A stretch of 51,193 nucleotides of DNA from Alkalihalobacillus bogoriensis ATCC BAA-922 (GTDB taxonomy: Bacteria; Bacillota; Bacilli; Bacillales; Bacillaceae_F), in NCBI RefSeq assembly GCF_000621445.1, contig NZ_JHYI01000035.1, forward strand, positions 1 through 51,193, given 5' to 3'. Numbering within the stretch: position 1 is the stretch's first letter; every line of letters starts with the position of its first letter. A program made the position numbers and the translations under genes. The notes under the pieces were generated by a model. The model was not told the origin of the DNA, did no database searches, and saw only the letters and a program-made list of their open reading frames with translations. Of the stretch, positions 1 to 51,193 are shown piece after piece.

Positions 1-30
1 CCCTTATCCCTTTCACCTTAAAAATACTTT

Positions 31-87
31 GGACAGAGTTTTTTACCCTTGGACAAGGTTTTTTACCTGCGGACAGAGTTTTTTTGG
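31..87. repeat. three tandem 20-bp-period repeats (GGACA-G-GTTTTTT)
   Basis: Three copies of GGACAGAGTTTTTTACC or a close variant begin at 31, 51 and 71, exactly 20 bp apart (middle copy GGACAAGG...). They lie downstream of the first minus-strand gene, at the window edge, so more copies may lie outside. The regular helical-scale spacing suggests protein-binding iterons or transposase sites at a transposon end. Neither can be decided from here. Confidence 0.6.
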
Positions 88-206
88 GGGGTTCAGAGTA
101 AAGGTAAGGAATTAGGAAATTCCTCCCTAACCTTAATAAATTTAGCACCAAACAAGAACAGCAATAGGAACTGCACAATAAACAACTCCTAAACTATAGC
201 AATCCG

Positions 207-827
207 TTAGTTTAACGAAACCTTTTTCTTTACAATTGCTTTTTCTCGAACCATTTGAAAACCGTATAAAAGAAATGCCAACACTATAAAAACATACATT
301 AGCTGGTGCTTTTTCATACGTACCAAAGATGCAATTCCAAACTTTTGAAGATAAGGCTCTAAAATATATGTAAAGGCTGAATGTGCAAATAAATTCAATC
401 CTATATATCTCATGAAATTGCCATAAGTATATTTCAAAATCCAAAAAGAACTTACAAAGAACGAACCCCAGACAAAAGGAAATGAGCCCGAAACGGAAGG
501 ATGGATTTTTTCGTACCACCACCACCATTTCCTTTTTTTCGCTATAACATTTACCATTCTCACTATAATAGCCATAAAGAGAGAGGCAGGAAAAAAACGT
601 TTAATCGATTTCTTATCTAAAAAAACAAGCGAAAACCAAGAAAAAACCATCATCAAAACTAAGAGTAGCTTCGAATATTTCATATCAATTAGCCACCTCC
701 CGATTTCTCTATCTGGAGTAATTTTCCCTATAAATAAAAAAATTATAAGTGAGAGATAAGGTTTCTTTTTTTGATTACCCAACTCAATTAACCTGCTCGT
801 TATTTCAATAACATTAGGAACTGACAT
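207..827 (-). CDS. CBO0543-like multi-pass membrane protein
   Basis: This is a 206-aa hydrophobic protein with several predicted membrane helices. It has a conserved-looking tryptophan-rich patch (KKRKWWWWYEK, about residues 97-107) followed by a Pro/Gly segment (SGSFPFVWGSFF), and it ends in a basic tail. The pattern is that of the CBO0543 family of uncharacterised Firmicutes membrane proteins; no function is known. The ATG is preceded by GAGGAAC. An overlapping 128-aa reading frame on the same strand lacks this family pattern and is taken as a shadow. It is the last gene in a minus-strand run of small membrane-protein genes. Confidence 0.65.
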   Translation of the reverse strand: MSVPNVIEITSRLIELGNQKKKPYLSLIIFLFIGKITPDREIGRWLIDMKYSKLLLVLMMVFSWFSLVFLDKKSIKRFFPASLFMAIIVRMVNVIAKKRKWWWWYEKIHPSVSGSFPFVWGSFFVSSFWILKYTYGNFMRYIGLNLFAHSAFTYILEPYLQKFGIASLVRMKKHQLMYVFIVLAFLLYGFQMVREKAIVKKKVSLN

Positions 828-880
828 TACAACAGTTCCTCTATTAACAGCACCGTTACTTGAATTATGAATCAGTATTA

Positions 881-1129
881 TTACTTTTCTTTATTATCAA
901 ATTTTCTTTCAAGTATTTCTACTCGTTTTTTCAAAGTGTCTAAATCTTTCACCAACTCTGCGTCATTGCTCTTTTTTGGCTTTAGTATAGTTTTATAGAT
1001 TTGGTTAAACCCCCAATACATTAAAAAGAAGCATATACCCAATATGGACAAAATAATTAAAATACCAAATAAACTTTCTAAAATAATAAACCAACTCCTT
1101 TTCCACGATGACCTATTTTTTTTTTGCAA
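881..1129 (-). CDS. small single-pass membrane protein with C-terminal coiled coil
   Basis: This 82-aa protein has a basic N-terminus, one long hydrophobic segment (about residues 14-45) and a charged C-terminal helix with heptad-like leucines (DLDTLKKRVEILERKF) that looks like a short coiled coil. The start is a TTG that lies inside the 3' end of the preceding 52-aa gene, so translation is probably coupled to it. No family is recognised. The arrangement of a membrane anchor plus oligomerising helix is common in small holin-like or scaffold proteins, but no role is assigned. Confidence 0.5.
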   Translation of the reverse strand: MQKKNRSSWKRSWFIILESLFGILIILSILGICFFLMYWGFNQIYKTILKPKKSNDAELVKDLDTLKKRVEILERKFDNKEK

Positions 1130-1271
1130 TTCTTATTAAAGTCGGAATTCCATAAAAAACTATTATCCCTGCAATAGCAGATAAAAATATTTCAAGTTCT
1201 ATCACATCTGTTGCAAAGAGCAACACCAATGCCAGGAGAGCGAATATCCTCCAATACAATATAAAATTCAT
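1113..1271 (-). CDS. 52-aa small membrane protein
   Basis: This short gene starts at an ATG with a good ribosome binding site (AAAAAAGGAG, about 7 nt upstream) and encodes two hydrophobic segments separated by an acidic patch (ATDVIELEIF), ending in RIAKKK. It overlaps the TTG start of the following 82-aa gene by 17 nt, which suggests translational coupling of two tiny membrane proteins. No homologue is recognised. The strong RBS and the close packing with its neighbours are the reasons for calling it real. Confidence 0.55.
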   Translation of the reverse strand: MNFILYWRIFALLALVLLFATDVIELEIFLSAIAGIIVFYGIPTLIRIAKKK

Positions 1272-1293
1272 AAGAATGCTCCTTTTTTACAAC

Positions 1294-1869
1294 TTAGTAT
1301 TCAAACCAAAACCCTGCTATATTTATCCCTTTAATTTCTTCTTCATCCTCAGCATCTTCTCCAAGTTTTATTGATCCTTTTGAATAAAGGAAGTAGTAAT
1401 CATAAGAAAAACCCCTGACAGGAATTATTTTCGTAATGGTTTTAAGTGTCTCTTCTGTTTCGTCATGGGATATCATCACACACTCAAACCGATATTTACA
1501 TTGAATATCGTCTCTACTATTAACGAACTCTTCAAAGGAAATAGGATTGCCAGGGACTCGGTAGATTGAAAAGAAAATGACGATAGCGATAACCAATACT
1601 ATTTTTGTTGACCGTTTAGTTTTGTTCGACTTGTAGCAAATTACCATACCTAAAGCCGAATATACCGTTATCCAAATCATCCATTCTATATCAAAAATCA
1701 TTTTGGCAAAAAATGAATTGATGGCTCCAAAATAAAGAAAACGATAGAACATGGAAACTGTCTTTGGGCTAATTTCTTTCCAATCCTCCGCTGTCTCCTT
1801 TTCCTTCTTAAAAAAGAGGCTATACAAAGTTATGGAAAAAATCAGAAACATAAAAATATAATCTACCAT
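1294..1869 (-). CDS. membrane protein of unknown function, 191 aa
   Basis: The N-terminal half has three or four hydrophobic helices (about residues 3-20, 40-55, 62-80 and 88-103). The C-terminal half is soluble and acidic, with a run of Asp/Glu near the end (GEDAEDEEEIKG). The RBS GGGAGGGAG precedes the ATG. It belongs to the minus-strand run of small membrane-protein genes and is not recognised as a known family. Confidence 0.55.
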   Translation of the reverse strand: MVDYIFMFLIFSITLYSLFFKKEKETAEDWKEISPKTVSMFYRFLYFGAINSFFAKMIFDIEWMIWITVYSALGMVICYKSNKTKRSTKIVLVIAIVIFFSIYRVPGNPISFEEFVNSRDDIQCKYRFECVMISHDETEETLKTITKIIPVRGFSYDYYFLYSKGSIKLGEDAEDEEEIKGINIAGFWFEY

Positions 1870-1905
1870 TAGCTCCCTCCCTCTAACATGCTAAAGTCGG
1901 ATTCC

Positions 1906-2409
1906 TTATCGCAATACACTAAACACCCTGTATGAACCTTCCACACCTTTTTCCAATGGCTCACACGTAACTGTAATGCGTTCATCATATTCTTTTATCC
2001 AAACTTCAAATCCCCCATCAAGCTGTGCGGACATTTTTTCGTACTCTATCGAACCCTCTGGATTTAGTTGTTTTTCTTTTTCTAACAAACTTTTTACAAC
2101 TTTAATATCCTCGTCTGTTGCTTTTCTACCTTTGTCTATATTAGTTGTTTGACCAAGTAGCTTTTGAACTTCTACCTCTGAGAGTGGTTCAATTTCTTTA
2201 CCACCTCGATATCTCCAAAATAGAAACACTCCATTCTTCTTTAAACGCTTAACAACGAAAGAAAGGGCAAGAAAGATAATTGCCCCGATCAAACCCGAAA
2301 ACATGCCTTCCCAACGTAATTGGTTATGGTACATAAAACTTGAAAGGTTCATCCCAATAAAAACACCAAAACCACCGTATAACCCGAACTTCAAAGGATT
2401 ATTTTTCAT
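1906..2409 (-). CDS. two-TM protein with soluble C-terminal domain, unknown
   Basis: Residues 1-55 form two hydrophobic helices joined by a short loop (MYHNQLRWEG). The rest is a soluble mixed alpha/beta domain of about 110 residues (VWIKEYDERITVTCEPLEKG). Its start overlaps the stop of the upstream gene (ATGGAATGA arrangement), so the two are likely translated together. No family recognised. Confidence 0.55.
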   Translation of the reverse strand: MKNNPLKFGLYGGFGVFIGMNLSSFMYHNQLRWEGMFSGLIGAIIFLALSFVVKRLKKNGVFLFWRYRGGKEIEPLSEVEVQKLLGQTTNIDKGRKATDEDIKVVKSLLEKEKQLNPEGSIEYEKMSAQLDGGFEVWIKEYDERITVTCEPLEKGVEGSYRVFSVLR

Positions 2410-2705
2410 TCCATTCTACCTTTCAAATTTATAATCGACTTTCTATGCATAATTAACGAAATAATGAGTGCGATTACAAAGACAACAGCTACATGATAAA
2501 AAAGATTCGTGAATTGAAACTCACTATAATTTCCAAATAACAATAGAAAAATGAAAGGAATGCCGAACCATTTTGAAGAGAATATGTTGTACCATCCTAC
2601 TTTTTCTGACTCTGGTTTTGAACCCTTTTTTGAAAGTAAAGGTGAGAAAATAAGCAAGTAAAGTGCAATCGTTAAGATCAAACCCAATATGTTATCAAAC
2701 TCCAT
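2406..2705 (-). CDS. small membrane protein, 99 aa
   Basis: Three hydrophobic segments (about residues 5-24, 48-63 and 68-86) make up most of this protein, with a polar loop KKGSKPESEKVG between the first two. A very good RBS (AAAAGGAGGAGG) lies just upstream of the ATG. It is the first gene of a coupled pair with the 167-aa membrane protein that follows. The function is unknown. Confidence 0.55.
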   Translation of the reverse strand: MEFDNILGLILTIALYLLIFSPLLSKKGSKPESEKVGWYNIFSSKWFGIPFIFLLLFGNYSEFQFTNLFYHVAVVFVIALIISLIMHRKSIINLKGRME

Positions 2706-2789
2706 AATGCCTCCTCCTTTTAACTTGGTATCACCACATAGGCAATGTAAAAAATGAAGTCCCTGACCAATAATGCTGATACTCCTTCT

Positions 2790-3047
2790 CTACTTTCTAA
2801 TAATCTCACCATGTATGTCAGCATTTACGATTTCAATAGACGAACCATGGTCATAAACGTTGCCGAACACCCTGTTTTGGATGGAAACGACAGAGTGCTT
2901 ACAGAGGTGCAAATCTCCATACAATCGACCTGTCAAATTGAGCTTCGCACCACTAAGTACCTTGATATTACCTTCAACGTTTCCTGTTACTAACGCATCC
3001 GTTTCAATGATTAAATTTTCTTTTTTACTTCCTACAATAATTTGCAT
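2790..3047 (-). CDS. bactofilin-like (polymer-forming) small protein
   Basis: The 85-aa product is dominated by short beta-strand repeats with Gly and hydrophobics in a regular pattern (ALVTGNVEGNIKVLSGAKLN then GRLYGDLHL then NRVFGNVYDHGSS). This is the pattern of the right-handed beta-helix of bactofilins and related polymer-forming proteins, which assemble into filaments at the membrane. It is shorter than usual bactofilins, covering about four turns. The ATG at 3047 is chosen because GGAGG sits 5 nt upstream; a TTG four codons earlier lies inside that RBS. The gene stands alone, divergent from the next gene. Confidence 0.6.
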   Translation of the reverse strand: MQIIVGSKKENLIIETDALVTGNVEGNIKVLSGAKLNLTGRLYGDLHLCKHSVVSIQNRVFGNVYDHGSSIEIVNADIHGEIIRK

Positions 3048-3150
3048 CACTACCTCCAACTATCATCTAACAAACATTTACCCAATTTTACCATAAATGG
3101 TGATAAACTATAAGAATAGTTATCTTGTATTAAGAGGAGTTGCTTCCATA

Positions 3151-3804
3151 GTGATTAAAAGCAAAAAACAACTTATATTAGCCATTGCATTATTTGTCAT
3201 TGTCATTTTTGTAAATATACCATTCCCACATTTTCATACAACACTTGGAGCTAACCTTACACTTTTTAATATTCCACTTAATAATAAATATGGCTTAAAC
3301 TACATAGGTATTGCATCGGTACTTGTAATAATAATTGGTTTGATCATTCTTCATCGTTCATTGGAAAAATATCGTGTCCGTCTTATTATTTTAGCCTTTG
3401 TTTTAGTGTCCATAACCCCTCAACTTTTAGTAAATGTTTTTCAAAAAACAATTGCAACAGGAATTTATGCAATTGAGTATAATCCAGGGGATAGCAAATG
3501 CGAGTTTACTACGTTTAATTCAGATACTTTACATGGACATTGTGAATTATGGTTTCAAAATCATAGTAATCACGAGGTCACTTTCACAGTAGAGTTCTAT
3601 GACTATAGAATGGATCGAACAAAAATGGTATCACTTATGAATAGTGAAGAGCCTATCGAGATTATTGTTGAAGGCAAGATAAAAAAGCCTATTATCATTA
3701 CAAAAGAAATTGACGTATCCAATTTAGACAACTACATTTCGAGTGGCACAAGTTCTTACGTAAACATTATTATGCGTGACGGAAATAAGTATCGAGAATT
3801 ATAG
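3151..3804 (+). CDS. membrane-anchored protein of unknown function
   Basis: Three hydrophobic helices occupy the N-terminal 110 residues, followed by an extracytoplasmic-looking domain of about 100 residues with mixed strands and two cysteines (SKCEF and GHCEL). The start is set at GTG 3151 because AGAGGAG lies upstream and the protein then begins directly with a basic residue cluster and a membrane helix. An in-frame ATG at 3097 would add 18 residues but has no clear RBS. It is followed after 11 bp by another membrane-protein gene and is probably co-transcribed with it. Confidence 0.55.
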   Translation: MIKSKKQLILAIALFVIVIFVNIPFPHFHTTLGANLTLFNIPLNNKYGLNYIGIASVLVIIIGLIILHRSLEKYRVRLIILAFVLVSITPQLLVNVFQKTIATGIYAIEYNPGDSKCEFTTFNSDTLHGHCELWFQNHSNHEVTFTVEFYDYRMDRTKMVSLMNSEEPIEIIVEGKIKKPIIITKEIDVSNLDNYISSGTSSYVNIIMRDGNKYREL

Positions 3805-3815
3805 GAGGATTTAAA

Positions 3816-4157
3816 ATGGAGTTTCGACTATTTGGAGAGACCTATCTTGTGCTTCCTCCTTTGCACATTACAGTTATTCTAATCGCAATCATTTACTTAT
3901 TAGTTCGGTGGAGCAAGCAATCAGAAATAAGCGGTGTTAAAATTTTCTTCTACTTTTTAATAAGTACTTATATTACTCCTCTCTATTCTCATAGTTCCCA
4001 AGACGGACTCTTTCAACTCTGGGTTCCATTAGGTTTTATTTTTATTGCCCTTTATTTGTTCAAAAGTGAAAAATACCATCCATCCAAAATGAAAGCAAGT
4101 TTGTTAGGCTTAGCGATTGCTATTTATCAAATATTAAAACATTATGGTGGATGGTAA
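3816..4157 (+). CDS. small multi-pass membrane protein, 113 aa
   Basis: This protein has four hydrophobic segments and little else. The RBS TAGGAGG is 7 nt from the ATG, directly after the stop of the previous gene, which implies a two-gene operon. It is convergent with the zinc-ribbon gene that follows. No family is recognised. Confidence 0.55.
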   Translation: MEFRLFGETYLVLPPLHITVILIAIIYLLVRWSKQSEISGVKIFFYFLISTYITPLYSHSSQDGLFQLWVPLGFIFIALYLFKSEKYHPSKMKASLLGLAIAIYQILKHYGGW

Positions 4158-4185
4158 TGAGAATATCATACGGCATCACTTACAT

Positions 4186-4482
4186 TTAAAACCAAGGTTC
4201 TTCTTCTGTGCTATAACTTTGGAACTTAGGCAAGATTAACAGTAGTAATAATAAGCAAGCCACAAAAGAAAGCATTACAAACCCAAATGGTATGCCAAAC
4301 GCAGTAAGAATGCCAATGAAAAAAGAAAGTGGAAAATAGATCATGAAAAACTGTCGATTTCTTGATTTTTTTGTTTCATACAGCCTACATCCACAATATG
4401 AACATTTTTTCTTTATTTTAAAATTCAACAGAAACATTTGAGCATGGCTTATTTGCTCGTTACAGTGAGGACATTCTGCCAC
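4186..4482 (-). CDS. CXXC-19/20-CXXC zinc-ribbon membrane protein
   Basis: The start is a GTG with RBS AAGGTGA. Cys4-Pro-His-Cys7 and Cys27-Ser-Tyr-Cys30 form two CXXC knuckles 19 residues apart, the pattern of the small Firmicutes family often named cxxc_20_cxxc. The pair should bind one zinc ion. Two hydrophobic helices follow (about residues 45-63 and 67-85), so the ribbon is displayed at the membrane, probably in the cytoplasm. The role is unknown; such proteins are common in Bacillus and have no defined partner here. Confidence 0.65.
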   Translation of the reverse strand: MAECPHCNEQISHAQMFLLNFKIKKKCSYCGCRLYETKKSRNRQFFMIYFPLSFFIGILTAFGIPFGFVMLSFVACLLLLLLILPKFQSYSTEEEPWF

Positions 4483-4497
4483 TTATATCACCTTCTT

Positions 4498-5073
4498 TTA
4501 CATGCTAATAATAAAATTAAACGTTGCAACAATAACAATGACAGCAAATATAATACCAATGACCATTCCTTTTCCGTATTCCCTCTTCGTAAATCCCTGC
4601 AACTCAACTGTAGTTAAGCGATCAATTTTCCGATTCCTAAAATAGAGGCTGACATTGGTCAGAATAATAAGAGCGAGTAAAAAGAATACGTAATACTCAA
4701 TCCCTATAATATCAGGGAAAAATGGATCGCTTGCATTGCCTATAGAAAGCTGAAAAATAAATAAAACGATCAGAAATAACTTTGATGTTAGTTCTCCCCG
4801 TTTGGACTTAAACCACTCTTTTCCCATCTTCTCTTTTTCATATGCTACCAACTGCCTTGCCCAATCCGACCTTCGCCACTCTTTTCCATCCATTTCACGC
4901 CATGTAAACAAACATGAAATTGCCATAAAAAAACACAACAACAACAAAACAATGAGCCTGGATGGTTCTAATAAGAATATCAACGCACCTGCAGTTACGA
5001 GGACTGTGATCGAATACAGATTGATACTTAAAAACTGCTTTTTTCTTAATTCTTGAATACTATATGAATCCAT
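4498..5073 (-). CDS. multi-pass membrane protein, 191 aa
   Basis: Hydrophobic helices lie at about residues 17-34, 36-55, 95-113, 122-140 and 169-189, with a basic soluble loop (EKEKMGKEWFKSKRGELTSK) between the second and third. An excellent RBS (GAGGAGGAAGG) precedes the ATG. It is 15 bp upstream of the zinc-ribbon gene on the same strand and probably forms an operon with it. The family is not recognised. Confidence 0.55.
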   Translation of the reverse strand: MDSYSIQELRKKQFLSINLYSITVLVTAGALIFLLEPSRLIVLLLLCFFMAISCLFTWREMDGKEWRRSDWARQLVAYEKEKMGKEWFKSKRGELTSKLFLIVLFIFQLSIGNASDPFFPDIIGIEYYVFFLLALIILTNVSLYFRNRKIDRLTTVELQGFTKREYGKGMVIGIIFAVIVIVATFNFIISM

Positions 5074-5105
5074 ACCTTCCTCCTCTCCATGCTTTTATTC
5101 ATATA

Positions 5106-5378
5106 CTAAGCAATTTTTCGAGAAACCCGAAATTTATTAAAAAAATGTATCACTACTGCCCCAATCACAGCTATTAAAACGAAGCTGATAACATAATAGA
5201 TTGGACTAATTACATATCCAAAAGCTACTTCATTTTGTAAATACGTAACATTTGCATATTCGTTTACAATGTCGGAAACATAGTGATTCGTCAGATATAT
5301 ACCATGAATAAGACTTCCTGCAAAATAAATGACGTGTGCCAGAATTGAAAGTATGACCGATTGTATTATTAGCTTCAT
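5106..5378 (-). CDS. small two-helix membrane protein, 90 aa
   Basis: Hydrophobic segments at about residues 5-26 and 54-78 flank a polar loop (TNHYVSDIVNEYANVTYLQN) that is probably extracellular, and a basic tail (NKFRVSRKIA) should stay in the cytoplasm. The RBS AGTAGGTGA precedes the ATG. No family is recognised. Confidence 0.5.
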   Translation of the reverse strand: MKLIIQSVILSILAHVIYFAGSLIHGIYLTNHYVSDIVNEYANVTYLQNEVAFGYVISPIYYVISFVLIAVIGAVVIHFFNKFRVSRKIA

Positions 5379-5465
5379 TTATTCACCTACTAATTCTAAA
5401 TATTCCCTTATATTATACATTACCTGAATTTTCAAGTAACCATTAGTTCTTATTTCTAAAAAAAG

Positions 5466-5505
5466 AAACATAACCTGTTTTTAAATAACAAGTTATGTTT
5501 TCTTT
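5466..5505 (-). terminator. rho-independent terminator
   Basis: On the minus strand a stem AAACATAAC/GTTATGTTT, extended by TGTT/AACA, is followed by CTTTTTTT. It lies downstream of the 120-aa gene at 5571-5933 and separates it from the membrane-protein run. Confidence 0.75.
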
Positions 5506-5570
5506 ATAGAAATTCACATATAAAAAATTACGATAGAAATTTTTCTTCCAAATTACACAACTCTAACATA

Positions 5571-5933
5571 CTATTTATATCTCCAAGACGAGTTAACTTG
5601 CATCATTCGGATATTATCTTTATCAATTACTGCTGGATCATTTCTGTAATCACTATAACTATAACGAAAATCAGATATCATCTCTAAATCCATATTAAAC
5701 GAGTAATCCTTTTCTAATTGTTCATAATCTCCAACATTAAAGTTAATTGGACTCTTACCGTAGAAATAAACAAATTGATAATAGCGTTCGCCCTCAAAAT
5801 TCTCGCAAACCATTTCTCTTTCAACTAACATACCTAAGCAATATATTTCATTGCTACGTTTATTTTTCAAACAAATAGGTTTGCTTTCAATTACTTCATC
5901 ATTTTCTAAATCAATGTCTTTTAAAATGTACAT
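5571..5933 (-). CDS. hypothetical soluble acidic protein, 120 aa
   Basis: This is a soluble protein with no membrane helix and no recognised motif. It is rich in Asp, Glu and Tyr (FRYSYSDYRNDPAVIDKDN). The start is placed at the ATG at 5933, which has GAGGTGG just upstream; an earlier ATG at 5954 has no RBS. It follows the tniQ gene position by about 100 bp on the same strand, outside the transposition operon proper, and could be a cargo gene of the Tn7-like element. Confidence 0.5.
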   Translation of the reverse strand: MYILKDIDLENDEVIESKPICLKNKRSNEIYCLGMLVEREMVCENFEGERYYQFVYFYGKSPINFNVGDYEQLEKDYSFNMDLEMISDFRYSYSDYRNDPAVIDKDNIRMMQVNSSWRYK

Positions 5934-6036
5934 TGCAACCACCTCATTTGGCATTTTTGTTTATATGTATGCCGAAGAATAAGTCACAATGTTAGTTAAA
6001 TCAAAAAACTATCACTAAAATAATTGGTACTTAGGA

Positions 6037-7851
6037 TTATCCCTCTAACATTTCTCGTGATACATCAACATGTGAACCAAGCATCCTCTGCACTTTCCAT
6101 GGTCTAACCTCTTCCCCCTGTCTTCCTAACTCTCGAATTGCCCATTCTACTTTTCTTTGTCGAAACTGCTCAATTGATTCCGTTACAGTGTCAAGATATG
6201 CTTTCGTCAAAGACAACTTGTTCATCTTCTTTTGTAGCAATGCCAATCTTCCTATTTCTGTTCCAATCCTTGTAATCGTTAGTCTTTGCGGTCTACCTTC
6301 TATGTTTAATATTTTTTGCACTCCGATTTTAGCTTCTTCTAAAATCTCTTGATCTCTCGCTTCCCAATCTACTCTATCTTCACTAACAATCACATGTTTT
6401 GGCTTAGGAGAATTACTATTTAACCAATCCCGATCATGTTCATATAACCAGGAATACGCTTTAGACTCTACCTTTCTAAGTTGCGATTTCGATTTGTTAG
6501 GGTGTTTCTTTTGTGCTTCCAACCATCGATTTCTATATAACTCAAATTTTTCTGTCGCTACTGTTAGTATCCTAACTCTATTCACTTCTATCGAATTTGC
6601 ATATCTCTTTACTGTTTTCCCATCACAATGTAATCTTCTGCCAATCTCCCTTATGCTTAGATTCTGATTCCATAATTTAATTAGCTCATTCTTCCACACT
6701 TGACCAAAATCTTTAACTCTACTTATTTTATAACGATCTTCCTCACTTTTTTGGAAACCTCTCCTCGAATACGTAAAGCCACATTCACATGTAAAGATTC
6801 CAATCGGTTCTCTCGTTTTATCACAAATATCTACTTGTACCGTTTCTATAACATCTTTTTTATAATGATCACAAGCTGGATTTAGGCAAGGGTAAGGTGC
6901 TTTTGCAAATGGAAGAAACTCATATCTCTGTTCAAAAACTTTCTCTACCTCTAACCCTAAAAATTCAATGAGCAATAAATGACGGATTGAGTGAATGCTC
7001 TTTTTAGGTTTTCGAATCATATAAGAAAGCCAACTATGTTCTCCGATTATTGGGCTTTGCAACAGCTCTAAAAATTCTTCTCCATAATAATTCACAAATG
7101 CTTTTTTTAACTTTTCTTGATCCACATTCCCACGTATATTGATATATCCCAATTCCATTAGCCGATTTCGATATAAATTCGTAAACCATTCAAATGATCG
7201 ATTTTGAAAGTTAGTAGTTGCAACCTTTTTAGCATTATTAAAGAAGCTCTGAAACTTCTCTATTAAATCTGGATCTTCTACTATCGTTATATGGTTAAGA
7301 TCACAGTTTTCCTCCGTTGCTACTTGAATTTCATACTTATTATGTGTCACTATAGGTACTTTGCTATCTTGAAGCCAAGTATTATGTTTCGTACAAATCT
7401 CAACCCCAGGAAATTGATGCATGCGATGCCAATACATTTCTCCATAGCTCGTTAAGTCTTCCCTACTGCATAAAGGGCAGTAACGTAAATGCTTATTTAA
7501 TAGAATCGAACTGCCCATAATACCTGACTTATAATGAACATATCCGCCCTTACTATTGAGCATTCCATTGTAAATTTCATTTGCTCGTTCACTTGGAAGG
7601 AAATTTGTATAAAATAAAAATGCAGTGTGATTAAAAACTAACTCCTCTGCTGTAATTCTTGAACTTTCAGGTAATGCTGAAATGATCTTTTCAATACCAG
7701 AGGGTAGATCAACAGAAACCTCAATAACATGTGAAAGTAAGTCTTCAAGTGACCTCAAAATATTGGCATTACCACTCCTCAAATGATAGCGACCTATAAT
7801 ACTATGAAGAGTTTCATCTGGATACATTCGAGGAAAAAAAGAAGCAACCAT
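6037..7851 (-). CDS. tniQ: TniQ/TnsD-family target-selection protein
   Basis: This 604-aa protein begins with the TniQ signature (FFPRMYPDETLHSIIGRYH) and carries a zinc ribbon, C125-x2-C128 and C153-x2-H156. A second cysteine cluster at about 325-375 (NPACDHY, VDICDKT, FTCECGF) is followed by a helix-turn-helix-like segment (LSIREIGRRLHCDGKTVKRY). TnsD/TniQ proteins read a target site and recruit TnsC to it. The length and second zinc cluster are typical of stand-alone TnsD-type proteins rather than the short TniQ of CRISPR-associated elements. The ATG at 7851 has GGGGAGG 9 nt upstream and lies 2 bp after the tnsC stop. An upstream ATG at 7869 includes the RBS itself and is less likely. Confidence 0.9.
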   Translation of the reverse strand: MVASFFPRMYPDETLHSIIGRYHLRSGNANILRSLEDLLSHVIEVSVDLPSGIEKIISALPESSRITAEELVFNHTAFLFYTNFLPSERANEIYNGMLNSKGGYVHYKSGIMGSSILLNKHLRYCPLCSREDLTSYGEMYWHRMHQFPGVEICTKHNTWLQDSKVPIVTHNKYEIQVATEENCDLNHITIVEDPDLIEKFQSFFNNAKKVATTNFQNRSFEWFTNLYRNRLMELGYINIRGNVDQEKLKKAFVNYYGEEFLELLQSPIIGEHSWLSYMIRKPKKSIHSIRHLLLIEFLGLEVEKVFEQRYEFLPFAKAPYPCLNPACDHYKKDVIETVQVDICDKTREPIGIFTCECGFTYSRRGFQKSEEDRYKISRVKDFGQVWKNELIKLWNQNLSIREIGRRLHCDGKTVKRYANSIEVNRVRILTVATEKFELYRNRWLEAQKKHPNKSKSQLRKVESKAYSWLYEHDRDWLNSNSPKPKHVIVSEDRVDWEARDQEILEEAKIGVQKILNIEGRPQRLTITRIGTEIGRLALLQKKMNKLSLTKAYLDTVTESIEQFRQRKVEWAIRELGRQGEEVRPWKVQRMLGSHVDVSREMLEG

Positions 7852-7853
7852 AA

Positions 7854-9464
7854 TCAGCCGCCTCCCCATTCAAAGTCTTGTTTTATAAAATTAGCTTTCT
7901 TCAAAGCTATATATGCCGTCAACCCTTTTTCCTTTCCTTCTTTTATAAGCTGACGTAAATCAAAATCAGTATTAACTTCAGGATTTACTTGTTCTTTCGC
8001 AACGTTATTAACTAACCCTTGATAGACCTTTTTTACTACTTCACCTAAATTCTTATTTACATCTGCTTCAGTAACATACTGCTTTACTGCTTTTATTGCT
8101 TCATCCTTTTCAATGCCTAATAGGGTTAATCGAACAATGACTTCACTTTTTATCTGTTCAATATTGAACTGATTCGTTTGTTGTTCTTGTTCAATCCATT
8201 TAGCCGTTTGCTCTAACTGCAACTTACTCTGTTCAGTAGCATAAAATTGGTCAAAACTTATAGGCGAAATATCTCCATACTGTAATATCTTTTTGTGGTT
8301 ATTCGTTTTTAATGCTTGCAACATAGGCTGAATCAACTTGAAGTTCTCCTTTGCTACTTCTTTAATTACCTTTGGTGAGATCGTTTCTATTCCAGAAGTG
8401 ATCGCACGTATTTGGGCCATCGCAAATAATTTTTTGGCAATATCAATAATCCCTTGGCTTTCTTGAAACATCACATCATTCATTTCCCCACTTAAATTTG
8501 TCGGATATTTCACCCATTGATATTTCCATAATCCATTGATAAACAATTCCCAACTTTTATCCTCTTTTTTAAGCTGATTCCAAATCACATCCCCTTGCTT
8601 ACCACTGCTCCTTCTTGCCTGACGAAATTCTGTTTGTAAAATAGATAAACTCTTTGGTGTTCCTATTAAAATTACAGGTATTCCAATTGCATTTTGCAAT
8701 GTAACGAAAAAGTTTAACATCTTTTCAGCACCACCACTTCTCGCTAAACTTAAATGTTGAATTTCATCAATTACCAAAAGTGACAGGGCTGTATTACGTG
8801 CTATTTGAGCAATGACAGGTAACAATGAATTAGCTGATAATCTACCATTCTTTCCATATACTTTGTAATAATTCGTGTTAAGTAAACGATCTACTTCCAT
8901 TAAAAAATTTAAACACAACCCTTTGATAGAACCATCATATGGACACTCCAATTTCAGCCACACAATTTGAGATAAAACAAAATGTTGCCCCTTATAGTGA
9001 GAATGAACGATCACTTGTGGCATCGTGTTAAGTATTTTTGTCATCGTTGCTGTTTTGCCCATCCCCGAAGTCCCTACGATAGTAAGCCCTGAAGAATTAT
9101 CACATGTATGAGATGTTATTTCATGTGCCTCAATATCTTTTCTTCCGTCAACAAAGCTTTTCACATATTCTACCTGTAGCGGATTCCGATTTATATATCC
9201 TTGCCTTACTAATCTCGATATTCTACTTTCTAAATCCAAATGAATAGGCAAAGGTTGAAAATACTGAAATACTCTTTGTATAACATGAAAACGAAAGTGA
9301 CTATCTAACTCTCTTTCTACCTCAGTAAAAAATGGATAGCTTGCTAAATGACTAACCACCTTCTCTTTTGAACAAATTTCTGGCAGTGCTTCTATTAAAG
9401 GATTTCCCTGGTACTCCTTAATTACTTGCTCTTTATAATCAGCTTGAACAATTTTACTATTCAT
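7854..9464 (-). CDS. tnsC: TnsC-like AAA+ transposition regulator
   Basis: The protein has about 536 aa. Walker A (GTSGMGKT, about residues 131-138), Walker B (LLVIDEIQHL, about 229-238) and a sensor-1-like segment (ILIGTPKS, about 266-273) identify the AAA+ ATPase that bridges the target selector and the TnsAB transposase. It uses ATP to form filaments on target DNA. The N-terminal 120 residues probably contact TniQ/TnsD and the C-terminal 200 residues contact TnsA/TnsB. The start overlaps the end of tnsB; GTG 9467 and ATG 9464 are adjacent, with AAGGAG upstream. Confidence 0.9.
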   Translation of the reverse strand: MNSKIVQADYKEQVIKEYQGNPLIEALPEICSKEKVVSHLASYPFFTEVERELDSHFRFHVIQRVFQYFQPLPIHLDLESRISRLVRQGYINRNPLQVEYVKSFVDGRKDIEAHEITSHTCDNSSGLTIVGTSGMGKTATMTKILNTMPQVIVHSHYKGQHFVLSQIVWLKLECPYDGSIKGLCLNFLMEVDRLLNTNYYKVYGKNGRLSANSLLPVIAQIARNTALSLLVIDEIQHLSLARSGGAEKMLNFFVTLQNAIGIPVILIGTPKSLSILQTEFRQARRSSGKQGDVIWNQLKKEDKSWELFINGLWKYQWVKYPTNLSGEMNDVMFQESQGIIDIAKKLFAMAQIRAITSGIETISPKVIKEVAKENFKLIQPMLQALKTNNHKKILQYGDISPISFDQFYATEQSKLQLEQTAKWIEQEQQTNQFNIEQIKSEVIVRLTLLGIEKDEAIKAVKQYVTEADVNKNLGEVVKKVYQGLVNNVAKEQVNPEVNTDFDLRQLIKEGKEKGLTAYIALKKANFIKQDFEWGGG

Positions 9465-11577
9465 CACTTTGTTGCTCCTTTTGCTTATTCAATAACAAAT
9501 CAAAATCATCAAAGTAGGAAAAGTTACTTTCAACATTTTCTAAGGGCAATCCTAACTCCTTTTCATATTCCTGTTCTAAATCAAATACCTCTCTCTTACG
9601 TGCTTCTTCTTTTTCTATTAACCGATTAGCACGTATATCTTTTATTTGTTTACGGTCACTTTTTATAGTTGTTTTTTGGTTAAACTCAGCTTCGTTCACA
9701 ATAGCTTCAATTTCAGCCTGTAATTGAACCTTTGATTTTAATTCAGTCCCCTGTTGCTTTACCTGTAGTTGTTTCTCTGATTCATGCAGAAAAACAATAT
9801 CTTCTATAGATTTATTTTCATAACGAGATTGATGATTTAATAGGTAGGCAGTTTCATAGCCATTTTGTCCTACACCACGCAAATATATTTTCGACATATT
9901 TCTTGGATCATACGAAACAGACATTTTCCAACTACCATAACTTCTTGCCTTCTGAAACCAATGTTCTTCTTTTGCAAGCCCACAATTGTAATACATCCCT
10001 TTAAATCTGATTCCCAGATATGTGATAGTGGCTTGACTTTTTGGCATTAAATTAAGTAATATTTTGTCATAAGGTAATACTTTCAACTTTCCCGAACGAT
10101 TTTTGATGCCCCAATTCCAGATTTCTATTGGAATTGGTTTTATTTTGTCTTCTAACATCATTTCTTCTCGATTGTAATTGCTTAAATAGTGATGGTTGTT
10201 ATGGTGTAGAACACACTTTATGATGATTGCTGTAAACTGTTTGATATTCAGCTTTGCATCCAATCGGTAATCTCTACCACCACGCTTTCGAAAATCTACA
10301 TCGATAGATCCAGGCAGTAGTGGCTTCACATAATCATTGGTTGTACGAAAATGACGTTCAACAATTCCTTTCAAATCCCCTCGATAACTCGTTGTATTTT
10401 CTACTCGTACTCCAAGCTCACTAATCAAAGCCTCCGCTTTATTAGAAAACAACTCGCCTCGATCACCAATTAGCGTCTCTGGCAAATAATAAGCAGGCCA
10501 TTCATCTTGAGTAATCTCTACACCATATCTTTTGCAAAAAGACACCTTATCTTCTGAGGCATTCGCAATTGCCATCATTATTGAAACCCATGAAGTTTCC
10601 AACCCTATATACATACCTACGACCATCCTTGAAAACACATCTTGAACATAGAATAAACATGGTCTCCCAATCACAGAACCATCGAATTCACTAATTAGAT
10701 AAATATCAAAAGATGTCCCATCAATTTGAAATCTACTACCTGGACCCATAACTTCATGTGTCGAAGAGCCTAATACACTTCGATAATTTAGGTCGTAATT
10801 TTTCCAGCCTTTTCTCGATGATATCTCCTTCTTAATCTGATTTTCTTTGCGGTAAAAATAGCGAAACTGATCAAATGTAGGAATTAAATGTTCTTCTTTT
10901 AAAATTGGAACTAATATACCATTTTTTTCTCTATATCCTTTTGAGAAATATTCTTTTAGCATTTGCTCATAAGCAAACTTTAAAGTAGCTTTTCCTTTTT
11001 TATAGTAGTATTTATTTAAAGACCATCGGAAAATGTTCTTTACCTCTTCTGTAACAATAATTCCACTTTCCCTATACTTACTTCGCTTCCCCATTTTTTT
11101 CGTTGCCTTCTTTTCCTTTCCACGTCCACCACAGTTGCTAAACTGTGGCAACAACGCTTGTTTCGTCTTTCCATTTTTCCAATACTGCTTTAAATAGCGA
11201 CTAATACTCTTTTCACTTATGTTGAATTTAATAGAAGCTTCGTTTATTAAATGTTTTCGGTATTTAGGAATATAAATAGCTGGCTCATTGTCTTTAGTGG
11301 CTATCATCTGTATGACATTCCAAGCCCTTTCTTGATATTCAAGTTCTTTTGCAGAAAGTGTTTCAGCTATTGTTGCCAAGTTATTTTCATCAGTCGTGAC
11401 ACTAACCGTTCTGCTATCAAGTCCATTTTTTATAGCTAATATTTCACATATTTCAGGATAAGAATTATTATTTATATCTATTGTGTAGCAATAATCTCCT
11501 CTATCACTTATCCATAAAATTCTTTCTATCACACCACTTTCTTCATATTTAATAAGTACGTTAACAGTTAGGAGCAA
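9457..11577 (-). CDS. tnsB: TnsB-like DDE transposase
   Basis: This protein of about 706 aa has the retroviral-integrase fold of Mu/Tn7 transposases. The catalytic acidic residues are D286 in RFQIDGTSFD, D372 in LIGDRGELF and E407 in GIVERHFR. The last two are 35 residues apart, the classic D,D35E spacing. N-terminal helix-turn-helix regions (KFNISEKSISRYLKQY) should bind the transposon ends. TnsB cuts and joins the 3' ends of the element. The TTG start at 11577 follows GAAGGTGG by 5 nt and overlaps the end of tnsA; a GTG three codons upstream is possible. Confidence 0.92.
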   Translation of the reverse strand: MLLTVNVLIKYEESGVIERILWISDRGDYCYTIDINNNSYPEICEILAIKNGLDSRTVSVTTDENNLATIAETLSAKELEYQERAWNVIQMIATKDNEPAIYIPKYRKHLINEASIKFNISEKSISRYLKQYWKNGKTKQALLPQFSNCGGRGKEKKATKKMGKRSKYRESGIIVTEEVKNIFRWSLNKYYYKKGKATLKFAYEQMLKEYFSKGYREKNGILVPILKEEHLIPTFDQFRYFYRKENQIKKEISSRKGWKNYDLNYRSVLGSSTHEVMGPGSRFQIDGTSFDIYLISEFDGSVIGRPCLFYVQDVFSRMVVGMYIGLETSWVSIMMAIANASEDKVSFCKRYGVEITQDEWPAYYLPETLIGDRGELFSNKAEALISELGVRVENTTSYRGDLKGIVERHFRTTNDYVKPLLPGSIDVDFRKRGGRDYRLDAKLNIKQFTAIIIKCVLHHNNHHYLSNYNREEMMLEDKIKPIPIEIWNWGIKNRSGKLKVLPYDKILLNLMPKSQATITYLGIRFKGMYYNCGLAKEEHWFQKARSYGSWKMSVSYDPRNMSKIYLRGVGQNGYETAYLLNHQSRYENKSIEDIVFLHESEKQLQVKQQGTELKSKVQLQAEIEAIVNEAEFNQKTTIKSDRKQIKDIRANRLIEKEEARKREVFDLEQEYEKELGLPLENVESNFSYFDDFDLLLNKQKEQQSDE

Positions 11578-12406
11578 TTGAACCACCTTCTATCTCTGAC
11601 ACAACTTGAATACAAGAGGTGGACATATTAAAATTTATTTCCTTGTTTAAATCAACAATTAGCTTATGTCTTGCAATCAAGTGCTTAAATAACAATAATC
11701 CTGTACCTACTTCTAAATGAAGTTCCTGATCAAAAGCATCTATCACCGACCTAAGACTATCACTACTATTCCTAATTGTGTCGATAAGTAGCTGGCAGTA
11801 TGTTTGAACTTCTGCCATTTCTAAATTCCATTTCTGCAAATCATAAGCAGAGTGAAGCCACTCAAGATTTTTACAACGAACTTCTGGAATTTCTTTTTCT
11901 GTAATAATTCCGTAGTCAATTTTCTTAACTTCGCTCCAATACCGCCTCTGTATTTCATAAAGTTCAATAACACTATTTTTTTCAAGTTCTTTCGAAAGTT
12001 TTACACTCCTCGCAATAAACGTGGTTTGACCATTTTCTTGCAACTTGATAAGAAATGTTGTTGTTAAGATGTGAGGAAGGCTCGTCTTATTATCTATTAG
12101 TCTTTTCTTCATTTTGCTATCCAAAATTTCAGGTGTTTCTAACAAATCCAAAAGTGGATAGTGTTCTCTAATATCCACCACAACAGGCTCAAACTCATAC
12201 AAATAAAATACTTTCTTTTCCATATCGGACAGAAAATGATGCATTCTGTCCGCTTTATTCCCATGTAACCTTGTCACTCTTCCTTTGCTGGAAATATCAT
12301 TTACTTGAAGCCAAGGTTTATACTCTTTTCCTTCACCTTGACCACGCCCCTCTTTTATAAACCGTTGGAGCCTGGTATCTGACCAATCATAATTAAATCT
12401 CGCCAC
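11561..12406 (-). CDS. tnsA: TnsA-like endonuclease with altered active site
   Basis: This is about 281 aa starting at GTG 12406 (RBS GGGCGGTG). In E. coli Tn7 the TnsA residues E63, D114, Q130 and K132 cut the 5' ends. Here the glutamate (E63, in SDMEKKVF) and lysine (K136, in ARSVKLSKEL) are visible. The usual TTDFL motif reads TTTFL, so Thr117 replaces the aspartate, and Ser134 stands where Gln is expected. The C-terminal winged-helix part (YEIQRRYWSEV to NLEWLHS) is intact. If the nuclease is dead, transposition would be replicative and form cointegrates. The gene opens the tnsABC-tniQ operon. Confidence 0.88.
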   Translation of the reverse strand: MARFNYDWSDTRLQRFIKEGRGQGEGKEYKPWLQVNDISSKGRVTRLHGNKADRMHHFLSDMEKKVFYLYEFEPVVVDIREHYPLLDLLETPEILDSKMKKRLIDNKTSLPHILTTTFLIKLQENGQTTFIARSVKLSKELEKNSVIELYEIQRRYWSEVKKIDYGIITEKEIPEVRCKNLEWLHSAYDLQKWNLEMAEVQTYCQLLIDTIRNSSDSLRSVIDAFDQELHLEVGTGLLLFKHLIARHKLIVDLNKEINFNMSTSCIQVVSEIEGGSIAPNC

Positions 12407-12444
12407 AGCAATCACCGCCCTATTAGTATTCTTGTTTTTGAGCA

Positions 12445-12517
12445 AAATAAAAAACCACGTTTTCTATAGTCAATTCCATCCGTTTTTTTTTGAATGGTTA
12501 ACTTAGAAACGTGGTTT
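12445..12517 (-). terminator. long-stem terminator between recombinase and tnsA
   Basis: AAACCACGTTT (12452-12462) and AAACGTGGTTT (12507-12517) are perfect inverted repeats. On the minus strand they are followed by TTTTATTTTG. The structure ends transcription from the tyrosine recombinase gene just before tnsA. The arms could alternatively be part of the transposon's right end, which is expected upstream of tnsA. Confidence 0.6.
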
Positions 12518-12588
12518 CCAATACAATATTTAGTTGATTGCTTTCCAATCCTATCACTCCATTACACTATTATAATAGAAGAAACTTG

Positions 12589-13155
12589 TCACAGATTTAC
12601 TTGAAGATAAATGTTATCCAGATCTTCTTGCAACAATCCAAGATATCGTTTTGTTTCTGCAATCGATCGGTGATTCAATGCGATTGAAATATAATCCAAA
12701 GAAATACCATTCTTAAATGCCCAATAACCCCAGGTCTTTCTCATCCCATGTGTGCCAAATGATTCTTTAATCCCCACCATATCACAAGCTTCATTTAACA
12801 TTAGCACAGCATATTGACGAGTGATTGGCTTATTAGTTCCAACTCTACTTACAAATAAATAATCATTAAGGTTAGGCTCGTATTCTTTCATATACTCTTT
12901 AACCGCTTTTTTAAGATTTTGCGTGAGAGGAAAACGTTTGTACTTACCTGTTTTCTTTTCATTCAATTCTATGAATTCAACGGGTTGCTTCCCATCCCAA
13001 ACATCACTCACTCTTAACTTTAGAATATCACTAATTCGTAGAGCTGACGAAATTCCAACCATGAATAACAAGTAATTTCGCTTATTCTTACCTCTTAGGT
13101 ATCCTTTTACAGCTTCGAGTTGTTTTCGATCACGAATTGGGTTAACTACGTTCAA
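12589..13155 (-). CDS. minimal tyrosine recombinase/integrase
   Basis: This 188-aa protein is a catalytic domain only, lacking the usual N-terminal core-binding domain. All expected residues can be seen: R40 (SALRISDIL), K68 (KKTGKYK), H136-x2-R139 (HGMRKTWG), H162 (ALNHRSIAET) and the nucleophile Y171 (KRYLGLL). The TTG start at 13155 is preceded by GGGAGGTG with 7 nt spacing. Short recombinases of this kind occur in Bacillus phages and plasmids, and act in integration or multimer resolution. A perfect 31-bp palindrome lies about 115 bp upstream and could be its site. Confidence 0.9.
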   Translation of the reverse strand: MNVVNPIRDRKQLEAVKGYLRGKNKRNYLLFMVGISSALRISDILKLRVSDVWDGKQPVEFIELNEKKTGKYKRFPLTQNLKKAVKEYMKEYEPNLNDYLFVSRVGTNKPITRQYAVLMLNEACDMVGIKESFGTHGMRKTWGYWAFKNGISLDYISIALNHRSIAETKRYLGLLQEDLDNIYLQVNL

Positions 13156-13225
13156 AATTTCACCTCCCATGAGCAATTTTACACAAATATTATAAACTGA
13201 TTATTCTGTAAAGTCCACCACTTCA

Positions 13226-13268
13226 ACAAAAAATCCCTTAAATCAGAATGTTGATTTTAAGGGATTTC
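13226..13268 (-). terminator. rho-independent terminator after AAA+ gene
   Basis: On the minus strand AAATCCCTTAAAATC pairs with GATTTAAGGGATTT and is followed by TTTTTTG. It lies downstream of the AAA+ ATPase gene at 13339-14901 and upstream of the recombinase gene. Confidence 0.8.
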
Positions 13269-13299
13269 TTACTTTACAAAATCCGATTTTGTAAAGTAA
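13269..13299. repeat. perfect 31-bp palindrome, possible recombination core site
   Basis: Two 15-bp arms (TTACTTTACAAAATC and its complement) flank a single central C. A further TGTAAAGT copy lies at 13206-13213. The half-site TTTTGTAAAGT resembles the right half of Bacillus dif sites (TTATGTAAACT). The minimal tyrosine recombinase is encoded immediately downstream. A second hairpin of the neighbouring terminator is an alternative reading. Confidence 0.5.
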
Positions 13300-13338
13300 A
13301 TAATTTTTTTGTATTTATATCCACATATTTTTTTCCTT

Positions 13339-14901
13339 TTATAAAATACCTTTAACTTGAATATGCTCTAAAATCTTCTTTGATAATAGCCTTTTAATAT
13401 CCCTAATATCACCATGACCTGTAACGTTAATATTTTTTATTTCTTGAATTCTTTGAGTCGTAAATTCTGCTTGTAAAGATTTATCCTTTTTAATTTTTTC
13501 TATAAATTTATCTACATAATAATTAACAAATTCTTTTTTTTCATCTTCCGACAACGGATTGAATTCACACACTAAATCTAAACGTGATTGAAATTCCTTT
13601 GGCATTTCTTTATAAAATCGGTTTTGATCTATATTTGATGTAAATATAATTATGTACCCGTTAACATCATGTTCTCTTGACAAAGTATCCGTAAACTTCC
13701 CATCTTCAAGTAATTCAAGGAAAAAATTAACGATTTGATTATTTGCTTTTTCAAATTCATCGCAAAGTATTACTCCTGCCTTACTTTTCAAAATCTTATT
13801 ACTAAGTTCGCCCTCTTCTGATCCAATATACCCTCTGGGACTACCAATAAGACTATTTAATGCATCTTGACTACTATAATTACCGAAGTTGATCTTTACT
13901 AATGGAGTATTAGTGTATAATTGATCTTTTAATAACTTTGCAAATTCAGTTTTACCCAATCCTGTATCACCTAAAAGAAAAATAGAAAATACTTTCTTCT
14001 CATTGATTCTGTTTAACAAAATAAAATCATAAAATGCTTTTAACAGCTGATCTTTAAACTTTTTATGTCCAAATAATCTATTGGTAATCTCTTTTACTGC
14101 TTTATTTAATTCTTCTAAAGGTAAGTCAATAATTTTTACAATATTATTTTTTTCCTTAATATCTAAACTATCATTTTCAATTGGAATAATAGTATTTACA
14201 GGTTTCACTTCATTAAAAATCAACCTAAATATTTCTAAAACTTCTTTAATTTTGTTAGTATGAGTTATGTAAGTTAAATTTGGATATTCTATAAATATTT
14301 TTTCTGAATAATAAGCAAGATTAGAATTATCTTTTATTGCCGAGACCATAGATGTAATATCAACAAAAACATCTGTTTCCTCTATAACATTTTTTATAAA
14401 GTCATTTATTAAATCTTCATTGATTTGACTAAAACTTATAAGTGGTATTTCCTTACTATTTAAGTATTCAATTATTTTTTCTAAATCGCCAGAATCTTCA
14501 TAAGAATAGCATGTAATTCTTTTAAACGGTATTTTTTTTGTTTTTAGTTCACTAAATACTTTTTCGTGTTCATTATTTGTGGGATATAATGGCACTTTCT
14601 CTTTAAACAAGTGACGAAAAACATCCAATGCCTTTTCTGATAAATGCTCCAATATAATAAATTGCGTTTCTTCACTTGCAGGTAAAAAATTATTCATAGC
14701 TGGTACTATATCAGCAGTATTTACTGATAGATATTGAACTAAACTTGATATATCTATTATGGAAGCAGAATTCTCTTCAAGTAACTCTTTTGTTTCTTGA
14801 AAAATAAATGGACTTATACAGTTTCCTTTTTCTTCAGTTTCTCTATAATAATTTTCAAATTCTTCTCTATCTTTATAGGTGTATAAGATAAATCTTATCA
14901 T
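13339..14901 (-). CDS. ClpB/AAA_2-type ATPase with unknown N-terminal domain
   Basis: This is 520 aa. Residues 1-260 form an unrecognised alpha/beta region. Residues 270-520 are a Clp-type AAA+ module: Walker A GDTGLGKT (311-318), Walker B VILCDEFEKA (D381, E382), sensor 1 TSN (421-423), arginine finger R440 and a pore loop RGYIG (356-360) like the GYVG loop of ClpB. The pore loop predicts that it threads a protein substrate. No peptidase domain is present. The ATG overlaps the partner gene's stop by 4 nt, so the two are translationally coupled. The N-terminal segment FVDITSMVSAIKDN recalls ligand-sensing Rossmann domains, but this is a guess. Confidence 0.8.
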   Translation of the reverse strand: MIRFILYTYKDREEFENYYRETEEKGNCISPFIFQETKELLEENSASIIDISSLVQYLSVNTADIVPAMNNFLPASEETQFIILEHLSEKALDVFRHLFKEKVPLYPTNNEHEKVFSELKTKKIPFKRITCYSYEDSGDLEKIIEYLNSKEIPLISFSQINEDLINDFIKNVIEETDVFVDITSMVSAIKDNSNLAYYSEKIFIEYPNLTYITHTNKIKEVLEIFRLIFNEVKPVNTIIPIENDSLDIKEKNNIVKIIDLPLEELNKAVKEITNRLFGHKKFKDQLLKAFYDFILLNRINEKKVFSIFLLGDTGLGKTEFAKLLKDQLYTNTPLVKINFGNYSSQDALNSLIGSPRGYIGSEEGELSNKILKSKAGVILCDEFEKANNQIVNFFLELLEDGKFTDTLSREHDVNGYIIIFTSNIDQNRFYKEMPKEFQSRLDLVCEFNPLSEDEKKEFVNYYVDKFIEKIKKDKSLQAEFTTQRIQEIKNINVTGHGDIRDIKRLLSKKILEHIQVKGIL

Positions 14902-15827
14902 TTTCTCCCTCTTCTTTTAAACCAACTTATAATTCTTTTAAACCAAGAAACTTCTTTTTTGTCAATTATTTCTTCCTCAAAATGAACATTTTGGATGATG
15001 GCAATAACATCCACAAAAATAAATTCTCTATTAAGATTTTTACGCTTAGGTTGGATAGTTTCTTCTTTATATGCACTTGAAAATACCTTTCTTTCTTGTA
15101 CATTATCATCATTCGATTGATGTTTAAGTCCAATATCATATAAATGATTAAAAGTATTAGTGTTTATAAGTGCTTCTTGTACTATTCCTTTATATACTCC
15201 TATGATCGAAACTCTTCCTATTGTAATATCATCAATATTATAATTGCTTTCAAATTCATTTTCTAATTCCATTGGAATTTTAATGACTACCATTTCTGAG
15301 GAATTTGGCATTTCACCAAATAATAAGTACGAATAATCCTTTAGCATAGACGTTATTAGATTATTTACATCTACCCCATCAACACGAAAACCCTTGAGTG
15401 CGTCACTTCTGAATAGTTTAAACTCTCTTAAATTCTCTTCATTCAATATCTGTAAATTAACATTATCAATTTTTATCAAATCACCCTCAGAACAGGAAGA
15501 AAAATCTTTTATCTGCTTACTTCTTTTGTCTATTTGTTTTAATAAGATTGACTTGGTTGTCTTCACATCGAGAGACTCTATCATTTTTGAGGAGTTAGTA
15601 TTTTTTTCTGCCAATCGTGTACCCACAAAACTTTTAATTGAAGCTAAATTATCTAATGCTGTTGAAATTGAGGCATTTGTCAAAACCGAAGTTGTTTTCT
15701 CAGATGATAAGCTATTTTCCCTTTGAATTGTAGATAGTATAACGTTATTTATCATCATGGATATTTCATACACTTTAGAAAAGTTAATATAATAAATATT
15801 AAATACCTTTTTCGGTTCAGATGACAT
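14898..15827 (-). CDS. unrecognised partner of the AAA+ ATPase
   Basis: This 309-aa protein has no family I recognise. The N-terminus (KKVFNIYYINFSKVYEISMM) is followed by a Ser/Thr-rich helix region and a mixed alpha/beta domain. The C-terminus ends in an amphipathic tryptophan-rich basic helix (WFKRIISWFKRRGRK) that could bind a membrane or nucleic acid. The ATG at 15827 has GATAGGAGG 6 nt upstream; an in-frame ATG at 15956 would add 43 residues but lacks an RBS. The stop overlaps the start of the ClpB-like ATPase, so the pair works together. A defence or stress role is only inferred from context. Confidence 0.65.
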   Translation of the reverse strand: MSSEPKKVFNIYYINFSKVYEISMMINNVILSTIQRENSLSSEKTTSVLTNASISTALDNLASIKSFVGTRLAEKNTNSSKMIESLDVKTTKSILLKQIDKRSKQIKDFSSCSEGDLIKIDNVNLQILNEENLREFKLFRSDALKGFRVDGVDVNNLITSMLKDYSYLLFGEMPNSSEMVVIKIPMELENEFESNYNIDDITIGRVSIIGVYKGIVQEALINTNTFNHLYDIGLKHQSNDDNVQERKVFSSAYKEETIQPKRKNLNREFIFVDVIAIIQNVHFEEEIIDKKEVSWFKRIISWFKRRGRK

Positions 15828-16103
15828 CTTTAGCCTCCTATCAATTACGAATGCATACTTTTTGGTTACTAACCTAAAATCATCAAATTCATTATCTATG
15901 AATATACCAAAAAAATACATAATGTTAAATAAAAATATTGGTTCAAAATCTATCATTTAATTCTGGTACATATCAAATTAAAAATGATATTTTTTTACAC
16001 TTATTTTACGTAATATCAAAATCTACAGTTTTTGTGCCAGCAATATTATTAAATTGGTATATTATGTTAGAATTGAAGTAACAAAATAACCAAAGGAGGT
16101 ATT

Positions 16104-16532
16104 ATGCACCCAACAGAAGTAATAGAGTTTATGGTTGTAGGTTTAGCTATTTCAGTAATCATAATTATTTCTTTTATTTTAAAAGGTAATGGGAGAAAGT
16201 TTGGATTGTTATTCGCCACAGTCGTTCTTTTAGCATATAGCGTATTTTTTATAGCTCGCCCCTATTGGATTGATTCACAAATTGAGAAAAAAGTTGAGAT
16301 GTTAGAACCATATTTAGAACAACGGTATCCGAATGACGAATGGATGATTACAACGATTCCTCTTAGGGAAAATGGTTATAAACACCTTAATCCTTATTAC
16401 ATTGGGGTAGTTTTCAAAGACGAGCCAGAAGTAACCTATCATTATTGGGTAGAGAAGAATAACATTTACCAAGTCAGCTTTTCGACTAAAAAAGAAAATT
16501 TAGGCGAGGTAAAACGTAAAGAGAGCGAATAA
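16104..16532 (+). CDS. membrane-anchored hypothetical protein, 142 aa
   Basis: Two hydrophobic helices (about residues 7-27 and 33-51) precede a soluble extracytoplasmic domain of about 85 residues (EQRYPNDEWMITTIP then NPYYIGVVFKDEPEVTY). AAAGGAGG lies upstream of the ATG. The layout resembles small Bacillus lipoprotein-like or DUF3139-like membrane proteins, but no firm family can be named. Confidence 0.55.
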   Translation: MHPTEVIEFMVVGLAISVIIIISFILKGNGRKFGLLFATVVLLAYSVFFIARPYWIDSQIEKKVEMLEPYLEQRYPNDEWMITTIPLRENGYKHLNPYYIGVVFKDEPEVTYHYWVEKNNIYQVSFSTKKENLGEVKRKESE

Positions 16533-16547
16533 ACTAATGCTCTATGT

Positions 16548-16619
16548 TGCACCAACGAGAGATTTAGTGGTAAAGGCTATTACTACTGTTGTGTCGATAA
16601 CGATTCAGTAAACTTTAAG
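16548..16619 (+). pseudogene. possible remnant of a YHS/TRASH-like metal-binding domain
   Basis: One frame reads CTNERFSGKGYYYCC followed by DNDSVNFK. The GK-x-YYYCC...NF pattern resembles the cysteine core of YHS or TRASH metal-binding domains found in mercury and copper operons. No start codon and no full domain is present. It sits directly before the Fe-S metallochaperone gene, so it may be a decayed neighbour from a metal-resistance operon. Confidence 0.25.
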
Positions 16620-16657
16620 ATTAAATGTTATAATTTACATAAAAGGGGGACTAAATT

Positions 16658-17125
16658 ATGTCTGATTGCTGTTCTACTGATGTACAGGAAGTTTCAGAAA
16701 AAAGTGGATCTGGATTGTGTCCAGCATGTAGAGGAAAAGGAAAAAAAGTGAAGATTATTACGTTAAAATCAATGCTACAACCAACGATTTTGAGTACATT
16801 AAATGCAAGCTTAACTCATTACTTTTGTTCTACAAGTAATTGCGATGTTGTTTATTTTGATACGGTTAAAAAAAAGTATTTAACTTCAGAAATCAAGGTT
16901 TCTGTACATCAAAAAAATACTTCTTTAGATGTTCCTATTTGCTATTGCTTTAATTGGACAAAAGAAAAACTGATACAGTATGTAGAAGAAGGGAGTTCTC
17001 CTAACCCTGTTGAGCATATACGGGAGAATATCCAACAAAACCGTTGTGGTTGTGAAGTAAATAACCCACAGGGAAGTTGTTGCTTAGCGAATGTAACAAG
17101 TTATATGAAAAGCCTCGAAAAATAA
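16658..17125 (+). CDS. putative Fe-S cluster-binding metallochaperone (CopZ-like)
   Basis: The 155-aa protein has an N-terminal cysteine cluster (CCSTD, then GLCPACRGKGKK), a middle alpha/beta domain, and C-terminal cysteines PICYCFNWTKEKL, RCGCEV and GSCCLANV. These are arranged like the zinc-binding and BFD-like [2Fe-2S] parts of CopZ-type metallochaperones that occur in mercury, arsenic and copper resistance operons. It would hand metal ions to an exporter or enzyme in the cytoplasm. The RBS AAAGGGGG is upstream of the ATG. It is convergent with an Acr3-like arsenite exporter gene and shares a terminator with it. Confidence 0.75.
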   Translation: MSDCCSTDVQEVSEKSGSGLCPACRGKGKKVKIITLKSMLQPTILSTLNASLTHYFCSTSNCDVVYFDTVKKKYLTSEIKVSVHQKNTSLDVPICYCFNWTKEKLIQYVEEGSSPNPVEHIRENIQQNRCGCEVNNPQGSCCLANVTSYMKSLEK

Positions 17126-17146
17126 CTAACGTTTTCGAGGTTTTTC
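17109..17146. terminator. bidirectional terminator
   Basis: CCTCGAAAA (17113-17121) and TTTTCGAGG (17132-17140) form a stem with TTTTT on the plus strand and CTTTT on the minus strand. It serves the convergent metallochaperone and exporter genes. Confidence 0.8.
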
Positions 17147-17147
17147 C

Positions 17148-18101
17148 TTAATGGACTGCATTTCTGTTCTTAAAGAGAAGCAACTGAGTGATAACTGCCA
17201 AAATCGGTAACTCCAATAGCGGCCCAATCACTAATGTTAGAGCAATTAAAGGTTGATCGGGAAATGCAGTCATTGCAATAGCTAAAGCAATTGGTGAATT
17301 TCTCGCTAAGGTCGTTAAACTTAAACTCGTCTTGTCTTTCGTTGAGAAATTCAGCAACGCTCCAATTTTCTGTCCAATTATAAAATTGATTATAAAGAAC
17401 AAAAGAATAGGGATCGTAATCTTCCACATTAAATCTAAATTGCTTAGAAGTAATTGCCCTTGTGTAGCAAACATTGCAACTATAGCGAGACTAAGAAAAA
17501 GAATAGGCAATACGCTAAATCTTGATAGTAGTTTCTCTCTAAGCGGTTCCCTTTTCTTTAGAAGTGTATTTGTAAGAACAGCTAAAACAAGTGGAATGAA
17601 TAAGACAACAAGGACACTTTCGATTAAAAAAGAAAGTTGAATCACTCCTGTTGTTCCGCCAAAAATCAGAAGGTAAATAGGCAACAATATGACTTGCAAG
17701 ATTAGATTCAAAGGTAAAATAGCTGTTGATAGTGTAACATTTCCTTTTGCAATACCTGTGAAGATTAAGTACCAATCCGTACATGGTGTGACCATCAGCA
17801 TAATAAAGCCAATATATAAGGCTGGATTATCTCCAAGAAATATTATTGCTAAGAGCCATGCTAAAATAGGTGTCCAGACAAAATTTATGGTGACTGAAGT
17901 ATATGTAAATTTGATGTTTTTAAATGCTTTTTTGATTTCCTCAATAGGAATTTGTAAGAAAGTAATATATAACATAGCTACTAATAAAGGAACAATAAAA
18001 CTTTCGGCATTATCTCTAATTAGTTCTACTTGTCCTATACTTATACCTATAATTACTGCTACGAAAATAATAAGAGTATATAGCTTTTCAAATAAGTTCA
18101 T
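17148..18101 (-). CDS. Acr3-like arsenite/BASS-family exporter
   Basis: This protein of about 317 aa has ten hydrophobic helices. The segment MLMVTPCTDWYLIFTGIAKG followed by LSTAILPLNLILQ is the PC-TD-W/M...AKGN signature of arsenic-resistance Acr3 proteins and their bile-acid-symporter relatives, where the cysteine is needed for arsenite transport. A later helix break (LARNSPIALAIAMTAFPD) is also typical. It would pump As(III) or a related oxyanion out of the cell. ATG 18101 is used (AGGGTG upstream); GTG 18113 is an alternative. No arsR or arsC gene is visible nearby, so the substrate is not certain. Confidence 0.8.
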   Translation of the reverse strand: MNLFEKLYTLIIFVAVIIGISIGQVELIRDNAESFIVPLLVAMLYITFLQIPIEEIKKAFKNIKFTYTSVTINFVWTPILAWLLAIIFLGDNPALYIGFIMLMVTPCTDWYLIFTGIAKGNVTLSTAILPLNLILQVILLPIYLLIFGGTTGVIQLSFLIESVLVVLFIPLVLAVLTNTLLKKREPLREKLLSRFSVLPILFLSLAIVAMFATQGQLLLSNLDLMWKITIPILLFFIINFIIGQKIGALLNFSTKDKTSLSLTTLARNSPIALAIAMTAFPDQPLIALTLVIGPLLELPILAVITQLLLFKNRNAVH

Positions 18102-18168
18102 TTTGTACCACACCCTAATAAAAAATGCTGACAGAATTTTATTATAACTTGACTGTATTGCTTATTAA

Positions 18169-18270
18169 AGTAACGAAAGCATTAGCGTTACAACGGCAAA
18201 CTTTTATAATGCAGACGGAGCAGAAGAATTTAACAAAAAATACTCGATATTCGTGATAAGATATAATTAA
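18169..18270 (+). pseudogene. short coding remnant between exporter genes
   Basis: An open frame of 33 codons ending at TAA 18268-18270 reads SVTTANFYNADGAEEFNKKY near its start. It lacks a start codon and RBS. The composition is protein-like and suggests the 3' tail of a lost gene, but no family can be named. Confidence 0.2.
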
Positions 18271-18285
18271 AAAGGTGTAATCAAG

Positions 18286-19611
18286 TTGAAATTAAATGTG
18301 TATTCAAAAACTTTAATAATCCTTGCTATTCCTGCTATTCTCGAAAGTCTTTTACAAAGTATGGTAGGATTTGTAGATATCTTATTTATTTCTAAATTAG
18401 GATTAAAAGAAGTTGTAGCAGTAGGAATTTCAAATGCTATTCTTCAAATATATTTTGCCGTATTTTTAGCGTTGGGAACTGCTTCGACTGTATTCGTTTC
18501 ACGATATTTAGGAGCGAATGAGAAGGAAAAGGTAAAGGTTATCACTTCACATTCTATTATTCTTACACTCGTAGTTGGAAGCATTTTCGGTATTATATCC
18601 TTCTTTTTTCCAGAGAATTTATTGGCATTAATGGGTGCTGAAAAAGATGTTATAGAAATCGGTTCTGTATATTTTAGGATTGTTGCTACCCCTGCTATTC
18701 TAATATCGGTAATGTTTACAATTGGTGCAATCCTTAGAGGTTCAGGGGATACCAAGACACCTTTGCGTATAGGAATTTGGATGAATATTGTTCATATTGT
18801 ATTGGATTATGTCCTGATTTTTGGAGTGTTTTTTGAAGGGTTGGGACTACAAGGTGCGGCCATCGCATCCGTTATTGCACGTTTATTTGGTGTATATTTA
18901 TTGTTGCATCATTTATTCATAAAAGGATTTGTTTCCTATAAGCTTAGTGAGTGGATAATAAAGATTGAGGTAATTAAGGACTTAGTAAAATTAGGTATTC
19001 CTGCATCAATGGAACGACTCTTGATGCGTTTTGGACAAGTTATTTATTTTGGTTTAATTGTTCGGATGGGTACTGAAGTTTATGCGGCCCATACATTAGC
19101 AGGGAACTTTACTATTTTTGCCTCTGTAATAGGAACAGGTATTGCAGTGGCTACCACTACACTTGTAGGAAAAAGTTTAGGGGCAGGGGATATAGAGGCA
19201 GTAAAGAATTATAGCATATCATCCATAAAACTGATGACCATTTCAATGACCACAACCTTGTTAATTACATTTCTATTGTCTTCTAAAATTAGTTCAATTT
19301 TCACTGCTGATATAGTTGTCATCGGTTTAATAACTACTGTTCTTGCCATAGATTTGATAACTCAACCAGCGACTGCAATTGTAGCTTCACTTACTGCTAC
19401 TTTGCAGGCTGGTGGGGACACCAAATTCCCTATGTATATGACTGCAATAGGAATTTGGGCTATACGAACAGTAGGGGTTTATTTCCTTGGTATCTATTTA
19501 GGTTGGGGACTTGTTGGAGCTTGGATAGCTATTGGATTAGACAATTATTTTAGAGCGATCCTTTTAATTGTACGCTATCGTTCATTAAAATGGATTAAAG
19601 ATTTAACTTAA
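18286..19611 (+). CDS. MATE-family multidrug/Na+-type efflux transporter
   Basis: This 441-aa protein has twelve hydrophobic helices in two homologous halves. The first opens with ILAIPAILESLLQSMVGFVD and the second with LGIPASMERLLMRFGQVIYF. The motif ILRGSGDTKTPLRIGIWMN and its second-half copy LQAGGDTKFPMYMTAIG are hallmarks of MATE transporters. These export cationic drugs or metabolites using Na+ or H+ gradients. The start is TTG 18286, with AAAAGGTG 6-9 nt upstream. It stands alone next to the metal-resistance genes. Confidence 0.9.
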   Translation: MKLNVYSKTLIILAIPAILESLLQSMVGFVDILFISKLGLKEVVAVGISNAILQIYFAVFLALGTASTVFVSRYLGANEKEKVKVITSHSIILTLVVGSIFGIISFFFPENLLALMGAEKDVIEIGSVYFRIVATPAILISVMFTIGAILRGSGDTKTPLRIGIWMNIVHIVLDYVLIFGVFFEGLGLQGAAIASVIARLFGVYLLLHHLFIKGFVSYKLSEWIIKIEVIKDLVKLGIPASMERLLMRFGQVIYFGLIVRMGTEVYAAHTLAGNFTIFASVIGTGIAVATTTLVGKSLGAGDIEAVKNYSISSIKLMTISMTTTLLITFLLSSKISSIFTADIVVIGLITTVLAIDLITQPATAIVASLTATLQAGGDTKFPMYMTAIGIWAIRTVGVYFLGIYLGWGLVGAWIAIGLDNYFRAILLIVRYRSLKWIKDLT

Positions 19612-19761
19612 AAAATTTAACAGTTCTTGTGCTAACAGAAGCGTTAGTTTAATAAATAGTTTTTACATCATAACTGAATTATACCGATAATTAAGACAAA
19701 AGTGATTCAGTTTATTTTCCTGACCTATTTAACTTTCCGTATAGTCTAACAAATCAAATAG

Positions 19762-19899
19762 CAAGACGATTATCATATACATGAAAAAAGGAAAAAACTT
19801 AGTATAACTTTATATGAAAATAACTTAGCAAACTATGACTTTCAGATCTCTAAATTCAAAGAGCTACTTCAAAAAATTGTAGACAGCAATATGCTGTAA
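19762..19899 (+). pseudogene. C-terminal coding remnant, unknown
   Basis: A 45-codon open frame without a start ends at TAA 19897-19899 and includes LYENNLANYDFQISKFKELL, a natural-looking amphipathic helix. It is followed at once by a terminator, as expected of the 3' end of a truncated gene. The rest of 19612-19956 shows no gene. Confidence 0.3.
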
Positions 19900-19907
19900 A
19901 ATATGTA

Positions 19908-19948
19908 ATGTGCTTCACTTGCCTCATGCAAGTTCGAGCACATTTTTT
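19908..19948 (+). terminator. rho-independent terminator
   Basis: ATGTGCT/AGCACAT with an inner CTTGC/GCAAG stem is followed by TTTTTT on the plus strand. It ends the remnant at 19762-19899 and faces the end of the minus-strand gene at 19957. Confidence 0.75.
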
Positions 19949-19956
19949 AATTACTC

Positions 19957-20610
19957 CTATTGTTGACACTCTACTTCAACATCAATAGGCTTAAACACTC
20001 TTTTCAATTTTTCATCAAATTTGTTGAAGCCCTTGCTACAAATTATCTCTTTTGCCATCATTGTTACTGTAAATGTTTCAAATTCACTTAATCGTTCTAA
20101 TTTTTCAATCAAGGTCTTAAGGTTAACTCCCTCTGGTATAAAAGCTTCATATACAATGGCATCTACAACACTTGAGATTAACTGAAATTTATCACTAATA
20201 TAAAGGTTATTCATATACGAGTTTTGAGTCATACAAATAAGCACTGCTTCTTCATAGGTAAACAGATTTTGCATCTCTGCTTTAGCCTTTTTATAAGATT
20301 CATTTAGCATTATTAACATAGTTTTTACCTTTTCACCTGTCCCCATACACATTTGAGTGTTTGGGAAATTATCCAATGCATGTTTAATTTCATCACCCCG
20401 TAATTTAATTTCTTCTGAATAATACCAATCATCTGGATTTTCTGATTGTATTCGTTTTCGAAAACCACCTGTATTCATCAATATTTCATTTGATAATTCA
20501 CGACCGTAAATAATACTTTTATAAATTTCCTCTGCCCCTTTTTGATCTACCCCATGAACAGCCATAATTTCCTCAATCATTTCACTTGAATTATAAATAT
20601 CCTTAAACAT
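19957..20610 (-). CDS. hypothetical soluble helical protein, 217 aa
   Basis: This soluble, acidic, mostly helical protein has no membrane segment and no motif I recognise. It has scattered cysteines (MCMGTG, LICMTQN, EIICSKG, VECQQ). A strong RBS (GAGGAGG) precedes the ATG. It follows the frameshifted 94-aa gene on the same strand and probably shares its promoter near 21.0 kb, divergent from the HTH gene. Confidence 0.55.
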   Translation of the reverse strand: MFKDIYNSSEMIEEIMAVHGVDQKGAEEIYKSIIYGRELSNEILMNTGGFRKRIQSENPDDWYYSEEIKLRGDEIKHALDNFPNTQMCMGTGEKVKTMLIMLNESYKKAKAEMQNLFTYEEAVLICMTQNSYMNNLYISDKFQLISSVVDAIVYEAFIPEGVNLKTLIEKLERLSEFETFTVTMMAKEIICSKGFNKFDEKLKRVFKPIDVEVECQQ

Positions 20611-20645
20611 ATTTTATTCCTCCTCATAAAGTAAGTTAAATATTT

Positions 20646-20992
20646 TTATAGTTTTGCTTCAATTACATCTACGATTTCTTCCCGAGAAGCCTCACTGTAT
20701 CCACCATTTAAAAGACAAGTGACCATAGCCTTTTGCTAATGGTTGTCATTTCATCAACTGTCATCATCCCTAACTTATTGTTAAGCTCATCTGGTAACTT
20801 ATGATTGAAAATAATGGTATTAAGCTCGTTTTCTTCTGGAGAATTTGCTATGACAATTACAGAATTCAGGATTTTATTGAAATCTAATTCTGAAAGATTA
20901 TACGTGCTTGTTAATTCTGCCACCTCCATTTCGAGTACCTCTACACTTAAATCATCAAGATAAGTTTGTAAAAAAGTTGTTTCGCATTTCAT
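20646..20992 (-). pseudogene. small gene broken by a one-base frameshift
   Basis: From ATG 20992 (RBS AAGGAGG) the frame encodes 94 aa and stops at 20708 after TISKRLWSLVF. If one A is added to the AAAA run near 20730, the frame continues as SKKAMVTCLLNGGYSEASRE and ends at TAA 20646-20648, giving about 115 aa with a natural-looking C-terminus. The protein is helical and acidic and is not recognised. The pair with the 217-aa gene suggests a small regulatory or antitoxin-like unit. Programmed -1 slippage is possible but the site is not a classic slippery heptamer. Confidence 0.55.
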
Positions 20993-21064
20993 TCGTACTA
21001 CCTCCTTGAAAAATCTTTAATTTCTTTCTATGATTTTATTGTATATGGACAACAAGTCTTTATG

Positions 21065-21081
21065 GTTGCCTCATAGGCAAC
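21065..21081. promoter_or_regulatory. palindromic operator between divergent genes
   Basis: GTTGCCT and AGGCAAC are perfect 7-bp arms around CAT. The site lies in the 117-bp gap between the divergent 94-aa gene and the HTH gene, just upstream of the latter's RBS. It is a likely binding site for that HTH protein or another regulator. Confidence 0.5.
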
Positions 21082-21109
21082 AATGAAATTTTTTTGGGAG
21101 GTTAATTGC

Positions 21110-21652
21110 ATGAGTGAAAACTTTGATTTTCAAATTGAGTTAGACTTGTTTATCAAAGATAATCAGGTCATTAAGCTTGTCGAAAAAATGTCTATTACTT
21201 TGCCTAAGAAAGAAGCTTCAATTACGTTGGGGAAGGTTTATGAAGATGACGATTTCATTCCTGAATTACATAAACGGGTGAAAAACATTGAGCAACAGCA
21301 CCCATGTCCATTGGGACAACATATTGAAGAACTAATCAAGAAGAAGAATTACAAGAGCTATGCTGACTTCAGTATGCGAGCAGGAGTGACCAAAGAATAT
21401 TGGCATAAAATTATTAAGGGAAAAATCAAACAACCTTCTAAAGCAAAACTACTTTGCATAGCGATTGCTCTTCGTTTAGATCTTCAAGAAACGGAGACAT
21501 TACTAAGGATGGCTGGTTATAGTTTTACCAAAGATTTAACAGTATTAGAATCGATCATTGCTTATTTCATAGAAAAGAAACGATATAACATTTGGGACAT
21601 TGACACACAATTAGAACGCTACGGTCAGCCCACGATCTACTCAATTAAATGA
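21110..21652 (+). CDS. helix-turn-helix regulator, 180 aa
   Basis: Residues about 77-140 carry an XRE-like HTH (HIEELIKKKNYKSYADFSMR then AGVTKEYWHKIIKGKIKQPS), followed by a leucine-rich segment LLCIAIALRLDLQETETLLR typical of this type (second and later helices). The N-terminal 70 residues are an acidic strand-rich region. The ATG 21110 has GGGAGG 8 nt upstream; an earlier ATG at 21083 lacks an RBS. It is divergent from the broken 94-aa gene, with a palindrome in between, and is likely to regulate that pair. Its last 12 nt overlap the convergent four-helix-bundle gene. Confidence 0.7.
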   Translation: MSENFDFQIELDLFIKDNQVIKLVEKMSITLPKKEASITLGKVYEDDDFIPELHKRVKNIEQQHPCPLGQHIEELIKKKNYKSYADFSMRAGVTKEYWHKIIKGKIKQPSKAKLLCIAIALRLDLQETETLLRMAGYSFTKDLTVLESIIAYFIEKKRYNIWDIDTQLERYGQPTIYSIK

Positions 21653-22015
21653 ATGAACTTTATTGTTCTTCATTTGTCCAAAGAAATAATTTAATAGTCT
21701 TGCAACATGATCAGACTGATTTTTAAATTTATCATAAAACGCATCATTCAATTTCTGCTGATGAAGGAGCCTTTGCAACAGCTCAACGAGTTGCAGAAGC
21801 TCCTTTTTTGCTTCATTGAAATTCCTGAATCGAATATTGACATTGTGTTGACTGATTCCTTTTGCAATTTTGCTTGAAATTCGTACAACCTTCTTACGTA
21901 AAAGCAACTGTTCCTGTTCACTTAAATCCACTTCGGTAGTAATTCGGTATACCATTTCACAAAGTTCCAAAGATCGCTGATATAACGCACTTTTCCTGAA
22001 TTCTTGTATCCACAT
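21641..22015 (-). CDS. divergent four-helix-bundle (S23/IVS-like) protein
   Basis: This 124-aa all-helical protein (LYQRSLELCEMVYRITTEVD, then LLRKKVVRISSKIAKGIS, then NEAKKELLQLVELLQRLL) is placed next to a clear four-helix-bundle protein of similar length and order. It keeps the xxIxxKIAKGIS helix where the family has SANIAEG. The RBS GAGG is 6 nt from the ATG and overlaps the end of the upstream gene. Such proteins form pentamers or bind RNA/DNA in other contexts; the role here is unknown. Confidence 0.55.
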   Translation of the reverse strand: MWIQEFRKSALYQRSLELCEMVYRITTEVDLSEQEQLLLRKKVVRISSKIAKGISQHNVNIRFRNFNEAKKELLQLVELLQRLLHQQKLNDAFYDKFKNQSDHVARLLNYFFGQMKNNKVHSFN

Positions 22016-22017
22016 TA

Positions 22018-22410
22018 TTAAACCTCTTTCCCAATGATTTCCTCTATTCGACTCATCATACCGATTAACATTGCCATAATTTCCTCGGCTTTCTTATCAA
22101 GTGACTGATACTCTTCATGCGTGATATAGTTCTCCATTACGCTAATGTCCAGAAATGACCGACACTCTGCCATACTTGCCAATGCTGTATTTAGTCGATC
22201 AAATTCCTTAGCACAATAATAATTTGCATTTCCCTCAGCAATATTAGCTGATGTTGAACAAGATGCTCTCCTCAGCTGATCAACAACGTTCATTTTTTCA
22301 TAAACAGGAAATCTATCTACGATGCGATAAATCTCCTTTCTAAAAAGTAAGGATTTTTTATAAACATCCAGATTTCTAAAGTTACCAATTGAATCTTTCT
22401 TTATTGTCAT
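22018..22410 (-). CDS. four-helix-bundle (23S rRNA IVS/Avd-like) protein
   Basis: This is 130 aa with the family pattern FRNLDVYKKSLLFRKEIYRI, then a QLRRASCSTSANIAEGNA core, then EFDRLNTALASMAECRSFLD. The family is encoded in intervening sequences of 23S rRNA genes and includes the accessory protein Avd of diversity-generating retroelements. No reverse transcriptase or rRNA is near, so this is a free-standing member. ATG 22410 is chosen (AAGGAGG 8 nt upstream). It lies 3 bp before a second, divergent copy and 35 bp after the DnaB-like gene, forming one operon. Confidence 0.8.
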   Translation of the reverse strand: MTIKKDSIGNFRNLDVYKKSLLFRKEIYRIVDRFPVYEKMNVVDQLRRASCSTSANIAEGNANYYCAKEFDRLNTALASMAECRSFLDISVMENYITHEEYQSLDKKAEEIMAMLIGMMSRIEEIIGKEV

Positions 22411-22445
22411 TAGCAAAGCCTCCTTATAACATTTCATTGTTTCAA

Positions 22446-23366
22446 TTAAGCATCTTGGAAATAAAAATAGTTTGGAAAATGCGTAATAAATGTTTTGTGT
22501 AACGTTGGGAAGGGATGGTTGGTACGGATTAAGCCTTCAATCAAGTGCGGAGAATTGAAATCATTTGTGGTTGACACTTCTGGGGTATTACTGCGAGAGA
22601 ACAAAATAAAGCTATCTACTGCACTTTCAATTTTCGTGGTTGTTACATAGCCATTTTTTGCGTTATTAAAATCATTTTCGCTGAGATCGAGGCTTACAAT
22701 GATATGAACCTGCAATTCATGTGCAATTTTAACAAGTTGGTCAAGCATGACTTTTGTCTTTTCTGCTAAATTCTCCTCTATATCGATTATGAAAACCGAC
22801 TTTTCACATCTTTGCTTTTGATACCTCATTCTTTCCTCTAAATGTGAAAGATCTTCTGGCAAGTCATTTTCTAAGCTAATAAACTTTACTACCTGGGATA
22901 TTGGTTCAATTGCGGTTTCAAAATATTGCGGATCTCTCTGAAGGTGATTTACTAATTGCTGTGCTTGAATCGGAGTGTTTCGGTCTTGAATAAAATGATT
23001 TCTCATTAACAGCTTCATGATAAATGAAGACTTATTTTCTTGTTTACTCAGGTAGATGCAAGCAAACTTTTGTCTCGCAAAATGGTCAAGCAAGTGAACT
23101 ATAAATGCCATTCGTTCATCACCTGGTTTTCCTGCAATTAGATGAACTCCTGGTGTTAACCCACCATTAAGAGAAACATCTAAATGGCTAAGTCCAAGGG
23201 ACAATAAATGTGTTGTTTCACACTTAAATTTGCTAAGGTCTGTTCGGAAGCCACCTTGCAGATAGAAAAGCAATGGTGAAAAGGCCAGGTCTCCTTTCTC
23301 CTTACTAATATTCTCTACTATTTTTAGTCTTGCCTCATTTCCAACAGCAACTACATTGCTTTGCAT
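22446..23366 (-). CDS. DnaB/RecA-like protein with degenerate Walker A
   Basis: The protein is 306 aa. The stretch HLDVSLNGGLTPGVHLIAGK then PGDERMAF aligns in order with the DnaB helicase entry (LD...GGL.PG.L...A..G.GKT), but the GKT is replaced by DER (about residues 82-84). A Walker-B-like strand (SVFIIDIEENL) and the later VHIIVSLDL...DSFILFSRS pattern also match the RecA fold. ATP binding is probably lost, so a structural or loader role at the origin is more likely than helicase activity. The RBS AAGGAGG is 8 nt from the ATG. It starts the operon with the two four-helix-bundle genes and is next to the repeat-rich region. Confidence 0.65.
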   Translation of the reverse strand: MQSNVVAVGNEARLKIVENISKEKGDLAFSPLLFYLQGGFRTDLSKFKCETTHLLSLGLSHLDVSLNGGLTPGVHLIAGKPGDERMAFIVHLLDHFARQKFACIYLSKQENKSSFIMKLLMRNHFIQDRNTPIQAQQLVNHLQRDPQYFETAIEPISQVVKFISLENDLPEDLSHLEERMRYQKQRCEKSVFIIDIEENLAEKTKVMLDQLVKIAHELQVHIIVSLDLSENDFNNAKNGYVTTTKIESAVDSFILFSRSNTPEVSTTNDFNSPHLIEGLIRTNHPFPTLHKTFITHFPNYFYFQDA

Positions 23367-24127
23367 TACGGCATTCCTCCTTAAAAATAGAAATAATTAA
23401 CAGGTAAACGTTGCTACACTCATATGTCGTTCTATCTTTTTAACCTGTATGTAAAAGAAAGCTAAGGAAGAGAAATGGTTATTTGAAAAAATTCGGTTAG
23501 CAAAAGGGTTGTATCTTGAAATGAATATTAAGAGGAATAATGAAATGAGGTTGCTACCATCGTGGTTTACATTAAAATTATAGCTTACACTAAAACAAAA
23601 GTCAATGCCTATATGCAATGTATTTTGTTTTATATCTTAAATGAGATGAAGATTATTATACTTAATCTTTTGCAAACTCAACTTCCCATGATAGTTAACT
23701 AAAAATAATTATATTACCTTCACGTTAACTCAACTATTCAGCGGCCGCACATTTCTTCATTTGTTTTTGGAGGTTTCATTGCAGTCCGCCACTACAAATT
23801 AACCGTATAATTTTTTTATTTTTGCCATCAGCTTTTACTATACGGCTCAACATTTTCAGTTAGTCATAATGCCCCATCTGTCCATCTTAGATATGATAGT
23901 TTCCATTTACTGCATACTACCAACATTTAGTTAACCTTTATAAAAGTTGTGAAAACCCGTTCATTTGATTAAATAATTGAATAAAAATCTCCTATTTCAT
24001 CATCAGAAGTTGTATGTTTTTCAATCCTTCTATATAAATTAAGAAAACCGTTTATACAACTTTTGAAAATGGTACATCCGTCATAGAGAAAATATCAATA
24101 ATGGATGAACAGCATATGCATAAGCAA

Positions 24128-24627
24128 ATAGAAGAGTGAAAGAATTGTATAATCTCCTATTTAGTATTTTGAACACTTCCTTCTATTTGCTTAGAATTCA
24201 ATGGAAACAATGCAACCATAGGAGAATTCACTACAACAATATAATGTAAACCAATTGCCATAGAAGCCAACAATATTGGATTGAACGTTAACTATAAATT
24301 CAATGGCTTCTATAGCATTGCATTTAATGTGACATGAACACTCAACATAGAAGAATTTACTACAACTGATATACATTACAATGAATGGAAAATGCCACTA
24401 TAGAAGCTACACAATTATAAATTATTGCATTGCAATCCATGATTGTATTAGTTCTATTACATTTAATCAAAACAACTTCATAGGAGATTTAATTTATACG
24501 TTATCCATTAACATTGTTGCTTTGGCACACCAAATAGAAGTAGCTTCTATTTAGATTTCAAGAATTTTATGGGGATTTCTGCTACTTCTATTTGATGTAT
24601 CATCCCAGAACAAAGCAACCATAGAAG
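24128..24627. repeat. cluster of ATAGAAG/CTTCTAT motifs
   Basis: ATAGAAG or ATAGGAG starts at 24128, 24218, 24260, 24347, 24400, 24480, 24534 and 24621; CTTCTAT lies at 24180, 24307, 24544 and 24585. The longer consensus is GCAACCATAGAAGAATTCAC (best copies at 24211, 24342 and 24615). One pair forms the palindrome AAATAGAAG-TAG-CTTCTATTT at 24532-24552. GAACAAAGCAACxATAGAA also occurs inverted at about 24607 and 24693. The same motif appears at 48.65-48.74 kb. Confidence 0.65.
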
Positions 24628-24768
24628 AGTTCACAGGAAAATATTTCTATACTTTTATAGTAGAGTTCCAAGATTCATCTTCTTTTGCTTAGTTCTAATG
24701 TTGCTTTGTTCCATTTACCTCATTGGTGATTTCACAGCAAATTTTTAACAAATTCCCTGCATCTAATT

Positions 24769-24828
24769 GAGTGTACATCATCATTTTTGTTGTATTTATC
24801 CATTGGCAGTGGATTTCATTGTACACTC
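24769..24828. repeat. 9-bp inverted repeat GAGTGTACA...TGTACACTC
   Basis: Perfect 9-bp arms at 24769-24777 and 24820-24828 flank 42 bp containing ATCCATTGGCAGTGGAT, itself an imperfect dyad. It lies inside the candidate origin region. Confidence 0.5.
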
Positions 24829-24993
24829 TAAAAAGTTGTATTTTTTCCTACCTTCTTTTATATATAAGCGTTAATTTTATACAACTTTTTAATGATTAAA
24901 GCCAATGATTTTTCATTTGATTAAACCGATGATGGTACTAAAAGATTTTCATCGAACGAGTTTATACAACTTTTGAAGTAAAGCGATCTGTAG

Positions 24994-25027
24994 AAAAGAA
25001 AAAGCCAGCGGTTGCGAATCCGCCAGC
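24994..25027 (-). terminator. terminator of the primase/helicase gene
   Basis: On the minus strand GCTGGCGG pairs (two wobbles) with CCGCTGGC, followed by TTTTTCTTTTC. It lies 14 bp past the stop of the gene at 25042-27405. Confidence 0.8.
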
Positions 25028-25041
25028 TTTACTCTTTATAT

Positions 25042-27405
25042 TTATGATGATTGCTGTAATAGATCACCAACAAAATAAATCATTTGCCCCTTATCTGGAC
25101 ACTTGATCTGATTTTCTTTAAAGAAACCTTCTTGCTCAAGTTCATTTAAGATTTTTTTAAAATTACTTGCACAATATATTCCTAATTTGTCCCTCACTTC
25201 CTTTTTCCTTATTTCTTCTCTTCCTTCTTTTTTCTTCTGCAATAAAACCGCTTTCGCCTTTTCTTTATTTGTGTTCGTTCTTTTCTTCTTTTCACGTTGC
25301 ACTTGGATTTCATCTCTTATCAATTGAATGTTCGGAAACTGATTTACGAGCATTTGTAGTACATTTTCATTGTTCATAAAAACGATGAAGTTTGAATTTA
25401 ATCGGTTGCTACGGTTCACTCGCTTCAAAGCTTGATAGATTTCCCCAGCTACAATCGAATCACGCACTTTCGTAAAATCATCTGCTGAAAATAGTTCTCC
25501 ATCCTTAATTCCTTCCCCCTTGAAAAACAGATAATCGAGTACATAGGATGGAAAATCAAAGTAAGGTGTCTTCAAAATGACCGCATGTTGATAATCTTTA
25601 TACGTGTTAACACCAACCAAGTTCCCAAAATAATCGACAGCAGAGTGATTTTCTAATTCAACAAATCCTAATTTAGGTTTTTGATTTACTTTTACAGGCT
25701 CATCAGTGTATTCCATAGCTAATTGGATTTCATAATCAGCTTTTCTTTCCTTATCTGTTATAAACAATGTTTTTTCCTTATGATTAAGATCAAGTCGGTT
25801 TAAGACTGTTTCAAAAAATTTCTTCTTTTTAGAAAGGGATGTTTTGCTTGTGTTTCCTTTGTAGTAGTAAAAAGTGGAGCTGGAATAGTCGTAGTATTTT
25901 GGTTGCAGTACTACGTGGAAAAGTGGGGAAAGTTCGTAGCGTTTTTCAAATTCAGCATTGGCATCTAAGATGATGTTATTTTTTAACAGTTTATATTCAA
26001 TATCATGATTGAACGTATGAAAGCCCGATTGATAATACATACAGCCATTTTCTATAATATGGAGAAGGTTTTCTAAGGAAGTTTTTAATTTGGGATTGTT
26101 GGGAGCACTTTGGAGGCAGTCTTTAATGAGAGCTTGATATTCGAGGTGTTTTTCTTTATTAAAGCGAATTAAAGGGATTTTTGTTTTATAATTCTTTTCA
26201 TCTTGATAGGATTGTAAAAGCATTTTTAAATCATATGCCATACTTTCTATCTCTGCTTGATTTTTGAACAAATGAGCATTTGACCAAATTGTTCCGAAAT
26301 CCCGAAAAGATACACTTAATCTTTCTACTAAATGAGGAAATTCGTCTATGATGAGTACATCTCTGTCTTTAATGAAGTTGCTATGAAGCCCTCTGCAAAT
26401 TTGCTGATACATTTTATGCGTAATCACCAAAATCGGTAATTTTAAAATCTCATCAACTTCTTTATGATGCTTCTGATTCATTTTGCTGTTGATATAGCCA
26501 GCAATTTTCTTTTTAGAATAACGGTTAATCTCTTGAGCCGTTTTCTTCAATGCCCCAGCTTCATCGGCTAATTCCTTCGCAAACTTCTGAACAAAAAGCA
26601 CTCTTGCATCAGTTGTCATTACTAATTCAGCTAAATAAGCAAGGCCCCACCTCGTCTTTCCCGAACTCGCTTCATGATTGAATACCATAAAACGACTTGG
26701 ATCCCACAATGTTCTATTAAAGATTTGTTCCTTTAATTGGAGGAAATATGACTCCGAAGCACAATTTTTGAGGAAAGTATCGGATAGTACAATATCAGTA
26801 TCGGTTGACGTTACATTTTCTTGGTCTGTTTGAACGGGTAAAGGAGTAGTTGTATCAAGTTCGCTATACCATTGCTTTAAAGTGGCAATTTCGTGGGAGC
26901 AATCACTCTTAAGATCACAAAAACCATTAAGCGGAGTATTTTGGGTGAAGCGAAAATAGCAATCTTTCGTTTGTACGCTTATATCTTGTGTCGAGAATTC
27001 TTCTACACCCTCTTTGGCAATACATATTAAGTGAATATCATTGCCATCATGCGACACTTCTACATATGCCTTTCCCTTGAATTTATCAAGAACTTCAACG
27101 TATTGTTCTTTAATGCTCCCGTTTTGAACTGCATCTTTAATTGTGATTAGCACATACTTATCATTTTCAGTAATAACATAGCCAACGCCTTTATAAATTA
27201 ACGAAGAAGTGCTATGACCTATTGTCGTTATAGCTTCATTATAAGATTTCCAGAACATAGACTGATTAAATTTCTTCAATACCGCACCGCCTTTACTTGT
27301 ATACGGTACAAGTGTTTGATCGGCTTCGATCAAAGTGAGCCAGCGATTTTCTTGCTGAAGCTCAATAGGTACTTTGTTATAAAAGATTTGTTGTTTAGTA
27401 GACAT
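25042..27405 (-). CDS. primase-like/helicase replication protein, 787 aa
   Basis: The N-terminal region (ENRWLTL, PYTSKGGAVLKKF, WKSYNEAI, YKGVGYVITENDKYVLIT, then VEVSHDGNDIHLICIA) follows the order of archaeo-eukaryotic primase domains of plasmid and phage proteins. The expected acidic D-x-D triplet is replaced (YVLITIKD, about 84-91), so polymerase activity is doubtful. A second domain has Walker A EASSGKT (about 245-251) and Walker B DVLIIDEFPH, as in SF2-type helicases. The C-terminus is lysine-rich (EKKKRTNTNKEKAK) and ends with a possible winged helix. ATG 27405 is used (AAGGGAG upstream); 27483 is possible. It probably initiates or drives replication from the adjacent repeat region. 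Confidence 0.6.
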   Translation of the reverse strand: MSTKQQIFYNKVPIELQQENRWLTLIEADQTLVPYTSKGGAVLKKFNQSMFWKSYNEAITTIGHSTSSLIYKGVGYVITENDKYVLITIKDAVQNGSIKEQYVEVLDKFKGKAYVEVSHDGNDIHLICIAKEGVEEFSTQDISVQTKDCYFRFTQNTPLNGFCDLKSDCSHEIATLKQWYSELDTTTPLPVQTDQENVTSTDTDIVLSDTFLKNCASESYFLQLKEQIFNRTLWDPSRFMVFNHEASSGKTRWGLAYLAELVMTTDARVLFVQKFAKELADEAGALKKTAQEINRYSKKKIAGYINSKMNQKHHKEVDEILKLPILVITHKMYQQICRGLHSNFIKDRDVLIIDEFPHLVERLSVSFRDFGTIWSNAHLFKNQAEIESMAYDLKMLLQSYQDEKNYKTKIPLIRFNKEKHLEYQALIKDCLQSAPNNPKLKTSLENLLHIIENGCMYYQSGFHTFNHDIEYKLLKNNIILDANAEFEKRYELSPLFHVVLQPKYYDYSSSTFYYYKGNTSKTSLSKKKKFFETVLNRLDLNHKEKTLFITDKERKADYEIQLAMEYTDEPVKVNQKPKLGFVELENHSAVDYFGNLVGVNTYKDYQHAVILKTPYFDFPSYVLDYLFFKGEGIKDGELFSADDFTKVRDSIVAGEIYQALKRVNRSNRLNSNFIVFMNNENVLQMLVNQFPNIQLIRDEIQVQREKKKRTNTNKEKAKAVLLQKKKEGREEIRKKEVRDKLGIYCASNFKKILNELEQEGFFKENQIKCPDKGQMIYFVGDLLQQSS

Positions 27406-27537
27406 AGAAAGAATATCTCCCTTCATAATTTTTTTATTATGATAAGAGATTTTCAACTCATTGTCAATGACTATATGCAACAATCATATAAATGTTGTTT
27501 TTAGTGTGTGACACTTTAGTTCTCATGTTTTAATATA

Positions 27538-28254
27538 CTAAAATGATACGATAGCATTGTACTTCGCAATAAACGTAATTTGATTATGTTCTTTTTTCGC
27601 TAACCACTCCTCATTACCTAATGTGAAAACAATTAGTTCATCGTTAATGTCTAAAAGTTTACTTCCTTTTTGCTTTACTTGCTCATTAAGTGCTCCTACC
27701 ACTTCTTCTCCACTAAGATCACTTTGTTCTAATATAACTGTGATATTAAAAATGAGAGTTTTTGTTTGAAAGGCTACTTCAACAGTATCCACGTAACGCT
27801 TCTGGATATTGTGAAGTTGCTGTATATGATATAGAAGCGGGGATAAATCTTCAAAACTAACGTCTTTCCTTGCGATATTAAATATGGTATGGATTATGCT
27901 AATGATGATTTCCTGCTCCTCTTTATTTATTAACCTATCACCCTCTGGCATTATAACTTTGTGTAGCCGTATCAATTCAGCAATTGTAAATTCAGCTTCT
28001 TCATTATAGTCAGCAATTAAGTTTTCATAGTTAAACGCTCGAAACACTTCATTTATGTCCAGGTTCAGTGCTGAACTCAACGCACAAACGATAGCAAAAG
28101 ATGGATTTTGTTGCTCACCCGACTCCAATCTGTTAATATAAGAAGCATTTAGCGAAACGCCTAACTCATTAAATATGACTTTAGATAATTTCGCAAGTGA
28201 TAATCCTTGGTTATTCCTTTCTCTTTTAATTATCAAGCCAAACTCATTTTCCAT
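27538..28254 (-). CDS. XRE-family transcriptional regulator, 238 aa
   Basis: Residues 5-65 form a helix-turn-helix of the Cro/C1 type (GLIIKRERNNQGLSLAKLSK, then VSLNASYINRLESGEQQNPS, then VCALSSALNLDINEVFRAF). The rest is helical and may bind a ligand or dimerise. It is encoded just upstream of the primase-like gene on the same strand and probably controls copy number or replication genes. A second, shorter XRE protein is encoded at 47.7 kb. Confidence 0.85.
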   Translation of the reverse strand: MENEFGLIIKRERNNQGLSLAKLSKVIFNELGVSLNASYINRLESGEQQNPSFAIVCALSSALNLDINEVFRAFNYENLIADYNEEAEFTIAELIRLHKVIMPEGDRLINKEEQEIIISIIHTIFNIARKDVSFEDLSPLLYHIQQLHNIQKRYVDTVEVAFQTKTLIFNITVILEQSDLSGEEVVGALNEQVKQKGSKLLDINDELIVFTLGNEEWLAKKEHNQITFIAKYNAIVSF

Positions 28255-28369
28255 TTAAAGTTCCCCCTTTATTGCTTGTGTGCAATGTTTTCCTTATTAT
28301 ATCAAATCCCAAAATTCCTTGCTCCTTTAACTATATCTTTTGTTTACTATATTTTGCTATTAAATTAAA

Positions 28370-28401
28370 AGGAGTTAGTCCTATTAACCGAACTAACTCC
28401 T
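28370..28401 (-). terminator. rho-independent terminator
   Basis: AGGAGTTAGT/ACTAACTCCT stem followed by TTTTAATTT on the minus strand, about 20 bp downstream of the lipoprotein gene. Confidence 0.75.
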
Positions 28402-28423
28402 CCTTCTTTATATACTACTATCT

Positions 28424-29053
28424 CTATTGACCATAATACTGCTCGCCATGCTTCTCGATATCCATTGTTAAATAACGGTCATTGTCGATAATATAGTCCG
28501 TAATATGCCTGATATCATTCTCGTAATCTTTTAAGAATACAGCATAGCCATACGGCTCACCCTCTGCCCCGTTATACGCAATATCTAAGTCATGCACAAT
28601 ACGGTACGCTTTCTCTAAGGCAACGCTGTCCTGATTGTATCTTGCTATAATAAGCAGTTTTTGAATGTGTTCAATATCACGATGAAGATCCATGTCTGGA
28701 ATTTTGCCAAACAACGCTACATTTTCAAAGATGTTTGGCTCTACGGTTTTCTCATACTTATCCCAATGGATATTGTCATACGTTCCCCAACCTTCTTCAC
28801 TAAATTGATTTTTAAGGTTCGTAATAAAGGCTGTCATTTCTTCAAATTGAAGAGGTTGGTTGGCAATATTGGCTTCGATCTCTAAGCCTTTTAAGGTTTC
28901 TTCGTCATATTCATACTCATCATAGATCGTATAGACTTTTTCTTCCTCTTGCTCTGCATTGGCTTGGGCGGATTGTTGATTAGAAGTACCACAACCTGTC
29001 ATAACCCCTCCTATCATAGCAAGTAATGTCAGATAGATCATATACTTTTTCAA
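28424..29053 (-). CDS. predicted lipoprotein, 209 aa
   Basis: From TTG 29053 (GAGGTG 6 nt upstream) the protein starts with KK, a hydrophobic stretch and a lipobox GVMTGC with Cys21 as the likely lipidated residue. A Gln/Glu-rich linker and a mainly helical acidic domain follow (HRDIEHIQKLLIIARYNQD, then KAYRIVHDLDIAYNGAEG). It should sit on the outer face of the membrane. An ATG at 29080 would bury the RBS in the gene. Plasmid-borne lipoproteins of this kind can act in surface exclusion or conjugation, but no conjugation genes are seen here. Confidence 0.7.
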   Translation of the reverse strand: MKKYMIYLTLLAMIGGVMTGCGTSNQQSAQANAEQEEEKVYTIYDEYEYDEETLKGLEIEANIANQPLQFEEMTAFITNLKNQFSEEGWGTYDNIHWDKYEKTVEPNIFENVALFGKIPDMDLHRDIEHIQKLLIIARYNQDSVALEKAYRIVHDLDIAYNGAEGEPYGYAVFLKDYENDIRHITDYIIDNDRYLTMDIEKHGEQYYGQ

Positions 29054-29116
29054 TTCAATCACCTCAAAAAAATATTTCATAGATATTTTAGGATAAAGTT
29101 ATCATTCTTTCAAATA

Positions 29117-29809
29117 TCATTTACTTTGCATATAAACTGTAATAATTTTTCCCATTAAAGCACAATCTGATTGGATGCCTAACTTATCGAAAGCTTCCTG
29201 GTAGTGTTGAAGCCATTCTATTAACTGAGTCGGCTTATAAGTTTGGTCATCTACAAAATTACATAGCACTAACCAAGTTGGTATATTCAATTTCTCGTTT
29301 AATAAGTACAAAAAGCTTAAGCGGTTTGCAAGCTGATAATATTCTTTTAACCAAACTTACTCCGAACCTGACGAACCGAAAGCAGTTTTCGTTTCATGGA
29401 TTGTCGTTTTAATTTTGTTAATACTATCGTCTGCTGTTGCTTTCATTTGTGAGTATGTTTCATTGACATGAGCCTTTGCTTCAACAAGAATAAGTCCTTT
29501 TCTATCATCTTTTCCATCTACTATCGCAATTCCATCCCAAACAGGTCCCCTTCTTGTCCAATACTGCCTTAATAGCTGTTCTTGTTTCTTTAACTCTACT
29601 TCGTCTTTGATTATTGTTTTGAGAAAGTCATCTTGATATTCATGGAAGTTATCATCTCTCAACGGTGATTTCCATTCAAAAATTAGCTCTTTATTGATGA
29701 AAGACAGTAACGATGGTGAAGCTTGCAAAACTGCTTTATTAAACTCTGTTCTATGTTCATTGACGTATTTTTGTAGTTGATATTGACTGCCTTTTTCAGC
29801 ATATATCAT
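29117..29809 (-). pseudogene. PD-(D/E)XK nuclease-like gene interrupted by TAA
   Basis: From ATG 29809 (GGAGG upstream) the frame runs to a TAA at 29357-29359. The same frame then continues without interruption as VWLKEYYQLANRLSFLYLLN to the natural stop at 29117, so a single sense codon has become TAA. The full product would be about 230 aa. D92 in VWDGIAIVDG and E110-A-K112 in LVEAKAHV make a PD-(D/E)XK nuclease-like core, and both lie before the stop. The fragment of about 150 aa may still be made; the C-terminal part would be lost. Confidence 0.75.
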
Positions 29810-29928
29810 TTTTAATACCTCCACTCGATTCCATAGCCCTACTAATACGAGATTAGTGATATAACTCCTTTTTTTATTTTTACTATTATTTATGACGTTT
29901 CATCAATATCCGATTAGCTACGACAAAA

Positions 29929-29961
29929 TTTGATATGAAATTTCTTATATTTCATATCAAA
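29929..29961. promoter_or_regulatory. inverted repeat upstream of parM, candidate parC/operator
   Basis: TTTGATATGAAAT and ATTTCATATCAAA are perfect 13-bp arms separated by 7 bp, ending 50 bp before the ParM-like gene start. Related half-sites (CATATGATA, TTTCAAATC) follow. In actin-type partition systems the adaptor protein binds repeats just upstream of parM, which act as both centromere and operator. Confidence 0.6.
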
Positions 29962-30010
29962 CTGCATATGATAGATTATTAAAATTTCAAATCGAAAGGA
30001 GAGATCTATA

Positions 30011-30991
30011 TTGAAAGAAACTGTTTTAATTGCCGTAGATGCAGGAAAGCACACTACTAAATCACAATTACTTCATGACGGCATCATTCACACTTGCATG
30101 TTCAGAACAAAGCTACAAGAGGTCAAAAACCTTGGAATTGAATTACAAGATGATTCGTATCACATTCACTACGATGACAAGGAGTATTTGCTGGGTAATA
30201 TGGTTAGTGAAGATTACAGTAATTTTGATCTCAACAAAGCTTCCCTTCCTCACAAACTTGCCATCTACACCACTATCATCTGCTTACTTCAAAAAGCAGG
30301 ATTAGAGCCCCATCAAGTCAATCTTCGTTTAGCTGTAAATATACCCATTAACTTTTATGCTGATTTAACATTTAAGGAAAGCTATAAAAACTTCATTGAA
30401 AACAACGGAAACCTCACCTTACTTTCAGTAAATGGAAAAACCTATAATTTCCGACTTTCTAATATTACAGTTTGCTTTGAGGGCATGGGAATTGTCTACG
30501 AAAAAATGGATGAATATGATAACAAGGACTTGCAGACGATTATCATTGATATTGGTGGTCTAAACGTTAATTATTGCACCTTTAATGGTATTCAACCTGT
30601 TTTTGACACGATGACTATCAGCAACATGGGCATTAACATTTTAAAAGGAAAGATCGGGAAGAGCCTTAGTGAAAGATTCGGGATAGCTCTGTCACAAAGC
30701 GACTTAGAAAGAATAATAAAGCAAGGGTATTTAACACACAAAGGTACTATTAACATGGAAAGTAAACAACTTATCGAGCAAATCAAGAAGGAACATTTCC
30801 AACAAATTATTCAATTTGCTCAGAGTAAAGGCTATACGTTTAACAATGCAGAAATCCAATTCTCTGGTGGTGGATCATTGCTATTAAAAAATTTAATTGA
30901 AAAGGAATTTTCAAGTGCGAGCATTGTTGTTAATCCCGTTTTTGCAAATGTGCGTAGTTTCTTGAAAATTTTGGAGGTTAAAAATGCGTAA
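30011..30991 (+). CDS. parM: ParM/StbA-like actin-fold plasmid segregation protein
   Basis: The 326-aa protein has the actin ATPase motifs in order: phosphate 1 (VLIAVDAGKHTTKSQ, residues 5-19), phosphate 2 (IIIDIGGLNVNYC, about 178-190) and the adenosine loop (IQFSGGGSLLLKNL, about 285-298). Such proteins polymerise to push plasmid copies apart. The start is TTG 30011 with AAAGGAGA upstream. The stop overlaps the start of the small adaptor gene by 1 nt (TAATG). The inverted repeat upstream is the likely centromere. Confidence 0.85.
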   Translation: MKETVLIAVDAGKHTTKSQLLHDGIIHTCMFRTKLQEVKNLGIELQDDSYHIHYDDKEYLLGNMVSEDYSNFDLNKASLPHKLAIYTTIICLLQKAGLEPHQVNLRLAVNIPINFYADLTFKESYKNFIENNGNLTLLSVNGKTYNFRLSNITVCFEGMGIVYEKMDEYDNKDLQTIIIDIGGLNVNYCTFNGIQPVFDTMTISNMGINILKGKIGKSLSERFGIALSQSDLERIIKQGYLTHKGTINMESKQLIEQIKKEHFQQIIQFAQSKGYTFNNAEIQFSGGGSLLLKNLIEKEFSSASIVVNPVFANVRSFLKILEVKNA

Positions 30992-31263
30992 TGGAGAGAA
31001 TTCGTTTTACAGTTAGCTTATTACCAGAGGATACTGACATTATTGCTCATTTGGAAAAAGTAAAAGAGCATAGCACTATTAGTTTATACGTCAGAAATTT
31101 AATTCGCCAAGACATTAGTAGAGGAAGTAAAAATTCGGATGATTTAGTAGATAAAGTGATTGAAAGGTTAAGAGCTAATCATAAAGTATCATTCAACGTG
31201 AACAAAAACCTTAAGCAAGAGATTAGCAAAAAGCAGATGGAACTAATCAATTCATTGTTTTAA
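30991..31263 (+). CDS. ParR-like DNA-binding adaptor of the partition system
   Basis: The product is 90 aa. The N-terminus RIRFTVSLLPEDTDIIAHLE then STISLYVRNLIRQDI looks like a ribbon-helix-helix fold, and the C-terminal part is basic and helical. Its position directly after the ParM-like gene, with overlapping stop and start (GTAATGG), marks it as the centromere-binding adaptor. GGAGG lies 13 nt upstream, a little far, so translation may depend on coupling. Confidence 0.7.
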   Translation: MERIRFTVSLLPEDTDIIAHLEKVKEHSTISLYVRNLIRQDISRGSKNSDDLVDKVIERLRANHKVSFNVNKNLKQEISKKQMELINSLF

Positions 31264-31306
31264 AAGGAATAGGGAGCAAATTTTCTGGCTCCCTATTCCT
31301 TTATTA
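31263..31306. terminator. bidirectional terminator between partition and BREX operons
   Basis: AAAGGAATAGGGAGC and GCTCCCTATTCCTTT are perfect 15-bp arms around an AT-rich loop. The structure lies between the convergent ParR-like and brxL genes and can end both transcripts. Confidence 0.9.
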
Positions 31307-31309
31307 TAT

Positions 31310-33367
31310 TCAGCTAACTCCCAATGCCTTAAACACCGCATCGGTTGGATCGGAGTAAAAAACAGGCTGTACCTTCACCAACAAATCAGGAGGTACGGTT
31401 TGAAAATCCACAACAGAAGATGCTGGTATTAACACCTTCTTTGCCCCTGCATCTACACATACTTGTAAAACGTTTGCGAACTCTTCTACTTTAGAGATCG
31501 TACCACCCACTGTCATGTTTCCAATCACGACCATGCTTTCTTGAACAGGCTTTTCTAATGCTCCTGAACATAGTCCTATTAACTCCGCAATCGCAAGTTC
31601 TTCAGTTAGTCCAATCCCTTGCAAGTCACTGATATGCATGAGATAATCTTTCGTTTTCGTGCTTATAGAATTGCTTATACTTTTACTATTCGCTGTAAAG
31701 TAGCGGAATGCTGTATCTAAGCTTTCTTTAGCCCCACGATGAGAGCCCACACCAGATTTATCAAACTTACCTGTACCACTTACCACTTGATTTTCAAGCT
31801 TATAGACACCAATCATTCCAGAATTACCATGACCTACAACATATACATGACCAGGTTTTCCCATACCTTCTGGAATCAACTTGCCTCCGCCTTGTTCTGG
31901 GACAGAAACATATTCTTCATTCATGGACTCTTTATCAATATACGAGAACATGACATCGTAAAACTCCATGCCACCTATTTTCTTTAACTGCTCTTTTACT
32001 CTCCGTCTTCCTTCAAGAGCATATTGCAATACTTCTTCAATATCATCTTTTGTGTACTCTCCATGTGGATACAAGAGCTTTACTAATCCAGAAACGGTTT
32101 TACGTACAGCTACCGTATCACGTTGGTTTAAGTTATTGCCCAACTTGTAATAGCGATCAATGGAATCAGCAAATGACCGTTTCCTCATCTCTCTAAAAAA
32201 TTCAGCGATATAATCCACGATAAAACCGTATTTATCGGTAAAAAAGTCGGGCCGCATTTTCGGGATTTCCCAACCAGGCAAGTAATAGTGCATACGATCA
32301 AAAAATGCAGTATCGTTCGCCATTTCTTCTGGAAACGGAGCAAATAAGTGAGAAGTTTTAATTAAAGAATCGACACTTTGGTTAATGTTGCCGACAAAAA
32401 CCATACTTGCAGAAGCTGTTTTCTCTTCCTTCCCTCTTGCAAATGATCCTGATGCCATGTAATCTTTCATAATTTGAATGCCATCTTTGTCCTTAAATTT
32501 AATACCCGCTACTTCATCAAACGCTACACAATCCCATAGCCCAACAAGCCCTATTTTTCTTGTAGACATATTATAGAAAAGGTTGGCTACCGATGACTGT
32601 CCGCCTGAAACGAGGATACTATTTGGTGATATCTCCTTATATACATGAGATTTCCCTGTTCCCCTCGGTCCTAATTCGCACATATTATAGTTGTTTTCAA
32701 CTAAAGGAACGAGCCTTAGTAGTAAGTGCCACTTAACCTTCTCTTCTATTTGCGTTGGCTCCATTCCTGTTGAACGAATGAGTACGTCAATCCACTCTTC
32801 TTTTGTAAAGTTCTTTCTACCTTCTATAATTTCAGAGAGATCCATGTTCGGCATTTGGATTGGCTTTAAGCTACTTACACTAAAAGGATTGGAGTTTTTT
32901 ACTTCTTCATCATAGAAGTAATCAATTTTAATCATGCACCAAATTCCACCTGCCAAAAGCTTGTCAAACTCTTTAACAAAATTAGAACCGATTGGTACAC
33001 CTTTTAACCCGAGGTTAGAGAACTCTGCTTCATACGTATCAATTTTAGCATTTAACGTAACCGTTACTTTATCGATAATGGAGTATTGTCCAAGCTCTTT
33101 TATTTTCGACTTAATTTTCTCAGCTTCATCAGGTCTTACATAGTTATCAGATAAAATCTTTTTAACTCGTTCTACCCCTTCTCGAATACTTTCCTCATCA
33201 TCCGTTGCACAGTACATCCCAAGAAGGTATTCCAAAACATAGACAGGGACATTGGCTCCCTCTTTAATAAGCTTTGTTAAATCTTTTCGAACTACACGCC
33301 CAGCAAAAACATCATTCAACTTTTTATCTAAGTCCGTTGTTGGTATATCCCTTACTTGCTCTTCCAT
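31310..33367 (-). CDS. brxL: BREX protein BrxL
   Basis: This 685-aa protein has Walker A GPRGTGKS (233-240) and Walker B LWDCVAFDEVAG (277-288), inside an AAA+ core. The C-terminus (GLTEELAIAELIGLCSGALE then VGGTISKVEEFANVL then AGAKKVLIPASS) matches the Lon-protease-like domain of BrxL. BrxL is described as a DNA-binding AAA+ motor rather than an active protease. It is the last gene of the operon, 18 bp after pglZ, with GGAGGGCTG before the ATG. It completes a type 1 BREX set. Confidence 0.95.
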   Translation of the reverse strand: MEEQVRDIPTTDLDKKLNDVFAGRVVRKDLTKLIKEGANVPVYVLEYLLGMYCATDDEESIREGVERVKKILSDNYVRPDEAEKIKSKIKELGQYSIIDKVTVTLNAKIDTYEAEFSNLGLKGVPIGSNFVKEFDKLLAGGIWCMIKIDYFYDEEVKNSNPFSVSSLKPIQMPNMDLSEIIEGRKNFTKEEWIDVLIRSTGMEPTQIEEKVKWHLLLRLVPLVENNYNMCELGPRGTGKSHVYKEISPNSILVSGGQSSVANLFYNMSTRKIGLVGLWDCVAFDEVAGIKFKDKDGIQIMKDYMASGSFARGKEEKTASASMVFVGNINQSVDSLIKTSHLFAPFPEEMANDTAFFDRMHYYLPGWEIPKMRPDFFTDKYGFIVDYIAEFFREMRKRSFADSIDRYYKLGNNLNQRDTVAVRKTVSGLVKLLYPHGEYTKDDIEEVLQYALEGRRRVKEQLKKIGGMEFYDVMFSYIDKESMNEEYVSVPEQGGGKLIPEGMGKPGHVYVVGHGNSGMIGVYKLENQVVSGTGKFDKSGVGSHRGAKESLDTAFRYFTANSKSISNSISTKTKDYLMHISDLQGIGLTEELAIAELIGLCSGALEKPVQESMVVIGNMTVGGTISKVEEFANVLQVCVDAGAKKVLIPASSVVDFQTVPPDLLVKVQPVFYSDPTDAVFKALGVS

Positions 33368-33385
33368 TCACAGCCCTCCTATCCC

Positions 33386-35944
33386 CTAAAAATCAAAATC
33401 ACTGACAATACCTAAATTGATCGTAAAAGGAATTCTATCAACAGTTACCTGTGTTTCTGTATCTTTAATGACTAAGTAGTAAGTTTTACCCCTGTCATAT
33501 GGAATTGATTTTAATACAAATCGAAGCTTAAATGTACGGTCTTCTGGATTGTCAAACTCACGATCACCGATAATGGTTTCTTCATTAGAAATAACGCTTC
33601 CGTCTTCATCAGCCATATAAATGACAACCGTTCGTGCAATCATTTTTTCTTCAACTTTTTCCGTTTGGAAGAAGGATAGATTAAAAATGCTATTCGTAAT
33701 TTTTCTTGTCGTATTCGTTAGTTTAATATCAACCTTTTTAATCTCCTTAGTCCCTTTTTGTCCACTACGCTTATTTTTAAACATGAGTAGAGGCACGACA
33801 ACTTCCTGAAGACTTGCCCCACCATGAACAAAGTTCACACCAGAGCCTTGAATTTTAAAGCGGATCGTAGCATTCGGAACATAAGCTGTTAGTTGCTGTT
33901 CATTTTTAACAACGGAACTTAAATCAATGTTTAAAAGTCCTGATACTTCTCGTTTTTCCGTTGATAGCATGTATCTACGTTTCACTTCAATCGTATCCAA
34001 CTTCTCTTTTTCCATCTTATCGCTTTCTTCAAGAGCTTCTCGTTGATAGAGGAAACCATGATCTGCAGTAATATAAATGTTAACCCCACTCAAATCATCA
34101 CGTATGATTTTTACAAGGTCGTAAATTTCATTCATTGCCTTTTCAACCGCATTAAACGTATAGATTTCAGTCGAGGCTTTATCACCCATTGCATCAATCG
34201 TGTCATGATAAATATAAATCAGCTTTTTCCCTTTGAAATATTCCCTTCTGCCAGCCTTGTTCATGTTGAACACATCTTGAAAATGAATTGCTACACTTTC
34301 ACTTTCAGCTTTTGCAATAATTTTTTTACGGTTCTCAAGTCCCGATGAATCCTTGCCATCAACAAGAACTCTTGCGTTTCCATCAAAATCAATGGAACGG
34401 TATGGCAACAATGATGCCATTCCGAGCTTCGTCACTGACGGGATAACTCCTAACATTGTTTCTACTTCACAGCTACCTAACGTTTCTGCATTCAGGCGTT
34501 CGCTAATTTCCACGCCTACTTCATAACGCATAGCATCGGATATAATGACAAAGACACGTTCTCCTTTACTCATTTTAGAAGAAACAATATTTCGATAAAA
34601 ATCTTGTTGGTTACTAACTCCTGGTAGAGACCACTGTTCTCTTAGCTCCGTACTAACCGCTTGTGACCAATGGGAACTCAATTCACCTTGATACCAATTC
34701 GTATATATGTTTTCTACCATCAGTTTCAGCTTTTTTAACAACTCATTATTGGATTCCTGGTCATACGCCACATAAAACTTTCGATAATACGTATCCATGA
34801 CATAATATTTGTTCACATAGGCTTCATACATTTCGACAGCTTGTCCTTGTGGAATACGAGCTTCTTGTTCTTTATAAAATTGATGAATCTTGACTGTATA
34901 ATAGAGAGCTTCATAGATGTTTTCATACGTTTCATAGAAATGCTTGGCTCTTCTCAATTTAATGAGCTTAATGTACTCTTCATAATCTTCCAAATTTGTT
35001 GAAAGGCTGTTAGCGATGTAAATGATTATGGTTCGATCAAAATAAGGGAAAATATCGGCTTGTTTAAATGATTCGACAGAAATTTGATTTACAAGATCAG
35101 AAAGCTGGATTTCTTGCTCGATTAACTTAGCGTATTCGTTATACACTTCGTAATCCGTTTTATGATGCATCCAATGGTCAATAAAAACTAACCCATTTGT
35201 TTTGTTACGCTGTGCAATGTAATCCTTAATATTAGATAGATAGCTTTCGTCAATGGAATGACTCAATGCCGTTACGGTTAAGTGCATGAATAGCATTTTT
35301 AATGAATTTGTTTCTCTCTCGTAGCCATAATGATTAGCAACATACTTCCAAAACACTTCCGTATCAAAAAACTTCTCCAACAATTCAAGATATTTATTTT
35401 CTTCGTCATTTAACGAATCCATCAATACTGTTTTTACAATCGTTTCAAAGTCGAGTGTTTTCACATTACATAGCACTGCCATGATTATCATTTCAATCGT
35501 TTCTTCTGTAAAGGATTCTGTGCTAAACGCTTGAAACTTCTTGTAGCGATCCTTGTTGTTAAAGAACTTCTCATATTTCTTTACAACCATTCGTAATGAG
35601 GAATCAATATGTAAATCATTTAATAGTAATGAAATCTTATCAGCGTAAAACGTCTTGGAATAAAGTACCGTATCAATCACCCAATTATCCTCTACGCCAA
35701 GCTCTAAGTTTGTGTAAATTAAGTAATGAGAAGTCGGATCTTCCTCTTCTAATAGATATTTCGTATAAAAGTTATTCTTTTCCGTCAACTGATGGACTTT
35801 CACGTTATCAATGGCAATTTGGTCAATGTCCTCAGCAAATTCGTTATCTTTATCGAACCAAAAAATGATTTTACGCTGTTCACCATCATTGAGTGGTTGA
35901 CTGAAATGTTCTGTCAAAGTCGATATGACTTGGGTTAAGTTCAA
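33386..35944 (-). CDS. pglZ: BREX alkaline-phosphatase-like protein PglZ (type A)
   Basis: This is about 852 aa from TTG 35944 (RBS GAAGGTG 6 nt upstream). The product then begins NLTQVISTLTEHFSQ, like other PglZ proteins. Metal-binding motifs of the alkaline phosphatase superfamily are visible: VIISDAMRYEVG (D470), YHDTIDAMGD (about 579-588) and ITADHGFLYQ (D628, H629). PglZ is essential for BREX and acts with BrxB and PglX. An ATG at 36031 would add 29 residues, but it has no RBS and lies inside a hairpin. The gene is separated from pglX by the two-gene ATPase/nuclease insert. Confidence 0.93.
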   Translation of the reverse strand: MNLTQVISTLTEHFSQPLNDGEQRKIIFWFDKDNEFAEDIDQIAIDNVKVHQLTEKNNFYTKYLLEEEDPTSHYLIYTNLELGVEDNWVIDTVLYSKTFYADKISLLLNDLHIDSSLRMVVKKYEKFFNNKDRYKKFQAFSTESFTEETIEMIIMAVLCNVKTLDFETIVKTVLMDSLNDEENKYLELLEKFFDTEVFWKYVANHYGYERETNSLKMLFMHLTVTALSHSIDESYLSNIKDYIAQRNKTNGLVFIDHWMHHKTDYEVYNEYAKLIEQEIQLSDLVNQISVESFKQADIFPYFDRTIIIYIANSLSTNLEDYEEYIKLIKLRRAKHFYETYENIYEALYYTVKIHQFYKEQEARIPQGQAVEMYEAYVNKYYVMDTYYRKFYVAYDQESNNELLKKLKLMVENIYTNWYQGELSSHWSQAVSTELREQWSLPGVSNQQDFYRNIVSSKMSKGERVFVIISDAMRYEVGVEISERLNAETLGSCEVETMLGVIPSVTKLGMASLLPYRSIDFDGNARVLVDGKDSSGLENRKKIIAKAESESVAIHFQDVFNMNKAGRREYFKGKKLIYIYHDTIDAMGDKASTEIYTFNAVEKAMNEIYDLVKIIRDDLSGVNIYITADHGFLYQREALEESDKMEKEKLDTIEVKRRYMLSTEKREVSGLLNIDLSSVVKNEQQLTAYVPNATIRFKIQGSGVNFVHGGASLQEVVVPLLMFKNKRSGQKGTKEIKKVDIKLTNTTRKITNSIFNLSFFQTEKVEEKMIARTVVIYMADEDGSVISNEETIIGDREFDNPEDRTFKLRFVLKSIPYDRGKTYYLVIKDTETQVTVDRIPFTINLGIVSDFDF

Positions 35945-36015
35945 ATAATTCACCTTCTTTCCATTTATCCATCGATATAGACTGAATAAATCGAGTAACT
36001 TATTTTTTTGCAAAG

Positions 36016-36047
36016 AAGAAGCAACCCCCATGTAGGACTTGCTTCTT
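36016..36047. other. hairpin between nested module and pglZ
   Basis: AAGAAGCAA (36016-36024) and TTGCTTCTT (36039-36047) form a 9-bp stem in the 110-bp gap between the nuclease-like gene and pglZ. It has only a weak T-run on the minus strand, so it may be a partial terminator or attenuator that lowers pglZ expression, or a scar of module insertion. Confidence 0.45.
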
Positions 36048-36054
36048 TATCTTT

Positions 36055-36570
36055 TTAAATATTTTCTACGATAGATTTTATTTCGATTTGGGAGAATTGC
36101 TCTCTCCACTCATCAATATTATACACTGCAAAACTTGATAAAATTTTTCTTTTCAATCTATCATCTACAAGGGATAGTGGTAATTGTTTTCCTATTTTCA
36201 AAACAAGTTGTTTTCTTATTTTTTTATCAATAATAGGATGCTCAATTAACAAAACGTATGTGATAGGTTTTTCTTCTTGATTGCCTCCACACGCCCAAAA
36301 TAAAAGAAGACTATCGTAAAATTTCCGAGCTATCTTTTTATAAAAATCTTCATGTTTCATTTTTTTAACCATAGCGTCAGGGGCTTTGGCTCCTTGAATA
36401 TTTGCATTTTTATATTCAAGGAAAACAATCTCCCCCTCAATCTCAGTAATAAAATCAACATCGCTTAGCATAGTAGATTTTGTTAGTTCTTGTACTTGCC
36501 ATACATAAGGTGCATTAGAAAAATCAAATTGAAATTGTTTATTCTCATCTAACAATACTTTTCCTGTCAT
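36055..36570 (-). CDS. PD-(D/E)XK nuclease-like protein of the nested module
   Basis: The product is 171 aa. Residues 37-54 (DVDFITEIEGEIVFLEYK) give D39 and E52-x-K54, a PD-(D/E)XK-type nuclease core. A later helical part (KIARKFYDSLLLFWACGG) and strand (ITYVLLIEHP) fit this fold. It starts 2 bp after the stop of the ATPase gene, so both are one translational unit. It lies inside the BREX operon between pglX and pglZ, where neither gene is part of core type 1 BREX. It may be the effector of a small back-up defence controlled by the ATPase. Confidence 0.65.
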   Translation of the reverse strand: MTGKVLLDENKQFQFDFSNAPYVWQVQELTKSTMLSDVDFITEIEGEIVFLEYKNANIQGAKAPDAMVKKMKHEDFYKKIARKFYDSLLLFWACGGNQEEKPITYVLLIEHPIIDKKIRKQLVLKIGKQLPLSLVDDRLKRKILSSFAVYNIDEWREQFSQIEIKSIVENI

Positions 36571-36572
36571 GC

Positions 36573-37577
36573 TTACACCTCAAAATTACTTTCAATCACT
36601 TGATCTAATAATTCAGTGTCTGCTTCAATGATTGGATTGTTAGGTAGTTCGCCAAAATAATCGCTTGAATCTGCTTGGACACCATCGTTTGTCTTATACA
36701 AATGATGAAACTTTACCTTATGATCTTTCTTACGTTTAATTTCAAAATACTTTGCTAAATTATAATTGTGCGTAGCAATGAAAACCTGTACTCCACTTCT
36801 CTGTAATTCAAGTAAAATATCCACTAAAACAGGAATTAACTCAGGGTTAATATTTGCTTCAGGTTCATCCCAAAAGAGTATTGTTCCTTCCTCAATCAAA
36901 CCATTACGAATTAACTTCCATAACAGACCAAACTTTCTTAAACCTTCTGCCTCGATTTGAAATTCAATTTTCTTCCCATTTGATTTAACAACGTAAAAAC
37001 TACTTTTTTCATGAATGACGTGCCCATCTATTACTTCGGAAATCTTCTGAAGAGTCATTTCATTTATTGGAGTAATTGCTCTTGTTTCAGGAAGTTCAGC
37101 ATTTGTAATAATATCTGCATACGTTTTATCAAACGGCAACGAATATTTGTTGTACATTGCTAAAAAACCTTGAGCATGGGACAACATTTCCTTTGCAGGT
37201 ATAAATACATTTTTTACTTTAAAATCAATGTCAGAATAACTTGCTCCATCTCCTGCTAACTTCATTCCTTCATGTTTAATAATAACGTGCGAAACGTAAC
37301 TATTTTTAGAAAAGTATGCAGTCACATGTGTTTTCTTATTTCTATCCCGTTGATCCCTTACTAAATTCATTGGATTTACTTTAAAAAATGGTTGAGATAT
37401 GTCAAAGATGTCTTCTCCTTTGTTATTTACACTTTCACACAACGCATATAACGATTTAAGTAAGTGTGTTTTTCCCGTTCCATTTGTACCAATGATAATA
37501 TTTACACCTGATGAAAAGTCGATTTCCACATTTTCAAATACAGTAAAATTTTCGATACAAACTTTTTTGATTGTCAT
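36573..37577 (-). CDS. ABC/OLD-like AAA ATPase of the nested module
   Basis: The 334-aa protein has an SMC/ABC-like ATPase with no long coiled coil: Walker A GTNGTGKT (30-37), a signature-like segment AEGLRKFGLLW (210-220), Walker B ILFWDEPEANINPEL (233-247) and a switch histidine in FIATHNYNL (H270). This is the AAA_15/AAA_21 type found in OLD, Gabija, PARIS and similar anti-phage systems, where the ATPase senses a phage product and releases a nuclease partner. The RBS GGGAGTG precedes the ATG. It follows pglX by 65 bp and is read with the BREX operon. Confidence 0.85.
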   Translation of the reverse strand: MTIKKVCIENFTVFENVEIDFSSGVNIIIGTNGTGKTHLLKSLYALCESVNNKGEDIFDISQPFFKVNPMNLVRDQRDRNKKTHVTAYFSKNSYVSHVIIKHEGMKLAGDGASYSDIDFKVKNVFIPAKEMLSHAQGFLAMYNKYSLPFDKTYADIITNAELPETRAITPINEMTLQKISEVIDGHVIHEKSSFYVVKSNGKKIEFQIEAEGLRKFGLLWKLIRNGLIEEGTILFWDEPEANINPELIPVLVDILLELQRSGVQVFIATHNYNLAKYFEIKRKKDHKVKFHHLYKTNDGVQADSSDYFGELPNNPIIEADTELLDQVIESNFEV

Positions 37578-37642
37578 TCAATCACTCCCTTCTTACAACT
37601 ATCCTAACTTCATTTTATCCAACAACTCGCCTATTTCCCAAA

Positions 37643-40600
37643 CTAAATCTTTGCTACTAATCCTTTAAATTTCTCATAGTTCACAACTACTCCGTCATCT
37701 AAGTCAATTTCAATTTGCATATCTGCCATATGGTGTAATACTTCATCATAACTTTTGAGCTCTTCAATCTTTTTCTCTAACGTCTTCAATTCCTTTTTCG
37801 CATCACTGATTTCTTTTGCAGTAGAGTCACCTTCAATAATTGTTAGCAAATCTCTTTTTTCAGCATCTAAGCGAATTTGGTATTCATGTAAATAATCCGT
37901 TCGTATTCTCGATAGCGTTGTTTTATCATAGCGGTGCATATAGATTAAACAGTTAAATGCTTTCTGTTTACCAGAAGTAAATAACCAATAAATTGGGCGT
38001 TTCTTATACGTTTGAACATGGTCTTTATAAAAATCATTTAAGAAATAACGTCTAATCGTTTCTTTAGCTGTTTCTCCTTTTTTCTTACCAAGAGTGTCTG
38101 CTATGAAATCAAGGTTTTCTGATAAAGTTTCCTCACCAAATGTAACTTTAACAAAGTCATTAAATCTTGAAACAATGTCATCTTCAAAGTAGGCTCCAGG
38201 TAGAATTGGCAGGATGTTATCTTGATCTGCTGGGAAAGTTTGATATTTAGTTGGATCAAATTCCCCACCAGCATAAATCAGACCTTCTTCGTCTAAGGAA
38301 TAGCGGCCAAACATACAGCCGATGGCGTAGGAAATACAGCTTTTAATATCTCCTTCTATATCTGGTTTACGAATTTTAATATCTTCATCCTCAACCCTTG
38401 GGTTTAGATCATTATGCATTCCATACAGCTCTATAAAATGTGTATTTAATGATTCTTCATTATTTTTTAATTTTATAAATTGTGACTCTAAAAAGGCTTT
38501 CCACTTATTAAACACATTTTCAAGTGTAGACTTTTCTGTTTCTATAACGAGTAAAGGATGCTTTTTAAAACCTAAAGATGTTTCATACGAATTCCAATCT
38601 TGTTTTGAAATATTTATATTTTCTGCAACTACGGCTTTCACCTTATCCATATCCCCTTTACTTTCTTCAATAAATGGGATTCTTCTAATATCAGATATAT
38701 TGGTATTAAGTGTTGGATTTAAAGCTCTTATTATTGTTTCGTGAACTTTACTATTTAATAGTCCGATAAAATATAGTGTATCATCAACATTTTTAATAAA
38801 TATAGAAGGGGCCGCAAGATTAAAAGTTGAATCTTCTTCTAAGATTCTTACAGAAAATTTCCCGCTGGTTATTAAAGTCCATGTAATACCTTTTCTAAAC
38901 CAAATATATTCAGGTGCAATTCTTGCAACGGAATCATTTTTATAATGTGCCCTTGCATCCTCACTCCAATTTATAACAGTTTCAATGTTTCCATACCACT
39001 TTCTAAATGAACCACCCTTGGCATGAATAACCCACTTTTTACCTTCCCCTATTTTAGTGTGATCCACTTCCCATAAGAACCTCAAGTATTTATCATTATT
39101 GCCTGTTTTTGTCTGCCCATCTGATATTGAAATATCATAAAGTGTCCGAGAGTTAAATAAATTTGTAACCTTTTTATTTAGCCAATAAGCTAATATATAT
39201 TGAGGAATACTTTTGAAATCTACTTGATCGTATGTATACCTATAAGGGACAGAACTATTATAAACAGCTTCTTTTGCTTTATTTTTTTTCTTTTCAGAAG
39301 ATCTTTCATCAACCAACCTAAGATATATTCCTTTTTTTCCAGGAATGTTTGTATTTCTCAATACAAATGCAGTTGATTGCACAACCTCACCACCAATTTC
39401 TTCAAAAGCTCTTGGACCTAAGTGCAACATTGATTTAATTATTTTTTTATTGATAATCTTTTCTCTTAACTTTTCAAAACTGTTCAAGAACATCCATGAA
39501 TGCTGATTGACAGTTGCATAAAACCCTTCAATTTTTATGTAATGATCAATTTCCATAAAACAGGCAAAAAGGTCAGATTTAGAGTCAGGATAATTCCCCC
39601 TTAAAAAGTCAGATAACTCTCTATTCATACTTCCATAGCCCATATAAGGGGGATTTGTTACTAATATTTCATATTGATTCGCCATAATTTCAGTTTGTTT
39701 TAACAAGTTGGGTATTATATTTAATGCCTTCTTCTTTATCTCTTCATCTAATAAATTTTCAGCTGGATTGTTCTGTATGTAATCTAATCTATCTTTTAAA
39801 AAACCTAAGTCGAACTTTTCTACTTTAAGCAAAGATCCAATCGTTTTTGCATCTTTAAACTGCTCAATAAATTCTTTAATAGTATTAAATTGTTCTCCTT
39901 CACGTTCACCTGCAATATAAGCAATATCATCTTCATCAAGGCTATTCGTTTCCTGAATTGAAGCTAAGTTCAGTTGCAATCCTTCTCTCTCAATGCTCCT
40001 GAAGAAACGCTTATTATACTCCAATGCCTTCATTACCACTGAGAAACAAGCAAGTTGATAGGCTCTGTCATCAATATCTAAGCCATAAAGGTTATTTTCA
40101 ATAATTAACCTCGGTATTTCCCTATCCATATACCCACATTTACTATATATTTCAAAGAGAACATCAAACATATAAACAAGAATATGCCCACTGCCCATTG
40201 CTGGATCGAAACATTTAATATCCTCGACTTTTAAATCTCCATTGATATACGGAGCTAACTTCTCTTCGAAGTCTAAATCCTGATTAGGATTTTCAAGATA
40301 GAACTCCCAATTCGAAAGTAAGTCACGATGCTCTGGATGCGATTCAATCCAATACCGCCCTAATGAGTTTTGCACCATATAACGTACTATCCAATCAGGT
40401 GTGAATAGCTGAGTTGCAAATGGAATTTCCTCTGCCTTATATTTAGATTTCTGCTTAAATACTCTTTCCTTTTCCTCAGCAATGTAAAATTGATATAGCC
40501 AGCCGATGATTTCAATTTTGTTCCAATCTTCTTCTGCTATTTTCTCTGTATTTGTCATTTCCCTAAGAAATGAATCCTTTGCTAATAGCCCCTCTGGAAA

Positions 40601-41131
40601 AAGTATCTCTGTAAAGTCATCAATCTTCTCAAACATAAAGGGCATATAACGATTTAAGTCATTACAATGCTTAATAATCAAATACTTAAACAGTTCTTCT
40701 GACTCATTATTTACCTTCATCTCATAAACAAGCTCTTTATCAAGGTCTAAATCAAGAGAGAGTGCTTCTTTCATCATATCAGGTTCAGCACTATCAGCAT
40801 TACTTGAAGAAAATACTCTAACTTTTGTAGGGAGATAATTGTTGACCTCCATAAAACGTAATGCTGTAAAACGGTTAAACCAAGTGTAAGCCACTTCTTC
40901 CATTACTCTGCTAAAACTTGTTTGGTTAATTCGATCAATTAGTCGTTCCCTTTGTACTTTTTCACTCTTTGAAAGCTGTCTACCATCGATAAAGATGGCA
41001 TCTGAGCTTTCGATTTCTGCCTTTGTAATTTTATCTGCTGAAATTCCTATTTTTAATGCTTTTGCTTCTACTTTTTTGAGTAGCTCACGTCTGGCACTTG
41101 TCGCAAAGTTTTTCAATGCTGTTTTGTTCAT
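37643..41131 (-). CDS. pglX: BREX adenine-specific DNA methyltransferase PglX
   Basis: This is a 1162-aa protein. The amino-methyltransferase motifs are DPAMGSGH (309-316, AdoMet binding) and NPPY (493-496, catalytic). The N-terminus NKTALKNFATSARRELLKKV is the standard PglX opening. The middle and C-terminal parts carry target recognition, and there is a helical end (KEISDAKKELKTLEKKIEEL). PglX methylates one strand of a non-palindromic site, marking self DNA so that BREX spares it. AAGAAGGTG lies upstream of the ATG. No phase-variable homopolymer is obvious. Confidence 0.95.
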   Translation of the reverse strand: MNKTALKNFATSARRELLKKVEAKALKIGISADKITKAEIESSDAIFIDGRQLSKSEKVQRERLIDRINQTSFSRVMEEVAYTWFNRFTALRFMEVNNYLPTKVRVFSSSNADSAEPDMMKEALSLDLDLDKELVYEMKVNNESEELFKYLIIKHCNDLNRYMPFMFEKIDDFTEILFPEGLLAKDSFLREMTNTEKIAEEDWNKIEIIGWLYQFYIAEEKERVFKQKSKYKAEEIPFATQLFTPDWIVRYMVQNSLGRYWIESHPEHRDLLSNWEFYLENPNQDLDFEEKLAPYINGDLKVEDIKCFDPAMGSGHILVYMFDVLFEIYSKCGYMDREIPRLIIENNLYGLDIDDRAYQLACFSVVMKALEYNKRFFRSIEREGLQLNLASIQETNSLDEDDIAYIAGEREGEQFNTIKEFIEQFKDAKTIGSLLKVEKFDLGFLKDRLDYIQNNPAENLLDEEIKKKALNIIPNLLKQTEIMANQYEILVTNPPYMGYGSMNRELSDFLRGNYPDSKSDLFACFMEIDHYIKIEGFYATVNQHSWMFLNSFEKLREKIINKKIIKSMLHLGPRAFEEIGGEVVQSTAFVLRNTNIPGKKGIYLRLVDERSSEKKKNKAKEAVYNSSVPYRYTYDQVDFKSIPQYILAYWLNKKVTNLFNSRTLYDISISDGQTKTGNNDKYLRFLWEVDHTKIGEGKKWVIHAKGGSFRKWYGNIETVINWSEDARAHYKNDSVARIAPEYIWFRKGITWTLITSGKFSVRILEEDSTFNLAAPSIFIKNVDDTLYFIGLLNSKVHETIIRALNPTLNTNISDIRRIPFIEESKGDMDKVKAVVAENINISKQDWNSYETSLGFKKHPLLVIETEKSTLENVFNKWKAFLESQFIKLKNNEESLNTHFIELYGMHNDLNPRVEDEDIKIRKPDIEGDIKSCISYAIGCMFGRYSLDEEGLIYAGGEFDPTKYQTFPADQDNILPILPGAYFEDDIVSRFNDFVKVTFGEETLSENLDFIADTLGKKKGETAKETIRRYFLNDFYKDHVQTYKKRPIYWLFTSGKQKAFNCLIYMHRYDKTTLSRIRTDYLHEYQIRLDAEKRDLLTIIEGDSTAKEISDAKKELKTLEKKIEELKSYDEVLHHMADMQIEIDLDDGVVVNYEKFKGLVAKI

Positions 41132-41146
41132 TTTGTTTTCACCTTC

Positions 41147-44100
41147 TTAATCCAAGAACTCGATATGTTTATTGGATTTGATAATTTCTTTTAGTTTGTT
41201 TGATAACGTATTCACGAATTGGTCTACATCTTCTTCTGACTGTAACGTCTTAACAGCAAGTAATTCGGATACTTTAACCTTTTGCTTTTGGATCGTTGCT
41301 ACAGGTGGTTGTGTTTCAATCACGCCTGTACCTTGTTCTTCTTGCTTTCTTCTTTGCCACTCTTTGATTTCTCGATCAATCACACGTTCATATTTCTCTT
41401 TAAAGCTCGTACTTTGAGAAATCGTTGCATCGACTTTATAAATGTCTACGAAGCTTTCAATGTTTGTTGTGAGATCTTTGTAATATTGGTCAACTCTTTG
41501 CTTCGTTTCTGTTGATACACCATACTGCTTAGCAAGAATAGCTAAGTTTTCATAATCAGCTTGTAATTTGCTCTTCGCATTTGTTTTCTTCTCTTCAAGA
41601 ACAGCGTTAATTGTTTCTTCCACTTTATTTACAAGCTCTGGAATGTCCTTAATCTTCTTATACGGAATTGGATCTTTCACAATGTCTGTTAGCTTCTGGA
41701 TGAAGTCCTCAGATCCATCACTCATGACATACATCTTATTTTCTTCGTATTTTTTAAGAGCTTGTAATCCTTCATCAAAAATACGTTTCTGATCTGTTCC
41801 AAAGAAACTCTTTACATAGACAATATCCTCTTCCCAATCTAATAGATCATCTTCCATCTCTTTTAATTTTGTAAAGAAAGAAGCATTGTCTAAGCCTTTA
41901 TGGAATTCACCGAAATACTCTAATCCTTTATCGAGTAAGCTCAATCCAGGGTATTTACGCCCTTCATAACGAGCTTTTAAAGCATTGATTTCAGAGATTT
42001 GACGTTCCATTAGTGTACGAATATCTTTCACCAATCCATCTTCATCATCCGCCAAATCGGTTTTATTAAAGACTTCCTTACAAATACTTTTAGCTACTCG
42101 AATTAACGATTCATCGACTTTTACTCGTTTTAAAACAATCGCTTTATCCGCTTCTTGTGTTTTCGTTAGGACAGTAATAATTTTATTTACCCCATCTTCT
42201 GGCTCTAAATATTGTGCATTGTAGCGAATGCGAATGCGTTGTTCTTTTAGTAAATGTGCAATAATTCCTGCGATATCGAGTGGTCTCCAGCCGTATGGCT
42301 TGTCATTGAAACGATCAAGAAGTGGTTTTACTCGAACTTGTTTCTTAATCTCATCCTGTAAGCCTATAAAGTCAGATACTTCTTTGATCGCAAGTGGATT
42401 GGGGATTTGTTTCATGTCCTCACCAAGCGTTAATTGCTCGTCTTTTACAGCTAAAATATCAATGAGATCTCGCTCCGTATCTAAGTGCGTTTTTACATAC
42501 GCTAATTTCGTATATACGTTTTCAACTAACGATTCGAGAGCCGTATTAAACTTCTCTTTCACCGATGAACCTTTAATATCAACACGATCACCGTTTACAT
42601 AAAAGACGGATGATTTAATCGCATCTTCCAACAAATCTCGTACCCTTCTTCTACGTTCTCTTGCCTCAGCTTGTTTATTGTTTAAGATATTTTGGATACT
42701 CTCAGGTAGTTGTGTGATATTACGCTTTTTGCGGTATTCTTCAATTTGTAGAACTTCCCGCATTTCTTCAATATACGTATCACTACCACCTAATTTTACA
42801 ATCAGTTCATTTGTTCCAGATGACATCATCATCAGCTCTTGCTCTGACTTCTCATAGTGATCGGATAGTGGCGAAAGAATGTTGATACCGATGGAAGCCG
42901 TTTGGTTTTTATAATCTTTCTCATCCATTTTTTGTCGGTAGGAAAAATCATACACTTTACCGTAGCGATAACGTGTACCTTGGTATAAATCTTCAAAAAT
43001 ATAGTTAGCAAGTTCTCGTTTTACGGTTTCTTCCTCAATACTTACTGCCTTTATTTCTCGATTCACATCTTGCTCATCATCGGTTAGGAAGATATAGTAA
43101 TCACCATTTTTTTGAATTAACGTTTGTGAAATGAGCTTGCGAAGTGAACTTTTGATTTTTTCCTTTAATTGTAATTTATCTTCATCAATATTCGTTACCA
43201 TAAGCGTAGCAATATTATCAATATTGGCTGGTAGCTCTTTAATGTATTTGATCATAAATAATACTTTCAGAAGCTCCATGTTAAATGCATCATCTTTTAA
43301 AGCTGGGTTTTCATACGCTCCTTCAATTACCCTTGAGATCGTAGGGTTTAAAAACTCCTTAATCGTATCGTAGAAGGCATAGAATGGAATTAAACTTCCT
43401 TCTGCTGAATCCTTATAGCGTAGACCCGCCTCTTTAAAAGCAGATAACATTGAACGTTCCCCTTCAGATAAGTGCTTACCACTTGAACCATGTTTACGCA
43501 CCTGCTCAAATACATTTTGTAAGAGCTTGAATTGATAAGGTACAAATGGATATACGTCTGCAAATTCTTGTTCATTGTCATAACCACGAAGATCTGCTGT
43601 GCTTTCTTTGAAGCTAATTAAATTCTTCAGTATCGCACTTTTCTCAGGGAAATACACTTTAAGCTTGTCATTTACAAAGTCTTTCTTCAGTAAGATACGC
43701 TTCTTAATGACCTCATCAACAGATATCGATGATAGAGAAAGCCTTGTATCGAAGCGGCCTTGAATACGAGAGAAGTCATCACCTTTTACCTTAATGATGG
43801 TGTCAATACTTTCTTGTGAAGTAACCATAATCCATACCTTACCTTCACAATGCGTACCTAAATCTTCAGCAACAGTTTGTAAATTAAGCATTAAATTACG
43901 GCTATCCCCTATGTACTGCCCAATTTCGTCTACTAAAAAGATAAGGTGAAAGTTATCGCCCTTCTGCTTAATGTATTCTTTTACGTCTTTAGCAAACTTT
44001 TCAATGCTAATTTCAAAGTTGTTAACTCCGTTTTCAAACCAATTTCGTGCTGATTCCTCTGTCATTTCCGTTACTTTTGTTAATGCTCCAATGACATAAT

Positions 44101-44713
44101 CCGCATCAAAATAAAAAGTGTTTCTCCTCTCTATCCACTCTTCTCCTGCCAACGCTTTAAACTCTTGCTTAAATGCTTCGTAAACCCCTTTTGCATCTAA
44201 ATACTTCTCCATTTCAGCCACACCAGGAATGTCACCATAATAACCTCTATGCTCATAGAATACCTTCATAAACACTCGTAGTATCGCATCTTCTTTTGAC
44301 TTACTATCTAAGGAGCTTTTCGAATCGATATTGAAAAGTATCACTTCAGTATCCACATTGGCTGTACGTTTCATATTCGCAACAATAATTGGATCTTCAA
44401 TTTTCTCATCAAAAAATTCGAGTGCCTTTTTCCCTTGTACTTCTTTATTTTCAAGTAAGTACGCTAAAATTTTTAAAAAGTGTGATTTACCCGATCCAAA
44501 GAAACCTGAAATCCAAACACCCATTTTATCCGTTGTACCGTCAATTCCTTTTTGATAGTTTTCATAAAACTTCGATAGGTGTTTGTTCAACTCTCTTGTC
44601 ACAACATACTCATCTAACTCTTGATAAATATGTTTTTCATCGGTCTGAGCCACTTTAATAACGCCTTTTATGTCACGTTCAATGTCTTTTTGAAACATAT
44701 CTTTAATGATCAT
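41147..44713 (-). CDS. brxC: BREX P-loop ATPase BrxC
   Basis: This 1188-aa protein starts with IIKDMFQKDIERDIKGVIKV, typical of BrxC. Walker A is GFFGSGKS (70-77); a second conserved block HLIFLVDEIGQYIGDSRNLM carries a Walker B. Long helical regions fill the C-terminal half (QRRKQEEQGTGVIETQPP near the end). BrxC is a large ATPase distantly related to the ORC/Cdc6 AAA+ proteins and is essential for BREX. RBS GAGGGGG precedes the ATG. It is 15 bp after brxB and 15 bp before pglX. Confidence 0.95.
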   Translation of the reverse strand: MIIKDMFQKDIERDIKGVIKVAQTDEKHIYQELDEYVVTRELNKHLSKFYENYQKGIDGTTDKMGVWISGFFGSGKSHFLKILAYLLENKEVQGKKALEFFDEKIEDPIIVANMKRTANVDTEVILFNIDSKSSLDSKSKEDAILRVFMKVFYEHRGYYGDIPGVAEMEKYLDAKGVYEAFKQEFKALAGEEWIERRNTFYFDADYVIGALTKVTEMTEESARNWFENGVNNFEISIEKFAKDVKEYIKQKGDNFHLIFLVDEIGQYIGDSRNLMLNLQTVAEDLGTHCEGKVWIMVTSQESIDTIIKVKGDDFSRIQGRFDTRLSLSSISVDEVIKKRILLKKDFVNDKLKVYFPEKSAILKNLISFKESTADLRGYDNEQEFADVYPFVPYQFKLLQNVFEQVRKHGSSGKHLSEGERSMLSAFKEAGLRYKDSAEGSLIPFYAFYDTIKEFLNPTISRVIEGAYENPALKDDAFNMELLKVLFMIKYIKELPANIDNIATLMVTNIDEDKLQLKEKIKSSLRKLISQTLIQKNGDYYIFLTDDEQDVNREIKAVSIEEETVKRELANYIFEDLYQGTRYRYGKVYDFSYRQKMDEKDYKNQTASIGINILSPLSDHYEKSEQELMMMSSGTNELIVKLGGSDTYIEEMREVLQIEEYRKKRNITQLPESIQNILNNKQAEARERRRRVRDLLEDAIKSSVFYVNGDRVDIKGSSVKEKFNTALESLVENVYTKLAYVKTHLDTERDLIDILAVKDEQLTLGEDMKQIPNPLAIKEVSDFIGLQDEIKKQVRVKPLLDRFNDKPYGWRPLDIAGIIAHLLKEQRIRIRYNAQYLEPEDGVNKIITVLTKTQEADKAIVLKRVKVDESLIRVAKSICKEVFNKTDLADDEDGLVKDIRTLMERQISEINALKARYEGRKYPGLSLLDKGLEYFGEFHKGLDNASFFTKLKEMEDDLLDWEEDIVYVKSFFGTDQKRIFDEGLQALKKYEENKMYVMSDGSEDFIQKLTDIVKDPIPYKKIKDIPELVNKVEETINAVLEEKKTNAKSKLQADYENLAILAKQYGVSTETKQRVDQYYKDLTTNIESFVDIYKVDATISQSTSFKEKYERVIDREIKEWQRRKQEEQGTGVIETQPPVATIQKQKVKVSELLAVKTLQSEEDVDQFVNTLSNKLKEIIKSNKHIEFLD

Positions 44714-44728
44714 TTCTTATCCCCCTCA

Positions 44729-45295
44729 CTAATCCACTAAGCGAAATGCTCGGTAATAATTATCATCTTTAAATTTTCCAAACAATTGAAGTGATTGCCC
44801 ATCATATTGACCAGGGAAAAACATGATCACAGGTGTTTTATCTATCACTTCTTGTAAATTATTAAGTATCGTATGCGACCTGACAAATGGATAAACCTTA
44901 CCTATTCCTGTTAAAAAGACAACATTATGAGCCCCTATTTGTTCTTTAATTTTTTTCAGGAAAATATCAGGTTTTGCAAAGGTTGTCATTGCTTTAAACA
45001 ACGCTTCTTTTCCTTGCTTTTCTTCCATATCAAAAATACGATTAAATATGTTCCGTTCTTTTGCAATCTCTAACAGCATTTTATATAAATCAAACTCGAT
45101 GATTTTGCGGTTTGTACCCTCATAGCTGAACTCTTTCTTAATATGGTTAATATAGTCTCGAACAACGAGTTCCCCTTCTGGTTCATAGTCAAAAACATAA
45201 AAGCTGATTTCATTACCAAGACCATGTCCTTGAATAAATTTGTCATCTCGTATTTTCGGAATAATTTTATCCAGCCTTGCATTCAAGTTACCCAT
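44729..45295 (-). CDS. brxB: BREX protein BrxB (DUF1788)
   Basis: This 188-aa protein has the DUF1788 pattern: ARLDKIIPKIRDDKF near the start, ISFYVFDYEPEGELVVRDYI, then VVFLTGIGKVYPFVRSHTIL and a C-terminal MFFPGQYDGQSLQLFGKF. BrxB is a small essential BREX component that links PglZ and other subunits. It lies 10 bp after brxA on the same strand. Confidence 0.93.
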   Translation of the reverse strand: MGNLNARLDKIIPKIRDDKFIQGHGLGNEISFYVFDYEPEGELVVRDYINHIKKEFSYEGTNRKIIEFDLYKMLLEIAKERNIFNRIFDMEEKQGKEALFKAMTTFAKPDIFLKKIKEQIGAHNVVFLTGIGKVYPFVRSHTILNNLQEVIDKTPVIMFFPGQYDGQSLQLFGKFKDDNYYRAFRLVD

Positions 45296-45305
45296 TACTT
45301 AACAC

Positions 45306-45902
45306 TCACTCCCCCATCGCACGCACATAATCATGCTCACCAATAAAAAACAGATGTTCTTTTACTCGTTCATCGATTAACAAGCGACTTAATTCACCTG
45401 TTTCCTTATTTTTAACGATCCCTATTTCAAACAACAACTTCATGAATACCTGTTTTAACTTATCAACCGTTTTTTCTGTCCAACTTGCCACTTTCTCGTC
45501 TTGTTCTGACTTATATGTAAAGTACGTATTCATATCTTTTTTCTCCAGCAAATAGTCATTAGCTTGAAGCTTTTCACGAATTACCTCATCCATAAATTCA
45601 AAAAACAAACGATCCGTTTTCATAATGGCATAAAGGTTAATCATTTTACCTACTTCCAAAGGTTCTTCCAATACCATTTTTCTTAATGTTTCATCCAACG
45701 TGTTAGCTCGCCTTAATACAGAAGGCAAACTACGTTTTGCACTGTTTTGCACTTTGTATTGAAAGTAGTTTTCCTCGAAAACTTTTGACCTGATTTCTTT
45801 ATCTGATAAGCCTTGCTCTTTAAGTCGCAAAACTTGCTTTAACTCAAACAATAAAAACGATGCTCCTGTTAAAGATGTACTATATAATAGTTCTTTACTC
45901 AT
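45306..45902 (-). CDS. brxA: BREX protein BrxA (DUF1819)
   Basis: This 198-aa helical protein opens with SKELLYSTSLTGASFLLFEL and continues with the DUF1819 pattern (NYFQYKVQNSAKRSLPSVLR, then LYAIMKTDRLFFEFMDEVI). BrxA folds like the RNA-binding antitermination protein NusB and binds DNA. It is the first core BREX gene, 15 bp after a small leader gene. Confidence 0.93.
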   Translation of the reverse strand: MSKELLYSTSLTGASFLLFELKQVLRLKEQGLSDKEIRSKVFEENYFQYKVQNSAKRSLPSVLRRANTLDETLRKMVLEEPLEVGKMINLYAIMKTDRLFFEFMDEVIREKLQANDYLLEKKDMNTYFTYKSEQDEKVASWTEKTVDKLKQVFMKLLFEIGIVKNKETGELSRLLIDERVKEHLFFIGEHDYVRAMGE

Positions 45903-45917
45903 ATGTAAAAACCTTCC

Positions 45918-46181
45918 TTATTGTTGACTATTTGTAATAGTATGACCATTCAAAGTTAGTATTCTCTCCACAACTTCAAGCCTTCTCTTACCACATTGTT
46001 GCCTTAATACTGTCGTAAATTCATTTTCCTTTAGAACTTTACTTTTATTGTTGATGAAAAGTTCATTAACTTTCGTAATTAGTTCATTTTCATCAAGTCC
46101 ATTTTCCCAATACGCATCGACAATTCCGTTTAATGCTACAGCAAGGTCACGTTGCGTTTTATAAAATAGTTTCACTTCCAT
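45918..46181 (-). CDS. small leader gene of the BREX operon (TIGR04540-like)
   Basis: This 87-aa protein (KLFYKTQRDLAVALNGIVDA, then CGKRRLEVVERIL) looks like the TIGR04540 family of small helical proteins known from Clostridium and Bacillus. GAGGTGA precedes the ATG, and the gene leads the operon directly before brxA. Its role in BREX is unknown; it might regulate the operon. The family match is from memory of the pattern. Confidence 0.65.
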   Translation of the reverse strand: MEVKLFYKTQRDLAVALNGIVDAYWENGLDENELITKVNELFINNKSKVLKENEFTTVLRQQCGKRRLEVVERILTLNGHTITNSQQ

Positions 46182-46220
46182 GATGTCACCTCAAAAAACT
46201 ATCGTATTTACTCTACTTTT

Positions 46221-46249
46221 ATTTTATTCTTACTCCAAACTTACTACAA
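46221..46249 (-). promoter_or_regulatory. candidate sigma-A promoter of the BREX operon
   Basis: On the minus strand TTGTAG (46244-46249) and TAAAAT (46221-46226) are separated by 17 bp, about 40 bp upstream of the leader gene. This is the only reasonable promoter seen in the gap, and it would drive the full 15-kb BREX operon. Confidence 0.5.
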
Positions 46250-46296
46250 GACCACATTTATCTATATAGCAATATTCGTTTTACATAAATCGACAA

Positions 46297-46330
46297 AAAG
46301 ACGAAAAAGACCTCGCTGTATTTAGCGAAG
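46297..46330 (-). terminator. rho-independent terminator upstream of BREX
   Basis: CTTCGCT/AGCGAGG stem (one wobble) with a following TCTTTTTCGTCTTTTT on the minus strand ends transcription of the 367-aa gene at 46343-47446. Confidence 0.75.
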
Positions 46331-46342
46331 CCTATCCTGATA

Positions 46343-47446
46343 CTACCTATACAAATAATAATCCGCTCTATCTTCTATTGCTATTCGGTAACTGTCTTCC
46401 GTCTCAATATAATTTTCTATTTCTGCTGACATTATGCCACATTCATAATCTAAATCACCATCGGTATATGACTTTCTCACTTCTATTCCTTCAGCCTTAA
46501 TTTCTTTGACTCTAAAAATGTACGGACTGAAAAAGAGCAAAAACCGTTCAAACAGCTTAGCAATAATTTCAAATGTTTCTTCATACGATTCAGGTGGTGC
46601 AAAATAAATCCCAATTTTTCTATCGACAAAGGTAATGTTACTGTTAATTCTTTCTTTCATTTGTCTTTTTAAAGTTTGAAACTTCTCATACATAGCAATC
46701 TTTGAAATATCGAAGTAGAGTTCAACAAAAGCTAAGCCGTTGCGATTTTTAACTGCACATCTATAATTTAACCCTGCTACCCCTGCACCTACATTTAATA
46801 TATGGTCGTGGATGTACGCCTTTTTGTTATAGTAAAAGTTTAAAAAATATGGCATCCTTTCTCTTAAAACACATAACAATGCTTTCTTAACTTCTTCAAT
46901 ACGTGAATAATCGTATTCATATTTTGTAATTTGAGCTTGCCCTATGTAAAAGTCAGGCAATTGTTGTAATGAATGATGCACTGTTAGAATTTTGTCTACC
47001 TCTTTTATACGATACAACTCATCAAATACTTCTAATTTATAAAGCTCATTCAACTCTATCAAAAGTGGCATAACTTGTGGATCAATTTGCAAAGCATAGA
47101 AATCAATATAACGTTTGTTTTTCGCTCTAAGCCATTCTTCTATCTCTCTATTATGATTATCTTCAAATTCAGATGCAATCCAGACAATAACACCTTCAGG
47201 TTGAATTTCAATCATTTCCTTAATACGTTCTAAGTAACGAGTATTAGACTTCGTAATTTGTACTTCTATTAAAATATTAAGTCTTCGCTTTCTATCAACA
47301 GCACTAATATCTGTTTTCTTTCCACCTGCTCGATTTTCCAATTCGATATTTGCTAATTGCAATTGCATTGCATCTTCTAAAATACTCGGATACTTGATTA
47401 ACGCCCAGCAAAAGATTGCTTCCTTGTTCGAACCATTCTTACTCAC
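46343..47446 (-). CDS. PD-(D/E)XK nuclease-like protein (DUF4268-type)
   Basis: This 367-aa protein has an N-terminal nuclease-like core: IELENRAGGKKTDISAVD (D46), then LNILIEVQITKSNTRYLERI (E61-V-Q63), then GVIVWIASEFEDNHNREIEE. This is the endonuclease-like pattern joined to a C-terminal DUF4268-like domain (FVELYFDISKIAMYEKFQTL). Such proteins are frequent in defence islands. It lies directly upstream of BREX but has its own terminator. Function is not known. Confidence 0.65.
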   Translation of the reverse strand: MSKNGSNKEAIFCWALIKYPSILEDAMQLQLANIELENRAGGKKTDISAVDRKRRLNILIEVQITKSNTRYLERIKEMIEIQPEGVIVWIASEFEDNHNREIEEWLRAKNKRYIDFYALQIDPQVMPLLIELNELYKLEVFDELYRIKEVDKILTVHHSLQQLPDFYIGQAQITKYEYDYSRIEEVKKALLCVLRERMPYFLNFYYNKKAYIHDHILNVGAGVAGLNYRCAVKNRNGLAFVELYFDISKIAMYEKFQTLKRQMKERINSNITFVDRKIGIYFAPPESYEETFEIIAKLFERFLLFFSPYIFRVKEIKAEGIEVRKSYTDGDLDYECGIMSAEIENYIETEDSYRIAIEDRADYYLYR

Positions 47447-47490
47447 CTTTAGCCTTCCTCCTTATCTATATTTTGTAAATTATTTTTGAC

Positions 47491-47533
47491 AAAAAAATAG
47501 AAGCATTATATAACCGTCAGGCTACACAATGCT
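47491..47533 (-). terminator. rho-independent terminator of the mini-gene
   Basis: AGCATTGTGTA and TATATAATGCT pair over 11 bp (G-U wobbles) and are followed by TCTATTTTTTT on the minus strand. It begins 5 bp after the stop of the 17-codon frame. Confidence 0.75.
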
Positions 47534-47537
47534 CCCT

Positions 47538-47591
47538 TTAACTTTGCTCTTCTATTTTCCCTTGAATCTTTTTTATAGTCCGTAAAACCAT
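47538..47591 (-). CDS. 17-aa peptide encoded by an isolated mini-gene
   Basis: ATG 47591, with GGAGG 8 nt upstream, encodes MVLRTIKKIQGKIEEQS and a TAA. A perfect consensus promoter lies about 30 bp upstream and a terminator starts 5 bp downstream, so the transcript would be only about 125 nt. A LexA-like site overlaps the promoter spacer. The peptide is basic and amphipathic in its first half. It may be a small regulatory or toxic peptide, or the RNA itself may be the product. Confidence 0.5.
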   Translation of the reverse strand: MVLRTIKKIQGKIEEQS

Positions 47592-47621
47592 ACTCCTTGC
47601 CTCCTTATCTTCATTTACGTC

Positions 47622-47650
47622 ATTATAAGAATATACGTTCCTAATGTCAA
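47622..47650 (-). promoter_or_regulatory. perfect sigma-A promoter of the mini-gene
   Basis: TTGACA (47645-47650) and TATAAT (47622-47627) with exactly 17 bp between them on the minus strand match the vegetative consensus in all 12 positions. The transcript should start near 47615. Confidence 0.85.
47629..47640. promoter_or_regulatory. LexA-like operator in the mini-gene promoter
   Basis: GAACGTATATTC (minus strand) differs by one base from the Bacillus SOS box GAAC-N4-GTTC. It lies within the spacer of the consensus promoter, where a bound repressor would block RNA polymerase. An identical 12-mer occurs at 50240-50251. Confidence 0.5.
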
Positions 47651-47737
47651 TAAATATTAACCATCTCTTTTTCCCTTTTCCCTTAACTCTACTCTATGTA
47701 TGACGAGAACAGAATAAATCTGTTCCCTTTCCAGCAA

Positions 47738-48178
47738 TTAAAACACTTCTTTAAATTTGCTAATGGCTGTACTGATATTGTTAATGTCACTAATCATTGT
47801 AGAATGACTCCACTTTGCCTTGATAATTTCGTCAATCACATTTAACAATGCCTCTTTTGCATCCGCATGAAGAGTAACTCCACCTGTTGTAACAGATGAA
47901 TGTCCATATAATAATTCAGCTAATGTCTTAGTTGTATGCTCTTGCCCTGAATTAGATATCTGCAACAAATCAAACACATCCACATCTAATGCTTCTGCAA
48001 TTTCCTCAATGATAACGAAGCTTGGTCGCTTCTTCTCCCCCGTTTCGATCCTATGAACATAACTTGCACTTACATCTACTTTTTTAGATAGTTGTTCTAA
48101 ACTATAGCCCTTTTCCTCTCTTAACCTACGAATCAATTTACCAAACTCCGCTGGCATTTGTTTTCTACCTTTTCCCAT
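47738..48178 (-). CDS. XRE-family regulator, 146 aa
   Basis: Residues 8-70 form a clear Cro/C1-type helix-turn-helix (FGKLIRRLREEKGYSLEQLS, then VDVSASYVHRIETGEKKRPS, then EEIAEALDVDVFDLLQ). The rest is a short helical domain. ATG 48178 has AGGAG 8 nt upstream. Its C-terminal region resembles the SinR-like/phage-type regulators of Bacillus. It may control the neighbouring mini-gene, the nuclease-like gene or BREX. Confidence 0.85.
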   Translation of the reverse strand: MGKGRKQMPAEFGKLIRRLREEKGYSLEQLSKKVDVSASYVHRIETGEKKRPSFVIIEEIAEALDVDVFDLLQISNSGQEHTTKTLAELLYGHSSVTTGGVTLHADAKEALLNVIDEIIKAKWSHSTMISDINNISTAISKFKEVF

Positions 48179-48580
48179 CTCAATCACTCCTGTTCTACTT
48201 TTTCCATTATAGAAATCCTTTTTGATTAAAAATCTTTATATTATAGATTAGTAGAGTGATTTTATAACTTAAAAACAGAAAATTTGATAGTAAGTCTTAA
48301 ATTCGGCATGTCAGTTATGTGAATGTGGTAGTTCTATGAATAAGTTACATAAGTTATATGCATATTTTTCATATATGTTATGTCCATTTTCTGTAAAACA
48401 TATGAACGATATTCATATAAAAAGCTTGGTTGGTAGGAAGTTAAGATACAGTTTCCATAGTTTATATGAAAGTCTTTCATACAGTATGGTTAAGATTCTT
48501 AGTTTGCAAGGAACATAAGTTCGTTTTTATTGAGTTAAGAAACTAACTGTAATAAAAAGCAAGAGAAAGTCCATCATATC

Positions 48581-48603
48581 TTATTTAGAATTATTCTAAA
48601 TAA
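48581..48603. promoter_or_regulatory. 23-bp perfect palindrome resembling a PerR/Fur box
   Basis: TTATTTAGAAT and ATTCTAAATAA flank a single T. The inner TTAGAATTATTCTAA differs in two positions from the PerR box TTATAATNATTATAA. No gene starts immediately downstream on either strand, so the target is unclear. Confidence 0.4.
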
Positions 48604-48646
48604 TTTTCGGTGCTCTTTGTAGGTGTTTTTTTCATTGAATGTGGAT

Positions 48647-48740
48647 ATAGGAGACACGTAATACAGATATAGAAGATTGCCAATCATAGAAGATGTTCAA
48701 AGGAAACATAGAAGACTTCCATCCCAGAAAAGAATAGAAG
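48647..48740. repeat. direct repeats ATAGAAG shared with the 24-kb region
   Basis: ATAGGAG at 48647 and ATAGAAG at 48669, 48686, 48708 and 48734 are all in the same orientation. CATCCCAGAA at 48720-48729, just before the last copy, also precedes the copy at 24621 in the candidate origin. Confidence 0.6.
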
Positions 48741-48892
48741 CCTAAAAAATGAATCGCTATATATAGTATTATGTTTTCCGAAAGTTGCTAAGTAGAGATT
48801 AGGTTTCAGGATAAAGGGAGGAGAATGACTTAGGTAAAACGTAATACAACACTATTCCCCTATATCCTTATTTCTCCTCTGTGCAGATTGAT

Positions 48893-49552
48893 TTACTTAA
48901 CATGTTTTAGTGCTTCACGTTTGCTAAGGTTTTGCAATGGCGTATTTTCAACAAACGTAATGACAGACTGCGGATTTGTTTTTGCATACTGCCTCAATGA
49001 CCAACCAATTGCTTTTGCGATAAAAAACTCTTTATCATCCCCATGCCTCTGACAATAGGAAAACAATCGCTTTTCATCCGTCTTATCTTTAAATGATAAT
49101 TGATGTAAAATAGCTGTTCTTCTTACCCACATATTGTCATCATTAACCCATTCATCCATTACTTTTACTTGTTCTGGAAATTCCAAAATAATATGTCCTA
49201 CTACACCACTTGCAAGGTTATCTATTGTATCCCACCATGATTTTGTAATTATGAGTTTCTTAATTTTAGGTAAGTCCTCAGAAACCAATAATTTCTTTGA
49301 TTTTTTTAAATAATCAATGGCTACGTATTGGTATTCTCTCTCACGCTGTTCCCAAAGGTCAAAAATAAATTCCCAATCAACCGCCTTCTTGCCAACTTGC
49401 CATTCTTTAAATAGAGTAGAAGTAGCTTTTTTTCTATCAGGCGTTTGAATTCCCATAAATTCAAAATGGTTTTTCATATAAGCAGACATTCCGATTGCTT
49501 TTTCCGAGTTTTTTAACAACTGAAAATGGTTTGTTACATCTTGAACATTCAT
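48893..49552 (-). CDS. AlkD-like DNA alkylation repair protein
   Basis: This 219-aa protein is built of helical HEAT-like repeats. The pattern YMKNHFEFMGIQTPDRKK near the start, then EREYQYVAIDYLKKSKK, KSWWDTIDNLASGVVGHIIL and NMWVRRTAILHQL is that of the AlkC/AlkD DNA glycosylase family. SWWDTID carries the tryptophans and aspartate that stack with and act on the damaged base. It removes positively charged alkylpurines such as 3- or 7-methyl adducts. It lies next to genes with SOS-like sites but has its own start region. Confidence 0.92.
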   Translation of the reverse strand: MNVQDVTNHFQLLKNSEKAIGMSAYMKNHFEFMGIQTPDRKKATSTLFKEWQVGKKAVDWEFIFDLWEQREREYQYVAIDYLKKSKKLLVSEDLPKIKKLIITKSWWDTIDNLASGVVGHIILEFPEQVKVMDEWVNDDNMWVRRTAILHQLSFKDKTDEKRLFSYCQRHGDDKEFFIAKAIGWSLRQYAKTNPQSVITFVENTPLQNLSKREALKHVK

Positions 49553-49580
49553 TGATTGTCACTCCTACACATAGAGATGA

Positions 49581-50108
49581 TCACTTTTTCACTTCATAGT
49601 GAAGCTCTACAAACTGATTAAACGTTCTTGTTCCAATAAGTGATAGTTCTAATTGTACTTCTTTAAATAAAGGTATACCGTTTCCTAAAACCGCTGGTGC
49701 AACAGTTAAAATCACTTCATTAACCAACTCTTCTTTTATGAATGATTGTATTATTTCTCCACCACCAACCAGCCATATGTTTTTGCCTTTTTGTTTTTTT
49801 AGCTTATTTGTAAAATCAACGATATCCTCGTTTATAAATCTTGTATATTCCGTATGCTCTTGATTAGAACTTGTAAACACATAACACTCCTTTTCTTTAT
49901 AAGGAAATTCCTCGGTTACATGTTGTATTATCCAATCATATGTTCTTTTCCCCATCAAAACTGTATCAACAGTAGCATAAAACTCCGAATAACCGTTATC
50001 TCCGTCACCTTCTACATTAAATAACCAATCTAATGAATCGTCTTTTGTAGCAATGTATCCATCTAAACTCGAAGCGATAAATACAACTACTCTTCGCTTT
50101 TCAGCCAT
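49581..50108 (-). CDS. RibD C-terminal/dihydrofolate-reductase-family protein
   Basis: The 175-aa protein has the DHFR fold of the RibD C-terminal family: VVVFIASSLDGYIATKDDSL at the start, then TVLMGKRTYDWI and IWLVGGGEIIQSFIKEELVN. The Gly-rich LVGGGE and MGKRTY segments bind NADPH. It probably reduces a small substrate; many Bacillus paralogues (YyaP/YwjB-like) have no known substrate. ATG 50108 follows AAGGTGG by 5 nt; a GTG three codons upstream is possible. It precedes the AlkD-like gene by 28 bp and shares its transcript. Confidence 0.85.
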   Translation of the reverse strand: MAEKRRVVVFIASSLDGYIATKDDSLDWLFNVEGDGDNGYSEFYATVDTVLMGKRTYDWIIQHVTEEFPYKEKECYVFTSSNQEHTEYTRFINEDIVDFTNKLKKQKGKNIWLVGGGEIIQSFIKEELVNEVILTVAPAVLGNGIPLFKEVQLELSLIGTRTFNQFVELHYEVKK

Positions 50109-50204
50109 AATAACCACCTTCTCATCACTTCAAACAACGAATAAATACTACCAACTTCCTTAATTATACAGAAAAGCCCAGCCAGATTAAATACTGTATT
50201 ACTC

Positions 50205-50233
50205 TTGCAACCTACCCTTACTTAATTTAATAT
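50205..50233 (+). promoter_or_regulatory. candidate promoter of the 56-aa gene
   Basis: TTGCAA (50205-50210), 17 bp, and TAATAT (50228-50233) precede the small gene by about 40 bp on the plus strand. A LexA-like site overlaps the expected start of transcription. Confidence 0.5.
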
Positions 50234-50239
50234 ATATAG

Positions 50240-50251
50240 GAATATACGTTC
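50240..50251. promoter_or_regulatory. second LexA-like site
   Basis: GAATATACGTTC, identical to the site in the mini-gene promoter (47629-47640), lies at the likely transcription start of the 56-aa gene. It is one base off the SOS consensus GAAC-N4-GTTC. The flanking bases are also shared (ATA-R-site-S-TAA). Confidence 0.5.
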
Positions 50252-50271
50252 GTAAGTAAAGGAGCCGACAC

Positions 50272-50442
50272 ATGACTACAGTACCGAAAGACTTGAAAGA
50301 CTATGCTTTTCAAATTGCGACTGAAGTTGCACGTTTGAGCGGAAAAGAACCTTTGGCAATTTGGAACTCAGAGAATTTTCAAAAAGGTTTACAAGAAATT
50401 GCTGAAAAAGAGCTGGAACGATTAAAAAAGGAGCAAAAATAA
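50272..50442 (+). CDS. small basic helical protein, 56 aa
   Basis: ATG 50272 follows AAAGGAG by about 8 nt. The product (KDYAFQIATEVARLSGKEPL, then FQKGLQEIAEKELERLKKEQ) is all helix with a charged C-terminal coil. The family is not recognised. A promoter with a LexA-like site lies upstream and a terminator follows at once, so it is a single-gene unit that may be damage-inducible. Confidence 0.6.
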   Translation: MTTVPKDLKDYAFQIATEVARLSGKEPLAIWNSENFQKGLQEIAEKELERLKKEQK

Positions 50443-50445
50443 GAA

Positions 50446-50480
50446 AAAGGAGAGATGCTGACTACATTTCTCCTTTCTCT
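50446..50480. terminator. bidirectional terminator
   Basis: AAGGAGA/TCTCCTT stem with A- and T-rich flanks between the convergent 56-aa gene and the partial gene at the window end. Confidence 0.7.
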
Positions 50481-50510
50481 AAGTTCCATCTTGTTAACTT
50501 GTAAACTCGT

Positions 50511-51193
50511 TTAAGCCTTCTGCTTATATATTGCATTCCAAATATCAGCTAACATTTCGTCTACTTCTTCTCCCTTTTCAAATAAAGCCTTTAATTCAGT
50601 TAGATACCCTATTGCCTCGTTTATATTGCTGTCATTTGTTACGTTATATTGCTTTATTTCAGTAATAGCATTATCTATCTTCTTCGCCATTACTACATTT
50701 GTATATTTATTTTTATTCCTTCTTTTAATCTCATCTATTAAACCATTTGCCAGAGATCTTGCCTTTTTCATAATTTGTTCTATAATTAAGTCTGATTTGT
50801 CTAATTTTACTTCGATTACTTCTAACCTCATGTGACTATATTCTAAATAATCTACTTTTTCAGTAAGTCTCTTACGGATGTTCTCTTTAAGTTCTGTTAA
50901 CTGTGGAAATTCCCCTACTAATCTATTGAGAGCTGAATCGACCATAGCCTCACTATCATTTGTTATATATTCAAGCAGTGCTTCGAATTCTTCTTTATAC
51001 CATTCATATCTTTCTTTAAAGCTTTCAAGCGTTTCATTTGTCATAAAGAATACATGTTCATCGAAGCGAATGTCTTTATCTTTGTAACTAACGAAATCAC
51101 TATCAAAATCATCTTCTGCTCCATAAATTTCTATTTGTAAATGATCAGCCCATGTTTTTGATACCGCAGTATCATTGATATCATCGTATACCT
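50511..51193 (-). CDS. partial gene, hypothetical helical protein
   Basis: The frame is open from the stop at 50511 to the window edge, so the 5' end lies outside. An ATG at 51044 exists, but coding continues upstream of it (YDDINDTAVSKTWADHLQIE) with no stop, and the ATG has no RBS. At least 227 residues are visible. The C-terminal part is helical and charged (KSDLIIEQIMKKARSLANGL, then EEVDEMLADIWNAIYKQ). No family is recognised. Confidence 0.6.
   Translation of the reverse strand, partial: VYDDINDTAVSKTWADHLQIEIYGAEDDFDSDFVSYKDKDIRFDEHVFFMTNETLESFKERYEWYKEEFEALLEYITNDSEAMVDSALNRLVGEFPQLTELKENIRKRLTEKVDYLEYSHMRLEVIEVKLDKSDLIIEQIMKKARSLANGLIDEIKRRNKNKYTNVVMAKKIDNAITEIKQYNVTNDSNINEAIGYLTELKALFEKGEEVDEMLADIWNAIYKQKA

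Follow-up and report, generated by a model that had tools for sequence, protein, structure and literature searches.

What are the two extra genes that separate pglX from pglZ in a type 1 BREX operon of Alkalihalobacillus bogoriensis ATCC BAA-922? The window, by which we mean the whole stretch of 51,193 nucleotides that was analysed (contig NZ_JHYI01000035.1), had been given a preliminary description in which an ATPase gene and the gene of a small nuclease, here called A and B, were read as one unit nested inside the operon. The coordinates and lengths of both open reading frames and their 2-bp spacing proved exact, as did the placement between pglX and pglZ. The features are collected in Table 1.

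Table 1. The BREX operon and the nested gene pair (nucleotide positions in the window; residue numbers in the proteins)
Feature	Position	Strand	Description and evidence
brxA	45306-45902	-	Pfam BrxA, E 1.5e-56
brxB	44729-45295	-	Pfam BrxB, E 2.1e-46
brxC	41147-44713	-	NF033441, 1338 bits
pglX	37643-41131	-	BREX-1 adenine methyltransferase, upstream border of the insertion; NF033452, 1394 bits
A (ATPase gene)	36573-37577	-	334 aa; ABC/AAA_15-AAA_21 ATPase, HEC-02A
Motifs of A			Walker A 30-37 (GTNGTGKT); Walker B/D-loop 235-245; FWDEPE 235-240; T269-H270, switch His = H270
B (probable PD-(D/E)XK-type nuclease gene)	36055-36570	-	171 aa; HEC-02B
Key residues of B			D39, E52, K54, K83 and acidic residue 8
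RNA stem-loop	36012-36054	-	directly behind the B stop codon, before pglZ; z -4.24
pglZ	33386-36031	-	BREX-1 type A, downstream border of the insertion; TIGR02687, 730 bits
brxL	31310-33367	-	TIGR02653, 1176 bits

The host operon is a complete type 1 BREX in the order brxA-brxB-brxC-pglX-[A-B]-pglZ-brxL, all on the minus strand, and the nesting is confirmed by flanking genes that are identified by profiles. Gaps between same-strand neighbours are short: 65 bp from pglX to A, 2 bp from A to B and 23 bp from B to the annotated start of pglZ. That start, at 36031, is probably too early, and alignments suggest that the true one is near 35944, at a TTG. Most PglZ relatives align from about residue 13-44 onward, the annotated Mesobacillus pglZ begins with a TTG that matches residue 30 of the window protein, and the TTG at 35944 in the window stands behind AAGAAGGTG. 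There is no sign of a dedicated promoter for the pair (10 promoter-like sites, compared with 8.6 expected in shuffles). The stem-loop behind B may be a processing or attenuation site; a terminator scan found no intrinsic-terminator-like site there (0 found, 0.5 expected). Strong hairpins of different sequence also occur between pglX and pglZ in three folded relatives that lack the pair (L099, L102, L109; z -3.8 to -6.7), and the window pair is inserted upstream of its hairpin.

The pair turns out to have a name. A matches the PADLOC profile HEC-02A (PDLC04213; E 8.2e-117, residues 1-332) and B, directly adjoining it, matches HEC-02B (PDLC04217; E 1.7e-81, residues 1-167), both near full length. 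The earlier view that an ATPase paired with this small nuclease fits no nameable system is therefore abandoned. Other ATPase models match A far more weakly (AriA, E 1.3e-20; GajA, PtuA and AbiLi), and its score is 388 bits against HEC-02A compared with 72 bits against AriA. A further profile named HEC-02B, PDLC04146, matches A rather than B (E 3e-53), a naming oddity of the PADLOC library. Judged from these near-full-length matches to both proteins and from the linkage of A and B described below, the pairing is far above chance. HEC-02 is an already catalogued, little-studied module that travels and has a putative role in defence; the window copy is nested in type 1 BREX between pglX and pglZ. 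The HEC candidates reportedly go back to a 2024 preprint by Payne et al. HEC stands for Hma-embedded candidate, a class discovered via “guilt by embedding”; the accessible text of the source contains “Hma-embedded” and not “HEC-02” (PMC12988326). Among open papers, no functional test of HEC-02 was found by name.

Is A the ATPase that it was taken to be? Pfam places it in AAA_15/AAA_21, and the motifs noted earlier (Walker A, FWDEPE, His270) are correct and conserved: G30, N32, G35, K36, W236-E240 and H270 are invariant in 60 rows of the alignment (alignment A6). Among the matches listed, the fold of full-length A resembles mostly PtuA chains, the PtuA-like ABC ATPases of Septu; PtuA rows reach residue 334 of A in 14 of 17 cases, while SMC and Rad50 rows stop at residues 303-328. 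GajA occurs once among the listed Foldseek and VIA matches, at rank 16, and AriA was not seen among them, which excludes nothing. The label “OLD/PARIS-like” in the preliminary description therefore stands as to ATPase class, given the AriA match, and is loose as to PARIS, given the difference in bit scores, the PtuA-like folds and a partner with no match to AriB or Toprim. Membership in PARIS was rejected for want of a Toprim partner. The architecture of OLD and Gabija GajA, in which the ATPase is fused to a C-terminal Toprim, was rejected as well: A is 334 amino acids long, the matches to HEC-02A and to most PtuA chains extend as far as residues 332-334, and Pfam gives it no Toprim model.

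B is harder to place by sequence search. It has no match in Pfam or in PHROGs, no nuclease family was found in Pfam for the 76 members of its alignment, and a PDB sequence search gave a best E of 1 with the single sequence; with the 76-row profile the top match, at 0.1, was an unrelated chain, and a resolvase of Holliday junctions came only at 1.5. Nor does B match PtuB/HNH models (Pfam, PADLOC and further profiles), as a Septu partner would, or AriB (DUF4435) and Toprim models (Pfam and PADLOC), as a PARIS partner would. In an alignment of 84 rows, position 39 is D or E in 83, E52 and K54 are present in 83 each and K83 is present in all 84; E52, K54 and K83 do not vary at all among 76 rows whose identity to the window protein is 12-63%. 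This is the motif conservation of a PD-(D/E)XK enzyme, and it bears out the residues D39, E52 and K54 that had been picked out earlier. The predicted structure (AF2, pLDDT 94.3) shows resemblances to nuclease folds, and a complete lack of them would have spoken against the original assignment. Many of the resemblances among the VIA-align matches listed are to restriction-type DNA endonucleases (EcoO109I, BstEII, FokI, BspD6I), and Can2 and Cdn1 are also among the rows. From motifs and modelled fold, B is a probable PD-(D/E)XK-type nuclease.

The two genes travel together. In 86 of the 96 loci that contain A, a set that includes the window twice and one further duplicate, B is the gene immediately after it, so that the pair indeed behaves as one unit. 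Among the other ten loci, four have pieces of B (L017, L075, L076, L079) and three end 0-226 bp past the A gene (L019, L084, L091); no B was found after A in the remaining ones (L018, L021, L078). The distances of A and B co-vary (Mantel r 0.64 over 80 pairs, with 0 of 999 permutations as high). Searches that started from B alone led to A in six of seven non-window genome matches, the seventh being the weakest (E 4.8e-5), in a frame read as TetR-like. B has two matches among 72,556 plasmid records, both with A and both at the brxC-pglX junction of BREX, and none in phage records.

If the pair were a constant part of this BREX subtype, it should occupy the same position in related operons. A PglZ relative is present in 26 of 299 genomes of the same order, read as Bacillales, the window's own included; one of the 25 others is cut by its contig end (L107), which leaves 24 in which pglX is visible upstream of pglZ. 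None of the 24 has the pair between the two genes, a comparison that covered 1.5 kb upstream of pglZ and thus the pglX-pglZ junction only. In 19 there is no extra open reading frame, and five have a different one: Abi_C (L103), a YhgA-like gene (L105), Fic/PDC-S04 (L113) and two without a family (L100, L101). A Mesobacillus plasmid operon whose PglZ is 69.5% identical lacks the pair throughout. Since all 24 relatives and the Mesobacillus operon are without it, the pair is best read as an insertion into a variable slot, and the idea of a constant BREX component was rejected. The two unmatched frames in this slot, of 198 and 282 amino acids, have no Pfam or PADLOC match and are candidates for new nested defence genes.

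The preliminary description had called for a search for the pair outside BREX, and it is present there. Judged from gene neighbourhoods, HEC-02 appears to occur alone as well as inside other defence operons. Among 80 genome loci, seven are in type 1 BREX, three lie beside BREX genes of the PglXI/BrxH/PglZ type, three have a piece of BREX, and 67 have no BREX-like open reading frame, many of these on short contigs; BREX was detected by phmmer with few query proteins and may lie beyond the short contig ends. Where at least 8 kb of sequence flanks the pair on each side (33 loci), the numbers are six in BREX, two with a BREX-like piece and 25 without any. The pieces include a 183-amino-acid PglXI-like frame upstream of the pair (L069) and a weak BrxH-like frame (L036). 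In another locus (L048:9804-10004) a 66-amino-acid PglX-like frame ends where A begins, and the 10 kb to either side contain no further BREX-like frame; this pair has possibly outlived its BREX operon.

Copies nested in type 1 BREX occupy one of two junctions. Six loci, the window and five others (L024, L027, L030, L037, L054), use pglX-pglZ, and eight (L010, L011, L063, L064, L094-L097) use brxC-pglX, one of which has an additional 572-amino-acid frame between brxC and A (L063). The order PglXI-[A-B]-BrxH-PglZ is seen in L093. In L083:52-8593 embedded candidates follow one another, with HEC-01A, a 219-amino-acid frame and HEC-02 ahead of BrxH and PglZ. A plasmid BREX (L010:4101-19795) holds two cargos, HEC-02 at brxC-pglX and, at pglX-pglZ, a PDDEXK protein of the YhcG type. 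Four BREX copies of HEC-02 are on contigs catalogued as viral (L094-L097), three of them with two pglX genes. Outside BREX, the pair lies in a type I restriction-modification operon as hsdM-hsdS-[A-B]-hsdR (L014), behind hsdM-hsdS of another with four frames separating it from hsdR (L012), and downstream of JetC of Wadjet (L016). In the 88 neighbours scanned, out of 142 listed same-strand neighbours of non-BREX pairs, no PADLOC family occurs more than twice at E 1e-20.

Did the pair enter BREX once? Among 93 A proteins placed on a tree, the window copy falls in a group of seven rows (SH-aLRT 97), away from the Clostridia copies at the pglX-pglZ junction. The other members are two Clostridium copies in type I restriction-modification loci, three without a detected BREX gene (two of them on short stretches) and the one next to Wadjet. 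Trees in which the six pglX-pglZ members form one clade are rejected (p-AU 3.5e-45), and so are those that unite the 18 BREX members (p-AU 1.4e-63); the groups in these tests were set by gene context, and the tree itself comes from a quick method with SH-aLRT support only. It follows that the pair reached the pglX-pglZ slot on more than one occasion. The tree requires 11 changes of context label, a number that is only an estimate because the label “other” may hide BREX: it covers short contigs with BREX possibly off the contig (e.g., L042, with 351 bp upstream) as well as L036, L048 and L069 with their BREX-like pieces. The quick tree and the short contigs likewise limit the exact number of arrivals.

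Taking these results together, we consider it likely that the pair is a self-contained HEC-02 defence cassette in the pglX-pglZ junction, Septu-like in plan, with a minimal PD-(D/E)XK nuclease in place of the HNH protein. By its fold, A would dimerise on ATP like PtuA and the heads of Rad50 and SMC, and we infer that it holds and restrains B in a complex. A cue from infection, such as a product of the phage, DNA ends or a change in the nucleotide pools, might shift the ATP state of A, which would then free B to cleave nucleic acid (most likely DNA) by means of D39, E52 and K54 together with K83. The outcome would be that either the phage or the infected cell is stopped, by growth block or suicide. 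Placed within the operon, the pair would be expressed together with BREX and would add a second layer that works by a separate mechanism. The analogy with Septu, where the ATPase and HNH motifs are both required (PMC13096335), supports the notion that A controls B and that B cuts DNA or RNA.

The many restriction-type DNA endonucleases among the fold resemblances of B argue for DNA, and PD-(D/E)XK enzymes are mostly DNA cutters. That B is instead an RNase effector, cleaving tRNA for example, is a less likely possibility, considered in view of the Can2 and Cdn1 rows and of two precedents, Septu EcB88, which cleaves tRNA-Tyr (PMC13096335), and AriB of PARIS, which cuts host tRNAs (PMC12839542). 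Alternatively, B might have lost its nuclease activity and sense nucleotides or DNA, or the pair might be a toxin-antitoxin module in which A does no more than restrain B; the A-B layout also suits a guarded toxin. The near-invariance of E52, K54 and K83 points to selection on an active site and makes this reading improbable. That A and B are accessory BREX subunits of this lineage, constant in the subtype, seems very improbable: they share operon, strand and short gaps with their neighbours, but the same junction is without them in all assessable relatives, the close Mesobacillus operon lacks them, and the pair is common where BREX genes are not detected.

A further reading makes the pair a guard of BREX, which senses inhibition of BREX by the phage (a DNA mimic such as Ocr, or an inhibitor of BrxC) and answers with suicide like PARIS. 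Such a role has been proposed for OLD-ABC modules in BREX, and PARIS detects Ocr (PMC12839542). Independent entry into BREX junctions on more than one occasion would agree with it, and the PglX-like remnant in L048 fits a pair left behind by its BREX operon. We nevertheless regard it as unlikely, since most genome loci have no BREX-like frame, many of them on short contigs, and the nearest relatives of the window copy are found in type I restriction-modification loci, by a Wadjet gene or without detected BREX. Because the pair is so widespread without detected BREX genes, inhibition of BREX is unlikely as the only trigger. It is tempting to widen the idea to a Septu-like portable switch that has repeatedly entered fixed junctions (pglX-pglZ, brxC-pglX, PglXI-BrxH and behind hsdS) and fires when a phage inhibits the adjoining methylation-dependent restriction machine of whatever type, so that it would guard restriction at large and be no component of BREX; to this we assign little probability.

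How does the self-contained cassette compare with systems already described? In the accessible text of Rakesh and Krishnan (2026; PMC12839542), OLD-ABC ATPases with nucleases are reported from BREX and BREX-related loci of at least 1242 taxa, including an assemblage of 594 taxa in which HNH, PD-(D/E)XK or PIN partners replace Toprim and act as proposed back-up effectors. These modules share the architecture and setting of the window pair, an OLD-type ABC ATPase with a PD-(D/E)XK nuclease within BREX, and the suggestion in the preliminary description that the pair is a back-up was thus already in print in general form in January 2026. PARIS (AriA-AriB) shares the ATPase class of A, and PARIS-type modules are likewise found in BREX (PMC12839542), but A is far closer to HEC-02A. 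Septu and retron Ec78 (PtuA-PtuB) differ from the pair in B, which has PD-(D/E)XK motifs and the corresponding fold resemblance in place of an HNH match. A published case of a separate defence gene lodged in a type 1 BREX operon is BrxU in pEFER, found at brxC-pglX, a junction where HEC-02 occurs in other loci; BrxU, however, is a GmrSD-type type IV enzyme, a single DUF262-DUF1524 protein that cuts modified DNA (PMC8565348). Added here are the placement of the pair in HEC-02, the test of residue conservation, the resemblance of full-length A to PtuA in fold, the comparison with empty sites and the rejection of one common origin; a word search of open papers found none of these for HEC-02.

The window pair is a clean example of defence within defence. 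In related BREX operons the pglX-pglZ junction is a cargo slot, either empty or filled with HEC-02, Fic, Abi_C, YhgA-like or unknown frames, and one two-gene cassette, HEC-02, has arrived in BREX more than once. Should B prove to be a nuclease, the PtuA/OLD-type ATPase would be a platform that takes interchangeable effectors (HNH, Toprim, PD-(D/E)XK). Apart from that, the pair agrees with published ideas and the surprise is limited.

Several neighbours of the operon in the window deserve mention. Directly upstream of brxA is an 87-amino-acid frame (45918-46181, minus strand), where the Mesobacillus operon has a small frame annotated as TIGR04540, and just upstream of BREX a 367-amino-acid protein (46343-47446, minus strand) has a sub-threshold DUF4268 match and a weak match to PADLOC PDC-S11 (E 2e-17). 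Beside BREX on the opposite strand, an actin-like (ParM-type) gene with a 90-amino-acid frame (30011-31263, plus strand) suggests a plasmid-like segregation locus. The same contig carries a Tn7-like cluster (6037-12445, minus strand) of TnsD/TniQ, a TniB-like ATPase, a Mu-type transposase (TnsB-like) and TnsA. Two further PADLOC candidates adjoin this cluster (13339-15956, minus strand), a 520-amino-acid AAA protein that matches PDC-M37B (E 4e-193) and a 352-amino-acid protein that matches PDC-M37A (E 2e-88).
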